Virus record (IMG/VR): IMGVR_UViG_3300008267_000189
Coordinates: 1-64,000 of that record
Source: a virus
Length of the DNA: 64,000 nt
Reading direction: 5' to 3' (one strand)
Shown: positions 1 through 64,000 of the stretch, in pieces
Layout: each line of letters opens with the position of its first letter
How positions within the stretch are numbered: the stretch's first letter is position 1
The notes under the pieces: generated by a model
Told to the model about the DNA's origin: nothing
Database searches by the model: none
What the model saw: only the letters and a program-made list of their open reading frames with translations
Program-made: the position numbers and the translations under genes

Positions 1-369
1 TTCAGCGACAGACATACGACCTTCTAGTGTATCAATGTCGAATTCAGCTGTTGTCATGCGAGATTGCAACATAGACTCTGCTGCTTGAGCACGAGACTCT
101 TCGTAATCGATATCAGATTCTAAAATAGAAACTGCTGAACTTAATTCAGATTCAGTTACGTATCCGGTATCTAATTGATCAATTAATTGTTGCAAACTAG
201 AATCGCCTGCAATTCTTGCAACTTCTTCAGCAGATACTGCAGAAATTCTTGCAGATTCTTCAGCAGATAAAGCAGATTCTCTTACAGATTCTTCAGCATC
301 AATTTGATCATCAAAATAATCGATAACCTCGGGCGCTAAATGTTTCTTTTTAATTCGTAAATCGGACAT
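1..369 (-). CDS. Helical virion-type protein, 5' part only
   Basis: This gene starts at 369 on the minus strand and runs off the window after 123 codons without a stop. A good ribosome binding site (TGGAGGAAAAC) sits directly before the ATG. The visible part is Ala/Glu/Ser-rich with heptad-like repeats (ALSAEESARIS followed by AVSAEEVARIA), as in coiled-coil stalks of phage fibre or structural proteins. It lies downstream of the capsid gene but behind a terminator, so it probably has its own promoter (see 414-431). A structural role is inferred from context and composition; no family is recognised. Confidence 0.7.
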   Translation of the reverse strand, partial: MSDLRIKKKHLAPEVIDYFDDQIDAEESVRESALSAEESARISAVSAEEVARIAGDSSLQQLIDQLDTGYVTESELSSAVSILESDIDYEESRAQAAESMLQSRMTTAEFDIDTLEGRMSVAE

Positions 370-386
370 GTTTTCCTCCATTGGTT

Positions 387-407
387 TTTTGGGGAATTAC
401 CCCAAAA
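387..407 (-). promoter_or_regulatory. Hairpin in the leader of the 1-369 gene
   Basis: A perfect 8-bp inverted repeat (TTTTGGGG and CCCCAAAA around a 5-base loop) lies about 18 bases upstream of the start codon at 369. On the coding (minus) strand no T-run follows, so it is not a typical terminator. It could stabilise the mRNA 5' end or influence access to the ribosome binding site. Confidence 0.45.
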
Positions 408-413
408 CATTGT

Positions 414-431
414 CACATATAAAAGTTTATT
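414..431 (-). promoter_or_regulatory. Possible late-type promoter motif
   Basis: Read on the minus strand this is AATAAACTTTTATATGTG. It closely resembles the AATAAATCTTTATATA motif that precedes several virion gene blocks on the plus strand in this window. It lies 45 bases upstream of the start at 369 and just after the capsid-gene terminator, where a promoter would be needed. This assignment is by similarity only. Confidence 0.3.
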
Positions 432-480
432 TCTCCATATGTAGATTGGTTTATAATTAGATGTTTAGAATGTTTTTTCT

Positions 481-517
481 TAAAAAATATGGGATAGAAT
501 TACTTCTACCCCATATT
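481..517 (-). terminator. Rho-independent terminator after the capsid gene
   Basis: On the minus strand a 14-position stem (AATATGGGGTAGAA with TTCTATCCCATATT, one internal mismatch, 4-base loop) is followed immediately by TTTTTT. It begins about 10 bases after the capsid protein stop codon and should end the capsid operon transcript. Confidence 0.85.
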
Positions 518-526
518 AATTATTTA

Positions 527-1921
527 CTAAGAAAGTTGACCGGTAATATTATCGATCAATACGTTTTTACGAGGCTGATAACCAGCAAGACATAGGAAAC
601 GGAAGTGAGCTTCAGGCAAACTAAGATCATTGATTGCCATTTTCAAACGAGAATACGGAGACAATTGATGAATTCCCCAAGTATTTGCTTGAATCAAGAA
701 ACCAGTCACTGACCCTGGACTGCGGAAGCCAAGATCCGTAAATACCGTAGATGCTCCACCAGCAGCTTTTACACGACCAACAAATTTGGCAGAAGCAGCA
801 GATCCACCAGCTTCAGAACGATAAACGTTAAAATATTTAGCACCATTATTAGTAATGGTTACAGTAATTTTATCGCCAGCAGCAGAAGTATGTGAAGCAG
901 CAGGAGAAGCAAGAGATTCTCCTCTTTCATTTACAGCTGTTACATAATAAGTATAAGCTCCGGCAGGAAGAACTGAATTAGCATCAGCAGGAGAAGCAAG
1001 AACTGGCGCAGCAGGAGCTGCAAGAGAACCAGAACGTGCACGAGCCGGTCTAGTTTTACCAGAAACAAATCTTGAAGCTTCTAAAGAAACTAAAGCAGAA
1101 GAAGTCCATTGTTGTCTTAGTTCAGCACCTGTTTTAGACTGAGCACTTCCGCTAAGAACAATTCTTTCTTTTGCATGAGCAATTTTGTTATATTGAGCAA
1201 GAGAAATAGGATCTAACACAAGCTTATCAGCAGAACCGTGATTCATAGCAGAACGAACTGCGGCATCTTCTATAGTAGACTGTGTAAGTGTACCATCAGC
1301 AGAAAGAACCACTGTTTGATCAGAGCCGTATTCGGCAAACATAAGATCTTGGGTATTAGCCATTGCGTCACTCATACGAATTTGAGCATCAACACCAACC
1401 ATATTTGGAACATCAGCAATAGAGCTAGGATCTCCAGTGAAAAAACCATCAGAAGAGAATGAAGCCTGACCTTGGAAAAGATCAATTTCAATATCACCAG
1501 AAAGTTTCGCAGCAGCATCAGAGGCAGCACGATCTTCAGCTTTTACACCGTCAAAAGCACCAATCATATTAGCAGCAATAGAAACACGACGCATTGTAGA
1601 ATAATAAGCCATTGGAACTACAGCACGTACATAGTTTGAAGTATCTTCTTCTCCAATACCACCTTCATACTGAGCAGATCCACCAAAAATACCGTAATCA
1701 AGTTGACGGTTAAATTGGATTAATTGAGATTTAGAATCTTTACTATCAAGCATTTTTTGAAGCTTAATATGAGAATCATCCCAAGTAACATTTTGCATAA
1801 CAGGAGAAAGATCTTCTACCTGTAATGCTGCACCTTGAGTAAGACTATCTGGAGTGGCATTGTAGCTGCCAACTTCTAGTGCCTTAACTAGTTGTTGTAA
1901 TTGTTCGACAGTGTTCGACAT
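527..1921 (-). CDS. Major capsid protein (HK97 fold) with FN3/Ig-like insertion
   Basis: This 464-residue protein is probably the main shell subunit. Its N-terminus (about residues 19-45, containing YNATPDSLT and ALQVEDLSPVM) and C-terminus (SPYSRLKMAINDL, then FLCLAGYQPRKNVL) follow the pattern of capsid proteins of SPO1/Twort-type myoviruses. Residues about 303-405 form a beta-rich immunoglobulin/FN3-like segment (AYTYYVTAVNERGESLAS, then KYFNVYRSEAGG) inserted before the C-terminal capsid strand, as in Twort-type phages. It follows the scaffold-like gene by 9 bases and has a purine-rich ribosome binding site (AGGAGG). A terminator directly follows. The fold assignment comes from remembered family patterns, not a search. 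Confidence 0.82.
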   Translation of the reverse strand: MSNTVEQLQQLVKALEVGSYNATPDSLTQGAALQVEDLSPVMQNVTWDDSHIKLQKMLDSKDSKSQLIQFNRQLDYGIFGGSAQYEGGIGEEDTSNYVRAVVPMAYYSTMRRVSIAANMIGAFDGVKAEDRAASDAAAKLSGDIEIDLFQGQASFSSDGFFTGDPSSIADVPNMVGVDAQIRMSDAMANTQDLMFAEYGSDQTVVLSADGTLTQSTIEDAAVRSAMNHGSADKLVLDPISLAQYNKIAHAKERIVLSGSAQSKTGAELRQQWTSSALVSLEASRFVSGKTRPARARSGSLAAPAAPVLASPADANSVLPAGAYTYYVTAVNERGESLASPAASHTSAAGDKITVTITNNGAKYFNVYRSEAGGSAASAKFVGRVKAAGGASTVFTDLGFRSPGSVTGFLIQANTWGIHQLSPYSRLKMAINDLSLPEAHFRFLCLAGYQPRKNVLIDNITGQLS

Positions 1922-1930
1922 GGATTCCTC

Positions 1931-2605
1931 CTATTTTGAAATTAAGTGTTTAATTTTTTCTACACTTCCGTTTTGTAAGTAAAAATTGTTTATAGCATCT
2001 CTATCAGACTTGGACAATGATTGAAAATCAAGAGCTTTTAATTTAGCAGTTACTTCGCCTTTTGACATTTCAGAAATATCAAAAACCTCTACTTCATTTT
2101 CTTCCGATTTAGCAATAAAACTAGTAGCTGTAATTGCTTTTTGAGTCGGAGCTTTTTTTGAAGAGAAAAGTTTGCTTACAAGATCATTTAAAGTTTCAAG
2201 ATTTTTTTTCAACTCTTTATTTTCTTGAGCCAGGGATTGTTCAGATTTTTTTACTGACATATCTCCACATTTCTCTATTTCTATTTCTACTTCTTGATCT
2301 TCTTTTTTATCGTCTTTTTTGTCTTCTTTTTTAGAATCTTTTTTTTCTTTTTCTTCCTTTTCTTCTTCTTTTTCTTCCTCAGATTTAGTCATCATGACTT
2401 TTTTAAGAGAAGAATAATGAGCTTCAATTTCATTTTTACTCATAGAAGCATAAAGATCGTCAATTGTTTCAAATTCTTCAGAACCAACCTCTGCCGGTTC
2501 TTCAACTATTTGATTTTTTTCGTTTTTTGTAATGCTTTCCAAGGTTCTTTCAAATTCCTGTTCTACTTGGAGGAGCATTTCATCAACTTGTGCTTTTGTA
2601 TACAT
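1931..2605 (-). CDS. Scaffold-like acidic/coiled-coil protein
   Basis: The 224-residue product is very rich in Glu and Lys. A strongly charged stretch lies around residues 75-115 and a coiled coil follows it, ending near the SSKKAPTQ linker. It has no cysteine-rich or enzymatic motif. Its place directly upstream of the major capsid gene in the same operon is the usual place for a head scaffold (core) protein, and charged helical proteins are typical there. Function is inferred from position and composition. The T-rich complement strand produces false open frames here. Confidence 0.55.
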   Translation of the reverse strand: MYTKAQVDEMLLQVEQEFERTLESITKNEKNQIVEEPAEVGSEEFETIDDLYASMSKNEIEAHYSSLKKVMMTKSEEEKEEEKEEKEKKDSKKEDKKDDKKEDQEVEIEIEKCGDMSVKKSEQSLAQENKELKKNLETLNDLVSKLFSSKKAPTQKAITATSFIAKSEENEVEVFDISEMSKGEVTAKLKALDFQSLSKSDRDAINNFYLQNGSVEKIKHLISK

Positions 2606-2638
2606 GTCGAGTCTCCTTTATATGTTAGTAGAAAAAAA

Positions 2639-3028
2639 TTAAGCACCCTTAGTTGGCCACATGACATTGTGACGTTGCTCTTCAGCAGAATCAGCAGCTG
2701 TTTCAGCATCAGCAAGAGTTGCATCTTCACCAATTTTAAGAGCAACACCTTGTTTTGCAAGCTCCATCATCACCTTGGCAACTTCAGTATGAGTAGCTAC
2801 AGCGTTATCGATTGCAAGTTTAACTTCATGAGGTGCGAAAGAATCTAGAGGATTTCCAAAAACATCTTTAGAAACCGCATCTTTTGCTTCAATTTTAATT
2901 GATATGCTAGAATCAATAGCTAATTTTGTTCCTTTAGCTAAATCAGATTGAACAACAGAAAAACCTCTTTTTTCAAGAGATGATTTAAGTTCACGGGCCA
3001 TTGCTTGTGATTTTGCTTTGCTTAACAT
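2639..3028 (-). CDS. Small conserved-looking head-operon protein
   Basis: This 129-residue protein is the first gene of the capsid operon, with a strong AGGAGG ribosome binding site. Its N-terminus is basic (LSKAKSQAMARELKSSLEKRG), its centre contains DVFGNPLDSFAPHEVKLAI, and its C-terminus is Ala/Glu-rich. I do not recognise a family. A role in head assembly or in decoration is possible from its location only. Confidence 0.65.
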   Translation of the reverse strand: MLSKAKSQAMARELKSSLEKRGFSVVQSDLAKGTKLAIDSSISIKIEAKDAVSKDVFGNPLDSFAPHEVKLAIDNAVATHTEVAKVMMELAKQGVALKIGEDATLADAETAADSAEEQRHNVMWPTKGA

Positions 3029-3100
3029 AAAAAAATCCTCCTATAATATAGAAATTGTGTATCAACGAACTTTCAACAGTTTAGTATAAATTATTAATTC

Positions 3101-3116
3101 TCATATATAAGAATCT
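3101..3116 (-). promoter_or_regulatory. Possible late-type promoter for the capsid operon
   Basis: On the minus strand the sequence AGATTCTTATATATGA resembles the AATCTTTATATA motif found before other virion genes. It lies about 75 bases upstream of the operon's first start codon at 3028. The match is imperfect. Confidence 0.3.
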
Positions 3117-3118
3117 AA

Positions 3119-3127
3119 TGATATTAT
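3119..3127 (+). promoter_or_regulatory. Extended -10 element TGATATTAT
   Basis: This has the same TG-A-TATTAT form as the elements before other genes in the window. It faces the protease gene at 3198 and lies in the divergent intergenic region. No convincing -35 is visible. Confidence 0.35.
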
Positions 3128-3167
3128 GTAGTTACAATTAAATATTTTTACCAAATTTAATGAAAAT

Positions 3168-3180
3168 AAATCTTTATATA
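3168..3180 (+). promoter_or_regulatory. Late-type promoter motif AAATCTTTATATA
   Basis: This is one of at least seven plus-strand copies of an AATAATCTTTATATA-like motif in intergenic positions. Here it ends 17 bases before the protease start codon, with an AGGA ribosome binding site between them. The motif differs from a sigma70 -10 box and is mainly associated with virion genes. Confidence 0.5.
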
Positions 3181-3197
3181 CAAGCACAGGACATAAA

Positions 3198-4931
3198 ATG
3201 AGCAAAAATACTATAATCGATGGAATTGCGGCTTCCGAGCATATTGATTCTTCAGGAGAGTCTTTAAGTATCGAGGGAATGGACACTTCTAGTTTAGGAG
3301 GTCCGGACTCTATACTAAACTGGGAGCATGGATCAAAGGATCGCCCTGGTCAAGTTGTTGGCAAGGTAACTTTTGCCAGAAAAATCATGAAAAAGGAAGA
3401 CGCTAAATCAGAAAGAGAGCTTTATTTTTGGAATAAAGCAAAAAAACCTTTTGTTTACATTAAAGCCGAATTATTTGATGGACTAGGCCATTCTGGCGCA
3501 GAGGATGTGGCCGCCATGTTAAAATATAAGAATAAAGACAAGGGCGAAGATAGCAGGCTTGTTGTAGGGTTTTCGATAGAAGGTGGTAAAATTGAAAAAA
3601 AAGGCATGCTTGTAACAAAATCCATTGCAAGAGATGTTGCCATTACCGTCAAGCCTTGTAATAAGATATGTGATGCAGAGGTTATTGAAAAAGACGTTTC
3701 TGATGATTTTCTTTACAAAAATCAAAATTTCGATTGTGAAATTATAAACAATGAATTATCAATAAATTCAACAGCTTTTAGATCAATGCTACTAGATAGT
3801 ATTAAAAAAAGCGAATGGAAACCTTCTAAAGAAGATAAAGAACAAATTAAAGAATTAAAAATAAATTCTAAAGCAAAACAATTAATTGAAAAATATAATA
3901 CAGATAACAACATGAGAAAAGCTCTTATTGCTGGCATGATATCGGGATCTCCTGATTCAAGAACAGGAACAGCAGCCTTGACTTCTGAACATTTAGAAGG
4001 TAAACTAGAAAAACCTTTCAGATCAAAATCTCAACGTAAATTTGCCTATGCCAACCCTGAAAAATTTGGCGGCAAAGAAGGTATAAAAGAATGGGAGAGT
4101 AAAACTTCTAAAAAATTGCCTGAAAAAGTTAAAAAATCTAAAAAGCTAGAAAAAAATGTTCCTTCTTTAGAATATACAAAAATAGCCGGCGAAAATATTC
4201 CTCGACAAGATGTTAAAAAAGTAACCATGGAAAACCCTTATGGATCTGGTCAAATGTATCAGGAAGATAAAAAATACCCAAGGGGTCTAAGAGGTCTGGT
4301 TAGATTTAACAAAGATAAACAAAAAAGTTCTGCTTATGATATAAGTTCAAGCTCTAGTAGGCCTGATCAAACACAGAACCAGATGGTTCGAGCAAGAAAA
4401 AAACAGATGCAAATGGAAGAACAAGGGAAAGAAGCCCCAAAACCAGGCAAAGGAAACTATCCTACAACCGAACAGCACGAGTCGTTGCATCATCACCTAA
4501 ATAGGTTTGAAATTAAAAATCCTCAAAATGATAATTCTCAAGATTTAAGAAATTCATTAATAAGACACTCACTGGGATATTTTCATCCCGAAGCAGTAAA
4601 AGCCGTTCAGAGATACTTAATGGATAATCCAGCATATAAGAAAAAAACTCCAGAAAAAATAAACGAAGAAACACTCACTCATTTATCAGACTATAGAACC
4701 GACCCTGTAAAAAGGGAGGCTATTAAAAAATATAGCAGAATAACACACCCTGAAGAATTAAACAGATTTGATACTAGCATTAAGTCGTCGTGGAAAAATC
4801 TAATACCTGATGCAAAAGATATCTCGTCCGAACATTTGCAGCATATACATAACAGATTTTCAAGTGATAAGCCTGAGAATGTAGATAAATTTTATAAACA
4901 ATTAAGACAAAGCTTTAAAGATGAAAAGTAA
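3198..4931 (+). CDS. Prohead maturation protease fused to a long polyvalent C-terminus
   Basis: Residues about 1-165 match the pattern of the phage prohead serine protease family (gp21/SPO1 type), which cleaves scaffold and capsid proteins inside the prohead. There is a WEHG motif with candidate catalytic His44, and VVGFSIEGG with candidate catalytic Ser126, followed by the strand VAITVKPCNK. The protein is 577 residues, far longer than the usual roughly 200. The extra part holds a FRSKSQRKFAYANPEKFGG motif (residues about 274-292) common in small phage-packaged domains. It also has a KYPRGLRGLVRF segment and an HESLH (HExxH-type) motif at 427-431 that could bind metal. The extension may be cleaved off and stay in the head. 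It is the first gene of the plus-strand block and overlaps the Nudix gene by 11 bases. Confidence 0.72.
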   Translation: MSKNTIIDGIAASEHIDSSGESLSIEGMDTSSLGGPDSILNWEHGSKDRPGQVVGKVTFARKIMKKEDAKSERELYFWNKAKKPFVYIKAELFDGLGHSGAEDVAAMLKYKNKDKGEDSRLVVGFSIEGGKIEKKGMLVTKSIARDVAITVKPCNKICDAEVIEKDVSDDFLYKNQNFDCEIINNELSINSTAFRSMLLDSIKKSEWKPSKEDKEQIKELKINSKAKQLIEKYNTDNNMRKALIAGMISGSPDSRTGTAALTSEHLEGKLEKPFRSKSQRKFAYANPEKFGGKEGIKEWESKTSKKLPEKVKKSKKLEKNVPSLEYTKIAGENIPRQDVKKVTMENPYGSGQMYQEDKKYPRGLRGLVRFNKDKQKSSAYDISSSSSRPDQTQNQMVRARKKQMQMEEQGKEAPKPGKGNYPTTEQHESLHHHLNRFEIKNPQNDNSQDLRNSLIRHSLGYFHPEAVKAVQRYLMDNPAYKKKTPEKINEETLTHLSDYRTDPVKREAIKKYSRITHPEELNRFDTSIKSSWKNLIPDAKDISSEHLQHIHNRFSSDKPENVDKFYKQLRQSFKDEK

Positions 4932-5307
4932 CAGAATCGCAATTGGATTAATTGTAAATCAAGAAAATAAAATGTTGATGGGAAAAAGAAACGACACAGA
5001 TAAATGGACAATCCCAGCCGGACATATAGAAGAAAATGAGTGTCCTTTTGCTGGAATGGGAAGAGAGCTTAAAGAAGAGACAGGGCTAGATGCTAAAGAA
5101 ATAAAAATGATCAGAGCAGGTTTTGAGGATGGATTACTGCTTTATTTATTTGAAATAAAAACAGACTCTGAACAAAAAATTGATACTTCCGGTGATCCGG
5201 ATAAAGAATGCAATGATTGGACGTATGAAGATCCGTTTGATCATATTTATGAATTACATGTACCAGCTCATAAGAACTGGGCATTAAAACACTGGGCAAA
5301 TAGGTAA
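4921..5307 (+). CDS. Nudix hydrolase
   Basis: The 128-residue protein carries a complete Nudix box, G-x5-E-x7-REL-x-EE-x-GL, at residues 34-56 (GHIEENE, then RELKEETGL), preceded by the usual WTIPAG. Nudix enzymes cleave nucleoside diphosphates linked to another group, using Mg2+ held by the REx2E glutamates. The substrate cannot be told; candidates include ADP-ribose, damaged dNTPs and NAD-derived compounds. It starts inside the last codons of the protease gene, so the two are translationally coupled. Confidence 0.88.
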   Translation: MKSNRIAIGLIVNQENKMLMGKRNDTDKWTIPAGHIEENECPFAGMGRELKEETGLDAKEIKMIRAGFEDGLLLYLFEIKTDSEQKIDTSGDPDKECNDWTYEDPFDHIYELHVPAHKNWALKHWANR

Positions 5308-5312
5308 AATTT

Positions 5313-5636
5313 ATGAATTACGAAATTGTAGGACTGGTTCTTGCTGCTTTATTTATGATAAGTGGAGGAGTAGCTACTCTTTATAAAATGATCAATTCTT
5401 TAAGAGAAGAAAGAGATCGTGAAAATGAAAAATTATTAAAAGAAGCAAAAGAATATACCGATGTAAAATGTCAATCTTTAGAACAAGAGCTTGTTCATCA
5501 AAAAGATAAACATGAAGGTAAGATAGCAGAACTTTCTGATAAAATAGAACAATTAAGAGAAGAAATGAGAAGACATCATAGCCAGCTAGTAGAGCTTCTC
5601 ACTAAAATGATAGATAAAACGCATTTTAAGGATTAA
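5313..5636 (+). CDS. Small membrane-anchored coiled-coil protein (holin-like layout)
   Basis: The 107-residue product has one N-terminal transmembrane helix (residues about 5-24, VGLVLAALFMISGGVATLY). A long charged coiled coil follows to the C-terminus. This layout is seen in BhlA/UviB-type holin-like proteins and in some spanin subunits. No sequence signature decides between them, and the endolysin is far away at 31769. It may instead be a structural membrane-interacting protein. It overlaps the convergent gene at 5626 by 11 bases. Confidence 0.6.
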   Translation: MNYEIVGLVLAALFMISGGVATLYKMINSLREERDRENEKLLKEAKEYTDVKCQSLEQELVHQKDKHEGKIAELSDKIEQLREEMRRHHSQLVELLTKMIDKTHFKD

Positions 5637-5910
5637 AACCTAGTTCTTTTGCTCTGGTCACACTAAGAGTTCCTCGGGCCTCGCCAGCTCTTTTGGTTCT
5701 CTCGTAGTCTATGGTTTTAAAATTAACAAAAGTACCTTTGGGAATTACTATTTCAAAAACAGTACCATCCTCAGGATCTTGAAAAGCTTTTCCAACACCG
5801 ATCATTTCTAAACAATCTTCCATAACATTGTTTAATTCTTTTAGTTCATTTTTTAAACTTTCAACTTTTTTTGATACTTCAATAAAATTTTTTTGTTCAT
5901 TTGTAAGCAT
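5626..5910 (-). CDS. Hypothetical protein with N-terminal coiled coil
   Basis: The 94-residue protein has an N-terminal coiled coil (residues about 5-35). A beta-rich C-terminal half follows, containing FQDPEDGTVFEIVIPKG and ERTKRAGEARG. An AAGGAG ribosome binding site precedes the ATG on the minus strand. It is a single minus-strand gene among plus-strand virion genes and converges on the 5313 gene. I do not recognise its function. Confidence 0.65.
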   Translation of the reverse strand: MLTNEQKNFIEVSKKVESLKNELKELNNVMEDCLEMIGVGKAFQDPEDGTVFEIVIPKGTFVNFKTIDYERTKRAGEARGTLSVTRAKELGFNP

Positions 5911-6010
5911 GTATTCTCCTTGATTTTTTTATATACTAAACTAATTCTATGTTTGTGTCAAATAAAAAATATATGCAATATTTTCAATTACTTATCATAT
6001 AATTTATCAA

Positions 6011-6029
6011 TAATAATCTTTAAATCATA
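6011..6029 (+). promoter_or_regulatory. Late-type promoter motif TAATAATCTTTAAATCATA
   Basis: This copy of the recurrent AATAATCTTTA motif lies in the 163-base intergenic region 5911-6073, about 50 bases upstream of the start at 6074. Apart from this motif and the ribosome binding site (TAGGAG) the gap shows nothing else. Confidence 0.45.
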
Positions 6030-6073
6030 GTACGTTACAACGTTACGGTTAACCCCGTTCTATAGGAGAAAAA

Positions 6074-6514
6074 ATGATTAGCCAAAGTGAAGAACGTGTA
6101 TTAGCTATTGCTATTACAAACGCAAAACTTGCCAGTGAAATTGTTGTAAGAGTTATTGACAGTACTCCGGCAGATGCTGCAGCTGCTCAGGAAATTCTTG
6201 ATATAATTTCAAGTTCTGAAAAAGAAGAAAAACAAATTGAAGAATATCTTATAGTTGCGCTTACTAGTCGTCGTCATGGAAAGGAGATTTCTGATAAATT
6301 AAAATTGATAGTCCAATGCCTAGAGCTTCAAGCGGCAGACTTAATAGCAAATAATATTGAATTAAATGAAAAACAAGAGTTACTTACTCCTCTTAGTGAA
6401 GAAACAAAAGAAAGACTAGTAATTGCAATGGCAAATAGATCTATAGCAAAATCTGTTGCTGATAAAATCGACAATGCTATAGCTGCTGCTGCTGCAATTC
6501 CCGACGCTGTATAA
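6074..6514 (+). CDS. Triple-repeat helical protein
   Basis: The 146-residue protein consists of three related helical repeats. They begin near residue 5 (SEERVLAIAITNAKLASEI), near residue 52 (KQIEEYLIVALTSRRHGKEI) and near residue 112 (ETKERLVIAMANRSIAKSV). Each repeat has a [L/I]A[I/L]xxR-like core followed by a linker, and two of them end in an Ala-rich stretch. It has a TAGGAG ribosome binding site. The own late-type promoter and location within the virion block suggest an abundant structural or decoration protein; this is inference. Confidence 0.7.
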   Translation: MISQSEERVLAIAITNAKLASEIVVRVIDSTPADAAAAQEILDIISSSEKEEKQIEEYLIVALTSRRHGKEISDKLKLIVQCLELQAADLIANNIELNEKQELLTPLSEETKERLVIAMANRSIAKSVADKIDNAIAAAAAIPDAV

Positions 6515-6687
6515 TGGAAAAATCTGATTTAATGAGGGCTTTAATCAAAGGAATGTTTAAAAAGACAGATCCTGAGAAGCCCTTGTTGAACGAAAAACAG
6601 CAAAAATCCGAGTCGGAGGATCATATTTTTAAGTCAAATCAATCATTCCAAGTAGTTAGAAAGAAAATAGTAAGAAAAAAGGATTAA
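6514..6687 (+). CDS. Small basic hypothetical protein
   Basis: This 57-codon frame starts at the ATG that overlaps the TAA of the previous gene (TAATG), which indicates translational coupling. The product is charged, with Lys-rich ends (MEKSDLMRALIKGMFKK and VVRKKIVRKKD). Its stop overlaps the stop region of the convergent kinase gene. I do not recognise its function. Confidence 0.55.
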   Translation: MEKSDLMRALIKGMFKKTDPEKPLLNEKQQKSESEDHIFKSNQSFQVVRKKIVRKKD

Positions 6688-7226
6688 ATTTTATAATTTT
6701 TTTCTAGAATATCTAATATTTGATCTTTAATATCAAAAATTTTATCATCTTCATCAAATTTTATTAATTTAATATCAATGCCTTGAGATATTGAATAATT
6801 ATTTATGTTTTTAAAAAAATTATAAGAATCTAAAACACTAGAAGATTCAGGTATCTCTTTGAATCTGCCTGCAGAAAAAACCAAAGTTTCAGGCAATAAA
6901 AAAAAATGAACAGAACCATACTTATGGTTTATATCTTGCTCTTTTCTTAATAATTCTCTACAGTTATCATCTAAGGATAGTATACTTAATCCTTTTTTTA
7001 TATTGTCTTGAAACAAAGAAAGGATAGAGTTTTCTTTTAAAATAACGCAATTACTATTTTCTTCTAATAAAATATCCTGTAATTTCAATTTGTTGTCATC
7101 TATACCATTCATTTCTTTTAAATCAAATTTTTTATCTTTTAAATACTTACGGATTTCTCTGGCCACTGAGGTTTTGCCTGATTTGTCTATACCATCTATG
7201 TAAATACATCTTATTTTTCTTGACAT
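6684..7226 (-). CDS. Thymidylate-kinase-like P-loop kinase
   Basis: The 180-residue protein starts with IYIDGIDKSGKTS, a Walker A motif in the exact context of dTMP kinases (residues about 8-20). It then follows a nucleoside-monophosphate-kinase layout with a YGSVHFFLLPE strand in the middle. dTMP kinase makes dTDP from dTMP and would act after ThyX (62826) in dTTP synthesis. The canonical dTMP-kinase motif DRY/F is not evident, so the substrate is uncertain. The gene is reversed relative to its virion neighbours. It has its own extended -10 only 7 bases from the ATG. Confidence 0.68.
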   Translation of the reverse strand: MSRKIRCIYIDGIDKSGKTSVAREIRKYLKDKKFDLKEMNGIDDNKLKLQDILLEENSNCVILKENSILSLFQDNIKKGLSILSLDDNCRELLRKEQDINHKYGSVHFFLLPETLVFSAGRFKEIPESSSVLDSYNFFKNINNYSISQGIDIKLIKFDEDDKIFDIKDQILDILEKNYKI

Positions 7227-7233
7227 GTAATAT

Positions 7234-7242
7234 ATAATATCA
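7234..7242 (-). promoter_or_regulatory. Extended -10 TGATATTAT, leaderless start
   Basis: On the minus strand the sequence TATGATATTATATATTAC runs straight into the ATG of the kinase gene. The -10 ends 7 bases before the start codon, so transcription would begin at about the A of the ATG. There is no Shine-Dalgarno sequence. It overlaps the plus-strand late-type motif at 7241-7252. Confidence 0.55.
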
Positions 7243-7252
7243 TAATCTTTAA
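7241..7252 (+). promoter_or_regulatory. Late-type promoter motif CATAATCTTTAA
   Basis: This copy of the AATCTTTA motif lies 15 bases before the start at 7268, with a TAGGAG ribosome binding site between. It shares bases with the divergent kinase promoter on the other strand. Confidence 0.45.
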
Positions 7253-7267
7253 GACATAGGAGCGCCC

Positions 7268-7657
7268 ATGAAATTATCAGTTAAGTTCTTGAAAAATGTA
7301 GCAAATGTAAATACTTTTCAATATACATCTCAGTGGAATATCTCTGAAGGATCTTCTCAAATTTTATATTTTCAATTTGTTGATAAACTTAAAGATGATT
7401 TAAGATATATGAGTCAAGCAATTGTTATTGACGAAGTAGCGGTAACATTTTTAAATATAGATGAAGCTTCGGAAATTATAAAAATAGCGACACAAGTTTT
7501 CCCTGACGACAAATCAATCTGGTGTATTACATTAGCAAATGATGAAGTTCCAAATTCTGGAGCTGCAAAATTTTCTATAACAGAGGATGGACAAGAGCGC
7601 AGGTTCAGAGTAGAACAAGCTATTTCTGTTGATCTTCTTGATGCAGGGAGTTGTTAA
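7268..7657 (+). CDS. Virion-block protein of unknown function
   Basis: The 129-residue product is mixed alpha/beta with a beta-rich start (SVKFLKNVANVNTFQYTSQW) and no recognisable motif. It leads a block of neck/connector-like genes and has a TAGGAG ribosome binding site. Its stop overlaps the next start (TAATG). A small head-tail junction or tail protein is possible from context. Confidence 0.6.
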   Translation: MKLSVKFLKNVANVNTFQYTSQWNISEGSSQILYFQFVDKLKDDLRYMSQAIVIDEVAVTFLNIDEASEIIKIATQVFPDDKSIWCITLANDEVPNSGAAKFSITEDGQERRFRVEQAISVDLLDAGSC

Positions 7658-8487
7658 TGCCTTTTTTATCTGATCAAAACTACCCAAAAGATTATGGAAC
7701 AAAAGCCTATCCGGTCGGGGCTGAAGATAGTAGTGAAGTCTTAAAAAGAATAGAACCTATCCTAACGCCTGAAAAATTAGTCAATAGATATTTAAAAGGT
7801 ATAAATCTTTCTCAATATTCTAATGATGATTTAAAAGATATAATTGGAATTGCTGCTGATAAAACAGAGCTTTTAATAGGAACCACAGTCACTCCTGTAA
7901 AAAGAAAAGAAAAACATCCTTTTGATAGAAACCTATACCGAAGCTTCATCCACATAATGGCAAACTTTGGCCCGATTCTTCAAATTAATAAATTTTGTAT
8001 CAGAAGCTCGAACGATAAGAACATATTTGAAATACCTGCTGACTGGATTGATGCAGCTAGGTTTTATCAAAAACAAATAAATGTTATTCCTTTAACAGTT
8101 GTAGGAGCTACAGGCATCAGTCAAGGTCAGCCCACGGGCGCAGCCGGGCTAGCTTTTATTGCAGCAATGAACGGAGGGATTGACTGGGTTCCTTCTTACT
8201 GGGAAATCGAATATACAACAGGTGTGTGTACTAAAGAAGGACAGGTCCCATCTATCGTGAATGAATTGATTGGATGTCTTGCGGCCATTAATATTTTGGG
8301 TAATTTAGGAGCGCAAAATAAAAACACTTCTGTAAGCATAAGCCATGATGGTATTTCTCAGTCCAGCTCTAATCCAGGTCCAAACCTCTATCAGACAAGA
8401 ATTGCAGAATTAATGGCAGAAAGAGATCAAATGGTAAAGAAAATTAAAGGTGTATTTTATAATAAAAGATTTGTAACAAATATTTAA
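7657..8487 (+). CDS. Putative connector/neck structural protein
   Basis: I place the start at the ATG at 7657 because AGGGAG lies 6 bases upstream; an in-frame TTG at 7651 is less likely. The 276-residue product contains FEIPADWI, IDWVPSYWEIEYTTG and a late ISHDGISQSSSNPGPN segment. It ends in a helical region (LYQTRIAELMAERDQMVKKI). I recall this arrangement in conserved structural proteins of large myoviruses that lie near neck genes. The exact position in the virion is not established. Confidence 0.55.
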   Translation: MPFLSDQNYPKDYGTKAYPVGAEDSSEVLKRIEPILTPEKLVNRYLKGINLSQYSNDDLKDIIGIAADKTELLIGTTVTPVKRKEKHPFDRNLYRSFIHIMANFGPILQINKFCIRSSNDKNIFEIPADWIDAARFYQKQINVIPLTVVGATGISQGQPTGAAGLAFIAAMNGGIDWVPSYWEIEYTTGVCTKEGQVPSIVNELIGCLAAINILGNLGAQNKNTSVSISHDGISQSSSNPGPNLYQTRIAELMAERDQMVKKIKGVFYNKRFVTNI

Positions 8488-8496
8488 TGATATTAT
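8488..8496 (+). promoter_or_regulatory. Extended -10 TGATATTAT, leaderless start
   Basis: The element ends 7 bases before the ATG at 8503, with only T-rich sequence and no Shine-Dalgarno between. Transcription would start at or next to the start codon. Confidence 0.5.
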
Positions 8497-8502
8497 ATTT
8501 TT

Positions 8503-9984
8503 ATGTATAAAAAAATTATACAAGAGATTAAAAAGAATGAAAACAATAATGATTTAAGTTATTTAAATAATGTAAAACTTAACCCAGAACATGGCAAAAA
8601 GATAGCCCAAGCCTATCAGGACATGAAGCACGATCCTGACCATCCCGAAGTTCAAAAAGCATACTCAGCACTCATTGACGAGACAAAACAACAATTTAAT
8701 GATATGATGAATAAAGGATTGAAAATATCCCGCATTGAACCAGGAATGGAAAATCCTTATAAAAGTTCTAAAGAGTTACACAATGATGTTAAAAATAATA
8801 ACCACTTATGGTATTTTCCTACAGAATCGGGCTTTGGAGATAATGAACAATTAACAAAACACCCAATGTTACAGTCCACAGGTGTTAAACATGGCGATAA
8901 AGAATTATTAGCAAATGATATGTTTAGAATAGTTCACGATATAAACGGGCATCATTTAGGAGGAGAGTCAGGGTTTGGACCTACAGGCGAGCATAAAGCT
9001 TACCTCACACATAAAAAAATGTATTCGCCATTAGCGAGTAAGGCTCTTGCTTCAGAAACTTTAGGACAAAATTCTTGGGTTAATTTTGGGCCTCATGCAG
9101 AGCATAATCAAAAAAATCCAAACCAAACCGTTTATGCCGAACAAAAGGCAGGGCTATTACCGGAAGAAATAGTAAACGGAGATTGGCATAAAAACGAAAT
9201 CCAGAAAGGAGAATTAATGGAAATTTTAAAAAATTTTGCATTAACAAAATCTTATGAGTATTCGCAAAAATATCCAAAAATTTCTCAAAAAGATTTAAAG
9301 AAAAATTTTAACAAACTTCTCAGAAATGGAGTCGCATTACTAGGGCTGGTTCATGCTCATAAATACATGGATATGCCAAACCAATCCAATAATTCCAATA
9401 AATTAATCCCGGAAAGCAATATTTCTCAAGAATTTGAAAGAGATAGAAAATCATACTCTGATAAATATAATACCAATCAAGGTACAAATTTTTCAGATAA
9501 ACAAAAAAAAATAGATAATTTTTTAAAAACAACATCAATGATTGAGAGTTCTGGAGGCAAAAATTTAAAACATCCCAGAATTAAATACGGAATGCATGCC
9601 GGAGACAAAGCAGTGGGGCAATGGGCTTTGATGCCAAAAACTATTAAGGAATTAGCAGGAAGAATGGGTGATAATTCTGAAATAGCTCCTTATGCTAAAA
9701 TGGATAGTAAAAAAATATCACAGAATTTATCGCAGAATCCTGGTCACGAAAAACAGATAGCATCCTTTTTAGCAAATAAACTATATGACAAATTCAGTGG
9801 CGATGAAAACAAAATGGCATACGCTTGGAATCAGGGGCACAATATAAATCCTGATTCATTTAAAACAGACAGAAAAGATTATCTAAATCATGATTATGTA
9901 AAAAAATATAATGAATATAAAACTAACAACACCCCCAAACAGGAGATTTCTAGATCTATTGCAAATTTTGACAAAAATAAATAA
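8503..9984 (+). CDS. Polyvalent protein with C-terminal lytic-transglycosylase-like domain
   Basis: This 493-residue protein has two recognisable parts. Residues about 85-225 match a domain typical of phage polyvalent proteins: FRIVHDINGHH, then GFGPTGEHKAYLTHKKMYS, then ASETLGQNSWVNFGPH, then YAEQKAGLLPEE. That domain has conserved His/Asp/Glu residues that suggest an enzyme. Residues about 338-480 look like a soluble lytic transglycosylase: TTSMIESSGG with a candidate catalytic Glu, then GDKAVGQWALMPKTIKELA and AYAWNQG. Polyvalent proteins are thought to enter the cell with the genome. The lytic domain could help cross the cell wall during entry. Localisation is inferred. Confidence 0.72.
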   Translation: MYKKIIQEIKKNENNNDLSYLNNVKLNPEHGKKIAQAYQDMKHDPDHPEVQKAYSALIDETKQQFNDMMNKGLKISRIEPGMENPYKSSKELHNDVKNNNHLWYFPTESGFGDNEQLTKHPMLQSTGVKHGDKELLANDMFRIVHDINGHHLGGESGFGPTGEHKAYLTHKKMYSPLASKALASETLGQNSWVNFGPHAEHNQKNPNQTVYAEQKAGLLPEEIVNGDWHKNEIQKGELMEILKNFALTKSYEYSQKYPKISQKDLKKNFNKLLRNGVALLGLVHAHKYMDMPNQSNNSNKLIPESNISQEFERDRKSYSDKYNTNQGTNFSDKQKKIDNFLKTTSMIESSGGKNLKHPRIKYGMHAGDKAVGQWALMPKTIKELAGRMGDNSEIAPYAKMDSKKISQNLSQNPGHEKQIASFLANKLYDKFSGDENKMAYAWNQGHNINPDSFKTDRKDYLNHDYVKKYNEYKTNNTPKQEISRSIANFDKNK

Positions 9985-9995
9985 TTATAAAAAAT

Positions 9996-10229
9996 ATGAA
10001 AAAAAATACAAATCAGTCTCTTATTAATAAAGCAAAAAAAAGAAATTGGGACGATTTGGCGCATGATATAATTCAACTAGAAAAATCTATTGAAAAAGAA
10101 AAAAATTCTAAATCATTGATTTTATTAAAAAATAAGCTAAAAATATTAGAAGAAGAAAAAAGTAGCCGTCTTTTCGATTGTTTTGATATGAAAAATTTTT
10201 TAAACAAAAATAATGAAGATTTTGAATAA
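9996..10229 (+). CDS. Small coiled-coil hypothetical protein
   Basis: The 77-residue product is Lys/Glu-rich and largely helical (residues about 22-60), with no motif recognised. It follows the polyvalent gene by 11 bases. Only a weak purine-rich leader precedes the ATG. Confidence 0.5.
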   Translation: MKKNTNQSLINKAKKRNWDDLAHDIIQLEKSIEKEKNSKSLILLKNKLKILEEEKSSRLFDCFDMKNFLNKNNEDFE

Positions 10230-10272
10230 AATATTCTAAAAAAACAAATACTTAACTGTCTGAAATATCTGA

Positions 10273-10290
10273 AATAATCTTTATATTATA
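10273..10290 (+). promoter_or_regulatory. Late-type promoter motif AATAATCTTTATATTATA
   Basis: This is one of the best copies of the recurrent motif. It lies 18 bases before the start at 10309, with AAGAGG between motif and ATG. Confidence 0.5.
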
Positions 10291-10308
10291 TTGTTTTTAA
10301 GAGGACAT

Positions 10309-10845
10309 ATGGATATTAAAGAAGATGAAATCAAAGAAATAAATAAGTTAGGCAATCTTAATGGAGATGAGGTAAAATTGGTCACCCTAAAAGGCGGCCT
10401 CCATATTGGAATTGGCAAAAAATCTGAAGACAGTAAAAAAAGTGCAATTTTAGCAGTCGGTTCACATCCTGCCTTAGTTTCTTATCAAATTTCTAAACAA
10501 TTTAATCAAAAATTTGAACAAAATCTAACCAAAGCCGAGGGAGAAATAACACCCGAAGTGATTGATTATTCAAAAAATTTGTCTCCTTTAAACAAAAATA
10601 TACTCGGTTTAGATATATATGCTATCAAAACAGGTAATGATATAGATTTTAAAATTACCAAACATAACTTTGAGATCTTTTCTATCCAGGCAACAAATGA
10701 CATGGGTATTCTTTCTTTGAACAAAACAATCAAAAATGATGAAAGATTGTCAAACCTTAACAAAAATGAATTAAGCAAAAACTTAGAAAAAACTATAAAA
10801 CAATTTGCTAAAAATAATGAATTAAAAATTAAGAAAAAATTCTAA
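10309..10845 (+). CDS. Hypothetical virion-block protein
   Basis: I choose the ATG at 10309, which has AAGAGG 5 bases upstream, rather than the in-frame TTG at 10291. The 178-residue protein has a beta-rich start (VKLVTLKGGLHIGIGKKSED), a middle with VGSHPALVSYQISKQF, and a Lys-rich helical end. No family is recognised. Confidence 0.6.
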   Translation: MDIKEDEIKEINKLGNLNGDEVKLVTLKGGLHIGIGKKSEDSKKSAILAVGSHPALVSYQISKQFNQKFEQNLTKAEGEITPEVIDYSKNLSPLNKNILGLDIYAIKTGNDIDFKITKHNFEIFSIQATNDMGILSLNKTIKNDERLSNLNKNELSKNLEKTIKQFAKNNELKIKKKF

Positions 10846-10847
10846 AT

Positions 10848-11720
10848 ATGGATAAATTAAAAATACCCTTTCCTCCCAACCCTGATATTGGAATCAATCT
10901 GGATTCTCAGGATGAGTTTATTAAAAATAGAGGGGTAAATCTTGAACATTATGTAGCAATACCATCTCCAATAGGATTAAAAGATAGAGGAGATTACAGA
11001 AGAACAGACCAATACGATTCTATTTCTTCAAATGGAATGATTTACAAAAAAGCCGGATGTTTTACTGGTGTTATTGTTTCTAACTCAAAAAGAAAAACAA
11101 CAGGAGAAGGTGGTATAATTGACCATTCTACTGCAAGACTTCTGTTGCCTAGATTTTATAACGATCAAAAAGAAATACATCTTGCCCCTGGAGATAGGAT
11201 TTTTATAAAAGACATAGATGTACTTGTGTCAAACTATCAAAGAATGCAATATGACCCGGGAAATTTTGATAGAGCGCAATTTCCTATAAAATGTGTTGAA
11301 CATTTAATAGACAGTCGAGGGTTAGAATACAAAGAAGGAGTACATTTTAAAATTCAGGATGGATATGTTGAATGGATTGACGGGAAAGACAATCCGGGAA
11401 TAGACCCCGATACCGGCAAGGGAAGAGTTTATTCAATAAGATATAAATACAATGCTCATTGGTATATAACCGAAATACCGAACGAAGTCCGAGTAGCGCA
11501 AACATTTGGATCTAATGGAGAAAAAACTGCAGAAAGAATGCAGTATTCTGCCATCATTCAAAGAGAATATGTTTATTATAATCAAAATAATGATATTAAT
11601 AAGGATTATGGAAAGGAAAAACTAATTAGAAATATAGAAGAACCAAAAGATCCTATCGATACCATTTATGAATACGAAGTAAAAGTCGATATGAACGATA
11701 TAGGAGAACAAGATGAATAA
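10848..11720 (+). CDS. Putative head-tail adaptor/neck structural protein
   Basis: The 290-residue product begins with the Pro-rich FPPNPDIGINLDS. It contains STARLLLPRFY, APGDRIFIKDIDVLVSNYQ, VYSIRYKYNAHWYI and EVRVAQTF, and ends in an AIIQREYVYY segment. This order of motifs is what I recall from a conserved structural protein of SPO1-like and other large myoviruses, often assigned to the head-tail junction. It starts 2 bases after the previous stop and overlaps the next gene by 8 bases. Confidence 0.6.
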   Translation: MDKLKIPFPPNPDIGINLDSQDEFIKNRGVNLEHYVAIPSPIGLKDRGDYRRTDQYDSISSNGMIYKKAGCFTGVIVSNSKRKTTGEGGIIDHSTARLLLPRFYNDQKEIHLAPGDRIFIKDIDVLVSNYQRMQYDPGNFDRAQFPIKCVEHLIDSRGLEYKEGVHFKIQDGYVEWIDGKDNPGIDPDTGKGRVYSIRYKYNAHWYITEIPNEVRVAQTFGSNGEKTAERMQYSAIIQREYVYYNQNNDINKDYGKEKLIRNIEEPKDPIDTIYEYEVKVDMNDIGEQDE

Positions 11721-12105
11721 ATTTTTTAGAAGAAAAATCGATGGGAGATGTGTAGAAGATTCTCAAACGATTGATAATATTGAACATAATTCGGAAGCAG
11801 GTGGTCAAAAAAATATGGAAGTAGGACCAGGACTGGTCTTTATAGGCGATGCTAGTTCTGAATTAATTGTGAATCCAGGAGATCAATTATTCTTTTTTAA
11901 ATCCACCACAGGATTTGGTTGGGTTAAAATGTCAAAAACATCGGGAATAGGCGCTGTAGGATCGGTTCCTGCTGATGATACTTTCCCAATTGAAGGAGAA
12001 GGATTTACCAGATATTCTGCGGTAGATTATAAGTATATAAAGGCAAGTTCTGGGGTTTACCTTTATGTTTTAAGGGATGATAATCAGTTAAGGATTAATC
12101 CTTAA
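11713..12105 (+). CDS. Small beta-rich structural-type protein
   Basis: The 130-residue product is predicted beta-rich (GPGLVFIGDASSELIVNPGD, then QLFFFKSTTGFGWVKMS) with glycine turns, resembling small virion or decoration proteins. It is translationally coupled to the adaptor-like gene. No specific family is recognised. Confidence 0.6.
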   Translation: MNKFFRRKIDGRCVEDSQTIDNIEHNSEAGGQKNMEVGPGLVFIGDASSELIVNPGDQLFFFKSTTGFGWVKMSKTSGIGAVGSVPADDTFPIEGEGFTRYSAVDYKYIKASSGVYLYVLRDDNQLRINP

Positions 12106-12119
12106 TAGGCGGCAATGAA

Positions 12120-12407
12120 ATGAGTTCTTCTAAAAAATTAGAGAATTTTCTAAAAAAATCAAAGAATGAGCAAAAAAAAGAGGCTCAAATAAAAAAGACA
12201 GAATGTATAAGCTGCGCAGATTGCGGTTTTAATTTATATGAAGGCGGAAAAAATTTAACATTATGCATTTGCTACGGCGAGGATTGGAATAAAAATATTA
12301 AAATTCAAAAGTCTGAAAACGCTATAAAAATGCAATTTCCTAAGACTATAGATCCAGAAAATATTGAGATGTTATTAAATACTTTAAAAAATATGAACAA
12401 GGAATAG
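12120..12407 (+). CDS. Small Cys-rich, probably zinc-binding protein
   Basis: The 95-residue protein has a lysine-rich N-terminus. A cysteine cluster follows (CISCADC and then LCICYG, residues about 29-51), spaced as in a zinc ribbon or knuckle. The C-terminus contains MQFPKTIDPENIEMLLNTL. It sits 2 bases before the polyvalent cyclase-like gene and may work with it. Metal binding is inferred from cysteine spacing. Confidence 0.55.
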   Translation: MSSSKKLENFLKKSKNEQKKEAQIKKTECISCADCGFNLYEGGKNLTLCICYGEDWNKNIKIQKSENAIKMQFPKTIDPENIEMLLNTLKNMNKE

Positions 12408-12409
12408 GT

Positions 12410-14203
12410 ATGAAAGAACAAATGACCTATGTAGCAATTGACGCTGACGATGTAGGAGAAAGTATCGGAGGAGCTGTGCTTTCTGATGATGCGAACAAAC
12501 TCTCAACAATATCGGGGAAAATAAATACTGGCGTACAGATCTTTGCCAAGTGGGCGGAATATAATGGCGGATCTATAATAAGCAGTGGTAGCGATGAAGC
12601 TATTTTTCAAGTACCTTTAACTAGTATTGAAGAGTTAGAAGATTTGAAAAATAAATACCAAAACCATACCGGCTTTTCAGTTTCAATTGGTATTGGAGAA
12701 AAAATTTCTGATGCTGCAAAAGCTTTAATTTATGCTAAAGTAAATGGCAAAAATCAGATAGTTGATTATTCTCCTGAGATAGAAGAAGTAATGAAACAAT
12801 CTATTACAGGTAATTTAGATAAAATAAAACCAGAACAAAAATTAGAAGGTGGAATAGGGGACGAAACAGAAGAATCAGACGTAGATGAAAATGAGTTCAA
12901 AACAGGTATTACAACTGAAAGAGAACATACTGAAGACGAGGATACAGCTGAAGAAATTGCTTTAGATCATCTTACAGAAGATCCTGAGTATTATTCTAAA
13001 CTTAAAGAAATGGAATCTAAAGACGAGCCAGATGAAGAATCAGATGAAGAATCAGATGAAGAATCAGATGAAGAATCAGATGAAGAATCAGATGAAGAAT
13101 CAGATGAAGAATCAGATGAAGAATCAGATGACTTGTCAAACTCAATAGCCATGGAAATGGAGCCTGATGAAGAATCAGACGAAATGGGTCAGCAAGACTT
13201 GGATATCGATGGTCGTCCAGATATCCAGGAGGAACATGGAAAAATAAATCCCGAGCAGGATGACATAGACAAAGATGGGGATGTTGAACATGAAGAAGCT
13301 ATGGCTGTAGATGCTAACGAAGAAGATAGCTATAACGATGAAAATGATTTTGAAGATGAATATTTAGAATCAGATGAAGAATCAGATGAAGAATCAGATG
13401 AAGAATCAGATGAAGAATCAGATGAAGAATCAGATGAAGAATCAGATGAAGAATCAGATGAAGAATCAGATGAAGAATCAGATGAAATGGATCAAGAAGA
13501 TCTTACTGATGAATCTTTAAAACAAGCTATATTTGATAGTTTACAAATTTTTAAACAAAACAAAGATATTTTAACAGCTCTTGCCACAGAAAATCCAGAT
13601 TTATATAATGCTCTTGTTGTTTCTTTACAATCAATGATAGAAATGGCAAAAGAACTTGGATATGGTGGGTATGAAGATGATTCAAACCAAGGGATGGATG
13701 AAGATTTAAATCCGAACGATTTTGAAGTATTTGATGAGGAGTCTTCGCCAGATAATGCTGAAATGTCACAAGAAGAACTTTCTCCAGAAGATTTTGAAAA
13801 AAATGAAACCTTTTATAAATTAATAAATAAAATTAATACTGCAAAAAAAACTCTTGAGTTAAAAAAGAAAGAAGATAAGAAAAAAATGCTTTTAAAATTA
13901 AAACAAAAATTGAATAAGTTTAAAAGCAAAAATTTTCAACCCGGAAAAGATAAATCTAAATTTAAAGACAAAAAAAAGAAGGTTCCAAAACCTAAAAAAG
14001 TAGAAGCAGCGTCATTTTGTTCTTCCTCTAATCAAAAAATGAAAACATCTGGAAAAGATTGTAGAGCAAATGAGGATAAAGATTCTCCTGTATGTGCTGC
14101 AAGGAAAAAAATGAATTGCCGTGGCAAGAATGCCGAAAAAGGTTCTGCTATTCAAAAATCTGAAAAATTAAAGAAATTTTTGGAGAAAAAAAGAAAAAAG
14201 TAA
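12410..14203 (+). CDS. Polyvalent protein with mCpol/GGDEF-like domain and DEES repeats
   Basis: Residues 1-120 look like a minimal palm polymerase/cyclase domain of the Cas10-GGDEF-mCpol group. There is an initial YVAIDADDVG strand with metal-binding-type Asp11/Asp13, and a GSIISSGSDEAIF hairpin in which GSDE (60-63) replaces GGDE/GGDD. Then comes FSVSIGIGEKISDAAKALIYAKVNG, typical of GGDEF domains. The middle is extremely acidic, with 8 and then 9 tandem DEES units. Residues about 370-410 are helical. The C-terminus is basic with a Cys motif (SFCSSSNQKMKTSGKDC, then CAARKKMNCRG). The family in cells makes cyclic or oligo-nucleotide signals. Placement in the virion block suggests delivery with the DNA. 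The 597-residue product ends at a TAA directly after a slippery A AAA AAG. Confidence 0.62.
   Translation: MKEQMTYVAIDADDVGESIGGAVLSDDANKLSTISGKINTGVQIFAKWAEYNGGSIISSGSDEAIFQVPLTSIEELEDLKNKYQNHTGFSVSIGIGEKISDAAKALIYAKVNGKNQIVDYSPEIEEVMKQSITGNLDKIKPEQKLEGGIGDETEESDVDENEFKTGITTEREHTEDEDTAEEIALDHLTEDPEYYSKLKEMESKDEPDEESDEESDEESDEESDEESDEESDEESDEESDDLSNSIAMEMEPDEESDEMGQQDLDIDGRPDIQEEHGKINPEQDDIDKDGDVEHEEAMAVDANEEDSYNDENDFEDEYLESDEESDEESDEESDEESDEESDEESDEESDEESDEESDEMDQEDLTDESLKQAIFDSLQIFKQNKDILTALATENPDLYNALVVSLQSMIEMAKELGYGGYEDDSNQGMDEDLNPNDFEVFDEESSPDNAEMSQEELSPEDFEKNETFYKLINKINTAKKTLELKKKEDKKKMLLKLKQKLNKFKSKNFQPGKDKSKFKDKKKKVPKPKKVEAASFCSSSNQKMKTSGKDCRANEDKDSPVCAARKKMNCRGKNAEKGSAIQKSEKLKKFLEKKRKK
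13031..13126 (+). repeat. Tandem 12-bp repeat, 8 copies (DEES)
   Basis: Eight essentially identical copies of GATGAAGAATCA encode DEES units inside the polyvalent cyclase-like gene. Identity at DNA level points to recent expansion or gene conversion with the second array at 13373. Confidence 0.95.
13373..13480 (+). repeat. Tandem 12-bp repeat, 9 copies (DEES)
   Basis: Nine copies of the same GATGAAGAATCA unit as at 13031, in the same reading frame. The two arrays are separated by about 245 bases of non-repetitive acidic coding sequence. Confidence 0.95.
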
Positions 14204-14241
14204 CAGGGTCGCTAGATAAGACAAGTGGTGGACTACCGACC
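14194..14241 (+). promoter_or_regulatory. Probable programmed -1 frameshift signal
   Basis: The zero frame reads AGA AAA AAG TAA, giving the canonical slippery heptamer A AAA AAG at 14194-14200 (the one used in E. coli dnaX), with a stop codon immediately after. Six bases downstream, GGTCG (14207-14211) can pair with CGACC (14237-14241), extended by TAG with CTA after one mismatch. Slippery site, spacer and stem have the geometry of a -1 frameshift element. A homopolymer sequencing error is the alternative. Confidence 0.6.
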
Positions 14242-14457
14242 AAACAGACCACAAAACATATCTCTAAACCCCATCATCAAGATGGGACTGTTAAAGGATA
14301 TAAGATAAAAGATACAGATCCTTCAACAGGAAAGGCAAAATGGATTGACGGATCAAGGGGATTGGCCATGGACAATAGTGGGAATCCTGTAGCTCCTGAA
14401 GGGCAAAGTCCTGTGAAAGGAACTAAAAATAAACTTCCTCTTCCAGGTCTTGTATGA
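14200..14457 (+). CDS. C-terminal extension reached by -1 frameshift
   Basis: This frame is open from just after the slip site to the TGA at 14455-14457, which overlaps the next gene's ATG. It would add 85 residues to the 597-residue polyvalent protein, for 682 in total. It has no usable start: no ATG occurs before codon 51 of the stretch, and no ribosome binding site. The sequence looks like real protein (TSGGLPTKQTTKH, then KIKDTDPSTGKAKWIDGSRG, then a Pro/Gly-rich tail). Without it the 250-base interval 14204-14453 would be the largest non-coding gap in the virion block. Confidence 0.58.
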   Translation, partial: VTGSLDKTSGGLPTKQTTKHISKPHHQDGTVKGYKIKDTDPSTGKAKWIDGSRGLAMDNSGNPVAPEGQSPVKGTKNKLPLPGLV

Positions 14458-15218
14458 TTTTAATTGATATAGAAATAGAAGGAAATTTAGAACAAGATAT
14501 TGATAAAATAAAAAATAGCATTAGGGAAGATCTTAGACTTACAGTCAAGGCAATGGGTTCTAGTACATTAAAAAAAGCAGAAGAACTTGCTCAACAACAT
14601 CTTTCTCCTAAACTTGCCACTATGTATAAAGCGGCTTTAAAAATAGAACAATTATCAGAAGATACTGTAATTATCGAACTGGATGAAAAAGCGATCTGGA
14701 TAGAAAAAGGTCGTAAGGCAGGTTTTATGGAAGACCTTCTTAAATCAGGCACAAAAAAAGCTAAAGACGGTTCTAAATATAGAATAATACCTGTGGGAGA
14801 ATCGAAAAGATCTTCCCAACCAGCTTCAGTAGGAGAGAATCTTGTACCGGAAATAAAAACTTTTTTACAAAAAAAAGGCATCAGAACGGGAAAAAATAAT
14901 CTGGAATTGGATGATAACGGGAGTCCGAGGCTTGGTAAAATAAGTACTTTCAATATAAAAGATTTAAAAGATAAAAAACAATTTTCTGATAATATATCTA
15001 GAATAAGTGTTTTTCAAAATAAAAACCCTAAAACAGGCGGGGTTGAAAAAAGTATAACGGCTTTTAGAGTTATATCAGAAAAACATAGAGGAACAGGAAA
15101 ATGGGTCCATCCCGGAACTCCTCCTGTAAATATATTAGAAAAAGCTTTTAAATGGTCTGAACAATTGTGGGAAACAGAATTATTCCCCGCAATGAAGTTA
15201 AGATATGAAGGTAAATAA
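14454..15218 (+). CDS. Putative neck or tail-completion protein
   Basis: The 254-residue product has a helical N-terminal third. A segment IWIEKGRKAGFMEDLLKSG follows, and a C-terminal part with RGTGKWVHPGTP and KAFKWSEQLWETELFPAMK. This arrangement (EKG near the middle, WVHPG near the end) is typical of phage tail-completion or minor tail proteins of the HK97 gp10 type. It overlaps the preceding frame (ATGA) and the next gene (TAATG), placing it in a head-tail junction operon. Confidence 0.58.
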   Translation: MILIDIEIEGNLEQDIDKIKNSIREDLRLTVKAMGSSTLKKAEELAQQHLSPKLATMYKAALKIEQLSEDTVIIELDEKAIWIEKGRKAGFMEDLLKSGTKKAKDGSKYRIIPVGESKRSSQPASVGENLVPEIKTFLQKKGIRTGKNNLELDDNGSPRLGKISTFNIKDLKDKKQFSDNISRISVFQNKNPKTGGVEKSITAFRVISEKHRGTGKWVHPGTPPVNILEKAFKWSEQLWETELFPAMKLRYEGK

Positions 15219-16201
15219 TGTCAATATGGCAAGGTGATGTCTTTTTTAGACGAATTATAGAATTAATTTTAAGAGATATCAGACAGAACCCATGGCTGTT
15301 GGATGATATTCTTTCAGATTTTATTACAGATCCCATGCTTTCTGGAATATACGGACAAAAAGAAATTGAAAATGCAAAAAAATGGATTACAGAAAATGAA
15401 GTATCCGTTTTTTTACCACATAGAATGGATCTTGAAAAAATGCCCTGTATAACTATTGCTATAGGAAGCAATATGGAAGACAGGAGTCTTGCTAGAATGG
15501 GAGATATGACCCATCTAGTAGAAACTTTACAACCAACCCAGATAGGCAAGGTTGTTCCTTATATAATACCTCCTTTTTACTACACCTCTTACGATCAAGC
15601 AACAGGTTTTTTTGAAGTCCCCAGCTCAGTCGACTTGGTAATAATTCAACCTAATATGGCTGTTATAAATCCTCAAACTGGAGCCGGTTTTATTATTACT
15701 TCAAAAACTAATAATGGATTTTTTATTACCCCTGGTACTGCAATAAATTTTGAAGTTATAGCAGTAATTCCTGAATATCGAATATACAAAGCTAGAAGAG
15801 AAATTGCAACTTTTCAAGAAAATATCTCTATTGGATGCCACGTTCATGGTGACCCAAACGCCCTGCTATGGTTATATTCTGTAATGATGTACGGATTATT
15901 AAGATATAGAGAAGGGTTAATAGAAAGCAGAAATTTTCAAATATCAAATCTTACAACTACAGACATGATAAGGAATGATGCATTCCAGAGCTTTGGAGAA
16001 AACGTGTATAGTCGTTTTATAACCTTGACTGGTCAAGTAGAAAATACTTGGATTAAAGCTCCAAAGCGTATAATAGAAACAATTAATATTATAAACGGGA
16101 TAGATGCTGGGTTAATTATGATAAATAAAGATGGTGGGGAAGTTCCTGAAATTATTGATTCAGAAGAAGAGATATGGATATCGAAAACTGATCCAGAATA
16201 A
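15218..16201 (+). CDS. Putative tail terminator/neck structural protein
   Basis: The 327-residue protein has a helical start (FFRRIIELILRDIRQNPWLL), a central beta-rich region (DLVIIQPNMAVINPQTGAGF) and ALLWLYSVMMYGLLRYREGL near residue 230. I recall similar proteins in the connector region of large myoviruses. It is directly coupled to the tail-completion-like gene, which supports a joint role at the head-tail junction. The specific position is inferred. Confidence 0.55.
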   Translation: MSIWQGDVFFRRIIELILRDIRQNPWLLDDILSDFITDPMLSGIYGQKEIENAKKWITENEVSVFLPHRMDLEKMPCITIAIGSNMEDRSLARMGDMTHLVETLQPTQIGKVVPYIIPPFYYTSYDQATGFFEVPSSVDLVIIQPNMAVINPQTGAGFIITSKTNNGFFITPGTAINFEVIAVIPEYRIYKARREIATFQENISIGCHVHGDPNALLWLYSVMMYGLLRYREGLIESRNFQISNLTTTDMIRNDAFQSFGENVYSRFITLTGQVENTWIKAPKRIIETINIINGIDAGLIMINKDGGEVPEIIDSEEEIWISKTDPE

Positions 16202-16212
16202 ATCTTTATATA
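16197..16212 (+). promoter_or_regulatory. Late-type promoter motif AATAAATCTTTATATA
   Basis: This is the clearest copy of the motif. It overlaps the stop codon of the preceding gene and ends 9 bases before the ATG at 16222. A GGGG ribosome binding site lies between. Confidence 0.5.
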
Positions 16213-16221
16213 GGGGTAAGT

Positions 16222-16872
16222 ATGGATAATTATTTAAAAGAAAAAGCTGATTTATTATTAAAATCTCTTTATAAAAATGTAAATAAATTGGGACACAAAA
16301 AAGATGCCATTGAAGACGTATTAGATTCTAATACAACAGCAGAAATGAGTCCGGATGATATTCCTGCAGGAAGCTCTAGTGCTTTAAATAAATCTAAAAT
16401 GCAAAAAAAACAAAAAGTTATTGAAAAAACAAAAAATGTTCAAGATGTGAAAAAAAATGAAGAAATAGTTGAAAAACTTTTGAAAAATTTAGATGTAATT
16501 TCAAAAGCTTGTAAATCAAAAATGCAAAAAAGATGCTGGGAAGGTTATGAGTCGACTCCGGGTAAAAAGGCATATTCAGAAGGCTCTTGTCAACCTATCA
16601 AAAAAGAAGAAAAAGAGAAACCTTTTGTAGGATATAATAAAGAAAAGCACTCTAGAGAAGGTGGACTGAGCACAAAAGCCAGAGAAAAATACAATAAAGA
16701 ACACGGTTCAAACTTACAAGCGCCTGTATCTTCTAAAGAAGCCAAAAAATCACCTAAAAAAGCAGCCAGAAGAAAATCTTTTTGTGCGAGGATGTCAGGG
16801 ACAAAAGGAGCAACAAGCAAAGACGGTAAACTTACCCCAAAGGGTGCGGCGCTTAAAAGATGGGATTGTTAA
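16222..16872 (+). CDS. Basic Cys-motif polyvalent/virion protein
   Basis: The 216-residue protein has an acidic/neutral N-terminal half. Two basic modules follow. One is KRCWEGYESTPGKKAYSEGSC (residues about 94-114). The other is EGGLSTKAREKYNKEHGSN, leading to KSFCARMSG and ending KRWDC. The last module occurs in small phage structural or packaged proteins and carries paired cysteines that could bind zinc. A similar SFC...C motif ends the 12410 product. DNA binding inside the capsid is plausible but not shown. Confidence 0.6.
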   Translation: MDNYLKEKADLLLKSLYKNVNKLGHKKDAIEDVLDSNTTAEMSPDDIPAGSSSALNKSKMQKKQKVIEKTKNVQDVKKNEEIVEKLLKNLDVISKACKSKMQKRCWEGYESTPGKKAYSEGSCQPIKKEEKEKPFVGYNKEKHSREGGLSTKAREKYNKEHGSNLQAPVSSKEAKKSPKKAARRKSFCARMSGTKGATSKDGKLTPKGAALKRWDC

Positions 16873-16920
16873 TAAGTATTTGAATTTATTGAATTAAATT
16901 AGATATATAAGTAATGTAGA

Positions 16921-16938
16921 ATTAATCTTTAATATATA
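16921..16938 (+). promoter_or_regulatory. Late-type promoter motif ATTAATCTTTAATATATA
   Basis: This motif copy lies 17 bases upstream of the start at 16956. The interval 16873-16955 contains nothing else clear apart from the GGGG ribosome binding site. Confidence 0.45.
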
Positions 16939-16955
16939 AAAATCAGGGGATTGGT

Positions 16956-17651
16956 ATGTCTGACAAAAAAATGTTTACAGCAGAAGAAGTGGCCAGAATG
17001 ATTCTGGACAAAGCTCATAATACATTAAAAAAACATGAAGAAACATTAAAAAAATCCAAAAATACTGCTCATGAAATTGATGCAGGAGAAGAATTTAATA
17101 ATGATGAGGCGGAATGTCCAGAGTCTTTAAAAGGCGAAGGAAATTCTGAAACTTCAAAAAATGAACCTAAAAAAGAAAAATCTTCTGTTGCAGAAAATGA
17201 AGATTCTATGATGGAGGATGAGCCTTTAAGTGACGATGAATCAGAAGAAGATGAATCAGAAGAAGATGAATCAGAAGAAGATGAATATGAATTTAAAAAA
17301 TCTCAGTCTGGAATGCATACTGTAGAATACAAGAAATTAAAAAAATTCGGATCTCAGGGAGCACCTCTTGGATCAAATCTCGGAGCTTCAATAGCAGCAG
17401 GTATTCAGGGAGTTAAAAAAGATGAAAATTCTCCAGAAGCAAAAGAAAATCCTCAATATCATATAAGAGCTACACAAGAAGGTAAAGCTCCTAAAAAACC
17501 ATGGACAACCGATACTAGGCGACATATAGATTATAGTAGAAGCGGAATGAAAGGTGCTAAATTATCCAGTCCAGAAGATCAAAAAAGATTTGAATCTGAA
17601 GCTAAAGAAAGATCAAAAAAGTTTAAAGAAGAAAGCAAAAAACAAGACTAG
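16956..17651 (+). CDS. Acidic low-complexity virion-block protein
   Basis: The 231-residue product starts with a helix (FTAEEVARMILDKAHNTL). It then has an acidic tract with three repeated ESEED units (around residues 95-110), followed by a GMHTVEYKKLKKFG motif and a basic C-terminus. A related CGHTIEYRMVKKEH motif begins the next gene, so the two share a module. Likely a structural or packaged protein; family unknown. Confidence 0.55.
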   Translation: MSDKKMFTAEEVARMILDKAHNTLKKHEETLKKSKNTAHEIDAGEEFNNDEAECPESLKGEGNSETSKNEPKKEKSSVAENEDSMMEDEPLSDDESEEDESEEDESEEDEYEFKKSQSGMHTVEYKKLKKFGSQGAPLGSNLGASIAAGIQGVKKDENSPEAKENPQYHIRATQEGKAPKKPWTTDTRRHIDYSRSGMKGAKLSSPEDQKRFESEAKERSKKFKEESKKQD

Positions 17652-17652
17652 T

Positions 17653-19218
17653 ATGGAAAAAGATAATAAAATTCAATATAAAATTCTTAAATCTGAGGCT
17701 TGCGGCCATACCATCGAGTACAGGATGGTAAAAAAAGAACATCAGCTTGAAAAAGCTCGTATTGACGAAGGATTGTCTCCTAGAGAAAAAATGAAAGCTC
17801 GTGAGGCAAGATCTTCTAAAGAAAAAGAGCCAAGAGAATTAAGTCCTGAGCAGTATGAAACTGGTAAAAAAATAGCCAGAACTAAGGCTGTTACTGAAAC
17901 AGGTGAAAAACAAAGAAAACAAACTCTTAAAGACGTTCTTCATACACACAAACAAAATATACCAAAATCTCCCTCAAAGGAAGATTTGGAATACCCTATG
18001 GCTGCCAGTGAAGAAGAATGTGAATGTGAAGATAAAACAAAAAAATGTGAATGTGAAGATAAAGAAATCAAAAAAAGAGAAAAGTTTTACATTCAAAAGA
18101 TTCAAGAATTAAGGAAACAATCACAAATAGATGCTATAAGAGGAGATTTGCCTACTCAATTAACTCCTAGAGGAATGACATTAAGAGGAACTCCACAACA
18201 AAGACAAGCTGCTGGAATTCCTAATTTTGTTAGCAACCCAGTTACAAATCGCACGGATTTGATAGGACCTAGTGGAAAAGGGGTATTACCTTCAGGACCC
18301 CGTTCTGATCAAGTATCTGCTATAAATAGATTTCAAGAAAATCAAAATGCAGAATATAATAGACCGGCAACTGCGTCGTATATTAAAGACGGTGTAAGAA
18401 ATTTGATTGCACCTGCAACAGCAGCACCTGCAACAGCAGCACCTGCAACAGCAGCACCTGCAACAGCAGCACCTGCAACAGCAGCACCTGCAACTGGTTC
18501 TGTTACAACTGCTCCTACATCACAAAGAATGCAATTTGGGAAAGATAGCGGCGTAAGTTTTAAAGATGCTTTTGCACAAGCTAGAAAATCAGGTAATCAA
18601 GAATTTGACTGGTATAATCCTAAAACAGGTAAAACGCAACCATATCATACCTATTCAAAAGAAGAATTTCAACAAGGGAAAACTCTTGCTGCTGGAAGAA
18701 ATCCTGAAGGTTTTCAATCACAAGCTATAGGTACTGACAATAAATATTTCAAAGGTTGGCAAGCTCAACAAAAAGCCTCTACTGGACAGCCTATTACCCC
18801 TGTTGCTGGACAAGCCCCTGTTGCTGGACAAGCCCCTGTTGCTGGACAAGCTCCTGTTGCTGGACAAGCTCCTGTCCCTACTGCTGTGCCAGCTGCAAAA
18901 ACACCAAATCCAAATGCAAATGTAACAGGAATGAATCCAGATGGATCTATTTCTTCAACAGAATCTGATGGAAGGAAAACATTAACTATGTCTCAGAATC
19001 CCGTACCAACGGCTCGTCCTGATCAAATGGGAATGGCACCAGCTCTAAATGAGCCGGGTAAAGTGGGAATGAAAATCCCTGGTGCCTCTGTTAAATATCC
19101 AGAAGCCGAAGGTTTTAAATTTGGAGATACAGCCACAACCCAAGCCCCTACAAGCGAGCAAACTGAGGGGAATCTAAATTATAATAAAAATAATAAATTA
19201 AACTCTAGTATGGGCTAA
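17653..19218 (+). CDS. Low-complexity polyvalent/virion protein
   Basis: I place the start at the ATG at 17653, one base after the preceding stop; the in-frame upstream extension overlaps the other gene. The 521-residue product begins with IQYKILKSEACGHTIEYRMVKK, has a Cys/Glu segment (ECECED twice) near residue 120, then AP/AT-rich repeats (15-bp DNA unit). A SFKDAFAQARKSGNQEF module follows, typical of phage-packaged proteins, and then VAGQAP repeats (18-bp unit). No enzymatic motif is seen. Disordered linker-like composition suggests a virion or fibre-associated role. Confidence 0.55.
   Translation: MEKDNKIQYKILKSEACGHTIEYRMVKKEHQLEKARIDEGLSPREKMKAREARSSKEKEPRELSPEQYETGKKIARTKAVTETGEKQRKQTLKDVLHTHKQNIPKSPSKEDLEYPMAASEEECECEDKTKKCECEDKEIKKREKFYIQKIQELRKQSQIDAIRGDLPTQLTPRGMTLRGTPQQRQAAGIPNFVSNPVTNRTDLIGPSGKGVLPSGPRSDQVSAINRFQENQNAEYNRPATASYIKDGVRNLIAPATAAPATAAPATAAPATAAPATAAPATGSVTTAPTSQRMQFGKDSGVSFKDAFAQARKSGNQEFDWYNPKTGKTQPYHTYSKEEFQQGKTLAAGRNPEGFQSQAIGTDNKYFKGWQAQQKASTGQPITPVAGQAPVAGQAPVAGQAPVAGQAPVPTAVPAAKTPNPNANVTGMNPDGSISSTESDGRKTLTMSQNPVPTARPDQMGMAPALNEPGKVGMKIPGASVKYPEAEGFKFGDTATTQAPTSEQTEGNLNYNKNNKLNSSMG
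18409..18495 (+). repeat. 15-bp tandem repeat (APATA)
   Basis: Nearly six copies of GCACCTGCAACAGCA lie in frame inside the 17653 gene and encode an Ala/Pro/Thr linker. Confidence 0.9.
18799..18875 (+). repeat. 18-bp tandem repeat (VAGQAP)
   Basis: Four copies of GTTGCTGGACAAGCCCCT, the later ones with CTCCT, lie in the same gene and encode VAGQAP units. Confidence 0.9.
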
Positions 19219-19228
19219 TAGGATAAAT

Positions 19229-19417
19229 ATGATAGAGAAAAAGAAAAAGAAAGAAGATAGTAGAGAAGAATTTAGAAAATACTTTTTGAAATTAAACAAA
19301 AAACTTAATCTGAATAAATCTTTAGAGGAAGTAATTTGGATACATCTCAAAACAATTGAACATGATAAAAAAGAATTGTTTGATAGAGGTGTAGAACACT
19401 TCGGATATAAATTATAA
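19229..19417 (+). CDS. Small charged hypothetical protein
   Basis: The 62-residue product is lysine-rich and helical (EEFRKYFLKLNKKLNLNKSL). It has a possible AGGA ribosome binding site and lies between a virion gene and the tail sheath gene. Function unknown. Confidence 0.5.
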   Translation: MIEKKKKKEDSREEFRKYFLKLNKKLNLNKSLEEVIWIHLKTIEHDKKELFDRGVEHFGYKL

Positions 19418-19445
19418 TTTATTTTTGATATAAAGGAGAATAACT

Positions 19446-21617
19446 ATGGCACAACGATTAACTACTAGCTTTGTAAATACCAACATCCCAGGTGCTTATC
19501 CAAGCGTGACGGTAAAATCAACCCCTGTAGGCATTTCAAGTACTGGTGATATTGTTATTATCGGAGAAGCCGAAGGCGGTGCTGATTTTACACAAGATCC
19601 ACTTAAAGATAACTTTTTTACTGCTACTCAGTTAACTAGAGTAAGAGCAAAATATTTAAAAGGCCCAATCGTCGATGCTATGGCTGCTCTTATTTCTCCA
19701 AGCAACGATACTAATATACAAGGATCAATCGGCAAAGTTTATATTGTTAAGACCAACGGTGGATCTAAAGCAAAAGCCAATGTTCTTGGCGGATTTGATA
19801 CGTATGGCATACTTAAAGATAAAAATTTTGGCGTTGATGGTAATAAGTATTTTTTTAAAATAACTCAAGCAGAAACCGAGGTTGCCCCTTCAATTACAGG
19901 TAATAGTTTAGCACCTTTTTCAGCCTCAAATTTTGATGACGTTTCTTTTAGTGTTAGATTAAACGGAGAAGCCATAACGACCATTAACTTGGAAGTCGGA
20001 TCTCATAACACTTTAGAAGATCTTGCAACTGAAATTAATTATAAACTCCCCACAGGATTAAGCTGTTCAGCAAATGTAGCTACTACATCGCTTGTTATAT
20101 TTGTACAAGCTGACGCTCAGGCAAATGCGGCGGGATATGGTAAATCTTTTGAATTAGTAGATTCAACTCCAGGTGATTTAGAGTATATTGGCTTCAGTGA
20201 AGAGCTTGTTGTCTCTTCTCAAGAACCAGAAATTCAACTCACTATAAACAGACAAGATACCAATACAAACGAATCGTTTATGATGGAAGCTCAGATAGCA
20301 CTTACTGTTGGATATGATGGAACTAGTGCTGTTCTTTCAATTTCTGATGGAGTTCTTATGACTACAGTAGTCGGAGGGACCGGTTCTAATCTTAGTATTA
20401 CATTAAGTGAATTTACAACCATGTCAGATCTTGCTGCTTTTATAAATTCTCAAGAAGGATACTCAGCATCGTCTGTGGCTTCTTCAAATAATCTCAGTCC
20501 TTTAAAGCTTGATGAAGTTTCGGCTGTTGGAATCGCCACTTCAGGAGGATTTGAAGCCGGGAGAATTAAAAGAGCCGCTCATAATTTTAAAACAAAAGTT
20601 GCAGAAAGTTCTGTTCTTGATTTTGAATCTCTGGTAGCAGCAGGTCTTCCTAGTGAAACAGTTACCTCTAAATTTCTTGGATCTGAAAGTGAAGAATATA
20701 AAGGGAAAAAAGGTGCTACTACCGCTGCTGATATTGCAAATGCTATTCCTGCTTTAGAGGGTATTAAAGTTAATTTTGTTATTCCTTTATTTTCTAGAGA
20801 TGCTTCTGAAGATATAGCAGACGGATTAACCGATTCAAGTTCTACTTATACAATCGATGCTATTAATGCTCTTGTGAAATCTCATGTTCTTGCCATGTCA
20901 ACTCCTAAAATGAAAAGGAACAGAATGGCAATGCTTAGTAAACAAGCCAGTTACTCAGCTGTAAAAGCTGCCGCAGCTTCTTTGTCTAATTTTAGAGCTA
21001 GTATGTTTTTTCAAAAAACAAGTCAAGTCAATTCTGTTGGGGATGTTGTAGAATATCAACCATGGCATACCGCTTGTGTTGCAACAGGTATGCAATCTGC
21101 AGGATTTAATAAATCTCTTACTAATAAATTTGCTAATGTTATTAGTTTTAAAGATCCTTCAGGGTTTGATTCTGGCAATCCAGGTGATGTTGAGGATGCA
21201 ATTGATGCAGGATTGTTCTTTATGCAACAAGAAACTGCAGGTAATAAATGGGTAGTCGATCAAACGACCTACGGATTTGATACAAATTTTGTATACAATT
21301 CATTACAAGCCATATATATGGCAGATGTTCTTGCGATTCAGCTTTCTGAATCTCTTGAAAAATTTGCAGTAGGTCAATCGCTTGCAGATGTTACTTCCGC
21401 CGGTATTATTGCTTTTATTTCTAAAAAAATGGAAGAATATAGAAAACTAAAAATAATTGGCGCTTCAGACGATGCTCCTTTGGGGTATAAAAATGTCAGC
21501 GTTGTTATAAACGGTCCTATCGCAGAAGTTAAACTCGAAGCTAAACTTGCTACGGCAATCTTGTTCATACCTATTGAACTAGAATTGAGCCAGATCCAGT
21601 CTAGTGCATCAGCATAA
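19446..21617 (+). CDS. Tail sheath protein
   Basis: The 723-residue protein is probably the contractile tail sheath subunit. It begins with NTNIPGAYPSVTVKSTPVGISSTG, then VIIGEAEGG, the usual N-terminal pattern of sheath proteins. Its length is near that of T4 gp18. The C-terminal half contains SHVLAMSTPKMKRNRMAML and a final VSVVINGPIAEVKLEAKL, also typical. An AAGGAG ribosome binding site precedes the ATG, and the tail tube gene follows 24 bases later, the standard sheath-tube order of myoviruses. The middle, residues about 150-350, is probably a surface insertion. Confidence 0.9.
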   Translation: MAQRLTTSFVNTNIPGAYPSVTVKSTPVGISSTGDIVIIGEAEGGADFTQDPLKDNFFTATQLTRVRAKYLKGPIVDAMAALISPSNDTNIQGSIGKVYIVKTNGGSKAKANVLGGFDTYGILKDKNFGVDGNKYFFKITQAETEVAPSITGNSLAPFSASNFDDVSFSVRLNGEAITTINLEVGSHNTLEDLATEINYKLPTGLSCSANVATTSLVIFVQADAQANAAGYGKSFELVDSTPGDLEYIGFSEELVVSSQEPEIQLTINRQDTNTNESFMMEAQIALTVGYDGTSAVLSISDGVLMTTVVGGTGSNLSITLSEFTTMSDLAAFINSQEGYSASSVASSNNLSPLKLDEVSAVGIATSGGFEAGRIKRAAHNFKTKVAESSVLDFESLVAAGLPSETVTSKFLGSESEEYKGKKGATTAADIANAIPALEGIKVNFVIPLFSRDASEDIADGLTDSSSTYTIDAINALVKSHVLAMSTPKMKRNRMAMLSKQASYSAVKAAAASLSNFRASMFFQKTSQVNSVGDVVEYQPWHTACVATGMQSAGFNKSLTNKFANVISFKDPSGFDSGNPGDVEDAIDAGLFFMQQETAGNKWVVDQTTYGFDTNFVYNSLQAIYMADVLAIQLSESLEKFAVGQSLADVTSAGIIAFISKKMEEYRKLKIIGASDDAPLGYKNVSVVINGPIAEVKLEAKLATAILFIPIELELSQIQSSASA

Positions 21618-21641
21618 TTTTAAGATATAAGGAGAAATAAA

Positions 21642-22091
21642 ATGAGCGTAACAATGACAGGCGCACGAGCCAAGGTAAAGGTTAACGGACAATATGTAGG
21701 AGTTTTTGATTCCTGCTCATATGGAGGCCAGGTAGGTACAGAACCGATTCACACACTAGGTAGATATTCTCCTAATGAAATTTCTATCACAAGTTATGAA
21801 GCTGTTCAGGTACAATGTGGGGGATTTAGGCTTATTGATCAAGGAGTGCACGTTCTTCCTGCTGCTCCAAAATTGCAGGATCTTTTAAATTTTGAATCTA
21901 TTCAATTAGAAGTTGAAGATAGACAGTCAGGGAAAACTCTTGCTATTGTTAAAAATTGTGTCCCTTCTAATTGGAGTGAACAACAACAAGCAAAAGGTAC
22001 TACAAAATTTAGCATCACCTATATTGGAACTGTTCTCAGTGATGAATCTGGCGATCAAGACGAAAGCTCAGGAGCTTCTAGTCTTCCTTAA
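21642..22091 (+). CDS. Tail tube protein
   Basis: The 149-residue product has the layout of myovirus tail tube proteins. There is a beta-rich core (ARAKVKVNGQYVGVFDSCSY), then EPIHTLGRYSPNEISITSYEAV and a conserved end (KFSITYIGTVLSDESG). It directly follows the sheath gene and is followed by a strong terminator. The Ser/Glu-rich tail is probably disordered. Confidence 0.88.
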   Translation: MSVTMTGARAKVKVNGQYVGVFDSCSYGGQVGTEPIHTLGRYSPNEISITSYEAVQVQCGGFRLIDQGVHVLPAAPKLQDLLNFESIQLEVEDRQSGKTLAIVKNCVPSNWSEQQQAKGTTKFSITYIGTVLSDESGDQDESSGASSLP

Positions 22092-22112
22092 TATTATCAA
22101 AAATGAATTTTC

Positions 22113-22145
22113 AAAAAAGCCACTTTTGGGTGGCTTTTTTTATTT
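22113..22145 (+). terminator. Rho-independent terminator after the tail operon
   Basis: The stem AAAAAGCCAC with GTGGCTTTTT (6-base loop TTTTGG) is followed by a T-rich run. It lies 22 bases after the tail tube stop and separates the virion block from the next, leaderless gene. Confidence 0.9.
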
Positions 22146-22148
22146 TTA

Positions 22149-22157
22149 TGATAATAT
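22149..22157 (+). promoter_or_regulatory. Extended -10 TGATAATAT, leaderless start
   Basis: The element lies between the terminator T-run and the ATG at 22164, ending 7 bases before it. There is no Shine-Dalgarno, so the mRNA would start at about the start codon. Confidence 0.5.
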
Positions 22158-22163
22158 GAATTC

Positions 22164-22544
22164 ATGAGCGATGATAAAAGAAATTGTATTTTCACAAACC
22201 TTCCCGCAACCGCTAAATTAACTCTTTCCTCATCCAGACACAACTGGACAAAATCTGTCCCTTGCACCAAAGAATTTTTGGAATCTAAAAAAAATAATAA
22301 GCTAAACGACGTAGAATTCAAACTGGTCGAACTTTTTTTCTTAAAAGAAACAGCCCTTTTAAGAGTTGATTATTTAGAAAATAAAATGACAGAAATTAGA
22401 AAAATGCTTAATTTAAATGATCATATTAAAATATCTCTTCAAGATATTGAAATTATTGAAATTAATTTAGAAAAAGCCGAAGAATTGACACATGTAGAAG
22501 AATCTGCTAAAATAATACTTAATGATAAAAACCTTTGGGAATAA
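22164..22544 (+). CDS. Hypothetical protein
   Basis: The 126-residue protein has an N-terminal part with NCIFTNLPATAKLTL and HNWTKSVPC, where two cysteines might pair or bind metal. A long helical C-terminal part follows. It starts a small operon that leads into the AAA+ ATPase. Function unknown. Confidence 0.6.
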   Translation: MSDDKRNCIFTNLPATAKLTLSSSRHNWTKSVPCTKEFLESKKNNKLNDVEFKLVELFFLKETALLRVDYLENKMTEIRKMLNLNDHIKISLQDIEIIEINLEKAEELTHVEESAKIILNDKNLWE

Positions 22545-22757
22545 ATGAAAAACAAAAAAGAATTGATAATTTATCAATACGAAGATGGTGATAAACAACA
22601 AAATTTGAAATTTGTAAAAAATTGTTATTTTATTAATAAAAAAAGATATCTTTTCCATTCTGAATTTTATGATATTTTTAAGGGAATTGATCAAGAAGAT
22701 GAAGAATTCTCAATAATTAGAGTAGGGAACAATAAAAGAATTAAGAATTTTAAATAA
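22545..22757 (+). CDS. Small hypothetical protein
   Basis: The 70-residue frame begins at the base after the previous stop. It has alternating charged and aromatic residues (ELIIYQYEDGD, then NCYFINKKRYLFHSEFY). No motif is recognised. Strong start/stop abutment supports it as a real gene. Confidence 0.5.
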   Translation: MKNKKELIIYQYEDGDKQQNLKFVKNCYFINKKRYLFHSEFYDIFKGIDQEDEEFSIIRVGNNKRIKNFK

Positions 22758-22766
22758 GGGAATATC

Positions 22767-23762
22767 ATGGAAGAAAATCAAGGTAAATTTAAAATTATTA
22801 AAGCGACAGCTTTAGAAGAAATAAGTGATGGGTCTGTAAAAGAATTACCAGAATCTGATCTTTGTATCCAAACTAGCTCCCATATTGTTCAATACAAATA
22901 TATAGATGAAGAAGATGAAAACAAAGGGAAAGTTACGATTAAACCCGGCATTTGGACAATCGTAAATTTAGGCGGATCGCTTCGTCTTAAAAAATTAGAA
23001 CTTAAAATTCATAATTTATTAGAAACAGCCACAAATAGTGCTCTAATTCAAAAAGAGGCAAGGCTTTTTTTTAATAAATTAGATATTTACAAGAAATTCA
23101 AAAAAGAACCTAAGAGATCAATTCTTCTATACTCCCAGCCCGGTATGGGTAAAAGTTCAACAATTGCTAAAATTAGTAATGATTTTCTAAATGAAGACGA
23201 GGGAACTGTAGTAATATTCTGGGACACATCCGATATTGGATCTGGAGCAGTGAGTAAATTTTTATCTACAGGTAGTAAATTTTCAAATAAATGCACAAGA
23301 ATGTTTTTTATTATGGAAGATATTGGAGGTGGAAATGCGGAAGATTACCACGGACCCAGAACAGCTGATTCAAGTCTTCTTGAACTTTTAGATGGAGCGT
23401 CTGTTAATTTTAGACTTCCTACATTTATTATAGCTACAACAAATACTCCTGAAAATTTGCTTAAATCACTAGCAGATAGACCTGGAAGATTTGATCAAAT
23501 GTTTGAGTTAGTAGGACCTGACGCAGAAGAAAGAGTTAAATTGGCAGAACACATGTTTGGAACAAAATTAACAGAAAGCCAAAAGAAAGCTCTGATGGAC
23601 AAAGATGCCGACGGTCTTAGTGTTGCTCATATTTCTGAAATAATTATCAGATCAGAACTTCACGATAAAACTTATTCAGAAGTCATTAGAGAAATGAAAG
23701 ATCATAAGAAAAAAATAGAAGCAGCTTTTCAAAAAGCGAAGTCCAAGATGGGATTTGCTTAA
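22767..23762 (+). CDS. AAA+ ATPase
   Basis: The 331-residue protein has Walker A SQPGMGKSS (residues about 123-131) and Walker B MFFIMEDIGG. It also has a sensor-1 region with ATTNTPENL and an arginine-finger-type RPGRFDQMFEL, the pattern of FtsH/ClpX-like AAA+ proteins. The N-terminal 100 residues are unique. It probably remodels proteins or complexes by ATP hydrolysis. No protease or DNA-binding domain is attached. The next gene is a small HTH protein that may be a partner. Confidence 0.85.
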   Translation: MEENQGKFKIIKATALEEISDGSVKELPESDLCIQTSSHIVQYKYIDEEDENKGKVTIKPGIWTIVNLGGSLRLKKLELKIHNLLETATNSALIQKEARLFFNKLDIYKKFKKEPKRSILLYSQPGMGKSSTIAKISNDFLNEDEGTVVIFWDTSDIGSGAVSKFLSTGSKFSNKCTRMFFIMEDIGGGNAEDYHGPRTADSSLLELLDGASVNFRLPTFIIATTNTPENLLKSLADRPGRFDQMFELVGPDAEERVKLAEHMFGTKLTESQKKALMDKDADGLSVAHISEIIIRSELHDKTYSEVIREMKDHKKKIEAAFQKAKSKMGFA

Positions 23763-23780
23763 TACAACAAAGGAGTAAAA

Positions 23781-23984
23781 ATGAACAAGGGATCTGGAAG
23801 ATTATCGACAGTTAATGGGAAGGCCACTCGATTAGGTAAAAAATTAACCCCAGGATCTGTGGATTTTATTGTTAAAAATGCTGGCAAAATGTCTGGTAGA
23901 AGTATCGCAAACGTACTGCATCGTTCTTTAAAAACGATTCAAAGTGTAGCTAGTAGAGCCGGTGTTAGTTTGAAGGTTAAATAG
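23781..23984 (+). CDS. Small helix-turn-helix protein
   Basis: The 67-residue basic protein ends in GRSIANVLHRSLKTIQSVASRAGVSLKVK, which fits a helix-turn-helix (helix, turn at the middle Ser/Leu, recognition helix TIQSVASRAGV). It has a clear AAAGGAG ribosome binding site and may bind DNA as a regulator or as a partner of the ATPase. Confidence 0.6.
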   Translation: MNKGSGRLSTVNGKATRLGKKLTPGSVDFIVKNAGKMSGRSIANVLHRSLKTIQSVASRAGVSLKVK

Positions 23985-23996
23985 TAATTTCGGTGT

Positions 23997-24055
23997 CACA
24001 TACCATTATGTGCTTATTTCATAAGTACAAGTTGTGAGAGTGGCGAGCTATCGCC
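23997..24055 (+). ncRNA. Cluster of three short hairpins
   Basis: Three inverted repeats follow each other: CACAT with ATGTG (23997-24012), CTTAT with ATAAG (24013-24025), and GGCGA with TCGCC (24042-24055). They occupy the gap between the HTH gene and the first micro-gene. The last stem is followed by TATTTAT, not a full T-run. This may be a structured leader, an RNA-processing site, a weak terminator or an unknown small RNA. Confidence 0.35.
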
Positions 24056-24060
24056 TATTT

Positions 24061-24207
24061 ATGGAAATAAAAGAAGATTTTAAAAAAATGACCCCCTATG
24101 AAAGATGGAAACTCAAAATAGATTTTTTGAGATTTATAGCTACCTTGGGCGCTCCTTTTATGATAGTAATATTGTCTCATTTTACAAAAAAATGGCTGGG
24201 ATGGTAA
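24061..24207 (+). CDS. 48-residue membrane microprotein
   Basis: This short frame encodes a charged N-terminus (MEIKEDFKKMTPYERWKLKI) and one hydrophobic segment (FIATLGAPFMIVILSHF) ending KKWLGW. Its TAA overlaps the ATG of the next frame (TAATG). No strong ribosome binding site is seen, but the predicted membrane helix and coupling support it. Confidence 0.45.
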   Translation: MEIKEDFKKMTPYERWKLKIDFLRFIATLGAPFMIVILSHFTKKWLGW

Positions 24208-24416
24208 TGTATAAATATAAACTAGACGCTGTTATTACAACAATAATACAGACTAGAGAGCAATTAGAAAAATTAAAAGAAATTTTCCCTACTTTAGTAG
24301 AAATATCTGTAGATGTTTCTGATGAAGAAGAAAAATTAATTCTTAAAGAGTTAGAAATGCTAGAAAAAATTGTAAAAAGCATATCTTATGGAAATGAAAA
24401 TGATAAAAATAACTAA
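24207..24416 (+). CDS. Small helical hypothetical protein
   Basis: I choose the ATG at 24207 overlapping the upstream stop. A longer version from 24105 would run inside the membrane microprotein in another frame. The 69-residue product is an amphipathic helical protein (VITTIIQTREQLEKLKEIF, then KLILKELEMLEKIVKSI). Function unknown. Confidence 0.5.
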   Translation: MYKYKLDAVITTIIQTREQLEKLKEIFPTLVEISVDVSDEEEKLILKELEMLEKIVKSISYGNENDKNN

Positions 24417-24522
24417 GCATAAAGGATGGAATTTTGGAATAGCCTATATTACTGGACACAAAGGCAAGTATCTATCTATTATGTTTTATAAATGGAACTG
24501 GTTTTTTTGTATAGGAGAATAA
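24388..24522 (+). CDS. 44-residue aromatic microprotein
   Basis: The frame overlaps the end of the previous gene and encodes MKMIKITKHKGWNFGIAY followed by an aromatic C-terminus (MFYKWNWFFCIGE). The next gene's ATG follows its stop directly, with GGAG inside its last codons as ribosome binding site. Confidence 0.4.
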   Translation: MEMKMIKITKHKGWNFGIAYITGHKGKYLSIMFYKWNWFFCIGE

Positions 24523-24681
24523 ATGTATATTTTATTATTATTGTTAACGCACTTTGGACGACCTAGTTTAGCTAGTTTAAAATTTGAAAATCAGGCTTCT
24601 TGTCTTAAAGCTATAAATACTGTTTTAGAATTTGAAGATAAAAACACTACAATAAAGGCAAGGTGTGTTAAAAATGATTAG
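24523..24681 (+). CDS. 52-residue small protein with hydrophobic N-terminus
   Basis: A good ribosome binding site (AGGAG) precedes the ATG. The first residues (MYILLLLLTHFG) resemble a short signal or anchor, followed by a soluble part with two cysteines (NQASCLKAIN and KARCVKND). Possibly exported; function unknown. Confidence 0.45.
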   Translation: MYILLLLLTHFGRPSLASLKFENQASCLKAINTVLEFEDKNTTIKARCVKND

Positions 24682-24835
24682 ATTACTTGCAGCGACTGTT
24701 GGTCTTGTGTTATGTATTAAAATGATGATAAATCCCACAGACACCCTGACTTTTGGATTGTGTGGACTATTTATGCCCATATTTTTTGTCTATGGCTGGA
24801 TGTCTATAGAAAAAATGAATCAGGAGGATGAATGA
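24674..24835 (+). CDS. 53-residue two-helix membrane protein
   Basis: This frame overlaps the previous gene by 8 bases. It has two hydrophobic segments (LLAATVGLVLCIKMM and FGLCGLFMPIFFVYGWM) separated by a short polar turn, with an acidic end. Small two-helix phage membrane proteins include holins, but there is no specific evidence for that here. Confidence 0.45.
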   Translation: MIRLLAATVGLVLCIKMMINPTDTLTFGLCGLFMPIFFVYGWMSIEKMNQEDE

Positions 24836-24903
24836 GTTGCCCTTTTTGTTCGACCCCATGCCAAAATCCTTGGTGTCCTTATACAAATCCTGATAAAAAA
24901 TAA
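24832..24903 (+). CDS. 23-residue Cys-rich microprotein
   Basis: This frame starts in an ATGA overlap with a strong CAGGAGG ribosome binding site. It encodes MSCPFCSTPCQNPWCPYTN and a short Lys tail. Four cysteines in 13 residues could bind one zinc ion. The ribosome binding site and overlap make translation likely despite the size. Confidence 0.45.
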   Translation: MSCPFCSTPCQNPWCPYTNPDKK

Positions 24904-24911
24904 TAAGTTTA

Positions 24912-24920
24912 TGATATTAT
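24912..24920 (+). promoter_or_regulatory. Extended -10 TGATATTAT before the chaperonin
   Basis: The element lies about 20 bases upstream of the chaperonin ATG, with AAAGGAG between. The start of transcription would be near 24927, giving a short leader. Confidence 0.45.
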
Positions 24921-24938
24921 AGTATAAAGGAGCAAAAA

Positions 24939-26723
24939 ATGACTGTAAAAAAAGTAAAAAGTCCTGCTAAACTTTATTGTTCAAATTCCTCAATACTAAG
25001 AAGAATGACATCTGAGACTATGGACGAGATATCCAATATTGTCGGATCTAGCTATGGTCCAGGAGGAAAAACTACGCTTATTGAAAGCGAGTATCCTGGA
25101 ATTCCTAATAAAAACACAAAAGATGGGGTAACAATTTTTAAATCATTGGGATCTCAAGATCCCTATAAACATTTAATTATTGAACAAACAAGAGATGCGG
25201 CCCAAAGAACAGCCAGCGAAGCAGGGGACGGAACGACTGCTACTACCATAATTTCTGCTCATCTTGTTAAATCTTTATTTAAATATTGCGAAGAAAACCC
25301 TAAAGAATCCCCTCAAAGAGCTACGAGAATTTTAGATAAAATAGTAAAAAAAGAACTTATTCCAGCCGTTAGAAAAGCTTCTATTCAAATCAATACAGAT
25401 AACCAACATCTTCTTGAAAAGGTTGCCAAAGTTTCTGCTAATGGCGATGAAGAAATGGCCGAAGCGGTTATGAAAGCTTTTGATATTGTAGGATTTGGAG
25501 AGTCTTCGCACGTTACAATCCAGGAACTTTCAGGTCCAGGTGGTTACGAGGTAGATCTTATTGAGGGATATCCTATAGCAATTGGTTTTGAAGAATCTAT
25601 CGGTAAATTTCATACTGCTTTTATAAATGATAAAGCTAATCAAAGATGTAAATTAGATAAACCTTTATTTCTTCTTTATGATGGAATAGTTAATGATTTA
25701 GTAACTTTCCTACCCTTAATAGATTCCTTAGGAAAAAAATATGTTCAAGAAGGGGATTCTGATTACTGCAATCTAGTTCTCGTAGCTCATGGATTTTCAG
25801 AAAATGTATTAACAACTCTTGCTTTTAATTTCTCAAATCCAACAACTTTAAATGTTGTTCCAATGGCAACTCCTATAACTAATCAAAAAAATTCTAGACT
25901 AGAATTTTTATATGATTTATCAGCTTTTGCAGGTGCTAAAATTTTTGATATGACCAACCAAGTATCGAAAGCCAGTCTGGAAGATTTAGGCGCAGGAATG
26001 GAATTGTTTGAATTTTACAGGTTTAGAGGGACGGTAGTAGGCCAACCAGACGAGATGGATATATCTGATCGTGCTGAAGAACTAGAGCAGCAACTTAAAA
26101 ATGCTGCAAGTATTTCTGAAAAACTTGATCTAGAAGAAAGGCTTGGAAAGTTAACAAATGGTATTGCAAAACTTAAAATATATGGGGCATCTAATGGTGA
26201 ACTTAAAGAAAGACATGATAGATGCGAAGATGCTGTTTGTGCCGTAAGAAGTGCTATTAAGCACGGCGCTCTTCCTGGAGGGTGTAGAGTTCTTGTTAAT
26301 TTAGCATTAAAATTAAACTCTGAATATGAAGAAAGTCATAGAGATTATAATTTAGTACAAACAGTTTTGATAGAAAGTCTTATGGAGCCTTTAAGAAAAC
26401 TTCTAGATAATGCAGGATATAATTCTGAAGAAATTCAAAAAATTATTACAGATTATTTTCTTGATACACAAAAAGTTTATGATATAGAAAATATGGAATT
26501 TGGAGATCCTGAGGATTTGGGAATTTTTGATGCTTCTCAAGCAGTTATTCAAGCACTAGAAAATAGCGTATCAATCGCCAGTGTAATGGGTAATTTAGGC
26601 GGAATTGTTTGTTCTCCAAGAGATAACCAGCTTGAATTACAGGCATGGAAAGAAGAGCAAGATTTTAGAAGAGCTGTAGATCATGCAGAAGAATTTATAA
26701 ACGAAGCAGATGTAAGACCATAG
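24939..26723 (+). CDS. groEL: GroEL-like chaperonin
   Basis: The 594-residue protein has the ATP-binding signatures of group I chaperonins: YGPGGKTT (39-46), NTKDGVTI (59-66) and AGDGTTATT (95-103). A late RCEDAVCAVRSAIKHGALPGGCR corresponds to the equatorial region with the catalytic Asp. The apical domain is divergent and the GGM-rich tail is absent. Phage chaperonins of this type fold virion or replication proteins. The terminase, portal and capsid genes nearby are obvious candidate clients. A GroES-like partner is proposed at 34737, not next to it. Confidence 0.92.
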   Translation: MTVKKVKSPAKLYCSNSSILRRMTSETMDEISNIVGSSYGPGGKTTLIESEYPGIPNKNTKDGVTIFKSLGSQDPYKHLIIEQTRDAAQRTASEAGDGTTATTIISAHLVKSLFKYCEENPKESPQRATRILDKIVKKELIPAVRKASIQINTDNQHLLEKVAKVSANGDEEMAEAVMKAFDIVGFGESSHVTIQELSGPGGYEVDLIEGYPIAIGFEESIGKFHTAFINDKANQRCKLDKPLFLLYDGIVNDLVTFLPLIDSLGKKYVQEGDSDYCNLVLVAHGFSENVLTTLAFNFSNPTTLNVVPMATPITNQKNSRLEFLYDLSAFAGAKIFDMTNQVSKASLEDLGAGMELFEFYRFRGTVVGQPDEMDISDRAEELEQQLKNAASISEKLDLEERLGKLTNGIAKLKIYGASNGELKERHDRCEDAVCAVRSAIKHGALPGGCRVLVNLALKLNSEYEESHRDYNLVQTVLIESLMEPLRKLLDNAGYNSEEIQKIITDYFLDTQKVYDIENMEFGDPEDLGIFDASQAVIQALENSVSIASVMGNLGGIVCSPRDNQLELQAWKEEQDFRRAVDHAEEFINEADVRP

Positions 26724-26726
26724 TAA

Positions 26727-28562
26727 ATGTCTGAAGAATTAGAAAAATTAAAAACTGATCTTATTTTAAAACCCCTTAATTCCGCTCAAGAATTAAGGGA
26801 TTGGATGTATACGTATTTTGACATAAGATTCCCTATGGGTGTCGTATATCCAACATCTACCCACGGGCCGACCGAGGCTGCATGGCGTATATATGAATTG
26901 ATCAAAACTGGACAGAGTAAAGATGTTCCTGAAATTGTCCTACTCTCTTCAAGAGATTCGTTTAAAACTTTGATTGCTTCTGCAATTGAAGTGCTGTGCC
27001 TAGTACATTTTAGGTTTAGTATCGCACATGCTGCCGCTATCCTTTCTCAATCTGAAAAAGCCGTGCAATATGCCAATTCTTTTTTTAATAAAATACAACC
27101 TTATTTAGAAAAAAATGGCTGGAAAAAAACATCAGATAGCAAAACAAAAATTGAATGGAGAACAGACGAAGGAGATAACATATACCTCCGAGTTCTGGTT
27201 ATGACTCGTCAAGGGATGAATAGTGAGCACTTGCCTATGCTCTTTATGGATGAAATTGATCTAATCCAAGACCCTAGAGCCTTAGAAGAAGCTAAGATGG
27301 TTCCCAGTATTTATAAAAAATATTTTCCTCTAACAATAGCTTTGTCTACACGCAAATATGCCGGTGGATTAATGGAAAAGAAGGTTCGGGAAGCGGAAAG
27401 ATCTGGCGGAGAAGTATTAAGATGGAATATTATTGATATTACTGAAAGAATTACAAAAAATGAAGCTCGGGTAAATGAACCCAAAATATCTCGGTATATT
27501 TCTAGGGAACTTCCTTTAAAAAATATATCTCCAGAAGAATTTGAAACATTGAATGATAAAGAAAAAACTAAATATGAAAAATTTGATGCTTATGCAGGTG
27601 TAGCTGATCATCCCATGCTTTCTGTTATGAGAAATTATTTAGTGGACAGGCCTCAAACAGATGTGGGCGATTTATACAAACCTGTTATTGCAGTAAGAAA
27701 TAATTTTAAACAAACTTCTCCGGAAATGGGAGAAGCGCAATTATTGTGTAACAAACCCAGTTCTTCAGGACTCGTATATCCTAGGTTTAGTATTGTCGAT
27801 AATTCTGTCAGCATTAACGAAGCTTATGGATATCTTTCAGGAGAAAAAGAATCATCCAGAACCTTGACAGAACTTGTAGAATACATGCATAATCTAGGTA
27901 TAGAATTTTACGGAGCAGCTGACTGGGGTAACACAGACGAGACTTCTTTAGGAGTATTTGCAAAATTAGCAGGAGGAATAACTTGGTTTATAGATTTGCT
28001 TTCTGCTCCAGATATGGAAATACCTGAAATTAAAGAAAAAGTTAAAGATTTTACAGAAATGTATAGAATAAAAAAATGGTTTTGTGATTCTAACTATCCT
28101 GCTTATATAAAAATGTTAAAAAGAACTGATACTATATACGGTAAGATTCCTGCTGTCGGTGTTAAAAAAGGTGTAGAATCTGTAATAGACGGAATAACCT
28201 GCGTACAGTCTAGGATTGTTGACGCTAATAACACCAGGCATTTTAAAGTATTGAAACACCAAAGTACCGAAAGGGTTTTTGATGCATTTGAAACATATAA
28301 ATGGAAACTTGACGGAAAGGGAAATCCTATAGACGGTAAACCAGAACACGGCAAAGACGGGGTTGCTGATATTATGGATATGATACGATATTATTTCTTT
28401 AGTATGTTTGGAAAAGGTAAAAATGTTCTTTTTTCTTATGATTTAGAAAATTCTAACCAACAACCTACTAATTTAAAGAATAAAATAACAGAATTAACAG
28501 GAAAAACTAATTCTAGTGTAAAAAAGTTAAGCAAAAATAAAGGGCTAGTGTGGGATATTTAA
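26727..28562 (+). CDS. Terminase large subunit
   Basis: The 611-residue protein is the DNA-packaging motor ATPase/nuclease. It has a divergent Walker A (SSRDSFKT near residue 75) and a clear Walker B (MLFMDEID near 172). The RNase-H-type nuclease acidic residues appear in order: GAADWGNTDE, WFCDSNYP, and HGKDGVADIMDMIRYYF near the end. The length fits T4 gp17-like proteins. It is 3 bases from the chaperonin stop and upstream of the portal gene. Confidence 0.9.
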   Translation: MSEELEKLKTDLILKPLNSAQELRDWMYTYFDIRFPMGVVYPTSTHGPTEAAWRIYELIKTGQSKDVPEIVLLSSRDSFKTLIASAIEVLCLVHFRFSIAHAAAILSQSEKAVQYANSFFNKIQPYLEKNGWKKTSDSKTKIEWRTDEGDNIYLRVLVMTRQGMNSEHLPMLFMDEIDLIQDPRALEEAKMVPSIYKKYFPLTIALSTRKYAGGLMEKKVREAERSGGEVLRWNIIDITERITKNEARVNEPKISRYISRELPLKNISPEEFETLNDKEKTKYEKFDAYAGVADHPMLSVMRNYLVDRPQTDVGDLYKPVIAVRNNFKQTSPEMGEAQLLCNKPSSSGLVYPRFSIVDNSVSINEAYGYLSGEKESSRTLTELVEYMHNLGIEFYGAADWGNTDETSLGVFAKLAGGITWFIDLLSAPDMEIPEIKEKVKDFTEMYRIKKWFCDSNYPAYIKMLKRTDTIYGKIPAVGVKKGVESVIDGITCVQSRIVDANNTRHFKVLKHQSTERVFDAFETYKWKLDGKGNPIDGKPEHGKDGVADIMDMIRYYFFSMFGKGKNVLFSYDLENSNQQPTNLKNKITELTGKTNSSVKKLSKNKGLVWDI

Positions 28563-28596
28563 TTTTTTTATTAAAAAATTCTAGTGAGATAATTCT

Positions 28597-29304
28597 ATGT
28601 CTAAAATGAACTTACTAGTAGATTTAAAGGGTTATGAAGGTAATAACGCCAATACTTCTAGAACTATTTTTAATAAAAACTTGCAGCATGTCGGAATTGT
28701 TATTGATAGAGAGATAACGCAGGAGTTAGAAATACCAGCCAATACCGTGAGGCTGCTTTTTTCTGCTTCAAATAATTCAGGAACAACCCCTGCTTCAGGC
28801 CCTACTTTTGAACAAGAGTCAATTCCTTTGACGACAAGCCAAAGTCTCCAATATATTGAAGTAGATAGAAAAATTATAATCGATAGTTTAATATTATCTA
28901 ATGGCAAAGCTCTAGGGTTTCGTAATATAGATTTTCAAATAACTTTTGTAGGAAATAAAACAAGAATAACATGGATAGATGAATGGGCTGCAGGCGGTAA
29001 CCAAGGTTTAGAGTTAGATGAGACTATATTTTTATGGTATGCCTATAATTCTTCAGAACAAGGGTCGTCGTCAACATCTTCGAACTCATATCCAGGAATT
29101 GATTTATTTAAGTTTTTATATGTAGAAGTAGATAAAGAATGTCAAATAATTATAAACGGAACAGTTACAAATACTATTAAGCCTGTAGTAGTAAACAATG
29201 TTGCCAAAAAAGGTGTTTTTTTAATAAGTACGGATATAAATGATGTTTATATTGTAAATAATAATACTACAAGCTTGATTGTATATTATGTAACAGCGAA
29301 ATAG
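28597..29304 (+). CDS. Beta-rich virion protein between terminase and portal
   Basis: The 235-residue product is rich in beta strands and Asn/Ser/Thr. It contains EIPANTVRLLFSASNN, FRNIDFQITFVGNKTRITWI and a Ser-rich linker (GSSSTSSNS), and ends in VYYVTAK. It looks like a structural or surface protein. No family is recognised. Confidence 0.6.
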   Translation: MSKMNLLVDLKGYEGNNANTSRTIFNKNLQHVGIVIDREITQELEIPANTVRLLFSASNNSGTTPASGPTFEQESIPLTTSQSLQYIEVDRKIIIDSLILSNGKALGFRNIDFQITFVGNKTRITWIDEWAAGGNQGLELDETIFLWYAYNSSEQGSSSTSSNSYPGIDLFKFLYVEVDKECQIIINGTVTNTIKPVVVNNVAKKGVFLISTDINDVYIVNNNTTSLIVYYVTAK

Positions 29305-29311
29305 GTAAATT

Positions 29312-31111
29312 ATGTCTGATGATAATAAAAAAGATACAAAAAAAACTTTATTCACTATTTCAAATGAAATTAATTCTCAATTAATGAAATCCTATCTGGA
29401 CAATCCCGATGAAGACGTAGGTAAAAGTCTAGGAGATCTAATAGGGTCCGGATCAGGTTCTTCAAAAAGCGTCAACAGGACAACAAAACCTCGGATGGCT
29501 TTTACCGAAGATCCGGTAAGAAAAGATAATTTTTTTGGATTATTTAAAAATAAGAAAAGACTTCTCCCTGACTGGACAATCAAAAGAATTAGACAGGAAG
29601 ATCACCTAGTTGCCTCTATTTTACGTGCTAGAGGGAATACCATGTCAATGTTTGCTCGTCTTAGAAAAGACAGATTTGATATCGGTATTGAAGGTAATAT
29701 AAAAACTGAATATGAAGAAATAGTATCTCCAGAACAAAGAATAAAGATAGAAGAAAGAATATCAAAAGCTCTTAATATACTGATGAATTGTGGTAGCAAC
29801 GAGGGCGTGGCCAGCGAAGATAGGATGTTATTGTCAGAATATTTTTATACATCAGCAATAAACGGACTATCATTCGGGAGATTTACTACTGAGGTTATTT
29901 ATCAAGAAGATGATCTAGGAAATAAGATTTTTCATAGATTTAGACCTGTCGATGCTGGAACGGTTTATAGAGCTGTTCAAAAAGGGGAATATGCTGACAG
30001 TATAAGACAAGCATCTATTAGAATGTTAGAGGATCTTCAAGGATCAAAAATCGATAAAAGTTCAGTGCTTGCGGGAAGATATGCCTGGATTCAAGTTGTG
30101 GATAATATTCCACGACAGGCTTTTACTCAGGAAGAAATGCTTGTTTGTAATCTTTTTCCTTCTACAGATATTGAACATAATGGATATCCTGTTACTCCTT
30201 TAGACACGATAATGCAGGCGGTTACAACGCATATTTCGATAGAAACTTATAATAGACTTTATTTTGCTAACGGCAGAGCCACTAAAGGAATTTTAGTAAT
30301 TAAATCTGATGAGATAGACCAAGCGACAATAGAGGGTATTAAGCAACAGTTCAATGCTTCAATTAATAGTGTAGGCAATTCATTTAGAACCCCAATATTT
30401 GGAGTAAGCTCAGAAGACGATGTTCAGTGGGTTCCTATGAATATGCAAAAAAAAGATGGAGAATTTCAATTTCTTTATGATTCGGTTGCAAGAAATATAC
30501 TTGCTGCATTTAATATGTCGCCAGATGAATTGCCGGGATATGGCCATTTATCTAAAGGCACAAACCAACAATCTCTATCTGAAGCTAATAATGAATATAA
30601 ACTTACAGCTGCTCGAGACACGGGAATCAGACCTCTTATTTTAAAATTTCAAGATTTTATTAATGAAAAACTTTTTCCTTTAATTGATCCTGAGCTTTCT
30701 CAAATATGCATCATAACCCTATCTGGATTAGACGCTGATACTAGACAAAACGAAGCTCTTAGACTTCAACAAGACATGCCACTCCATATGAGTATGGACG
30801 AAGTAATGAGTTACGTAGACAAAAAGCCCATGGGGGTACATCTTGGTGGAGATGTTAATTTTAATGAAAGATTTCAAGTAATTGTTGATAAATATCTAGA
30901 AACATCAAATTTTATGGGTCATGTTATTGATCCTGCGTATTTAATCGATCCAATGTTAAAATATCGTCGAGATGCGTTCTGGTTTCAGCAGTTATCTATA
31001 TTGATGCAATCAAATCCAACCGCTGTGCAGGCTTATTTTGCTTACAGACCTGATCATGTTGAATTATTAAAAATGTTAGAACAAGATATGTTAGATGAAG
31101 ATGATGAATAG
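29312..31111 (+). CDS. Portal protein
   Basis: The 599-residue protein has the features of a phage portal. These are an N-terminal LPDWTIKRIRQEDHLVASILRARG, a central beta-rich wing, a FPSTDIEHNGYPVTPLD stretch, and SVARNILAAFNMSPDELPGYGHL, typical of portal stem/crown regions. A C-terminal acidic end follows. It lies downstream of the terminase gene in the usual packaging-gene order. It forms the dodecameric ring through which DNA passes. Confidence 0.88.
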   Translation: MSDDNKKDTKKTLFTISNEINSQLMKSYLDNPDEDVGKSLGDLIGSGSGSSKSVNRTTKPRMAFTEDPVRKDNFFGLFKNKKRLLPDWTIKRIRQEDHLVASILRARGNTMSMFARLRKDRFDIGIEGNIKTEYEEIVSPEQRIKIEERISKALNILMNCGSNEGVASEDRMLLSEYFYTSAINGLSFGRFTTEVIYQEDDLGNKIFHRFRPVDAGTVYRAVQKGEYADSIRQASIRMLEDLQGSKIDKSSVLAGRYAWIQVVDNIPRQAFTQEEMLVCNLFPSTDIEHNGYPVTPLDTIMQAVTTHISIETYNRLYFANGRATKGILVIKSDEIDQATIEGIKQQFNASINSVGNSFRTPIFGVSSEDDVQWVPMNMQKKDGEFQFLYDSVARNILAAFNMSPDELPGYGHLSKGTNQQSLSEANNEYKLTAARDTGIRPLILKFQDFINEKLFPLIDPELSQICIITLSGLDADTRQNEALRLQQDMPLHMSMDEVMSYVDKKPMGVHLGGDVNFNERFQVIVDKYLETSNFMGHVIDPAYLIDPMLKYRRDAFWFQQLSILMQSNPTAVQAYFAYRPDHVELLKMLEQDMLDEDDE

Positions 31112-31119
31112 GAGAAAAT

Positions 31120-31479
31120 ATGAGTGGTAAAAAAACAGACTGGAAATCAAAATATTACGAACTAAGATCCAGACATATTAATGCTATGGATATAAGTTTT
31201 AGACTAGGGTTTCAAGAAGGTCTTAAAGCAGCCGAAATACAGAGCATGCAAATGCAACTTCAGCAAGCACAACAAGCAGCCGCAGCTGGAATGTCTGGAG
31301 GAGGAGAAATGCCTCCTGAAGCAATGGGAGGAGAAATGCCTCCTGAAGCAATGGGAGGAGAAATGCCTCCTGAAGCAATGGGAGGAGAAATGCCTCCAAG
31401 AAGTCTCGTCAGAAGAGGAGGAGCCGGAGGGTTCGGAGTTAGATTCGAGTATTGCCGAATTAGAAAAGCTTGTTTCTAA
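31120..31479 (+). CDS. Repeat-containing protein, frameshifted
   Basis: The frame codes for a helical, Gln-rich N-terminus (LQEGLKAAEIQSMQMQLQQAQ region) and three copies of a 9-residue GGEMPPEAM unit. After the fourth, partial repeat (31397) it becomes Arg/Gly-rich and non-protein-like (SLVRRGGAGGFGVR). The coding character moves to the +1 frame (see 31398-31615). One extra base relative to the repeat consensus explains this. Confidence 0.6.
   Translation: MSGKKTDWKSKYYELRSRHINAMDISFRLGFQEGLKAAEIQSMQMQLQQAQQAAAAGMSGGGEMPPEAMGGEMPPEAMGGEMPPEAMGGEMPPRSLVRRGGAGGFGVRFEYCRIRKACF
31300..31397 (+). repeat. 27-bp tandem repeat
   Basis: Three full copies and a 17-base partial copy of GGAGGAGAAATGCCTCCTGAAGCAATG. 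Each copy carries a Shine-Dalgarno-like GGAGGAG 3 bases before an in-frame ATG, so internal initiation is conceivable. Confidence 0.92.
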
Positions 31480-31615
31480 AAATGAAAAAATTGATTTTTC
31501 TAAAATGTTAAAATCTTTGCATAAATCAAATAATGTTAAAAAAAATATTTCAGAACTATCTGAAAAACATCAAAAAATTGATCAAATAATAAAAAAATGG
31601 GACACAAATAAATAA
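31398..31615 (+). pseudogene. Displaced 3' part of the 31120 gene
   Basis: In the +1 frame the sequence reads as ordinary acidic helical protein (EVSSEEEEPEGSELDSSI, then ELEKLVSKNEKIDFSKM, ending KKWDTNK) and stops at 31613-31615. No start codon with ribosome binding site opens it. If one base at 31397-31399 is removed, PPEV continues the GGEMPPEA repeat in phase. This is a frameshift mutation, a sequence error or recoding. Confidence 0.55.
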
Positions 31616-31620
31616 AATAA

Positions 31621-31764
31621 ATGAATAATTTAAAATTAGTTCTATTATCGATTTTGATGGCTATTATTCTATTTGTTTTTCAAAAACAAAAACAAATAGA
31701 ATGTAATTCTCCAAATTCTATTGCTGAAAAGACTAATTTTGGGAATAAAAACTGTCTTAAATAA
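31621..31764 (+). CDS. 47-residue membrane protein near the endolysin
   Basis: The short frame encodes one N-terminal transmembrane segment (LKLVLLSILMAIILFVF) followed by a basic stretch and a soluble tail with two cysteines. It ends 4 bases from the convergent endolysin. A lysis-related role is conceivable from position, but no holin or spanin motif is present. Confidence 0.45.
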   Translation: MNNLKLVLLSILMAIILFVFQKQKQIECNSPNSIAEKTNFGNKNCLK

Positions 31765-31768
31765 TAAA

Positions 31769-32170
31769 CTATTCTATTATTAGCTCAAAATGAGGTAAAT
31801 CATGAAATGTTTGATCTTTTGTATCAAAATTTCCATTCCAATCTGCTCCCATTCTAATTTTTATACCCATAGAGCAGGCTAATCCTTTAATAAAACCGGC
31901 AAATAAATAATTTTTTTGCCAATTTTCCCATTCTACAGGACAAGCGACGGCATCTACAGCATAGCTAAAACCATCGACTTGTTTTAAGTGTTTAGAATTC
32001 AATGTTTTCGATTTCCCTGTTCTGACAAGTTCTTCTTGACGTTCTTCGGTTCTAACACCTTCGATAATTGTTATATCTACATATTTAATAGCTTCTTTGA
32101 ATAATCTTTGCAGATCAGGATGGCAAGTTTCTAGTTTTTCTAAGGATTTATCACTATATTTAAAAGACAT
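31769..32170 (-). CDS. Endolysin, M15-type L-Ala-D-Glu/D-Ala peptidase
   Basis: The 133-residue protein carries the zinc-peptidase pattern of M15 endolysins. There is IIEGVRTEERQ, then NSKH with His61 and YAVDAVA with Asp73, and near the end DLPHFEL with His127. This matches VanY/T5 endolysin-type enzymes, which cut cross-link or stem peptides of peptidoglycan. No cell-wall-binding domain or signal is present, so a holin or other route would be needed. It is on the strand opposite its neighbours. Confidence 0.85.
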   Translation of the reverse strand: MSFKYSDKSLEKLETCHPDLQRLFKEAIKYVDITIIEGVRTEERQEELVRTGKSKTLNSKHLKQVDGFSYAVDAVACPVEWENWQKNYLFAGFIKGLACSMGIKIRMGADWNGNFDTKDQTFHDLPHFELIIE

Positions 32171-32183
32171 AAGCTCTCCATTA

Positions 32184-32192
32184 TGATATTAT
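32184..32192 (+). promoter_or_regulatory. Extended -10 TGATATTAT, leaderless start
   Basis: The element lies 9 bases before the ATG at 32201 and overlaps an upstream in-frame ATG (32183) that is therefore unlikely to be used. There is no Shine-Dalgarno. Confidence 0.5.
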
Positions 32193-32200
32193 ATAGCTGT

Positions 32201-33706
32201 ATGATAAAGATTAATATACAAAATCCTACAGTTTGTTTTTTAGAAAACCCGTCATCAGACGAGATCAATAAGCTTGCTAGTTGTTTAACATACAACGATA
32301 CATCTGCTGCATTTGCTTTGAAAAATTTAAAACAAAATAAATGGTTACAAGCAAATAAACCAGAAACTTTTAGAATTAGAAAAGAAGAATTAGAGAAAAA
32401 ATTAAAAACGTGTATGTTACAATTTTGTTCTAAAGAAGGGAAACACTGGTTTCATCCAGGCTCTATTCCTTATCTTAAAAATATATTTAATTTTGATCTT
32501 AAAAATAATATTGTTTATCCAGAAGGAAGAAAAATGACATGGAAAAAACCACTGCCATTTGATTTATATCCTTATCAAAAAGAATCAGTTCAAAGATTAT
32601 TAGAAATCAAACATGGATGTGTTGAGCTTTGTACGGGAGCAGGGAAAACGGCTATTATTCTAACATTAGCAAGGGAACTAGGTTTAAAAACTGTCATAGT
32701 GACACCTAGTAAATCTATTTTTTTAGAAATTGTAGAAAAATTTGAACACCACCTAGGCAAGAGTAACGTAGGGTCTTACGGAGATGGTAAGAAAAAACTA
32801 GATAAAAATCTTACAGTTTGTGTATCAAAATCATTAACTATGCTAAAACCGGGTACTAAGGAATATGATTTTTTTGCTACAGCAGATGTTGTTATAGGTG
32901 ATGAATCTCATACCCTTGCTGCTGAAACATTAGAAGCAGTTTTTCATGGTGTACTAAAAAACGTACCCTATAGATTTTTTCTATCAGGAACTCAGGTAAG
33001 AGGCGATGGAAAAGACGAATTACTAGAATCAATAATCGGTCAAAAAGTATTTTCTTTAACAACCAAGGAGGCGATTGAGGGTAAATACATATGTCCTGTA
33101 AAATTTTTTATATTTGAAACAACAAGCAAGGATACAAAACAATATAAAGATGCGCTTAAAGCAAAACGTAATCAATTTTTGTATAATCCTAACGTCGCTG
33201 ATATTGCTGCAAAAATTGCTAACTCTGCTTGGAACCAGGGGCAAGAGTCTACTCTTATATTAGTAGAGGAGCTTGAGCAAATTAAAATGCTTAAAGATAG
33301 ACTAAAGGTTCCTTTTGATTATGTGCATTCAGCAGCTAAAGCTGACGCAGCGGGTTTTGGGTTAGAAACTAGAAAAGTAGATGAAATAGTAGAAGCTTTT
33401 AATAAAGGGCATATAAAAGTTTTAATAGGAACCAGCTGTATTGCAACTGGTACTAATATATATCCGACGCATAATACTATTAATTGGGTGGGAGGATCTT
33501 CGGAAGTTAAAACAAAACAGGGAGCAGTAGGCAGAAGTGTTAGACTTTTAGAAAAAAGTGAATATAAAAATTTTCACAAACCCAAATTATATTCTAAAAT
33601 TTATGACTTTAAAATTATAAACATTCCCTTGATGGAAAACCATTTACAAAAAAGAATTTCTATGTATAGAGAAACTTCTGATGATATTAGATATATAAAA
33701 TTATGA
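32201..33706 (+). CDS. UvsW-like superfamily 2 DNA helicase
   Basis: I choose the start at 32201 because the ATG at 32183 lies inside the promoter. The 501-residue product shows SF2 motifs: YPYQKESVQRLLE (Q-motif region), VELCTGAGKTAIIL (motif I), VTPSKSIFLE (Ia), VVIGDESHTLA (II, DE-H), RFFLSGT (III), IKVLIGTSCIATG (V) and GRSVRLL (VI, Arg finger). The N-terminal domain resembles that of T4 UvsW, a branched-DNA helicase in recombination and origin control. The C-terminus abuts the next gene by overlap. Confidence 0.85.
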   Translation: MIKINIQNPTVCFLENPSSDEINKLASCLTYNDTSAAFALKNLKQNKWLQANKPETFRIRKEELEKKLKTCMLQFCSKEGKHWFHPGSIPYLKNIFNFDLKNNIVYPEGRKMTWKKPLPFDLYPYQKESVQRLLEIKHGCVELCTGAGKTAIILTLARELGLKTVIVTPSKSIFLEIVEKFEHHLGKSNVGSYGDGKKKLDKNLTVCVSKSLTMLKPGTKEYDFFATADVVIGDESHTLAAETLEAVFHGVLKNVPYRFFLSGTQVRGDGKDELLESIIGQKVFSLTTKEAIEGKYICPVKFFIFETTSKDTKQYKDALKAKRNQFLYNPNVADIAAKIANSAWNQGQESTLILVEELEQIKMLKDRLKVPFDYVHSAAKADAAGFGLETRKVDEIVEAFNKGHIKVLIGTSCIATGTNIYPTHNTINWVGGSSEVKTKQGAVGRSVRLLEKSEYKNFHKPKLYSKIYDFKIINIPLMENHLQKRISMYRETSDDIRYIKL

Positions 33707-34740
33707 AAAATAGAAATAAAAAAATTAATGATCCAGTTTTTTATAATCTAGCAAATGATGTTGCTAAAATTTTAAATAAAAACAATAATGGTAAAAAATT
33801 AAATAAAAAAGAATTTACTAAAAAACAAAAATCTCAAGTAGAAAGGATGATGGAACTTGAGGAAATTTTTAGAAAAACTATAAACTCTTACAAACAAAGT
33901 GATAAAATATATTACAAATTTTTAATATATATAAAAATAGAAAAAGGCAATATCCTAATGGCAAGGCCTTTTTTTAGAGAAAATTCAAAAACTTTTGGGA
34001 AAGATGTGTCGCCTGCATTTAAAGAAGATGATATTCAAAAAATAAAACAATTCCATATAAACTATAAATTTATATTATTTGTCATTGAAAATTGGAAGGG
34101 AAATGTTCCGACTAAGGCGCTCGATGCTTGGGAAGAACATCAAGAAGTACGAAGACAAATTGTAGAAAATAGTATGCCATTAGCTATAAATGAAGCAATG
34201 AAATTTTATAAAGCTGTCCCAAAAAACCACACCTCCCTAATGGATATTATAAACGCCTCAATAGCAGGGTTATGTATAGGAGTAGATAAATGGGTAGGTC
34301 CGTTTAAAACAGTTTTTAGAAGTGTATGTCTTAGCAGAATGAAGAGTAATATCATGGATGTTTATAATCAAACTTTTTTACATTATTATCCTTCTGATAA
34401 AAAAATTATATACAAGTCTAATTTATTAAAAAGTCGTGAAAAAATAAAAGATCCTGAAATTCTTTTAGGGGCTATTAATGATTATTTAGAAGAAAATAAT
34501 GATAAAAGAGTATTAAAAAATCATGAATTACAAGATTTGTTAAATGGTTCTGATTTAGAAAGTATAGAAACCAATTCAACCGAAGAGGGGTTTACTATAT
34601 ATGATACTTATGTTGATGAGAACAATGATATTGAAAAAAATGCAGAAAAACTTGATTGTTTAAAAAAAGCATTAGTAGAATGCCAAAAATTATTAGTGAT
34701 TGAAAAGAAAATAATCAGACTCAAAGGGGTGGATTTATGA
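33703..34740 (+). CDS. Sigma-70 region-2-like transcription factor
   Basis: In this 345-residue protein, residues about 150-230 resemble sigma factor region 2: RRQIVENSMPLAINEAMKF, then TSLMDIINASIAGLCIGVDKW and a FKTVFRSVCLSRMKSNIMD helix. In sigma factors this region binds the polymerase coiled coil and melts the -10 DNA. No region 4 is visible in the protein, as in T4 gp55. Large phages use such proteins to redirect host polymerase to late promoters. It overlaps both neighbours by 4 bases. The match is divergent and from memory of the family pattern. Confidence 0.6.
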   Translation: MKNRNKKINDPVFYNLANDVAKILNKNNNGKKLNKKEFTKKQKSQVERMMELEEIFRKTINSYKQSDKIYYKFLIYIKIEKGNILMARPFFRENSKTFGKDVSPAFKEDDIQKIKQFHINYKFILFVIENWKGNVPTKALDAWEEHQEVRRQIVENSMPLAINEAMKFYKAVPKNHTSLMDIINASIAGLCIGVDKWVGPFKTVFRSVCLSRMKSNIMDVYNQTFLHYYPSDKKIIYKSNLLKSREKIKDPEILLGAINDYLEENNDKRVLKNHELQDLLNGSDLESIETNSTEEGFTIYDTYVDENNDIEKNAEKLDCLKKALVECQKLLVIEKKIIRLKGVDL

Positions 34741-35051
34741 AAATATCTATAAATGGTAATTTAATTTTAAGACCGTATAATAAAACCAAGGAGTTACGAG
34801 CTACGGAAGTTGCTTCTGGATTTGTAATGACAGCCAATAAGATAGGGGTAGAGTCTTTAGAACTTTTAGTTGACGCAGCATTAAGTATAGGTAATAATAA
34901 TATAACTCTTCTTAAGGGTGCTAAGATTTATTTTAAGGAAGAAACGCTGCATACGCAAAAATGGCCTAGGCAAATTTTTGAATCTCAAGAATTCCCTGAT
35001 GGATTTGTCGTGGGAAATGTTGCTGACGTTCTATTTTTTGGACATGAATAA
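34737..35051 (+). CDS. Putative GroES-like co-chaperonin
   Basis: The 104-residue protein follows the co-chaperonin layout. It has an early strand NLILRPYNK, a possible mobile loop (ELRATEVASGFVMT), a central segment with LLVDAALSIG, then KGAKIYFKEETL (like VGDIVIFN of GroES), and finally DGFVVGNVADVLFF (like VLIMSESDILAIV). Similar divergent proteins occur in other large phages. It would cap the phage GroEL encoded about 10 kb upstream. The assignment rests on pattern only. Confidence 0.45.
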   Translation: MKISINGNLILRPYNKTKELRATEVASGFVMTANKIGVESLELLVDAALSIGNNNITLLKGAKIYFKEETLHTQKWPRQIFESQEFPDGFVVGNVADVLFFGHE

Positions 35052-36015
35052 AGTTTTAAGAGTTGGCGATCCTCATGTGCAGATATCAAATCTCAAAGAT
35101 TCTGAGAAATTAATAGATTTTGTAATCAAAACAGCTCTTGATCGTCAAATAATGAATATTGAATTTTTAGGAGATTTATTCCATACTCACGCAGTCTTGA
35201 GAGTAGAAGTGATCGACTTTTGGCAAAAATCATTCAATAAGATACTTCAAAAAAATTTGAACTGCACGGTTCTCGTGGGCAATCACGACCAGCCAGGTTC
35301 TAGGGAAAAAGAACAGGAAATGAATGCTCTGAATATCTTTAACGTCCACGATAACTTTACGATTATCAACAAGCCTATAGAAATACTCGGAACTGCCTAT
35401 ATACCATATATGAGCGACGGACAGGCTTTTATAGATGCGGCACAGAAATTATACGATCAAGGTGCTACAGAATTGCTAATAGCTCACCAAACCTTTACAG
35501 GCGCTCAATATGAAAACGGTTTCTTTAGCGAAGAAGGCATAGATCCGGCTCTAATACCTCAAAAACAAATCGTTAGCGGTCATATCCATAAAAGTCAGCA
35601 GGTAGGGAAATGCTTCTATCCGGGGACTCCTAAATGGGACACTATGGCAGATGCAAATGAGTCTAAAGGAATATGGATATTCACTCATAACGATTCGGGT
35701 GGGTATATGGACAAAGAATTCGTTTCTACTTCAGAAATAGTGACCCCTATTGTATGTTATGATATTAAAGAAGGTGAAGATTTGCCTGAGATTAATCCAT
35801 TTGCTAGAAATTATGTAACATTAGAAGGCAAAACAGCATGGATTAATAAAATTAAATCAAAGCTAAAAAATTGTAACATTAAAATAAAGCACACAGATCG
35901 GATTTTAAATAAAGTTAATGGCAATTTATCAATAGATAAGTATTTAGAAACAGAATTTCAACCTGTTGCCGGGGTTGAAAAAGAAGAATTAAAACAATTT
36001 ATAATAAATTTATGA
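35044..36015 (+). CDS. SbcD/gp47-like recombination exonuclease subunit
   Basis: The start is the ATG at 35044, overlapping the previous stop. The 323-residue product has the calcineurin-type phosphoesterase motifs in order: VLRVGDPHV, FLGDLFHTH, LVGNHDQPG, LLIAHQ and VSGHIHKSQ. With the SbcC-like protein at 38317 it would form the Mre11-Rad50 type nuclease that T4 (gp46/47) uses to resect DNA ends for recombination-dependent replication. Confidence 0.87.
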   Translation: MNKVLRVGDPHVQISNLKDSEKLIDFVIKTALDRQIMNIEFLGDLFHTHAVLRVEVIDFWQKSFNKILQKNLNCTVLVGNHDQPGSREKEQEMNALNIFNVHDNFTIINKPIEILGTAYIPYMSDGQAFIDAAQKLYDQGATELLIAHQTFTGAQYENGFFSEEGIDPALIPQKQIVSGHIHKSQQVGKCFYPGTPKWDTMADANESKGIWIFTHNDSGGYMDKEFVSTSEIVTPIVCYDIKEGEDLPEINPFARNYVTLEGKTAWINKIKSKLKNCNIKIKHTDRILNKVNGNLSIDKYLETEFQPVAGVEKEELKQFIINL

Positions 36016-36389
36016 AAAATACACCAAATAATGCTAAAAATATTCTAGAAGATATGAAAAAAATCACCATGCTTACGGGGGAGATTTCTAATATCCATGA
36101 AAAAAGTCTGCTAACATGGCCTTATGTTGTATTTGATAACATTAAAAATGTTGAAATAAAATATGATTTAACTAAATCAGCTCACCTAGAACTGGGCTAT
36201 AATTTAGTAGAATTTTTTGTTTTTTCTTCTGATCAAGATAGACAAAATATTGACAATTTTGAAAAAAGATGCGAAACTCTAAAACAATGGACAGAAGAAA
36301 TGTTCTGGGCGGGAGTAGAAGTCAGAGTCTATATGGACGGGTTTTTAGAATACCCTGCTACTCTGGAGGTGCAGAATGGATTTGAGTAA
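36012..36389 (+). CDS. Hypothetical protein
   Basis: The 125-residue product is mixed alpha/beta (YVVFDNIKNVEIKYDLTK, then YNLVEFFVFSS and ETLKQWTEEMFWAGVEVRVY). It overlaps the nuclease gene by 4 bases and the next gene by 14. Location between recombination genes suggests a DNA-related role, but nothing decides it. Confidence 0.6.
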   Translation: MKNTPNNAKNILEDMKKITMLTGEISNIHEKSLLTWPYVVFDNIKNVEIKYDLTKSAHLELGYNLVEFFVFSSDQDRQNIDNFEKRCETLKQWTEEMFWAGVEVRVYMDGFLEYPATLEVQNGFE

Positions 36390-37017
36390 AATTGACAATG
36401 ATTTTACCGATGAAGAAGTAGAAAAAATTAATAATTATGTATCAAATGGATCTGCCGGACTAGAATCTGTCATAAAAGATGAACATAAAATGAATTCTCT
36501 TTTCGGGCTTTATATGGCCGGAAAAACTTATGAAGAGATCAGTAAAATATCTAGAGTTAAAAAAGATATCATTCTTTATTTGTCTGCCAAAATGAGGTGG
36601 TATGAGAAAAGAATGGAATATTTAGAAGATATTCAACGTCAAATAACCAAAAAACTTTCTCATACAAGAGTAGAAAGTCTTAATTTTATTAGTGATTTAA
36701 TTAATTGTCATCATAAATATTATGGAGATGAAATTAATAAATATTTACAAACTAATGACAGAAGTATTATTGATAATCTAGATTTAAAATCATTAACACA
36801 ATACTTTAAAAGTATTGAAATATTAGAAAAAATGCTAAATCCTACAAATGTGACCAGAGGATCTGGAAGTGGGACTACTATTAACATAAATGCGGCTGGT
36901 TCTAAAGTAGATGCGATTGACAATGCTATTGAAATCACACCCTCTAATACGGGAGATATTTTAAAGGCATTGGCAAATCTAAAAGATAAAAAGAAAAATG
37001 AAACAAATGAAAAATAG
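36376..37017 (+). CDS. HTH-type protein, possibly terminase small subunit
   Basis: The 213-residue protein has a helix-turn-helix-like segment (GLYMAGKTYEEISKISRVKKDII, residues about 43-65), helical middle parts and a Gly-rich, beta-like C-terminal stretch (GSGSGTTININ). HTH plus helical core is the layout of small terminase subunits, which recognise viral DNA, but other regulators share it. It is not next to the large terminase. Confidence 0.45.
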   Translation: MDLSKIDNDFTDEEVEKINNYVSNGSAGLESVIKDEHKMNSLFGLYMAGKTYEEISKISRVKKDIILYLSAKMRWYEKRMEYLEDIQRQITKKLSHTRVESLNFISDLINCHHKYYGDEINKYLQTNDRSIIDNLDLKSLTQYFKSIEILEKMLNPTNVTRGSGSGTTININAAGSKVDAIDNAIEITPSNTGDILKALANLKDKKKNETNEK

Positions 37018-37020
37018 ATA

Positions 37021-37029
37021 TGATAGTAT
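37021..37029 (+). promoter_or_regulatory. Extended -10 TGATAGTAT
   Basis: The sequence TATGATAGTATA matches the repeated early-type element. It lies about 30 bases before the ATG at 37060, which has an AAAGGAG ribosome binding site. The -35 is weak. Confidence 0.5.
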
Positions 37030-37059
37030 AATCATACAGCTATTTTTAAAGGAGAAAAA

Positions 37060-38037
37060 ATGAGAATGGTTTTAGTTACATTGTTATTCATGCTTTTATT
37101 GCCAATGGCACATGCTAAAGAAATTGTTTTGACTCAAGATAATTCTGTAGTATTAAATGGTGCTTTTACTTCACAATCTGTCTCAAAATTGATTGGAGAA
37201 GTAAAAAAACTAGATGCAGAATTAAAGAGTGGATATCCAATTTATTTATTTTTAAACACGCCAGGGGGAAGTATTCAAGCGGGTTTAGAATTTTTTGAAT
37301 TTATAAAAGGAGTAAACAGACCTGTTCATACTATTACTCTTTTTGCGGCCTCTATGGGATTTCAAACAGTCCAACACTTAAGAACTAGATACATACTGGA
37401 ATATGGGGTTTTAATGAGCCATAAGGCCTCTGGTGGTTTTGAAGGAGAGTTTGGAGGGGAGTCAAGTCAATTAGATTCTCAATACGGCCTATGGCTGAGA
37501 AGACTTAAAATGATGGATGCAAAAACTGTTGAGCGTACAAAAGGTAAAAAAACTCTTAAACAATATCAAGCAGAGTATGACAACGAACTATGGCTCAATG
37601 GTGCGGAAGCTGTTAAAAACGGATATGCTGACGAGGTAGTTGCGGTTAAATGCTCAGGTGCTCTTCAAGGAGAAAGAGAAGAAATAGTCGGGTTTATGGG
37701 AATGAGAGTAAGGGTGGTTTTTGATAAATGTCCAATTAGAACAGGTCCCATCTCTGTTTCTGTAATGGTTAGAACAAACAAAGGACTTGTAACTCTTGAT
37801 CAATTTGTTGATAAAGGTGGAAATTTTGATACTGAAAATTGTCAAAAAACATCAACCCCTCAGTATGATTGGTCAGGCCGCATGGTCACCTCTGGTCAAG
37901 AATCTGAATTATGCGCCCTTGATAAGGGGATGAGTCTTGAAAAGGCTGAACAAATTGTAGAAGAATATAAAAATAAAAACTTGATTAAAAACAAAAAAGT
38001 TATTAAAATGAGTTTTGGAAGCTTTGTTTCGGAATAA
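37060..38037 (+). CDS. Exported ClpP/SppA-like serine protease
   Basis: The 325-residue protein begins with a signal peptide (MRMVLVTLLFMLLLPMAHA, predicted cut after residue 19). The following domain has the ClpP fold pattern: IYLFLNTPGGSIQAGLEFFEF, then TLFAASMGFQT with candidate nucleophile Ser98, and VLMSHKASGG with candidate His121. The C-terminal 120 residues are extra and contain several cysteines (KCSGALQG, DKCPIRTG, ENCQKTS), perhaps disulphide-bonded in the periplasm. Target unknown; phages rarely encode exported proteases of this kind. Confidence 0.75.
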   Translation: MRMVLVTLLFMLLLPMAHAKEIVLTQDNSVVLNGAFTSQSVSKLIGEVKKLDAELKSGYPIYLFLNTPGGSIQAGLEFFEFIKGVNRPVHTITLFAASMGFQTVQHLRTRYILEYGVLMSHKASGGFEGEFGGESSQLDSQYGLWLRRLKMMDAKTVERTKGKKTLKQYQAEYDNELWLNGAEAVKNGYADEVVAVKCSGALQGEREEIVGFMGMRVRVVFDKCPIRTGPISVSVMVRTNKGLVTLDQFVDKGGNFDTENCQKTSTPQYDWSGRMVTSGQESELCALDKGMSLEKAEQIVEEYKNKNLIKNKKVIKMSFGSFVSE

Positions 38038-38041
38038 AAAA

Positions 38042-38317
38042 ATGCCTAGAATATTGTATTTATGTTCAAAATGTAGCAGTGAATCTAAAAAATTTTATAG
38101 ATCTTCTATAGATATTTTGAATAAAATTGATTGTAAATGTGGAGGAGAGTTATTAAGACAGCTCTCCTCTCCTAATCAACGTAGTAAGATTGTTATTGAT
38201 AATGGCGTACAAGCTAAAGCAACCGAAATTGATAGAGAAATAGTTGAAATTATAGAAGATAGAGAAAAAGCAGATCTCAAAAAACGAGGAGATTCTGTAA
38301 TAGAGGAATTAAAATAG
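38042..38317 (+). CDS. Small zinc-ribbon protein
   Basis: The start is the ATG at 38042. The 91-residue product has two cysteine pairs (LYLCSKCSSE and IDCKCGGE) in zinc-ribbon spacing and a charged helical C-terminus. Such proteins often act in transcription or DNA metabolism. It overlaps the SbcC-like gene by one base. Confidence 0.6.
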   Translation: MPRILYLCSKCSSESKKFYRSSIDILNKIDCKCGGELLRQLSSPNQRSKIVIDNGVQAKATEIDREIVEIIEDREKADLKKRGDSVIEELK

Positions 38318-40359
38318 TGCTTAAATTAAGAAGGTATTCTTTTTCAGGCATCGGAAGATTCGTCGAAAAGCAAACAATAGATCTAGAATCTAGAAGCCAT
38401 CTGATACAAATCGATGGTCATAACACAAACACTGGAGGATCTTCTGGTGCAGGTAAATCAACAACAGTAGAAGCAATAGCCTTCCTTCTTGGTATTAGCG
38501 AAATACCGGCCACTCAACTTCAATCCAGGATCACCGATGAGCCTGCCTGGGTAGAAGGAGAATTTGAGGGCGGTATTACGATCACAAGATCTAAAAAGGA
38601 TGGATTAACCATTCAGACATCAGAAGGCTCGGTATCCGGTAACAGTAAATTAGCTGAAGAAAAATTAGATGAAATCATTGGAGTAAATAGAGAACTATTA
38701 AAAACAATGTGTTATAAAAGACAGAAACAGGGAGGTTTTTTTTTAAATCTTACCCCTAAACAATCTTATGATTTTTTGATGCAATGTCTTGATCTCAAAG
38801 ATTTTCAAAATAAAATAATTAAACTAGATGATATAGTAAAAAATAAATACAAACCCAAAAAGATAGAACTAGAAAGCAGTATCAAAACCTTAAACGAGAC
38901 TGTTGATCAGTTACGAGGATTGTTGTCTCAAAAAACTTCTCCCCAAAAAGAAGAGCAGGATGATTCATCTTTAAAAACAAATATAGAAGATCTCAAATTA
39001 AAAATAGATAGTTTAAAACATGAGAAAGACCAATCACTGAACAAAATTGGCTCCAAGCCTGAATTTATTCCTATGTCTTTTGAAAAAGATCAAGAATTAA
39101 ACAACATAAATAATCAAATTTCTGAACTAAGAACTATCATAAACAATAATATTAATAATAAAAACATAGAAATACAGCAGGCATCTTCTGCCATTTTTAA
39201 GATCAGAGAGCATGCAAAAGAGTTGAATCAACTTAAAAATAAAGCCGTGGAATTAGATTCCTTCATACAAAAACTTTATGGTGAATTTCAACATCTGGAA
39301 GCGGGTAATTGTCCCACCTGTCTTCGTCTTTGGGAAACAAAAGAAAACACACAAAGAATGCAGCAAGTTAGCAATCAGATAGAATCTAATAAAAAGATTA
39401 TTGAAGAATACTTAAAAGAAATTCAAAAAATACCTCATTACAAAATGATGGAAAAAAAAGCAGAGGAATTATTACAAAATAGAACAGATCGGATCGTCAA
39501 TGGTCTAGAAGAAAAAGACCTTGCCGAGCTTCAAGAGAAGCAAAGAGTTTTGATGAACGAAAAAGAAAATATTAAAAGCACAGCTAATCAGAACCATTTA
39601 AATCGTGTAAATGAATGGAATTACAAAGTTTTCAACATAAATCAAAAATATTATGATGAATCGTCAGAACTAGAAACCCGAATCAACCATCTTCGACATG
39701 AGGTTGAAAAAATCCAATTAAAAAAGAAGAATTATACTCAAGCTCTTGAAATCTATGAAAAAGATTGTAAAAATATAAAAGACAAAATTTCTTTAAATTC
39801 AGATGAACTACAAAAACAAATAATTGAACTGAGAACGCTTGAAAAAAATATCCTATTATCTGAAGAATCTATTCGTTTAATTAAAAATTTTACTTTACAA
39901 AAGTTCCAAGATACGCTAAACTATATCGGACATAGGGCGACTGAAATTATTAATCTCATTCCTAACATGGCAAATGCTGTTATTTTTTTTGAAAACAGTA
40001 AAGAAACTAAATCAGGTAATATTAAAAATGAAGTAAATGCTATTATTAATTTAGAAGGAGATAGTTCTGTTCCGATCAAAACCCTATCTGGAGGAGAACG
40101 GACTTCGGCCGATTTTGCAATTGATTTAGCTGTGGGTGAAATGATAGAAAACATGACTCAAAAAGGTGTGAATTTTTTCATTATAGATGAGGGCTTTGAC
40201 GGATTAGATTCAATATCTAAAATTCAATGTTTAGAAATATTAAAAGGCTTAAATACTGATAAAAAAATATTAATGGTAGATCATTCTTCAGAAGTTAAAG
40301 AAATGGTTTATGATACTATAATCGTAAAACGCATAGGCGAAAAGAGTTTTGTACAATGA
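38317..40359 (+). CDS. SbcC/gp46-like (Rad50-type) ATPase
   Basis: A GTG start at 38317 overlaps the preceding TAG. The 680-residue protein has Walker A GGSSGAGKSTT, long coiled-coil arms, a zinc-hook GNCPTCLRL (CxxC) near the middle, the signature LSGGERTSADFA, and Walker B FFIIDEGFDGLD. It would tether DNA ends and drive the SbcD-like nuclease at 35044 in end processing for recombination-based replication. Confidence 0.9.
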   Translation: MLKLRRYSFSGIGRFVEKQTIDLESRSHLIQIDGHNTNTGGSSGAGKSTTVEAIAFLLGISEIPATQLQSRITDEPAWVEGEFEGGITITRSKKDGLTIQTSEGSVSGNSKLAEEKLDEIIGVNRELLKTMCYKRQKQGGFFLNLTPKQSYDFLMQCLDLKDFQNKIIKLDDIVKNKYKPKKIELESSIKTLNETVDQLRGLLSQKTSPQKEEQDDSSLKTNIEDLKLKIDSLKHEKDQSLNKIGSKPEFIPMSFEKDQELNNINNQISELRTIINNNINNKNIEIQQASSAIFKIREHAKELNQLKNKAVELDSFIQKLYGEFQHLEAGNCPTCLRLWETKENTQRMQQVSNQIESNKKIIEEYLKEIQKIPHYKMMEKKAEELLQNRTDRIVNGLEEKDLAELQEKQRVLMNEKENIKSTANQNHLNRVNEWNYKVFNINQKYYDESSELETRINHLRHEVEKIQLKKKNYTQALEIYEKDCKNIKDKISLNSDELQKQIIELRTLEKNILLSEESIRLIKNFTLQKFQDTLNYIGHRATEIINLIPNMANAVIFFENSKETKSGNIKNEVNAIINLEGDSSVPIKTLSGGERTSADFAIDLAVGEMIENMTQKGVNFFIIDEGFDGLDSISKIQCLEILKGLNTDKKILMVDHSSEVKEMVYDTIIVKRIGEKSFVQ

Positions 40360-40709
40360 GTAAATTAAAAGAACAACTAGATGTGGACATTCTTAGATTT
40401 TTAGAAAATATAGAAAATCAGAATTTTTCTGACAAAATTCAAACACTTAGACATCTTTTTGATAAATATATACATTTAAGTAAAAGCGAATTATTATTAG
40501 ATGCTCATGATTTATCTGTTATTGTAAACGATGCTAAAACTATTTTTGCTTCCCAGTCCATGCCAATTCATTTGGGAGCTACTAAAAGAATAGTAAGTCC
40601 TGGTGATTTGCCTAATTTATGTGTGATAGAAGCTACTGTGTCTCTTTTAAATAAAAAAGATTGCCTTAAAAAAATACCTCGATTTGATAAACGAGAAGAT
40701 AAACTATAG
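40356..40709 (+). CDS. Hypothetical protein
   Basis: The 117-residue protein is helical in the first half (DILRFLENIENQNFSDKIQTL) with a mixed second half (PIHLGATKRIVSPGDLP). It overlaps the SbcC-like gene by 4 bases. No family is recognised. Confidence 0.6.
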   Translation: MSKLKEQLDVDILRFLENIENQNFSDKIQTLRHLFDKYIHLSKSELLLDAHDLSVIVNDAKTIFASQSMPIHLGATKRIVSPGDLPNLCVIEATVSLLNKKDCLKKIPRFDKREDKL

Positions 40710-40716
40710 GAGATTT

Positions 40717-41217
40717 ATGTCTAAAAAAACTATTGATGAGATTGTTGAAGAAAAATTACCAACATTCGCAAATATGATCAAGGATATGAGGAATAAAGAA
40801 GAGCTTGAAGGAAGTCTTATAATCTATCTCAGAGAAAAAGAAGGGTTAATAATTCAAAAAACCCGAGATGAGGAGCTTGTTCAATTAAAAGAAAGAAAAG
40901 CAAAAATTGCTAAACCTTACAACCAAACAATTAGTGCTTTAAAAAACATGATGGAGTGCATCTATAAATTCGGACATAAATTTGAAGCAGATCTTAAACA
41001 AGAATTTGAAAGAAATTTAGTAGCTTATGCTAGACAACTTTCTGACATTAAAAGACAGAAAGACGAAGATAAAGAACTTACCGCTATAAACGAAATGATT
41101 AAAGAGATTAATGAGGATTACGATCCTACGATAAAGGCTTTAGAAATGAAATGCGAATATGTTTCATTTGTTTTAAAAGAAAGGTTTAATATAGATGCCC
41201 CGAAAGTCGAAATCTGA
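40717..41217 (+). CDS. Coiled-coil hypothetical protein
   Basis: The start at 40717 has a TAGGAG ribosome binding site; an in-frame upstream start would overlap the previous gene. The 166-residue product is nearly all helix with charged heptads. It could be an accessory protein of recombination or replication; unknown. Confidence 0.6.
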   Translation: MSKKTIDEIVEEKLPTFANMIKDMRNKEELEGSLIIYLREKEGLIIQKTRDEELVQLKERKAKIAKPYNQTISALKNMMECIYKFGHKFEADLKQEFERNLVAYARQLSDIKRQKDEDKELTAINEMIKEINEDYDPTIKALEMKCEYVSFVLKERFNIDAPKVEI

Positions 41218-41818
41218 AAATAAGGAATCATTAAAACCGCCTACTCCTGATATAGTTAAAAAGAGGCTAATCAAGGGAGGAGTTCGCAGAGTATTCAGGC
41301 AATCAATTGAAATGAGATTTATATTGCAGAGTGCTAGGGTTGAGCTTCCTCCCAAAACTCTTAAGGATGGGTCGGCTGGTAAAAAGAATCAAGTAAGATA
41401 CAGATGTGCTGTATGTGGAGGTCTTTTTTCTCAAAAAGATGTTGCGGTAGATCATATTGATCCTGTTATTCCTCTTCATAGATCGGAAGAGGAAATGACG
41501 ATTGATGAAATGGCATATAGAATATGGTGTGATATCAATAATTTACAAGTTATTTGTAATACCCCATTAAAGAAAAATAATGGAGTTTCCAGTTGCCATA
41601 AGATAAAGACGGATGAGGAGAATTTTGTTAGAAAAACATTAAAAGAAAAATACCCTGCAATGGCTGAAGACCCTTCGGTATGGCCGTTTGAAGCTTTAAT
41701 AAAAGAACAAAAAGAAGAATACAAATTATATTTCAAACAGAAAGAACAAGAAAGAATAGAAAAGATAAAAAGAAAAGAAGAACGAGAAGCTAAAAGAAAA
41801 AACAAGGCAAAAAAATGA
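41195..41818 (+). CDS. HNH-type nuclease-like protein
   Basis: The 207-residue protein contains a zinc-stabilised HNH pattern. It has RCAVCGGLF, then VAVDHIDPVIP with the first His, DINNLQVICN, and NNGVSSCHKIK with the closing Cys/His. The N- and C-termini are basic. It is not obviously a homing endonuclease, since the gene is in a normal operon with overlaps, and may be a phage DNA-processing nuclease. Confidence 0.78.
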   Translation: MPRKSKSENKESLKPPTPDIVKKRLIKGGVRRVFRQSIEMRFILQSARVELPPKTLKDGSAGKKNQVRYRCAVCGGLFSQKDVAVDHIDPVIPLHRSEEEMTIDEMAYRIWCDINNLQVICNTPLKKNNGVSSCHKIKTDEENFVRKTLKEKYPAMAEDPSVWPFEALIKEQKEEYKLYFKQKEQERIEKIKRKEEREAKRKNKAKK

Positions 41819-42060
41819 ATAAAAAAATTATTTCCCAAGAACAGGCTTCTGTAAGATTGAAAGAATTAGAAGTAAGACAAAGAGTTTTGAAGGCGTTTAG
41901 AAACCACCATTTTAAATTCGGCAGTCATCAAAATGCTGCACAAAATCAGTATGAGATTAATAGAAATAAACATGAAATAAATCTTCTTCAAAGTATCGTA
42001 TTCTGGCATAAAAAATCTAAAAAATTATTTGCAAAAATCAAAAAGATCAGTCATGAGTAA
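41815..42060 (+). CDS. Small helical hypothetical protein
   Basis: The 81-residue basic product (QASVRLKELEVRQRVLKAF region) overlaps the HNH gene by 4 bases and the membrane-protein gene by 8. Function unknown. Confidence 0.55.
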   Translation: MNKKIISQEQASVRLKELEVRQRVLKAFRNHHFKFGSHQNAAQNQYEINRNKHEINLLQSIVFWHKKSKKLFAKIKKISHE

Positions 42061-42859
42061 AGATGAAGATATTTTAAAAATCATAAAAGATATTCAAAAA
42101 AATTATAAAGCAGAGCTGGAAGATAGTCCCGAGGAGGATCGTCTATCTTTTCTTGATCAAATTAATAATTTAATTAGATCAATTTTTAATGATTCTTCTA
42201 TGACTGTTTATGATGTTTTTAGCAAAGATGAGCTGAAAAAATGGAAAAATAAAAGATTTTTTAGAATTATTAAACATTTTATACTTAATAATTACAAAAA
42301 TACTTTTTATTTTGTTCTTCTTATAACTATTACAGGTTTTTTAGTTAGCGAGACGCTGGATTTTTATGCAACAACAGGTGTTGTTGATTTTAAAACTTAT
42401 GTAAAGGCTATTTTGACCGAAGTCTGCTTTATATTTCTATCAGGATATAGATCTGATAACAGAACGCAAATGATCGGTGCAGGTATTTTGCGGGTGAGTA
42501 TTTTTTGTTTAATGATATTTGTAATCACTTCTAAAACATTCATGGATAGCACTAAAAATTACAGTAATACAAATGCTATTCAAGAACAAGTTTTAATAAT
42601 ACAAAAACAAATAACACAAAAAGAAAAAGATATTCGATATTACCGAGATGTAAAGCAATGGCCCAATACCGTTAGGCAACTTACAAGAGAAATGGATGAT
42701 CTTGTAAAAAAGCTTATACAATTAAAAGAAAAACAAGCAGACGGTGCTACTGTAGAAGTTTCAGAACTTATTAGATATAAAGCCTATGGTAATGCTTTTT
42801 TCCGTGTTGTTTTATTATTCATATCTATTTTGATTACAAGACGAATTTTTTCTTTCTAA
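42053..42859 (+). CDS. Multi-span membrane protein
   Basis: I choose the ATG at 42053. The 268-residue product has transmembrane segments near residues 84-100 (TFYFVLLITITGFLVS), 115-135 (FKTYVKAILTEVCFIFLSGY), 145-165 (GAGILRVSIFCLMIFVI) and at the C-terminal end (FFRVVLLFISILITRR). A long charged helix lies between the third and fourth. It might anchor replication at the membrane or modify host membranes; no family is recognised. Confidence 0.6.
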   Translation: MSKDEDILKIIKDIQKNYKAELEDSPEEDRLSFLDQINNLIRSIFNDSSMTVYDVFSKDELKKWKNKRFFRIIKHFILNNYKNTFYFVLLITITGFLVSETLDFYATTGVVDFKTYVKAILTEVCFIFLSGYRSDNRTQMIGAGILRVSIFCLMIFVITSKTFMDSTKNYSNTNAIQEQVLIIQKQITQKEKDIRYYRDVKQWPNTVRQLTREMDDLVKKLIQLKEKQADGATVEVSELIRYKAYGNAFFRVVLLFISILITRRIFSF

Positions 42860-42872
42860 ACGCCTTAAAAAA

Positions 42873-42881
42873 TGATAGTAT
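42873..42881 (+). promoter_or_regulatory. Extended -10 TGATAGTAT before nrdB
   Basis: The repeated early-type element sits about 19 bases before the nrdB ATG, with GGAAGGAG between. No good -35 is visible. Confidence 0.5.
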
Positions 42882-42899
42882 ATTTATGGAAGGAGAAAT

Positions 42900-43871
42900 A
42901 TGTCATTATTAAATCCAAGAGATTTTTATAAGCCTTTTGAATACCCTCGTGCTTATGAGTATTTTGAAAAACAACAAAATGCCCACTGGCTACCTAGCGA
43001 AGTAGCCATGTCAAAAGATATCAATGACTGGACTCATAAATTAACAGAATCGGAAAGATCGGTCATTGGTCAGATTTTAAAATCATTTACTCAAACTGAA
43101 ATTAGCGTAAATGAATATTGGGGAAGAAAAATAAGTAAATGGTTTCAAAAACCAGAGATCTGCATGATGGCTTCGGCATTTAGTTCAATGGAGAGCATTC
43201 ACACAGTAGGCTATTCTTATTTAAATGACAGTCTCGGGCTGGATGATTATTCTGCATTTTTGCAAGACCCTACAGCAGTGGCTAAATTAGATGCATTAAA
43301 AAATGTAAAAGGAAAAAGCAAACAAGATATTGCCAGATCTCTTGCAGTATTTAGCGGATTTACCGAAGGAGTAAATCTATTCAGTTCTTTTGCAATTTTA
43401 ATGAGTTTTTCTAGATTTAATTTACTAGAAGGAGTCGAAACAATCGTAAGCTGGTCTGTTCGAGATGAGTCGCTACATTCTGAAGCAGGGTGCTGGCTTT
43501 TTAGAACTTTTATTGAAGAAAACCCTGAGATATGGACTGATGAGCTTAAAAAAGATATTTACGATGCGGCTAGGCTTTCGGTAAAATTAGAGGATGATTT
43601 TATTGATAACGCATTTAGTCTTGGGAAAGTAAGAGGATTAGATCCAGTTGATCTTAAAAATTTCATTAGAATGAGAGCTAATGCAAAGTTACAAGATCTG
43701 GGTCTTAAAACTAATTGGAAAAATATTGATCAAGACTCTCTTAAAAGGATGGCATGGTTTGACGAACTAAGTGGCGGTACAAAATTTGCTGATTTTTTCG
43801 CAGGAAGAATTACAGATTATAGTCGTTCTAATTTTACAGTTGATAATTTGTTTGAAAAAGAGGATAAATAG
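42900..43871 (+). CDS. nrdB: Ribonucleotide reductase small (beta) subunit
   Basis: The 323-residue protein makes and holds the radical used to reduce ribonucleotides. It has the di-iron ligand pattern of class I beta subunits: SFTQTE (Glu67), SMESIHTVGY (Glu98, His101 and radical-type Tyr105), then GFTEGVN and WSVRDESLHSEAG (Glu and His ligands). Its start is preceded by an AAGGAG. It overlaps nrdA by one base (ATAGTGG), a tight pair that would give equal amounts. Confidence 0.93.
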   Translation: MSLLNPRDFYKPFEYPRAYEYFEKQQNAHWLPSEVAMSKDINDWTHKLTESERSVIGQILKSFTQTEISVNEYWGRKISKWFQKPEICMMASAFSSMESIHTVGYSYLNDSLGLDDYSAFLQDPTAVAKLDALKNVKGKSKQDIARSLAVFSGFTEGVNLFSSFAILMSFSRFNLLEGVETIVSWSVRDESLHSEAGCWLFRTFIEENPEIWTDELKKDIYDAARLSVKLEDDFIDNAFSLGKVRGLDPVDLKNFIRMRANAKLQDLGLKTNWKNIDQDSLKRMAWFDELSGGTKFADFFAGRITDYSRSNFTVDNLFEKEDK

Positions 43872-45622
43872 TGGAACTGGATAAAGAATTAGAAAAATTA
43901 AAACAAACAGGAGGCGCTCCAGAGTGGATGACTTCTGCAGGATATATTACAATTTCAAAAGGATACAGACTTAAAGGCGAAACTCCTAAAGAAATGTATT
44001 TAAGAGTTGCTACTAGTGCGGCTAATTTTTTATACCAAAACTCCGAAAAGGTACTGGGATTAAAAAAGAAAGAAATGACGGACGTATTTTTTCAGGCAAT
44101 GTGGAAAAATTGGCTATGCCCTGCTAGTCCTGTTCTATCAAATTTAGGCACTGATAGAGGATTGCCCATTTCTTGCTATGGTAATGATGCAGGTGATTCT
44201 GTACAAAGAATCATGGAATGTGCCACAGAGCTTGCTATGTTATCAAAAAATTCTGGTGGCGTAGGGATAAATTGGAGCAGAATCAGACCTAGAGGGTCTT
44301 TAATTAAAAACGGAGCAAACGGTGCTTCAGAAGGAATTATACCTTTTGCTAAAATCTATGATTCTGTGATAATAGGCATATCTCAAGGCTCCACTCGTCG
44401 AGGAGCTGCTTCTGGTAATTTAAATATTGAGCACGGAGATTGGCATGAATTTGTTCGTATGCGCAGGCCGGAAGGGGATGTGAATCGTCAGTGCGGTAAT
44501 TTGCATCATTGTACAGTAATTGAAGATGAATTTATGCAAAAAGTAATAGACGGAGATCAGGTTTCTAGAGCTAAGTGGGCAGAACTTATGAAAGCTCGAA
44601 TGGAAACGGGTGAGCCATATATAATGTTTAAAGATAATGTTAACAAAGCCAACCCAGTAGGGTATAAAAAACTGGGATTAGAAGTTGACATGACAAATAT
44701 TTGTAGTGAAATTACTTTGTTTACAGATGATGATCATAGTTTTATTTGTTGTTTAGCTTCGCTTAATCTGGCAAATTATGATGAATGGAAAACACAAAAA
44801 ATCCAAAATTTGTCTTTGCCTGAAATTACTACTGCTTTTTTAAATGGAGTATTGAATGAGTTTATCAACAAAGCTCAAACAATGTTCGGGCTAGATAAAG
44901 TAGTTCGTCATGCTCTTAAGGGGCGAGCAATTGGCATTGGAGTCCTAGGATGGCACACTCTTTTGCAAGCTAAAAATATGTCTTTTGAATCGTTTCCAAC
45001 CATGATGCTGAATGGTGAGATTTTTAATTTTATTCATAAAGAAGCCATCCAAGCATCTAAGGACCTGGCAAAAACTTTTGGAGAGCCTGAATGGTGCAAA
45101 GGGAGCGGTATGTATAATTCGCATTTAATTGCAATTGCACCTACTAGGTCTAATTCGATTATATCTGGAGATGTGTCACCAGGTATCGAGCCAATAATTG
45201 CGAATGCTTATGTCGACAAAACAGCTAAAGGAACTTTTATTAGGAAAAATCCTTTTCTTATGCTATTATTAGAAAAATATGAAAAAAATAACGACAAAAT
45301 ATGGAAAGATATTGCTAGAAAAAACGGATCGGTTCAACATCTTGAGTTTTTGTCTGAAAACGAAAAAAATGTATTCAAAACAGCATATGAGATTAATCAA
45401 ATGGCAATAATTACACAAGCAGCACAGAGACAGCAATTTGTATGCCAATCGCAGAGTTTAAATTTATTTTTTCCTACAGAAGTAAAGCCTAGTTATTTTA
45501 ATAAAGTACATATTGAAGCTTGGAAAATGGGAATTAAGACATTGTATTATTGCAGATCTAAATCCGGCATTCAGGCGGATATAGCAAATAGAAATGAAGA
45601 ATGTGCTTCTTGTGAATCTTAA
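43871..45622 (+). CDS. nrdA: Ribonucleotide reductase large (alpha) subunit
   Basis: A GTG start follows the nrdB stop. The 583-residue protein is the catalytic subunit. It has the N-x-C-x-E active site (TNICSEI), the Cys of GLPISCYGND as its redox partner, GGVGINWSRIRP and the C-terminal ECASCES pair that shuttles electrons. It is shorter than E. coli NrdA because the N-terminal ATP-cone is missing, so overall activity regulation by ATP/dATP is probably lost. Confidence 0.93.
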   Translation: MELDKELEKLKQTGGAPEWMTSAGYITISKGYRLKGETPKEMYLRVATSAANFLYQNSEKVLGLKKKEMTDVFFQAMWKNWLCPASPVLSNLGTDRGLPISCYGNDAGDSVQRIMECATELAMLSKNSGGVGINWSRIRPRGSLIKNGANGASEGIIPFAKIYDSVIIGISQGSTRRGAASGNLNIEHGDWHEFVRMRRPEGDVNRQCGNLHHCTVIEDEFMQKVIDGDQVSRAKWAELMKARMETGEPYIMFKDNVNKANPVGYKKLGLEVDMTNICSEITLFTDDDHSFICCLASLNLANYDEWKTQKIQNLSLPEITTAFLNGVLNEFINKAQTMFGLDKVVRHALKGRAIGIGVLGWHTLLQAKNMSFESFPTMMLNGEIFNFIHKEAIQASKDLAKTFGEPEWCKGSGMYNSHLIAIAPTRSNSIISGDVSPGIEPIIANAYVDKTAKGTFIRKNPFLMLLLEKYEKNNDKIWKDIARKNGSVQHLEFLSENEKNVFKTAYEINQMAIITQAAQRQQFVCQSQSLNLFFPTEVKPSYFNKVHIEAWKMGIKTLYYCRSKSGIQADIANRNEECASCES

Positions 45623-45625
45623 TTA

Positions 45626-45634
45626 TGATACTAT
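45626..45634 (+). promoter_or_regulatory. Extended -10 TGATACTAT
   Basis: An early-type element between nrdA and the 45652 gene, 17 bases before the ATG, with AAGAGG as ribosome binding site. Confidence 0.45.
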
Positions 45635-45651
45635 GTGTTTAAGAGGTGTAT

Positions 45652-46515
45652 ATGAGTCAATTTGATAGAAATTTTTGGGATAGAGTAGATGATGAAGATT
45701 TAACAACAACAGAAGAAGACTATGAATACTTTTCGGAAGAAGAATCTGATTCCTATGATTTAGATGAATCTGAAGAAATGCAAGATTTATTAGATATACA
45801 GGAAGTTTCAGTAGTAGATAATGCCAGAATCCGACTTGAGCAAGGTCGTTTATATGAAATGCTAATAAAACACAATCTATTTGATGGGGTAGATGCGATG
45901 CCTCAGGCAGTAGCTAAGGTTCAATCTGAAATAAAAGAATTTATTATTGAAAGATTGGAGATTCTTTTAGGAATGAGATCAGAAAAACAAAAAGAAGTTC
46001 ATCAGATAATTAAAGAATCTCAATTTAATGAGTTGGAAGTTCAAGCATTAAAAATGATTGCCAGCAAAGTAACTAAAGGCGCTTCTGAAACAGCTCCGAT
46101 TACTTCTGAAAAACCTAAAAACGAGCTTAATGCTATAAAAAGTTCAGCCACAGGTAGGTCAGAATTAAATATTGTTAAAAAAACACCTCCCCCTGTAGCT
46201 GTTCAAAAAAAAACTCATAAACAGATTCCCGTAAAAAAATCTATTAATAAGGAACTAGTTAAAAAAACAAAAGAAGAGGATCTTCGAAATATGTCGCCTG
46301 ATGCAATTGCTAAAAAAGATATGAAATATATTAATTCATTAAAAGAAATGTCCCTATCAGAAGCTAATAAAATTGTATCAGAAAGACACTCTAGACCTCG
46401 ACCAACTATCAAAATGGATCAAGAATCAATCAATAGACACTACACCGCTAAGATGGCAGTTAATGAAGAAGCACAATCATTTATGACCCTGTTAGCAATG
46501 GCAAAAAGAAAATAA
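45652..46515 (+). CDS. Hypothetical protein with acidic N-terminus
   Basis: The ATG at 45652 is preferred over the GTG six bases upstream because AAGAGG lies 5 bases before it. The 287-residue product has an acidic first 50 residues, a helical core and a basic C-terminal third with KKTPPPVAVQKKTHKQ. No family is recognised. Confidence 0.6.
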   Translation: MSQFDRNFWDRVDDEDLTTTEEDYEYFSEEESDSYDLDESEEMQDLLDIQEVSVVDNARIRLEQGRLYEMLIKHNLFDGVDAMPQAVAKVQSEIKEFIIERLEILLGMRSEKQKEVHQIIKESQFNELEVQALKMIASKVTKGASETAPITSEKPKNELNAIKSSATGRSELNIVKKTPPPVAVQKKTHKQIPVKKSINKELVKKTKEEDLRNMSPDAIAKKDMKYINSLKEMSLSEANKIVSERHSRPRPTIKMDQESINRHYTAKMAVNEEAQSFMTLLAMAKRK

Positions 46516-46526
46516 AGGAGAACACA

Positions 46527-47102
46527 ATGCGACCAGAAGAAAAACTACAGAAATCAAAAGAGAAACTTGAGAATTTGACAGAACAATCATTAATAACAGC
46601 CCGAAGAGTGGGTGAGATGGAATTAATTCTCTATAATATTGCTAGAGAAAATGAAATCTTAAAAGATGCTTTGCAATTATTACATGAAAAACTAGATGCT
46701 GTAATTATTCTGCAAAACAGAAATTTGCCATTAAATGATGATAATATAAATGAAGCTGTTGTTGAAATGAAAGAAAATTCTTTAAAAGAAAGAGTAACAG
46801 AAATGCTACAACAAGGATCTATTACGCCAGTCGACACTGTGGGCGAAGATTCTTTGATTGTTAGTCGTGAACTAAACAAAGAAGGCAAAGTAGAAAACCC
46901 TAGACTCCAGTTTCTTGTGGGTCGTCTTATTGATGAACTTAAATCAAAATTTGTAGGGAAAAAAGTAGGAGATTTAATTCAAGGCGAAGAAAGTAAGTTA
47001 GATATTGAAATTATGGAAGTCTATGACTTAGTGCCTAAAAGCCTAGGTAAAATCGATGCTAACAATGATTTACCATTAGAACAGACTAACCAGGACTCCT
47101 AA
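46527..47102 (+). CDS. Coiled-coil hypothetical protein
   Basis: The 191-residue product starts with a long coiled coil (residues about 2-60) and ends in a mixed region with PRLQFLVGRLIDELKSKFVG. A good AAAGGAG ribosome binding site is present. It directly precedes the phosphoesterase gene. Function unknown. Confidence 0.6.
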   Translation: MRPEEKLQKSKEKLENLTEQSLITARRVGEMELILYNIARENEILKDALQLLHEKLDAVIILQNRNLPLNDDNINEAVVEMKENSLKERVTEMLQQGSITPVDTVGEDSLIVSRELNKEGKVENPRLQFLVGRLIDELKSKFVGKKVGDLIQGEESKLDIEIMEVYDLVPKSLGKIDANNDLPLEQTNQDS

Positions 47103-48278
47103 ATGAAGTTTACAGAAGATGAAATTGCTTTTATTCTAAATCAAAAAAGCATTGGTCGCAGAGGTTTTGACGAAATTGCAATGCTTTTAAATGAAAATTT
47201 TGATTTACAGAAAAAAGTAACCGGGATTGATGTCAAACAATGTTGGGAAAAATATAAAAACAATCCTGACCAGTTGACCCATGGGATAAAAACCTTAAAA
47301 GATATTGCCAGAATCAAGAAAAGCAATTCTTTTACTTCTAAAGAAAATCGTACAATCCTTCAATTATGGAATGATCGAGATGATATTTTAGATGCAATAA
47401 AAAATGCCGCTAAAGATATCAATAAAATTAAAATTAAACCTATTAAAAATGTTAAAAAAACCACCAAGCTGGGTATTACGAAAGAGCTTCTTTTGTCAGA
47501 CATTCACTTTGGTAAAAAAACAGATAAGTTTAATTTAGATATTTGTAAGCAAAGACTGGAAGAGGTAGTACACGCCACCATTGGAGAAATTGAACGAGAT
47601 AGTAAAGAATATAACATTGATGAAATAGTTATAGCTTTATTGGGAGATATAATTGAAAACTATTCAATGCATGTTTTAGAATCAGCCAAAGGGTGTGAGT
47701 TTGGAAATGCTAGACAAATTTATGAAGCAACTATAAATTTATTTAAAATAGTAATTCTCCCGCTCAGTCAGCTCGGAATCAAAATAAGAGTCGTATGTGT
47801 CACGGGCAATCATGACAGAGATGGGTCTGATAGAACTTATCACAATCCAGGGGAAGAAAATTTTACCCATATTATCTATCATACTCTTAAAAATTTTTCA
47901 GAGTTCTCTGGCCTAAAAAATATTAAATTTATAATTCCCAAAGAACCCTGGGCAATAATTGAAATCTATGGTAATATTGTTTTATATGAACATTATGACA
48001 ATTGTAAGAATGCAGACAGAAAAGGGTTAGAAGCTCTTATGACAAAAAGGGCTAATCAATTATCTATAAGCATTGATTATATGAGAGGAGGTCACTATCA
48101 CGAACCTACTAGCTTTAGAAACGGTCGTATGCAAATTAACGGATGTTTAACCGGAAATGATAGTTTTGCTTCGGTACTAGGGTTTAATGCCGAAGCCTCT
48201 CAGACGTTGAATACTTTTGCTAATTCTAAAAATAGAAGATATAAAATGTATAGAAGTTTTAATATTTTACTTGAATAA
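47103..48278 (+). CDS. Calcineurin-type metallophosphoesterase with N-terminal HTH-like part
   Basis: Residues about 125-391 carry the metal-binding motifs ELLLSDIHFG, ALLGDIIEN, CVTGNHDRDG, YEHYDN and GGHYHEP, as in Mre11/SbcD-type or other phosphoesterases. The N-terminal 60 residues look like a small helical DNA-binding unit (GRRGFDEIAMLLNENF). It is distinct from the SbcD-like protein at 35044 and has no matching ATPase partner next to it. The substrate may be nucleic acid or a nucleotide. Confidence 0.8.
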   Translation: MKFTEDEIAFILNQKSIGRRGFDEIAMLLNENFDLQKKVTGIDVKQCWEKYKNNPDQLTHGIKTLKDIARIKKSNSFTSKENRTILQLWNDRDDILDAIKNAAKDINKIKIKPIKNVKKTTKLGITKELLLSDIHFGKKTDKFNLDICKQRLEEVVHATIGEIERDSKEYNIDEIVIALLGDIIENYSMHVLESAKGCEFGNARQIYEATINLFKIVILPLSQLGIKIRVVCVTGNHDRDGSDRTYHNPGEENFTHIIYHTLKNFSEFSGLKNIKFIIPKEPWAIIEIYGNIVLYEHYDNCKNADRKGLEALMTKRANQLSISIDYMRGGHYHEPTSFRNGRMQINGCLTGNDSFASVLGFNAEASQTLNTFANSKNRRYKMYRSFNILLE

Positions 48279-48314
48279 TACAATAAAATCAATGACTTAT
48301 AGGTTTATTGATGG

Positions 48315-48332
48315 AATTAATCTTTATAATAA
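48315..48332 (+). promoter_or_regulatory. Late-type promoter motif AATTAATCTTTATAATAA
   Basis: This motif copy lies 25 bases before the GTG start at 48357, the only such copy found in the replication half. The operon it would drive contains the sigma-region-4-like gene at 49148. Confidence 0.45.
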
Positions 48333-48356
48333 GAGATATTTTTTTAAGGAGAATTA

Positions 48357-48803
48357 GTGGGAAGAAGTCATAAAAGATATAAAAATACATCTTACCCTGA
48401 GGAAAAAGAAGGAAATATTAGAGATACTAATAAAAAATTAAAAGCGGAAATAAAAAATTTAAAGAAAATTATTAAAAATTTAGAATCACAAAATAAAACT
48501 TTAAATAGATCTTTTAATAAAAGTTGTGATTTTATAAATGATACGCTTTATGACAAAAATGTTGAAGATATAATAGAAATGGTTAATGAATCAGATCAAA
48601 AAAAATCTGAGGAAAATAAAAGAAAAGAAGAAGCTATAAAAAAAGAAAAAAAGCTTACAATAGAAAAGGAGTGTCCTAAATGTTTTACAACGGAAGGGAA
48701 GGGGTTTAAAATTATAAATTTTAATACCTTCAAAGTACAAACCTGCGTTTGCGGGTATAGAGCTAGGATAAATGAGGAAAATGAAGGAATCGAAAGAAGT
48801 TAA
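48357..48803 (+). CDS. Coiled-coil zinc-ribbon protein
   Basis: A GTG start has an AAGGAG ribosome binding site. The 148-residue product has a coiled coil (residues about 22-50), a Lys/Glu-rich linker and a C-terminal zinc ribbon (KECPKCFTTEG and QTCVCGYRAR). It may act in transcription or DNA binding, given the neighbouring sigma-like gene; inferred. Confidence 0.6.
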   Translation: MGRSHKRYKNTSYPEEKEGNIRDTNKKLKAEIKNLKKIIKNLESQNKTLNRSFNKSCDFINDTLYDKNVEDIIEMVNESDQKKSEENKRKEEAIKKEKKLTIEKECPKCFTTEGKGFKIINFNTFKVQTCVCGYRARINEENEGIERS

Positions 48804-49170
48804 AACACTAAGAAGTAAACTGCTGGGAATGGAGCTAGAATTGAATCTACTTTCTAAGGATCTTGAACGTTTTAATTTTGAATTAATTTACAATGAAAAG
48901 ATGCTCAAAATAACTTTAGAAAATTTGGATTTTTTAAAAACATCAAATGCTACGATATCTTTAACAGAATATAAAAAAATAAAACAACAGAAAAAATTAG
49001 TAGAAATGAGAATTAAGTATTATAAACAAAAAATACAACCATTGGAGCAAATGCTTAATAGAAAGGAAGATACTCACAAAAAAGAAATGGAAAGATTTGA
49101 ATATTTGTACAGAATGCAATTTAAAAATAATATATTGGAGTTCCCTTGTGATAGACGAAAAAAAGCATAA
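48772..49170 (+). CDS. Coiled-coil hypothetical protein
   Basis: The 132-residue product is almost entirely coiled coil. The start at 48772 has AGGA upstream; an in-frame ATG at 48781 is an alternative. It overlaps the genes on both sides. Function unknown. Confidence 0.55.
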   Translation: MRKMKESKEVKTLRSKLLGMELELNLLSKDLERFNFELIYNEKMLKITLENLDFLKTSNATISLTEYKKIKQQKKLVEMRIKYYKQKIQPLEQMLNRKEDTHKKEMERFEYLYRMQFKNNILEFPCDRRKKA

Positions 49171-49357
49171 ATTAACGCAAGAAGAAGATTATATAGATTG
49201 TCCTAAATTTAATAATAGCATTAGGCAATTAATTGAAAAAAATCCAGAAGGGGTTGACGATGAAACAATCGCTAAAGTTCTGAATATGTCCTCTGAGGAA
49301 GTTGAAAAAATATATCAAAACGCAATAAAAAAACTTCAAAAATCTTTAGAAAGTTAA
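49148..49357 (+). CDS. Stand-alone sigma-region-4-like HTH protein
   Basis: I choose the GTG at 49148 with GGAG upstream. The 69-residue product ends in DETIAKVLNMSSEEVEKIYQ, then NAIKKLQKSL. That is the helix-turn-helix arrangement of sigma factor region 4 (compare EEVGKQFDVTRERIRQIEAKALRKL). In sigma factors this part reads the -35 element and contacts the beta flap. As a separate protein it could pair with the region-2-like protein at 33703, giving a split sigma factor. A terminator follows. Confidence 0.55.
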   Translation: MIDEKKHKLTQEEDYIDCPKFNNSIRQLIEKNPEGVDDETIAKVLNMSSEEVEKIYQNAIKKLQKSLES

Positions 49358-49375
49358 TAAAAATCATTAATTTAT

Positions 49376-49409
49376 AAACAAAAACCCTGTTCTTGACAGG
49401 GTTTTTTTT
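49376..49409 (+). terminator. Rho-independent terminator overlapping a promoter
   Basis: The stem AAAACCCTGT with ACAGGGTTTT (5-base loop TCTTG) is followed by a run of T. Its right arm shares bases with the TTGACA -35 hexamer of the next promoter. Confidence 0.85.
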
Positions 49410-49421
49410 ATATGATAGTAT
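49393..49421 (+). promoter_or_regulatory. Sigma70-type promoter for the polymerase operon
   Basis: TTGACA (49393-49398), exactly 17 bases of spacer, then TAGTAT (49416-49421) preceded by TG for an extended -10. It is the best promoter match in the window and starts the exonuclease-polymerase operon. Confidence 0.8.
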
Positions 49422-49436
49422 AAGCCAAAGGCGGTC

Positions 49437-50078
49437 ATGATGATGTACCTTGGATTTGATTTAGAGACAGGCGGATTTGATAAAAAACGCCACACTATTA
49501 CAGAGGCTTATTTTGCAGTTTGGGACGAAAACTGGACATTACTCAATGATCTTCATCTTTATTTAAAGAATGATAAAGGAGAAGTGATTGGGGAGGAAGA
49601 GGCTTTCAGGATATCCGGTATTAATCGGGAAGAATTGCTTGCAAACCCTAATACTCTGACTTATTCTGAAGGAAGAATAAAATTATTAAACATGCTAGAA
49701 CAGCATAAAATACCCGGCAAGAGGGTTCATTACAAATTACTCGGACAAAATATTGCAGGATTTGATATTCCATTCATGGAAGAGCAAGGATTTTTCACAA
49801 ATGTTCATTTAAAAAAGGCTGGAATTACACATAATCCTATTGATACGACCTTAATAGTCACATGGCTAAAAGATATGGAAATACTACCATCAAATATTGG
49901 AAGTCTAGGAACCTTAGTTGAATATTTCGGTCTTCCTAAGGGAACTGCCCATCGTGCCAAAGATGACGTTCATATGCAAAAAGATGTGTATGTTAAGTTA
50001 TGTGAATTATTTAAAAATAATTCTATTAATAATCTAAAACAAAATAGTGATGATTTATTAAAAATAGTCGAATTATAG
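49437..50078 (+). CDS. DnaQ-like 3'-5' exonuclease
   Basis: The 213-residue protein has DEDDh exonuclease motifs: YLGFDLETGG (Asp, Glu), LLGQNIAGFDIPFM (Asp) and HRAKDDVHMQ (His, Asp). It resembles the epsilon proofreading subunit of bacterial Pol III and precedes a C-family polymerase with which it would form a proofreading pair. Three Met codons in a row open the frame; the exact start among them is uncertain. Confidence 0.9.
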   Translation: MMMYLGFDLETGGFDKKRHTITEAYFAVWDENWTLLNDLHLYLKNDKGEVIGEEEAFRISGINREELLANPNTLTYSEGRIKLLNMLEQHKIPGKRVHYKLLGQNIAGFDIPFMEEQGFFTNVHLKKAGITHNPIDTTLIVTWLKDMEILPSNIGSLGTLVEYFGLPKGTAHRAKDDVHMQKDVYVKLCELFKNNSINNLKQNSDDLLKIVEL

Positions 50079-50096
50079 TATTTAAAAAAGATTTTA

Positions 50097-53000
50097 ATGA
50101 AAAATTTCATAACACCAAATTCCCATCCATCTAGTTTTCTTACCGGCTCTACATTAGAATCAATGATAGATAAAGCAAAAGAGCTTAACACTGGGTACTA
50201 TGTTTGTACAGACAATGGATATTTGACAGATACATTAAAAGCATATAATTATGCAAATAAAAAAGGACTAAAGCCGATCCTGGGATGCGAGCTTTATGTG
50301 ATATTGGGCAGTCTTAGATTAGGACAAAAGAAAGCTTCTGAAAAAATTAAATACTTTACTATTACTATTCATGCAAAAAATCAGGAAGCTTATCAATTTT
50401 TGATTAAAAAAATATCAGATAAAAAAAGAAAAACAATTAAAATTTTAGATCACGATTACCCAGTTTTTGATTGGAATGATATTTCTGATTTTGCCGAAGA
50501 AGATTTTACAGCAGTAATCGGCGGTCCTCAGTGTATTGTTTGTAAAAATCTTTTAACAGGGGATAAAGATTTTGCTGAAGCAATTTTTTTAGAATTAAAA
50601 AATAAATTTAAAAATAATTTTTATTCCTCGATTATACCTATGGAGTTCAATAAAAAATGGGTAACATCAAGCGCATTTACGTTTAATAACGGGCAATCTG
50701 TAATACTAAACTCATCAATATTAGCAGAAACAGATCGAGCTATTAATTTTCGTGTTTCGCTAGAGGATGTGGCAAATAAACCAGAACTCCACGGGACTAT
50801 CCGCAAGATTTATGTAGATGGAATTGGGTACAATGTAAATAAAAAAATTTTATCTGCTCAAAATTATAAAGAATTTAAAACAATTAATGAAGATATTTTT
50901 GAAAAATATAATTCATTTATTACAAAAATTTCTAAAAAATATGATGTTAAAATTTTAATTAATGATTATTCCTATTTTGCACATAAAGATGATCAATTAG
51001 TTCAAAACTTAAAATTGGGAGAAGAAATAAGACTTTCTACTCAAAATTTTATGAAAAATTCTCATGAAGCATGCTCATATTTACTTAAATATTATTCTTC
51101 TCAAGAAATAGAAAAATTTATTCAAAATAGTTACGAGTGGGCCGGTAATTTTGATAATTTTAAATTAAAATATGAATATAGACTTGTAAAAGAGTCAAAT
51201 AATTCCTTACAAAGTACAATGGATCTCATCAAGAAGATTGGTAGATTTGATATTAATAATATTGAGCATAGAAAACGTTTAAAATATGAGATTGATGTTA
51301 TTCATGGAAATGGAGTTGTAGATCTATTGCCTTACTTTTTTCCAATAAGCAAAGCTTTAAACTACTACACTGATAACGGGAGAGTTGTTGGACCTGCCCG
51401 AGGATCTGGGGGAGGTAGTTTTCTTATGTATTGCATGGGAATTACTCAAATTAATCCGCTAAAATACGGCCTATATTTTTCTCGATTTCTTACCTTGGGA
51501 CGTATTCAAAAAGGTACTCTTCCAGATGTTGATGTTGATTTGCCTGATAGAGAACTTCTAGTTAAAGAAGGCGGTTTTTTAGATTTAAATTATAGAGATC
51601 GATGGGCGCAGATATCTATTAGAACTTTGATGAAATTAAAATCTGCCATCAGAGATGTTAATAGATTTAAAAAAGGTAAAGTAGAAGATGAGATAGAGAC
51701 ATTTGCCAAAAATTTGGAGGCAACACCTCAAGGTATTTCAGACAAAGACTTTGTATTTGGATATGAGGATACTCCAGGATTAATTGATCGAGATCCTAAA
51801 TTGCGTGATTATATAAACAAAAGACCTGAAGAATGGGAAATAGTTAAAAAAACTCTAGGAGTTCCTCGTCAACATGGTAGACATGCTTCTGCGTTTGTGA
51901 TTTCTGATATATTAATTAATGACGTTATTCCTACAATGAAAGTATCTGATTCGGAAAACATAACACAATATGAAGCAAAAGAGGTAGAAGCTGCCGGTCT
52001 TATTAAATATGATTTTCTTGTAGTAAAATGTTTAAATGATATTGAACTTGCAATTAAATATATTAATCAAAAAAATGGCGGAATTGATTTAAAAGCAGGG
52101 TATTTTATACATAATAACAAAAATACCTATATATGGGATTTGGATGAAGAATCTGATGTTTTTGATATGCTTGCAGAAGGTAAAACTGAAACCGTATTTC
52201 AATTAAATACAAGTTCCGTTACACCTTTTGTTCAAAGTATGATGCCTAAATCTGTTGAAGATTGTGCTGTTGTAACTTCTCTTGTCCGTCCAGGTCCTCT
52301 TGAATTTATTGACGAAAGAACAGGTCGCAATATGGCGGAGGAATATGTAGAAAGAAGACAAGGAAGAAGTAAAGGAGAAATGCCTATTCTAGACGATCTT
52401 TTACCGGAAACTTACGGGATTATGGTATATCAAGAACAAATTACCAAAGTTACTAAAGAACTGACAGGCTGGGATGATGAAAAGGCCGAAGACGTTCGTA
52501 TTGCAGTGGGTAAAAAACAAGCCAAGATGATCGATGAACTTCGGCCTCAATTCATCGAAGCAGCAGCCAGACAGGGGCGGGTTAATGCAGATACTGCAGA
52601 AATCGTATGGTCAATGATCGAAAAGTTTGGTAGGTACGGATTCAATAAATCGCATGCGGTGGCTTATTCATTGATTGCATATGCTTGCGCTTATCTAAAA
52701 CATCATTATCCTCTAGAATGGTGGGCGGCAGTATTGTCAAATGCTGAAGAAAAAGAAATCACGGAGATTCTTTGGCCGCATGTTAAAGATATATTATCTC
52801 CTCCTGATATTAATTTATCCAGAGAAGAAATCGTGATTGATTATGAAACAGGCACTCTTAGAAATAAACTATCTGTTCTTAGAGGCCTAGGTGTAAAAGT
52901 TGCTCAAAATATTATTGATAACAGACCATACTTGACGATTGACGACCTGGTTACTAAAGAAGTAGTCGGCCCATCTCTTGTAAGGAGTTTAATCCATGTG

Positions 53001-53720
53001 GGCGTTATGGATAGTCTTTTTTCAAAAAATACTAATTTAATGGAAAAAATGCAACAATTTGAAAATGCCTTAAGTGCTTGGGAATACAAGAAAAAAATGC
53101 ATGAAAAATCTTTAAAAGAGCTTGATCTAAATTTAGATTTATTAAGCTTTATCGAAGCTGCTAAAGCACATTCTTTGACTAAGAGGTGTCGTCATAAAAT
53201 ACCAGAAGGCAAAATTGATTTAAAATATGCTTTTATGAATCCTATTAAGGATTATATTCTTAAAAAATCTATTTTCCCTACCATGCCAGTAAAGTTGTAT
53301 GATGTTATTAAAAATAATACTAAAAATGTACGCATGATCTCTTCAAATGAAAATAGCTATATAATTAGCAAAAAACACGGAGAAGTCAGGCTAATCAATG
53401 GTAAAACATTTCAAAATATAAAAGATATACCATGTCAACCTAATAATAAAAAAATTATAAACTTCTGTATAGCGGGATATGTTGTTGAATCTAAAGAATT
53501 TTCTTATAAAGCAGGCCAAAAAAAGGCTCTAAAAATGATCGTAGATATAGATGGACATATAGAAGAATTTGTACAGTGGCCAGATTACGAGACTGGTATT
53601 TTAAAATATCCAGAAAATTTAAAGAAAAATTCTGTTATATTCTTGTTTTTACATAGAAAAATGGATAAAGAAAAATATCATACAAATATTGATGAAATTA
53701 TTGTAGAAGATATTTTTTAA
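50097..53720 (+). CDS. C-family DNA polymerase (Pol III alpha / DnaE-like)
   Basis: This 1207-residue protein is the replicative polymerase. The N-terminal region resembles a PHP domain (STLESMIDKAKELN, then KGLKPILGCELYV) but lacks the usual HxH metal site. The palm carries VVGPARGSGGGSFLMY and the catalytic LPDVDVDLPD. The finger and thumb follow with YQEQITKVTKELTGW, FNKSHAVAYSLIAYA and HHYPLEWWAAVLSN. An OB-type region follows near the end. Most T4-like phages use a B-family enzyme instead. Confidence 0.93.
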   Translation: MKNFITPNSHPSSFLTGSTLESMIDKAKELNTGYYVCTDNGYLTDTLKAYNYANKKGLKPILGCELYVILGSLRLGQKKASEKIKYFTITIHAKNQEAYQFLIKKISDKKRKTIKILDHDYPVFDWNDISDFAEEDFTAVIGGPQCIVCKNLLTGDKDFAEAIFLELKNKFKNNFYSSIIPMEFNKKWVTSSAFTFNNGQSVILNSSILAETDRAINFRVSLEDVANKPELHGTIRKIYVDGIGYNVNKKILSAQNYKEFKTINEDIFEKYNSFITKISKKYDVKILINDYSYFAHKDDQLVQNLKLGEEIRLSTQNFMKNSHEACSYLLKYYSSQEIEKFIQNSYEWAGNFDNFKLKYEYRLVKESNNSLQSTMDLIKKIGRFDINNIEHRKRLKYEIDVIHGNGVVDLLPYFFPISKALNYYTDNGRVVGPARGSGGGSFLMYCMGITQINPLKYGLYFSRFLTLGRIQKGTLPDVDVDLPDRELLVKEGGFLDLNYRDRWAQISIRTLMKLKSAIRDVNRFKKGKVEDEIETFAKNLEATPQGISDKDFVFGYEDTPGLIDRDPKLRDYINKRPEEWEIVKKTLGVPRQHGRHASAFVISDILINDVIPTMKVSDSENITQYEAKEVEAAGLIKYDFLVVKCLNDIELAIKYINQKNGGIDLKAGYFIHNNKNTYIWDLDEESDVFDMLAEGKTETVFQLNTSSVTPFVQSMMPKSVEDCAVVTSLVRPGPLEFIDERTGRNMAEEYVERRQGRSKGEMPILDDLLPETYGIMVYQEQITKVTKELTGWDDEKAEDVRIAVGKKQAKMIDELRPQFIEAAARQGRVNADTAEIVWSMIEKFGRYGFNKSHAVAYSLIAYACAYLKHHYPLEWWAAVLSNAEEKEITEILWPHVKDILSPPDINLSREEIVIDYETGTLRNKLSVLRGLGVKVAQNIIDNRPYLTIDDLVTKEVVGPSLVRSLIHVGVMDSLFSKNTNLMEKMQQFENALSAWEYKKKMHEKSLKELDLNLDLLSFIEAAKAHSLTKRCRHKIPEGKIDLKYAFMNPIKDYILKKSIFPTMPVKLYDVIKNNTKNVRMISSNENSYIISKKHGEVRLINGKTFQNIKDIPCQPNNKKIINFCIAGYVVESKEFSYKAGQKKALKMIVDIDGHIEEFVQWPDYETGILKYPENLKKNSVIFLFLHRKMDKEKYHTNIDEIIVEDIF

Positions 53721-53727
53721 TTTTATG

Positions 53728-53756
53728 TTGACTAACTTTTTTCTTTATGATAGTAT
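53728..53756 (+). promoter_or_regulatory. Sigma70-type promoter
   Basis: TTGACT (53728-53733), 17 bases, then TAGTAT (53751-53756) with TG before it. It lies just after the polymerase stop and drives the SSB-UvsX operon. Confidence 0.75.
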
Positions 53757-53773
53757 AGGATGGGGTTCTTTAA

Positions 53774-54004
53774 ATGGATGATAAATTTAAATTAGAAGAA
53801 AAAATTGTTTGTAAAAATTGTGTAATAAATACTTACATTGCTAAAGATGAAAAAAATTACATATTAGAAATAAATTATTTGCAAGGAAAATTTGTTTCTG
53901 AAAAAATCTTTACGAACGATCTGACCGGTGTAGAGCTTATGGAAGAAGCCAAGGATCTTTTTAAAACAGAATATGATATTAAAGGATATTTCGGGATTAT
54001 TTAA
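53774..54004 (+). CDS. Small hypothetical protein
   Basis: The 76-residue product has two cysteines (KIVCKNCVIN) near the N-terminus and a beta-rich middle (YILEINYLQGKFVSEKIF). First gene after a strong promoter. Function unknown. Confidence 0.55.
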   Translation: MDDKFKLEEKIVCKNCVINTYIAKDEKNYILEINYLQGKFVSEKIFTNDLTGVELMEEAKDLFKTEYDIKGYFGII

Positions 54005-54016
54005 AGGAGAAAAATA

Positions 54017-54790
54017 ATGAGCTTATCTACAATTTTAGATGAAATTAATCAACAAAAACAAATTGCACAACAAGATTTGGATGTCGTAAATCCACGGGCT
54101 TTGACTTACAAGAAAGGCCAGGTCAATAGTGCTAAACAAAAATTAGAAAATCTTTATGTTGATTATAAAAATGAATTATTAAAGAATGCAGTATTCATTC
54201 TGGTAACAGGAGATCAATCTGAGAGTTTTGCTTCGATTGCAGAAGAAAAATTTAAATGTTTTTCAGCAGATGGCAAAGCTATGTTTAAAGAAATAGTAGA
54301 TAAAATAAGTCCTGAATTATACAAAAATAAAAAGATCAATTCATTTACGTTTGAAGTGATTGGCAATATTTTAGAAGATAAAATGAAAACACTTGATATA
54401 AATGCTTATAATCAGCTTATATTTGATACAAAGTATTCTCGTATAATAAAAGATAAAAGCGAAATGCTAGATACAGTAACTTCAGCAGTGGTCGATATTG
54501 TAGGAAGTGAAGTAGTAGGGTTGGACGCTTTGGAAAGAATTACGGAAAAAGCTGTTAACAAAAATTATAAGTCAAAAATTGTACCAATCCTCATTCAAAG
54601 TCAAGATGAAAGTTTTATTGTAAGTATTACAGAAGGATTAAAACGCCTAAACCCAAGGGTAATCAAAGTTCTTGCGGGTAAAACTGAAACTGATTTAAAA
54701 ACAAAAATTTCACTTGAAGAAGTGGATGAAAAAAATGTAGAAGAAACCCTAAAAACAATTGCATTAAATGCACAAGGAGAAAAGGCATGA
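54017..54790 (+). CDS. Hypothetical replication-operon protein
   Basis: The 257-residue product has a helical N-terminal half (ILDEINQQKQIAQQDLDVV) and a C-terminal half with ITEGLKRLNPRVIKVLAGK. An AAAGGAG ribosome binding site is present and it overlaps the SSB gene by 4 bases. Position before SSB, UvsY-like and UvsX-like genes suggests a replication or recombination role. Confidence 0.6.
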   Translation: MSLSTILDEINQQKQIAQQDLDVVNPRALTYKKGQVNSAKQKLENLYVDYKNELLKNAVFILVTGDQSESFASIAEEKFKCFSADGKAMFKEIVDKISPELYKNKKINSFTFEVIGNILEDKMKTLDINAYNQLIFDTKYSRIIKDKSEMLDTVTSAVVDIVGSEVVGLDALERITEKAVNKNYKSKIVPILIQSQDESFIVSITEGLKRLNPRVIKVLAGKTETDLKTKISLEEVDEKNVEETLKTIALNAQGEKA

Positions 54791-55773
54791 AATTAGGAAC
54801 CCCAAAATACGAACAGAGTAAGAAAAATTATTTTTCTTTCAAAAAGAATCAAAACACATTTATTTTACGAGTTCTTCCCCCTATGGGAAATCTTGCAGAC
54901 TCAGGTAAGTGGTCAATTTACCACAGAGTAGAGTTTGGCTACACAGGAACGGATGGCAGATTACGACCATTTTTATCGCCTCGAGTTGTTAATTATAACG
55001 GCATGGTTGAGGTTGAATCTGAGACATACAAAAGAAGAGAATCTATAAAAACCCAACAGGCTCAGGCTAAAAAAAATGGGAATTCTGTTTTAGTAGAAAC
55101 ATGTACTAAGATGCTTCAAAAATACAACCAAGATGCCAAGCATCATATGAATGTTATTGATTTACAAGGCAATGTAGGGTTATTTAAAATAGGACATAAA
55201 GGATTTCAAGCGCTCAAGGCAGAGGTTGATCGCCTCCGTTCCGAAGGGATTGACCCTATCGGGGTAGAAAATGGACGTTTTTTTGTATTTAGCCGGTCGG
55301 GGTCGGGTCGAGATACTCTTTATACTGTTAATGAATATAAACAAAAACAAGAGATTTCTACACCCACGGGCAAAGTGGTAGCTATGCTAGATTTCCCTCA
55401 CTCTATCAATGAATCGGTTATGGCCAAGCTTTCAACTGACGCATTTGAATTAGATAAAATCTATCCGACTGTGACTCCTGACGAAGAGTACAGAATTGTA
55501 CACGAAGGAGCCGCAGCGGTAGACGAAATTCTGGGATCTAAAAAAACTAAACCAGAGGGTGATTCTAAAGCGACAGGAACTACTGCAACTGCTGTAGCAT
55601 CTTCCGAAACAGTTCCTACAGTAGATCTTGTTAAAAAATCTTCTCCTCCAGTTAGCGAGGACTCTTTTTACGAGGACGAAGAAGAAACCGCAGTAAATTT
55701 TAGTGGTTTTTCAGATGTTACAGACATGAGTGAAGAAGATTTTTTTAAAAAAGTTGAAAGTGGTAATTTTTAA
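54787..55773 (+). CDS. gp32-like single-stranded DNA-binding protein
   Basis: The 328-residue protein has an OB-type core (NTFILRVLPPMGNLA, then WSIYHRVEFGYTG and GRLRPFLSP). A Ser/Thr/Glu-rich linker follows. The acidic C-terminal tail (TDMSEEDFFKKVESGNF) is typical of phage SSBs that recruit partners. It precedes UvsY-like and UvsX-like genes, as expected for a recombination set. Confidence 0.82.
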   Translation: MKLGTPKYEQSKKNYFSFKKNQNTFILRVLPPMGNLADSGKWSIYHRVEFGYTGTDGRLRPFLSPRVVNYNGMVEVESETYKRRESIKTQQAQAKKNGNSVLVETCTKMLQKYNQDAKHHMNVIDLQGNVGLFKIGHKGFQALKAEVDRLRSEGIDPIGVENGRFFVFSRSGSGRDTLYTVNEYKQKQEISTPTGKVVAMLDFPHSINESVMAKLSTDAFELDKIYPTVTPDEEYRIVHEGAAAVDEILGSKKTKPEGDSKATGTTATAVASSETVPTVDLVKKSSPPVSEDSFYEDEEETAVNFSGFSDVTDMSEEDFFKKVESGNF

Positions 55774-56267
55774 TGTCAGACACAAAAAAAGGGACGATGC
55801 TTGTCGTCCCTGCTTTTAAACATTGCAAAGAACTCAGGATAGATACGACTAGCTGGGAAATAGCTAAGACTCGTATGAGCGAAGTTCAGCATTTAGTTCC
55901 TTCAAATTATTCTAGTCTTGAATTTACCTTTCAAGAAGCTTGGAGAGAAACTAGACGGAACGCTATTATGACAGAAGATGCAATAAAAAAAGCTTTGCAA
56001 AATATAGAAGAAATTAAAGCTGATATAATTTTAACAGAAATACCACGGCTTTTAGACGAGATGCCTAAGAATGCAAATAATACTGATTTTAGAAAAGCAG
56101 TAATTACTAAAAATGAAGACCATAAGCAGGCTAATGAGCATTTAGAAAAGCTGCAATCAATTTTAGCACATTTAGAATCAAATATGAAGGTTATGGAAAA
56201 TACTTCAAGATTTTTAAAAAAACAAATGGATTACATTATCCGCAGCGGTAGTGTAGGTCCTAGATAA
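55773..56267 (+). CDS. UvsY-like recombination mediator candidate
   Basis: The 164-residue, mostly helical protein starts at the base where the SSB gene stops. It contains FQEAWRETRRNAIMTEDAIK and a conserved-looking end (LESNMKVMENTSRFLKKQMD). T4 UvsY has the same order: W/R-rich helix, then a helix with an Arg-Phe near the C-terminus. It also loads UvsX on gp32-coated DNA. The gene order supports this; similarity alone is weak. Confidence 0.5.
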   Translation: MSDTKKGTMLVVPAFKHCKELRIDTTSWEIAKTRMSEVQHLVPSNYSSLEFTFQEAWRETRRNAIMTEDAIKKALQNIEEIKADIILTEIPRLLDEMPKNANNTDFRKAVITKNEDHKQANEHLEKLQSILAHLESNMKVMENTSRFLKKQMDYIIRSGSVGPR

Positions 56268-56276
56268 GGGGAAAAT

Positions 56277-57317
56277 ATGGCTGAAAATAAATGGTTAAAA
56301 CAATTAAGAAAACACGATGCTTATGTAGAACATAATTATGATGCTTTTGCGTCTAAAAATTGTATTTATACACCTAGTCCGTACATGAATTGGATTTTTG
56401 CAAATAAATCACATGGCATACCCAAGGGATCGGGTGTTTTGCTTTATTCCGAGCCTAAAGCGGGTAAATCTTTGCTTTCTCAGGCAATTGCTGCACAGCT
56501 TCATCAAGATGATCCTGAAGGAATTGTTATGTATTTTTCTACAGAATATAAAGGTAAATTTCAAAAAGGTTTTTTTGCAGGAATCGATCCTGATCGTCTA
56601 TTAATCTATGATACATCAGATCCGAAGGATATTTTTGATTATTTAGCATATGAAGTACAACCTCTCGTTCAAGATGGGATGCCACTAAGAATGGTTATAA
56701 TTGATTCTATTACAGGAATAGGAGGAGTTAAAGCTCAGGGAAGATCTGTAGAAGATCATTTGATTGGAGACAAAGCTCTAACCATTACTCGAGGTCTGGA
56801 TCAGATTATACCTTTTTTTAAAAAAAATAGCATTACATACATAACCGTGGCTCAGGTTAGAATGAATATTGGGGCGCATTATGGTCCAGATGTAAAGGCT
56901 GCTGTTCCTAAAGCCTGTGAGCATAATCATGAATATTTTATTTCTGTAAAAAGAGCGGGATCTGCAGATGACAAGAAGGATCTGGCAGGAAATGCTTTTG
57001 AAGGAGAAACAAAAGATGCTAGAGGAAACAAAGATTTGACCGGACATAAGATATATGTTAAAATGGAACTCAGCTCTCTTGGAAGCGGAGGAAGATCTGC
57101 TAAAATTACTGTAGATTACAAAAAAGGATTCATTAATCAACATGAAGAAATTTTTGAACTAGGAGTAAACACAGGGGTACTAACTAGGCCTAATAATCGT
57201 GTTTATGAATTCCAAGGAATTTCATATGATGGTAAAAACGCCATGGCTGATGCTATTAAAAACAACCCCGGCCTGGGAGAAGCAATACTAGATGAAGTAA
57301 AATTATTAGATTCATAA
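56277..57317 (+). CDS. UvsX/RecA-like recombinase
   Basis: The 346-residue protein has a RecA core: Walker A SEPKAGKSL (residues 58-66), a Walker B strand MVIIDSITGIGG, then ITYITVAQVRMN and VDYKKGFINQHEEIFELG near the end. It catalyses strand exchange during recombination-dependent replication and would need the mediator upstream. It ends 10 bases before the sigma-like gene. Confidence 0.9.
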   Translation: MAENKWLKQLRKHDAYVEHNYDAFASKNCIYTPSPYMNWIFANKSHGIPKGSGVLLYSEPKAGKSLLSQAIAAQLHQDDPEGIVMYFSTEYKGKFQKGFFAGIDPDRLLIYDTSDPKDIFDYLAYEVQPLVQDGMPLRMVIIDSITGIGGVKAQGRSVEDHLIGDKALTITRGLDQIIPFFKKNSITYITVAQVRMNIGAHYGPDVKAAVPKACEHNHEYFISVKRAGSADDKKDLAGNAFEGETKDARGNKDLTGHKIYVKMELSSLGSGGRSAKITVDYKKGFINQHEEIFELGVNTGVLTRPNNRVYEFQGISYDGKNAMADAIKNNPGLGEAILDEVKLLDS

Positions 57318-57327
57318 AGGAAAGAAT

Positions 57328-58131
57328 ATGGTTGATTTTTTAAGAAAATTAGAAGACATGGAAGTAGAGCAAAAGAAAAAAATTAATTCTAATGATTATT
57401 TTGAATTAGTTTACCTAAGGCATAGATATTTTAGAAAATCTACAAACCCTACTCCTGAAAGATTAAAGCAATTTGAAGAAATGATCTGCAATATTTCTCA
57501 TAAAATTTATTATAGAAATATTGCTATATTTAAAACCATAGGATTTGAAAATGAGGATTTAAAGAATATTGGTAGAGTTAATACAGTATCTTTCATATCT
57601 ATGGGTGGGTTAAAAGAAAACCCTCATTTAATGGAAAGATTTATTCATGATCATAAAGAGAAATACGGACAAGAAAGCGAGCCTACTGACCGTGATATAT
57701 TTTTAAGAGAATGTTATAATCTTTCTAAATATCTAAATCAACGTCTTCAAGAAGTTGCAAAATTTTGTCAAATTAAAAGCGCAAATATTATAGGAGATAA
57801 GGCTAAAAAGATCTATTTCATAGGATCTCCAGAAAAAAATCCTAGCGACGATGATTTAATCATGTCGCCAGAAGCTTTCGGATTTAAAAAAATTAGAGAA
57901 GCGCAATTTAAAAAAATGTTTAAAGATCTAAAAATACTAGACAAAACGCACTTCCTAACCTCTGAGGGGTCGGTAATTAGGGTTATTCATAAGGCTCCAA
58001 ACCATCTCGCCATTGAAGATTTTTATAAAGAGACTAGTGATAATGAGTCAAATTTAAATCCTGAAGAGCTAATGATACGTAGAGAAAGTTTAATAACAAA
58101 CAAAAAAATTTCCTCAAGAAAAAAAACATGA
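57328..58131 (+). CDS. Possible second sigma-like or DNA-binding protein
   Basis: In the 267-residue product, residues about 35-80 (RLKQFEEMICNISHKIYY, then FENEDLKNIGRVNTVSFISM) loosely resemble sigma factor region 2 (a helix ending in K, then EDLxxIGxVxxV). The middle contains an SANIIGDKAKKIYFIGS segment. The likeness is weak and other DNA-binding roles are possible. It lies between UvsX and the helicase. Confidence 0.45.
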   Translation: MVDFLRKLEDMEVEQKKKINSNDYFELVYLRHRYFRKSTNPTPERLKQFEEMICNISHKIYYRNIAIFKTIGFENEDLKNIGRVNTVSFISMGGLKENPHLMERFIHDHKEKYGQESEPTDRDIFLRECYNLSKYLNQRLQEVAKFCQIKSANIIGDKAKKIYFIGSPEKNPSDDDLIMSPEAFGFKKIREAQFKKMFKDLKILDKTHFLTSEGSVIRVIHKAPNHLAIEDFYKETSDNESNLNPEELMIRRESLITNKKISSRKKT

Positions 58132-58137
58132 TATTAT
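58129..58137 (+). promoter_or_regulatory. Extended -10 TGATATTAT next to a start codon
   Basis: The element overlaps the stop codon of the upstream gene and ends 9 bases before the helicase ATG at 58146. A short AGG lies between, so a very short leader rather than none is also possible. Confidence 0.45.
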
Positions 58138-58145
58138 AGGTAACT

Positions 58146-59309
58146 ATGGCTGATAATGTTGAAAAAGAAAGTCCTGAAGAATTTTTTAATAAAGTTAATG
58201 ATGCTTATGAAAAAAGCACCAAAACTCAGCTTTTGATCGATGAGAACAAAGAACTTCAAGCTCATATCTATAATGCTAAATTAAAAATTCAAAAAAATGA
58301 AATTGATAAAATTTCTAAAATCCACAGTAATCTAGAAAAAGAAGATCTAACAGCGAGGGGTTTTGATAAACAAAAAATGTTGAGAGACATTGAGGATAGA
58401 AAAAATGCTGTTATTTTTTTAAATGAAAAAATATCAAAACATTTTATTGCCGCTCCAGGAAGTTTGATTGTTATTCCTTCAATGACAAACAATGGTAAAT
58501 CTACTCTTACGGCACATATAGCCGAGGCAATAGTCAATCAAAATAAAAAAGTGTTAATTCTTTCTAATGAAGAAAAAGAAGAGGATGTCAGAGCTAGGAT
58601 TAGCTGTCTTAGAACAAAAGTCTCATTTGGCGATTATAAAACAAATAAATGCACAATGGAAGAGATTGAAAAAGTACTAGATGATGCGGAATTTTTATCA
58701 AAAGACGCTAAACTTGTTGTAATTTCTCCTAAAAACGAGGCTGATGCATATAAAGTTACCACCGTAAAAGGCGTTATGGCTACTTTAGAAAAAGCTAAAG
58801 GTAAATTTGACACAGTTATTATCGATTACTATACCAACGTAAATATTAGTGAAGTCGGCACTCAGGACCCCTGGACCGTAAACAATGCTCTTGCCAGTGA
58901 GCTTAACGTTTTTAAAGACTCCTCACCTTTTCCAATTATAGCGATGGCTCAGTGTGAAAGTTTAAGAAATGAAAAAAATAAACAAGAGCTGGATGATGCT
59001 GATTTTGAGTCCCAACACCCGATGTATAGATGGAAGGGCGGTAAATCAATTATTATTTATGCTACTGATATTATTGAGCTTAAAAAAGATTTTGAAAATA
59101 GTAGATCCTATCTCTACGCTCACAAGGTCAGATTTGGTCATGGAGATCTGTTAAGAGGGCATGTTCTTTACTTTGATAAAAAAATGCAAAGATTTTCAGA
59201 ATGGACCCCTCAAATTGATGCTCAAATTACTGCTTCAAAAGCAATAAGACAAACAAAAGAACAAAGTATGCAAATAGGATTGGCCGAAGTATTTAATAAT
59301 AAAAAATGA
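58146..59309 (+). CDS. DnaB/gp41-like replicative helicase
   Basis: The 387-residue protein has a RecA-type helicase core: Walker A SMTNNGKSTL, the strand KVLILSNEEKEEDVRAR, Walker B DTVIIDYYTNV, a Q-motif PIIAMAQCESL and a late ATDIIELKKD. It would unwind the fork together with the primase, whose gene overlaps its end by 4 bases. Confidence 0.85.
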   Translation: MADNVEKESPEEFFNKVNDAYEKSTKTQLLIDENKELQAHIYNAKLKIQKNEIDKISKIHSNLEKEDLTARGFDKQKMLRDIEDRKNAVIFLNEKISKHFIAAPGSLIVIPSMTNNGKSTLTAHIAEAIVNQNKKVLILSNEEKEEDVRARISCLRTKVSFGDYKTNKCTMEEIEKVLDDAEFLSKDAKLVVISPKNEADAYKVTTVKGVMATLEKAKGKFDTVIIDYYTNVNISEVGTQDPWTVNNALASELNVFKDSSPFPIIAMAQCESLRNEKNKQELDDADFESQHPMYRWKGGKSIIIYATDIIELKKDFENSRSYLYAHKVRFGHGDLLRGHVLYFDKKMQRFSEWTPQIDAQITASKAIRQTKEQSMQIGLAEVFNNKK

Positions 59310-60124
59310 AAGAAATAACTAAAAAATTTTTAAATCTTTTTTTTAATCCCGGAGAAGAAATTTGTTTTTCTTCAAATAAATATGCCCGTCCTAGCGAAAT
59401 ACAAGAAAATTTAAATGAGGAACAAACTGTCTTGGTAGCAATCAATCCTATTAAAGGGCAGAGAAATGACGAAAATGTTACAGCATACAGAACATTTATG
59501 ATAGAATGCGATGATGAATCTCTTGAAGATCAATGGAAATATATTAAAAATATCGGATTTCCTTATTCTTATTGTTGTTTCTCGGGCAATAAATCTTTAC
59601 ATTTTGCTCTCGTTCTTGATCACGATATTCCTAGTTCCCATATCTATAGACACACGTACCAGTGGATTTTAAATATTCTTGCCAAGGCTGACCAGAAGAC
59701 CAAAAACCCGAGTCGGAGTATTCGTTTTCCAGGAACAAGAAGATCTGATACAGGCAAAGAACAAAGGCTTCTTTATATGGGAGAAAGAATAAAACTCGAA
59801 AAATTGAGCGAGTGGCTAAATAAACATATTGATAAGCAACCTAAATCTTTGTTTAGAAATGTAGAAAAAAGTTCTGTTCCTAATTTTAAAGGAATTAAAC
59901 CCTGGGTTATACAGGCTCTTAAAAAAGGTATTCATAATATGGAAGGATCTAGAAATCAGAGGTGGATGTCTATAGGGTGTGAGCTTGCCTTAAATGGGTA
60001 TGATTTGGATTCTACAATACTTTATTTAGAAAAATTTTTTGAAGAGCAGTCTGATTTCAAAGAAAGAGAATGGCTAACAGCCGTTAAATCCGGATGGAAT
60101 TATGCCGATAAAGTAACGAGATAA
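59306..60124 (+). CDS. AEP-type DNA primase
   Basis: The 272-residue protein has the archaeo-eukaryotic primase motifs: TFMIECDDES (acidic metal site, residues 64-72), SGNKSLHFAL (Ser-x-His, 93-102) and NPSRSIRFPGTRR (134-146). The C-terminal 80 residues are helical. It makes primers for the lagging strand. It is paired with the DnaB-like helicase gene. This differs from the DnaG/gp61-type primase of T4. Confidence 0.82.
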   Translation: MKEITKKFLNLFFNPGEEICFSSNKYARPSEIQENLNEEQTVLVAINPIKGQRNDENVTAYRTFMIECDDESLEDQWKYIKNIGFPYSYCCFSGNKSLHFALVLDHDIPSSHIYRHTYQWILNILAKADQKTKNPSRSIRFPGTRRSDTGKEQRLLYMGERIKLEKLSEWLNKHIDKQPKSLFRNVEKSSVPNFKGIKPWVIQALKKGIHNMEGSRNQRWMSIGCELALNGYDLDSTILYLEKFFEEQSDFKEREWLTAVKSGWNYADKVTR

Positions 60125-60126
60125 AT

Positions 60127-60843
60127 ATGAGTGATGATTTAGATGTTTATCATAAATTTAAAAAAGATGACGTTGACCAGTTTATGGACAATCACATCTA
60201 CCTCCCTACTAGAACCATTTATATGGGCAGTATGAGCAGTTCTGACGATGAAGGAGAAAGCGGCACAGATTACTACATGGCTGAAACTGTTGTCAAAGCC
60301 CTGCACATTCTGGATAATCAAGATGCTGTTTCTATGAAAGGTGAAAAGCCTATCAATATTATAATGAATAATGTAGGGGGAGAGATCTATCACGGAATGG
60401 CTATTTATGATGCTGTTGCAAATTGTAAAAATCATGTTACAATAAGAGTATACGGACATGCAATGTCGATGGGGTCTGTGATTTTGCAATCGGCTGATCA
60501 TAGAGTTATGACAAGACATTCAAGAATAATGATACATTACGGAACCTTTGGTATGCATCAACATACTAAAATTGTTTATAAATGGGCAAATGAAACAAAA
60601 AAATTTGATCAATTAATGGAAGATATATATCTCGATAAAATTAATAATAGAAAAATAACTTTAGAGAAATATCTTACACTGATTGGCAAGGAATCAGAAA
60701 TCCCTCAAGGTAATGCAAAAAATAAAAAAATAGCAATTGGAAGAAAAGAACTTCAAGAAATGCTTAATTTTGATACTATAATAGATGCGGATACTGCCTT
60801 GGAACTTAATTTGATCGATAAAATAGAGGATAAAAATGTCTGA
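60127..60843 (+). CDS. ClpP-like serine protease (cytoplasmic)
   Basis: The 238-residue protein has the ClpP arrangement. There is INIIMNNVGGEIYHGMAIYD, then YGHAMSMGSVILQ with candidate Ser114 and RIMIHYGTFG with candidate His137. No signal peptide is present. It may be a protease of the cell interior, working alone or with an ATPase such as the AAA+ protein at 22767. It overlaps the next gene by 8 bases. Confidence 0.83.
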   Translation: MSDDLDVYHKFKKDDVDQFMDNHIYLPTRTIYMGSMSSSDDEGESGTDYYMAETVVKALHILDNQDAVSMKGEKPINIIMNNVGGEIYHGMAIYDAVANCKNHVTIRVYGHAMSMGSVILQSADHRVMTRHSRIMIHYGTFGMHQHTKIVYKWANETKKFDQLMEDIYLDKINNRKITLEKYLTLIGKESEIPQGNAKNKKIAIGRKELQEMLNFDTIIDADTALELNLIDKIEDKNV

Positions 60844-61306
60844 AAAAAATCTAGGGATTCTTATTTTCACATTCCTCATAATAATCAATCTGGCTGGCTT
60901 TATATATTTTAGTATAATTATTTATAAAAATATAAAACTAAGAAGGCAACAAGCTAAGAAAATCAATGAATTAGAATCTAAAAAATGCAAAGGACCACAC
61001 TCCTGGATCAATATGAGTGTAGACGGTTCTAGAACACATGTTTGTAAAAAATGCTATTTTAGCCCTAGTCATGATGGTTTTGTTAAACAAAGCTTTGTTC
61101 AAGAAGCAATTTATACAGAACAATTTGATATTCAATATAAGGAATATTTTGATAAAAAAATTCAAGAACTAGCATTTTTTTATGAAATGCCGATTGACAA
61201 GCTTGCGGAAATAGGAGAAAAAATTATACAAATAAAAAAAGATTTTGCGTTTGAATATATTAAAAAAATGATGGAAGAAGTAAGTCAGGGCGTGGAGAAA
61301 GAATAG
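60836..61306 (+). CDS. Membrane-anchored Cys-pair protein
   Basis: The 156-residue product has one N-terminal transmembrane segment (LGILIFTFLIIINLAGFIYF), a basic stretch, and a Cys/His region (KKCKGPHSWINM, HVCKKCYF) that may bind zinc. A long helix follows. Its ATG overlaps the ClpP-like gene. Confidence 0.55.
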   Translation: MSEKNLGILIFTFLIIINLAGFIYFSIIIYKNIKLRRQQAKKINELESKKCKGPHSWINMSVDGSRTHVCKKCYFSPSHDGFVKQSFVQEAIYTEQFDIQYKEYFDKKIQELAFFYEMPIDKLAEIGEKIIQIKKDFAFEYIKKMMEEVSQGVEKE

Positions 61307-62289
61307 TGACAGAGGAATTTAAATTTTGTTGGGGAGAGCCTTATTGTGTTAAGGAAGCTTTAAAACATTATTATAAAAAGAAATATCACGCATACGTGGA
61401 TATAGAGTCAATAAAATACCAGCCTTACGATGGTGATCCTGAATTAATTAGATTAACCAAGCAATTTGTCAAAGAAACAACGGGCATAGATTACAAACAC
61501 TTAATAATAACAAACGGAACGACCAGCGCTTTAAACATAGTATTAAGATCCTTACAGCGCAAACATGGTTATAAAATTTGTTATATACACAAATATCATT
61601 TTTCTTTTTATCCAACTATAATTAGTAAAAATAATTATCAGCAAAAAATAGGGTTATATCAAAATCATGAATCCGAACTAAGCGAAAAAAATGTACTAGG
61701 CATGGTAGACAGTCCTTCGAACCCTATGGGAGATTTTCTTTTATATACGGATAATTACAATAACATTATATGGGATAGTGTTTATCATAATCCTGTTTTC
61801 ATTAATACCATTCCGGTAAAACCTGATCATAGAGCAAATTGCGGTTCATACAGCAAGTGCTTCGGTATTACAGGAGCCAGGGTGGGTTGGATTGCTACGA
61901 ATAGTGATGAGGATTATTTATTATTTAAAGAAGAGAATATGTACGAAACTTGTTCTGTTTCATATCTTTCTCAAAACTTTGTTTTAGATCTAATGCAAAA
62001 TACTGATATTGATGCTTTTATGAAATCTTCTCGTTATAGGGTAAATAATAATAGAGAAATGTTTGATAGAATATGCTATCTATTCGACGGTCAAGCTGTT
62101 CCTGAGAATGGTATGTTTTATGCAGTATGGGCATCTCCGTATACGATAAAATTACTAGACAAATTAAATGTTAAAACTATACAAATGGATGCGTTGGGAA
62201 ATGATAAATTTTTAAGATTCAACCTAGCTCAGACAAATGATTTAACAAAAAGAGCAATTCGGTATATTATAAAAGAAGATGGAAAATAA
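61306..62289 (+). CDS. PLP-dependent class I aminotransferase
   Basis: A GTG start overlaps the preceding TAG. The 327-residue protein has fold-type I landmarks. There is TNGTTSALNIVLRS (phosphate-binding side), DSPSNPMG with Asn139, NIIWDSVYHNP with Asp157/Tyr160, the PLP lysine SYSKCFGITGARVGW (Lys184) and KFLRFNLAQ (C-terminal carboxylate Arg). Substrates could be an amino acid or a nucleotide-sugar/base precursor. It is unusual in phages and sits next to ThyX. Confidence 0.85.
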   Translation: MTEEFKFCWGEPYCVKEALKHYYKKKYHAYVDIESIKYQPYDGDPELIRLTKQFVKETTGIDYKHLIITNGTTSALNIVLRSLQRKHGYKICYIHKYHFSFYPTIISKNNYQQKIGLYQNHESELSEKNVLGMVDSPSNPMGDFLLYTDNYNNIIWDSVYHNPVFINTIPVKPDHRANCGSYSKCFGITGARVGWIATNSDEDYLLFKEENMYETCSVSYLSQNFVLDLMQNTDIDAFMKSSRYRVNNNREMFDRICYLFDGQAVPENGMFYAVWASPYTIKLLDKLNVKTIQMDALGNDKFLRFNLAQTNDLTKRAIRYIIKEDGK

Positions 62290-62294
62290 ACAAA

Positions 62295-62327
62295 AATGAC
62301 CCGATTGAAAGATTTAATCAGGTCATT
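62295..62327 (+). promoter_or_regulatory. Hairpin before the 62340 gene
   Basis: AATGACC-C-GATT pairs with AATC-A-GGTCATT around a 9-base loop. No T-run follows, and an AGGA ribosome binding site starts 4 bases later. It may stabilise the downstream mRNA or control its translation. Confidence 0.45.
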
Positions 62328-62339
62328 ATCAGGAAAGAT

Positions 62340-62552
62340 ATGGATGAATTAAAAATTTTATTAGAACAGAATCCTAAGCTTAGAGTCTATCAAAATATGC
62401 TAGAGAAAGAAATGAATTCAGTGCCTGAAGAATATAGACTGGTCATATTGGCAAAACATATAGCTTGGAATCTTGAGGAACTAGAAACTGAATTAAAAAT
62501 GTTACAATTAAAATTAATAAAATTAGGGAATATTCATGAAAGCAATAATTGA
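62340..62552 (+). CDS. Small helical protein
   Basis: The 70-residue product is helical and charged (LRVYQNMLEKEMNSVPEEYR, then NLEELETELKMLQLKLIKL). It overlaps the next gene by 17 bases. Function unknown. Confidence 0.55.
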   Translation: MDELKILLEQNPKLRVYQNMLEKEMNSVPEEYRLVILAKHIAWNLEELETELKMLQLKLIKLGNIHESNN

Positions 62553-62829
62553 GTTTGATTTAGAAGATCCTTCTGATAAGCTTTCGCACAGAAGATGCAC
62601 AAATGCCACCAATGCTTACATTGCGATACATGAATTTGATAACTTACTTAGAAAATATATAAAATACAATCACAGTATAGAAGAAGGAGCGGAGTGGGCG
62701 CTGCCTCTTGGATATCATGTTTTAACAAAAATAGAATCAGAATTAATATGGCATGTTATAAAACATATATCAATAGAATATCAAGATATTCTAGAAAATT
62801 TAAAAATTGATCTTAGGGATTTGGAATGA
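62536..62829 (+). CDS. Small hypothetical protein
   Basis: The 97-residue product starts FDLEDPSDKLSHRRCTNATN, has the core NAYIAIHEFDNLLRKYI, and is mostly helical. It overlaps ThyX by 4 bases, so it may be co-expressed with nucleotide synthesis. Function unknown. Confidence 0.6.
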   Translation: MKAIIEFDLEDPSDKLSHRRCTNATNAYIAIHEFDNLLRKYIKYNHSIEEGAEWALPLGYHVLTKIESELIWHVIKHISIEYQDILENLKIDLRDLE

Positions 62830-63485
62830 GAGTAAAACTTATATCTGTAACAAAACCTGTAGCAGAAGAAATCAAAAATATGTCGGCTGAAGAACTTACA
62901 GCATATGTAGCTCGTGTATCCAATCCATCGAACCAGTTCAATACTGAAACAGCACCAAAATTGCTCAAATACTGCATCAACCATAAACATTGGTCCATTT
63001 TTGAACATATTAGCCTAACAGTTGAAATTACTACAAGCAGGGCAATTGCGGCACAAATATTAAGACATAGAAGTTTTGTTTTTCAAGAATTTAGTCAACG
63101 ATATGCTGAAGTTATAACGAATGAGTTGGTAGAAGCTAGAAGACAAGATATCAAAAATAGACAAAATTCTATTAATGATATGAGTGAAGAAGATAAAAAA
63201 TGGTTTGAAAGACAACAAAAAAGATTATGGACAGAAGCTAAGGCAGAATATGATGAGGCAATAAGAAGAGGCATCGCCAAAGAGCAGGCAAGATTTCTAC
63301 TTCCTCTCTCAACCCAAACCACACTATACATGACAGGAAATATAAGAAACTGGATTCATTATATCGAACTCAGGACAGAAAATGGCACTCAATTAGAACA
63401 TGCAGACATAGCTAAGGAAATTAAAAATATTTTTATACAAGAATTTCCGGCAATTTCTGAAGCAAAGGAATGGAAACAATGTTAA
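62826..63485 (+). CDS. thyX: FAD-dependent thymidylate synthase ThyX
   Basis: The 219-residue protein has the ThyX signature RHRSFVFQEFSQRY (residues 80-93), with Arg/His/Ser binding FAD and dUMP. N-terminal SVTKPVAEE and a later STQTTLYMTGN fit the family. It methylates dUMP to dTMP using methylene-tetrahydrofolate and a reduced flavin. The length is typical. It would supply dTMP to the kinase-like protein at 6684. Confidence 0.95.
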   Translation: MRVKLISVTKPVAEEIKNMSAEELTAYVARVSNPSNQFNTETAPKLLKYCINHKHWSIFEHISLTVEITTSRAIAAQILRHRSFVFQEFSQRYAEVITNELVEARRQDIKNRQNSINDMSEEDKKWFERQQKRLWTEAKAEYDEAIRRGIAKEQARFLLPLSTQTTLYMTGNIRNWIHYIELRTENGTQLEHADIAKEIKNIFIQEFPAISEAKEWKQC

Positions 63486-63706
63486 AAAGAATTAAATTAA
63501 AAAATGTTTTATTGATATTGTTAGGAATATCAATGTTTACGATATTCTCTAATATATTATTTTATGTATTTTCAGTAATTCTTTTTGTACTAAATATGGC
63601 ATCCAAAGTGGTTGGATCTATATTAATAGGGTGTAATTCTTATTATATATTAAAACAAATAAAAAATGATGAAGAAGATAATATGTTGGATGAAGATAAA
63701 AAATGA
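63479..63706 (+). CDS. Small membrane protein
   Basis: I favour the ATG at 63479, which has AAAGGA at a usable distance; an in-frame ATG at 63470 is the alternative. The 75-residue product has two hydrophobic segments (VLLILLGISMFTIFSNIL, then ILFVLNMASKVVGSILIG) and an acidic end. Function unknown. Confidence 0.5.
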   Translation: MLKRIKLKNVLLILLGISMFTIFSNILFYVFSVILFVLNMASKVVGSILIGCNSYYILKQIKNDEEDNMLDEDKK

Positions 63707-63960
63707 ATATAAGAAAAATTGTATTAAAAGCTCATGATGGCAAAAGTGCAATTGTGTGCCAGGCTAGTGTATTTTTAAAAGATAAAAATATATTTTTCTA
63801 TGGGAAAACCGATTCAGAAATCCTATCTATCGACGTTCCCGGATGGTTCAAAGATGCCATAGGCGAACTTAATTGGGAATACATTAAAAAGAAAATCAAT
63901 GAGAAAGCTTCTGTTATTGATAACGGCGAAAATGGCATGGAACTCATTATAAATTATTAA
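63703..63960 (+). CDS. Small hypothetical protein
   Basis: The 85-residue product has a beta-rich start (NIRKIVLKAHDGKSAIV) and WFKDAIGELNWEYIKKK in the second half. It overlaps the membrane-protein gene by 4 bases. Function unknown. Confidence 0.55.
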   Translation: MNIRKIVLKAHDGKSAIVCQASVFLKDKNIFFYGKTDSEILSIDVPGWFKDAIGELNWEYIKKKINEKASVIDNGENGMELIINY

Positions 63961-64000
63961 ATCCTTGACCAATCCGGAATTGTGGCATCTACACCTGTTT
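63957..64000 (-). CDS. C-terminal end of a convergent gene
   Basis: On the minus strand the sequence reads TGVDATIPDWSRI and then a stop at 63957-63959, overlapping the stop of the plus-strand gene. The composition resembles the end of a real protein, but only 13 codons are visible. It starts outside the window. Confidence 0.35.
   Translation of the reverse strand, partial: TGVDATIPDWSRI

Follow-up and report, generated by a model that had tools for sequence, protein, structure and literature searches.

Why does a protein encoded among the head and tail genes of a phage begin with a palm domain of the kind that makes immune signals? The question arises from a 597-aa ORF in a 64,000-nucleotide stretch of viral DNA (IMG/VR record IMGVR_UViG_3300008267_000189, positions 1 to 64,000; hereafter the window). 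A first-pass annotation of the letters and translations had proposed that an acidic, repeat-rich, Cys-tailed protein encoded among virion genes is headed by a nucleotidyl-cyclase domain of the Cas10/GGDEF/mCpol palm family, and had suggested that the protein may be injected. The three motifs on which that proposal drew lie where it put them, at residues 10–14 (IDADD), 60–63 (GSDE) and 92–113 (SIGIG...AKVNG).

Within this broad family the domain belongs specifically to mCpol (minimal CRISPR polymerase). The Pfam mCpol profile (PF18182) matches residues 7–120 over its full length (1–114 of 114) with 67.7 bits (E = 1.4e-18; curated cut-off 26.4 bits), and scored on its own the domain reaches 72.9 bits (E = 3.6e-20). 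A phmmer search of PDB sequences gave convincing matches to two mCpol proteins only, 9nwn (E = 1.3e-10) and 9mnr (E = 3.4e-10), the latter being the Panoptes OptS of Klebsiella (KpOptS). Structure prediction, which the annotation had proposed as a check, points the same way. The AlphaFold2 model of the domain, built from a 33-row alignment, has a mean pLDDT of 93.9. OptS is its best match in Foldseek (TM 0.80–0.88 on target length) and ranks first in VIA-align, with a Z of 17.5 and an rmsd of 1.7 Å over 118 residues (32% identity), followed by GGDEF domains (Z 13.6 and below) and by Y-family polymerase or Cas10 palms (13 and below). The window domain is a genuine mCpol, nearer to OptS than to Cas10 or GGDEF.

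The two neighbouring families were rejected on several grounds. With GGDEF diguanylate cyclases the domain shares the palm fold, a GGDE-type hairpin and the AKxxGK helix; however, the structural score is lower, PF00990 has no match in the ORF or anywhere in the window record, and a GdpP-type GGDEF match of the ORF falls under its Pfam cut-off. With the Cas10/Csm1/Cmr2 palms of type III CRISPR it shares the palm fold and a weak Cas10-Cmr2_palm2 match, at 15.7 bits for the whole ORF and 20.9 bits (E = 0.00042) for the isolated domain against a cut-off of 27. Unlike Cas10, which has two palms and csm/cmr partner genes, the phage protein has a single palm, no HD, Zn or crRNA complex, and virion genes for neighbours, and its best alignment is to stand-alone mCpol.

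Table 1. Features of the mCpol gene and of the head-tail genes in the window (positions are those of the window).
Feature	Position	Strand	Basis or remark
Complete gene, 597 aa: mCpol, acidic linker, helical module, basic/Cys tail	12410..14203	+	ORF
mCpol palm domain, residues 1–120	12410..12769	+	PF18182, phmmer, AlphaFold2, Foldseek/VIA-align
First metal motif, D11-A12-D13	12440..12448	+	Alignments; D11 = KpOptS D6
Second metal motif, G60-S61-D62-E63	12587..12598	+	Alignments; D62 = KpOptS D57
DUF5661 match in linker, residues 158–204	12881..13021	+	E = 2.5e-13
First acidic SDEE array, 12-bp unit, 8.6 copies, perfect	13029..13131	+	TRF
Second acidic SDEE array, 12-bp unit, 10.1 copies, perfect	13366..13486	+	TRF
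Conserved module, residues 370–418	13517..13663	+	Helical by sequence pattern
Basic tail with Cys	14018..14119	+	Sequence
K-S-E of hydrophobic-x-K-S-E, residues 583–585	14156..14164	+	Putative prohead-protease or core-binding site
Neck/connector-type virion structural protein	10848..11720	+	phrog_1004
Zinc-ribbon-like Cys-pattern gene	12120..12407	+	Directly upstream of mCpol gene
phrog_16819 protein	14454..15218	+	Directly downstream of mCpol gene
Conserved connector/tail-terminator-like protein	15218..16201	+	"gp15-like" by position only
Tail sheath	19446..21617	+	Orthologue of annotated Mx1 sheath
Tail tube-like protein	21642..22091	+	phrog_985
Major capsid protein	527..1921	-	phrog_752, E = 3.1e-46
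Acidic scaffold/prohead-core-like protein, three KSE motifs	1931..2605	-	Adjoins capsid gene

KpOptS binds its metals through D6 and D57 (PMC12657218) and contacts the base through S30 and N34 of the neighbouring protomer (PMC12657218, PMC12657230). All four residues are identical in the window protein (D11, D62, S35 and N39, respectively, in the phmmer alignment). The hairpin reads GSDE rather than GGDE in the window, and that of KpOptS is likewise not GGDE. Window residue K110 aligns with the lysine in the SKSNGK segment of OptS; we presume that it serves the triphosphate, a role carried over from GGDEF enzymes. As far as alignment can tell, the active site of the window domain looks complete.

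Downstream of the mCpol domain the protein is built as the first-pass annotation described it, with an acidic, repeat-rich stretch encoded by the two SDEE arrays and a Cys-bearing tail. The DUF5661 match in the linker also occurs in a relative (L005). A module of ~45 residues, helical by sequence pattern, is present in all 61 mCpol proteins of the phage group, joined to the mCpol domain by a linker that ranges from ~15 to more than 450 residues; the C-terminal tails vary (basic and Cys-bearing, Cys-rich, or none). A similar Cys-bearing tail is found on a DUF6321 protein (phrog_10346/4689) of the same operon, at 16222–16872 in the window. We also considered a polyvalent protein. Polyvalent injected proteins (PMC5512222) resemble the mCpol protein as cargo encoded in virion modules; they are multidomain, whereas the mCpol protein has one enzyme domain. 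Only mCpol and DUF5661 score above cut-off in the window protein, with no polyvalent marker domains, and this candidate was rejected.

The location among virion genes was also borne out, with a phrog_1004 gene upstream and a putative Neck1-type gene, the sheath and the tube-like phrog_985 gene downstream. The Neck1 assignment concerns the phrog_16819 gene, whose L005 relative has weak matches to HK97-gp10 and to phrog_5 ("tail completion or Neck1"). The window sheath has a Pfam match under cut-off (E = 0.0013). The gene order g184, neck, zinc-ribbon gene, mCpol, phrog_16819, gp15-like, sheath, tube is kept among relatives. In most relatives the zinc-ribbon-like gene encodes ~290–330 aa; in the window, and in the relatives nearest to it, the product is only 95 aa long and lacks the N-terminal part. 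In one relative (L004:6505-7312) the neck ORF lies in two overlapping frames (222 and 67 aa), by a frameshift or an assembly error.

A direct search of viral contigs with the window protein gave five close relatives, and tblastn against phage records gave one distant match, Myxococcus phage Mx1 (protein WNM70340.1), with gene order preserved. The neck and gp15-like proteins, used as independent baits, gave ~70 further loci. Among the distinct operons spanning the site, an mCpol-headed gene lies between the zinc-ribbon-like and phrog_16819 genes in 51 of 52. The sole exception (L077) has lost the gene and carries unrelated genes in the slot, namely a small heat-shock-like protein, a helicase-like gene and a nucleotide-kinase-like gene (L077:2226-5073). 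A search in which mCpol sequences were the sole queries gave 41 viral loci, 40 of which have at least two operon markers in the fetched stretch; the remaining one (L118) nonetheless has phrog_16819 downstream. Among 84,980 prokaryote genomes the mCpol query matched a single contig, from a Myxococcota MAG, with the same operon and probably itself a phage contig, and a neck-protein search of prokaryote genome contigs found no prophage or host copies. Independent Pfam scoring placed 18 of 20 tested records over the mCpol cut-off and left Mx1 and L042 under it. The phages form a myovirus group that includes Mx1, and the association of mCpol with their head-tail operon is old and near-universal. 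A free-standing Panoptes system was rejected, with virion neighbours throughout and no adjoining effector gene.

We tentatively favour, at somewhat less than an even chance, the reading that the protein is a cyclase made late, probably packaged and probably active, which its helical module anchors to the particle and whose cyclic dinucleotide would act on the host. A counter-defence gene would not usually be near-universal or keep a fixed place in an operon, features that fit a role in morphogenesis. The main rival to the packaged-cyclase reading is structural: the mCpol palm would be a dimerising or nucleotide-holding block of the prohead core or connector, any nucleotide chemistry would be vestigial or serve to switch assembly, and the protein would not target host signalling. 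We consider this possible and give it a smaller share of our confidence. The fixed position of the gene in nearly every operon speaks for it, as does the sharing of one linker and helical-module layout by active-looking and inactive members; the operon that lacks the gene entirely speaks against it.

Conservation of the active site bears directly on this choice. All 61 distinct domains compared have D13, G94 and G96; Asp stands at position 62 in 56 of them and at position 11 in 53, Lys at position 110 in 57 and Ser at position 35 in 52. Both metal Asp residues are kept in 52 of the 61, and the median pairwise identity of those 52 is 37%. Clustering them at 70% identity left 33 clusters; D11 and D62 define this set and are invariant in it by construction, whereas K110 and S35, which played no part in the definition, are Lys in 33 of 33 and Ser in 29 of 33 clusters, respectively. 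A purely structural role needs neither the two metal Asp residues nor K110 and S35, and their persistence at such divergence counts against it. The position of KpOptS N34 (window N39) is variable, most often Asp (14 of 33 clusters) and Asn in 7 of 33, so the base preference of the phage family may differ from that of OptS. Among close relatives, dN/dS is ~0.035–0.04 in the mCpol domain versus 0.10–0.16 in the rest of the protein, with synonymous sites near saturation; the mCpol domain is under purifying selection.

Some members depart from this pattern. Four domains, all in one clade (support 100/95), carry D11N. In five others, that of Mx1 among them, the site is lost; these fall together on one side of a branch (96/92) that holds when the trait columns are removed (SH-aLRT 91). 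That the dead clade is derived is the simpler reading and not a proven one, the rooting of the tree being not fixed. The site-lost L079 domain keeps the fold (model pLDDT 94.8, Z 17.2 to OptS), a point in favour of the structural alternative. The Mx1 clade and the four D11N domains suggest that catalysis is dispensable in some lineages.

A link to the virus particle is suggested by a short motif, usually with a hydrophobic residue two positions before K-S-E. In the mCpol proteins KSE occurs 48 times, versus 9–22 for the other five permutations of the three residues and a shuffle mean of 22.6 (0 of 1000 shuffles reached the observed count). The bias is strongest in the acidic scaffold-like proteins of six phages, including that of the window (1931–2605, minus strand), with 17 copies versus 0–3 for permutations and a shuffle mean of 1.5. 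It extends to the proteins encoded between the gp15-like and sheath genes (130 versus 21–40) and to the zinc-ribbon gene (45 versus 4–16). Few copies or none occur in the folded proteins (neck, gp15-like, sheath and tube), and KSE is not enriched in the remaining window genes. The window operon alone contains 4 copies versus 0–5 for permutations, which is not significant, and the signal appears only across relatives; the window mCpol protein has one KSE only, near its C-terminus.

For the prohead proteases of T4, SPN3US and phiKZ the cleavage site follows a Glu, in L/I-X-E, A-X-E and S-X-E contexts (PMC5694885, PMC9026906). From the distribution of the motif we infer that K-S-E is a protease site or a core-docking site, which would place the mCpol protein in the prohead core set. 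That the motif is common to the scaffold-like protein suggests that the mCpol protein enters the prohead and is processed by the protease; KSE could instead be a binding motif and not a cleavage site. The capsid N-termini of the window and its relatives share a GNYNAxPSxLxQGxALQVEDLSPVM-type stretch, possibly cut after the Glu of LQVE/MQIE. The window also encodes, distant from the capsid gene (37060–38037), a ClpP/head-maturation-protease-like protein with an apparent N-terminal signal peptide. A likeness can be proposed to Alt and the internal proteins of T4, which are targeted to the core, cut after Glu by the prohead protease and delivered with the DNA (PMC9026906); unlike those proteins, to which no sequence relation was seen, the phage mCpol gene lies by the neck and sheath genes and is nearly universal.

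Other genes of the group touch on the same themes. Just upstream of its neck genes, Mx1 encodes a 1479-aa GNAT-ART-PolyVal-NUDIX protein and a PI3/4-kinase/HipA-like protein (L007:2397-6836 and 6844-8703), both probably injected cargo; polyvalent proteins of the GNAT-ART-PolyVal-NUDIX class are predicted to be injected (PMC5512222), and this is a genuine example in the Mx1 operon. A GGDEF domain separate from mCpol occurs in 7 related virus records tested, Mx1 included. The GGDEF loci (L125:17173-17904, Mx1 WNM70324.1; L128–L133; L138–L141) belong to the head module of part of the phage group, and in the loci examined the domain is either encoded beside capsid/protease-like genes or fused to very large protease-like proteins (1264–1437 aa) there. 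The GGDEF gene was rejected as a stand-in for dead mCpol, since it co-occurs with intact mCpol too. Elsewhere the window encodes GroEL, an SbcD/SbcC pair, ribonucleotide reductase and DNA polymerase III alpha (24939–26723, 34918–36015, 38317–40359, 42900–45622 and 50097–53720 for the set).

The activity, product, packaging, delivery and target that we infer for the phage protein, read as a packaged cyclase, would fit together as follows. Two mCpol domains would pair, and the dimer would link two NTPs, one or both of them most likely ATP, to give a cyclic dinucleotide in the manner of OptS. The long, disordered acidic linker would tether the domain to the helical module, through which the protein probably attaches to the prohead core or connector. 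The prohead protease probably processes it at hydrophobic-x-K-S-E sites. The protein would then probably be carried into the next host, and the enzyme or its product may interfere with nucleotide-based immune or second-messenger signalling. Natural targets would be a Panoptes-type effector that is kept silent, or a CBASS or type III receptor that is jammed. The Panoptes effector stays silent as long as the OptS product is present, and a cell that loses this product dies (PMC12657230). A second source of it, supplied by the phage, would therefore blunt the system; the Panoptes authors predict that a phage answer ("anti-anti-anti-defence") exists. The fully specified version, in which particle-borne mCpol makes the host's immune cyclic dinucleotide or an antagonist at entry, satisfies or jams Panoptes/CBASS-type sensing, and has become a dead structural part in a side lineage, would be a candidate for that answer; we regard it as rather doubtful.

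An active cyclase made late and left unpackaged would act on the current host, for example by keeping an OptE-like effector off until lysis or by altering c-di-nucleotide physiology. The conservation of the active site would suit such an enzyme, virion operons are expected to be late, and OptS works without an activator (PMC12657230). The universal tether to the linker and helical module and the motif held in common with the scaffold-like protein both point to the particle instead, and we think this alternative unlikely. It is highly improbable that the phage carries a Panoptes-like defence for superinfection exclusion, complete with an effector: the synthase domain is of the OptS family, but no 2TM-beta, CARF-2TM, SAVED or HEPN partner was recognised beside the mCpol gene, and in every operon seen virion genes make up the conserved neighbourhood.

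Set against known systems, the phage domain is most like Panoptes OptS (PDB 9mnr, 9pd0, 9nwn), with which it shares the fold, both metal Asp residues, the base-contact Ser and the Lys of the AKxxGK helix. OptS is a free-standing host enzyme of ~120 aa with an effector gene adjacent, and bacterial mCpol genes in general sit with effectors (PMC12657218); phage mCpol, unlike OptS, is fused to a linker and helical module and encoded in a head-tail operon without an effector. The open-access literature, outside which most subscription papers and preprints lie, gave no paper that treats Mx1 or an mCpol of phage virions. The enzyme family itself is known; in the literature searched we did not find its fixed place in a phage head-tail operon, its invariant fusion to a helical module, or its split into active-looking and dead members.

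In the literature searched, mCpol is described as an enzyme of bacterial and archaeal defence linked to effector genes. In dozens of diverged phages it now proves to be a conserved part of the head-tail module; they include the isolated phage Mx1, in which the site is dead. If mCpol is not active or not delivered, an enzyme of immune signalling would have been recruited as a component of the virion, and its active-looking and dead lineages could be compared. If it is active and delivered, the phage would be supplying an immune second messenger, the reverse of its removal by Acb1, Acb2 and Tad1. Judging from the residues kept, most copies of the domain look catalytically intact, and the virus may make or mimic its host's own immune signal.
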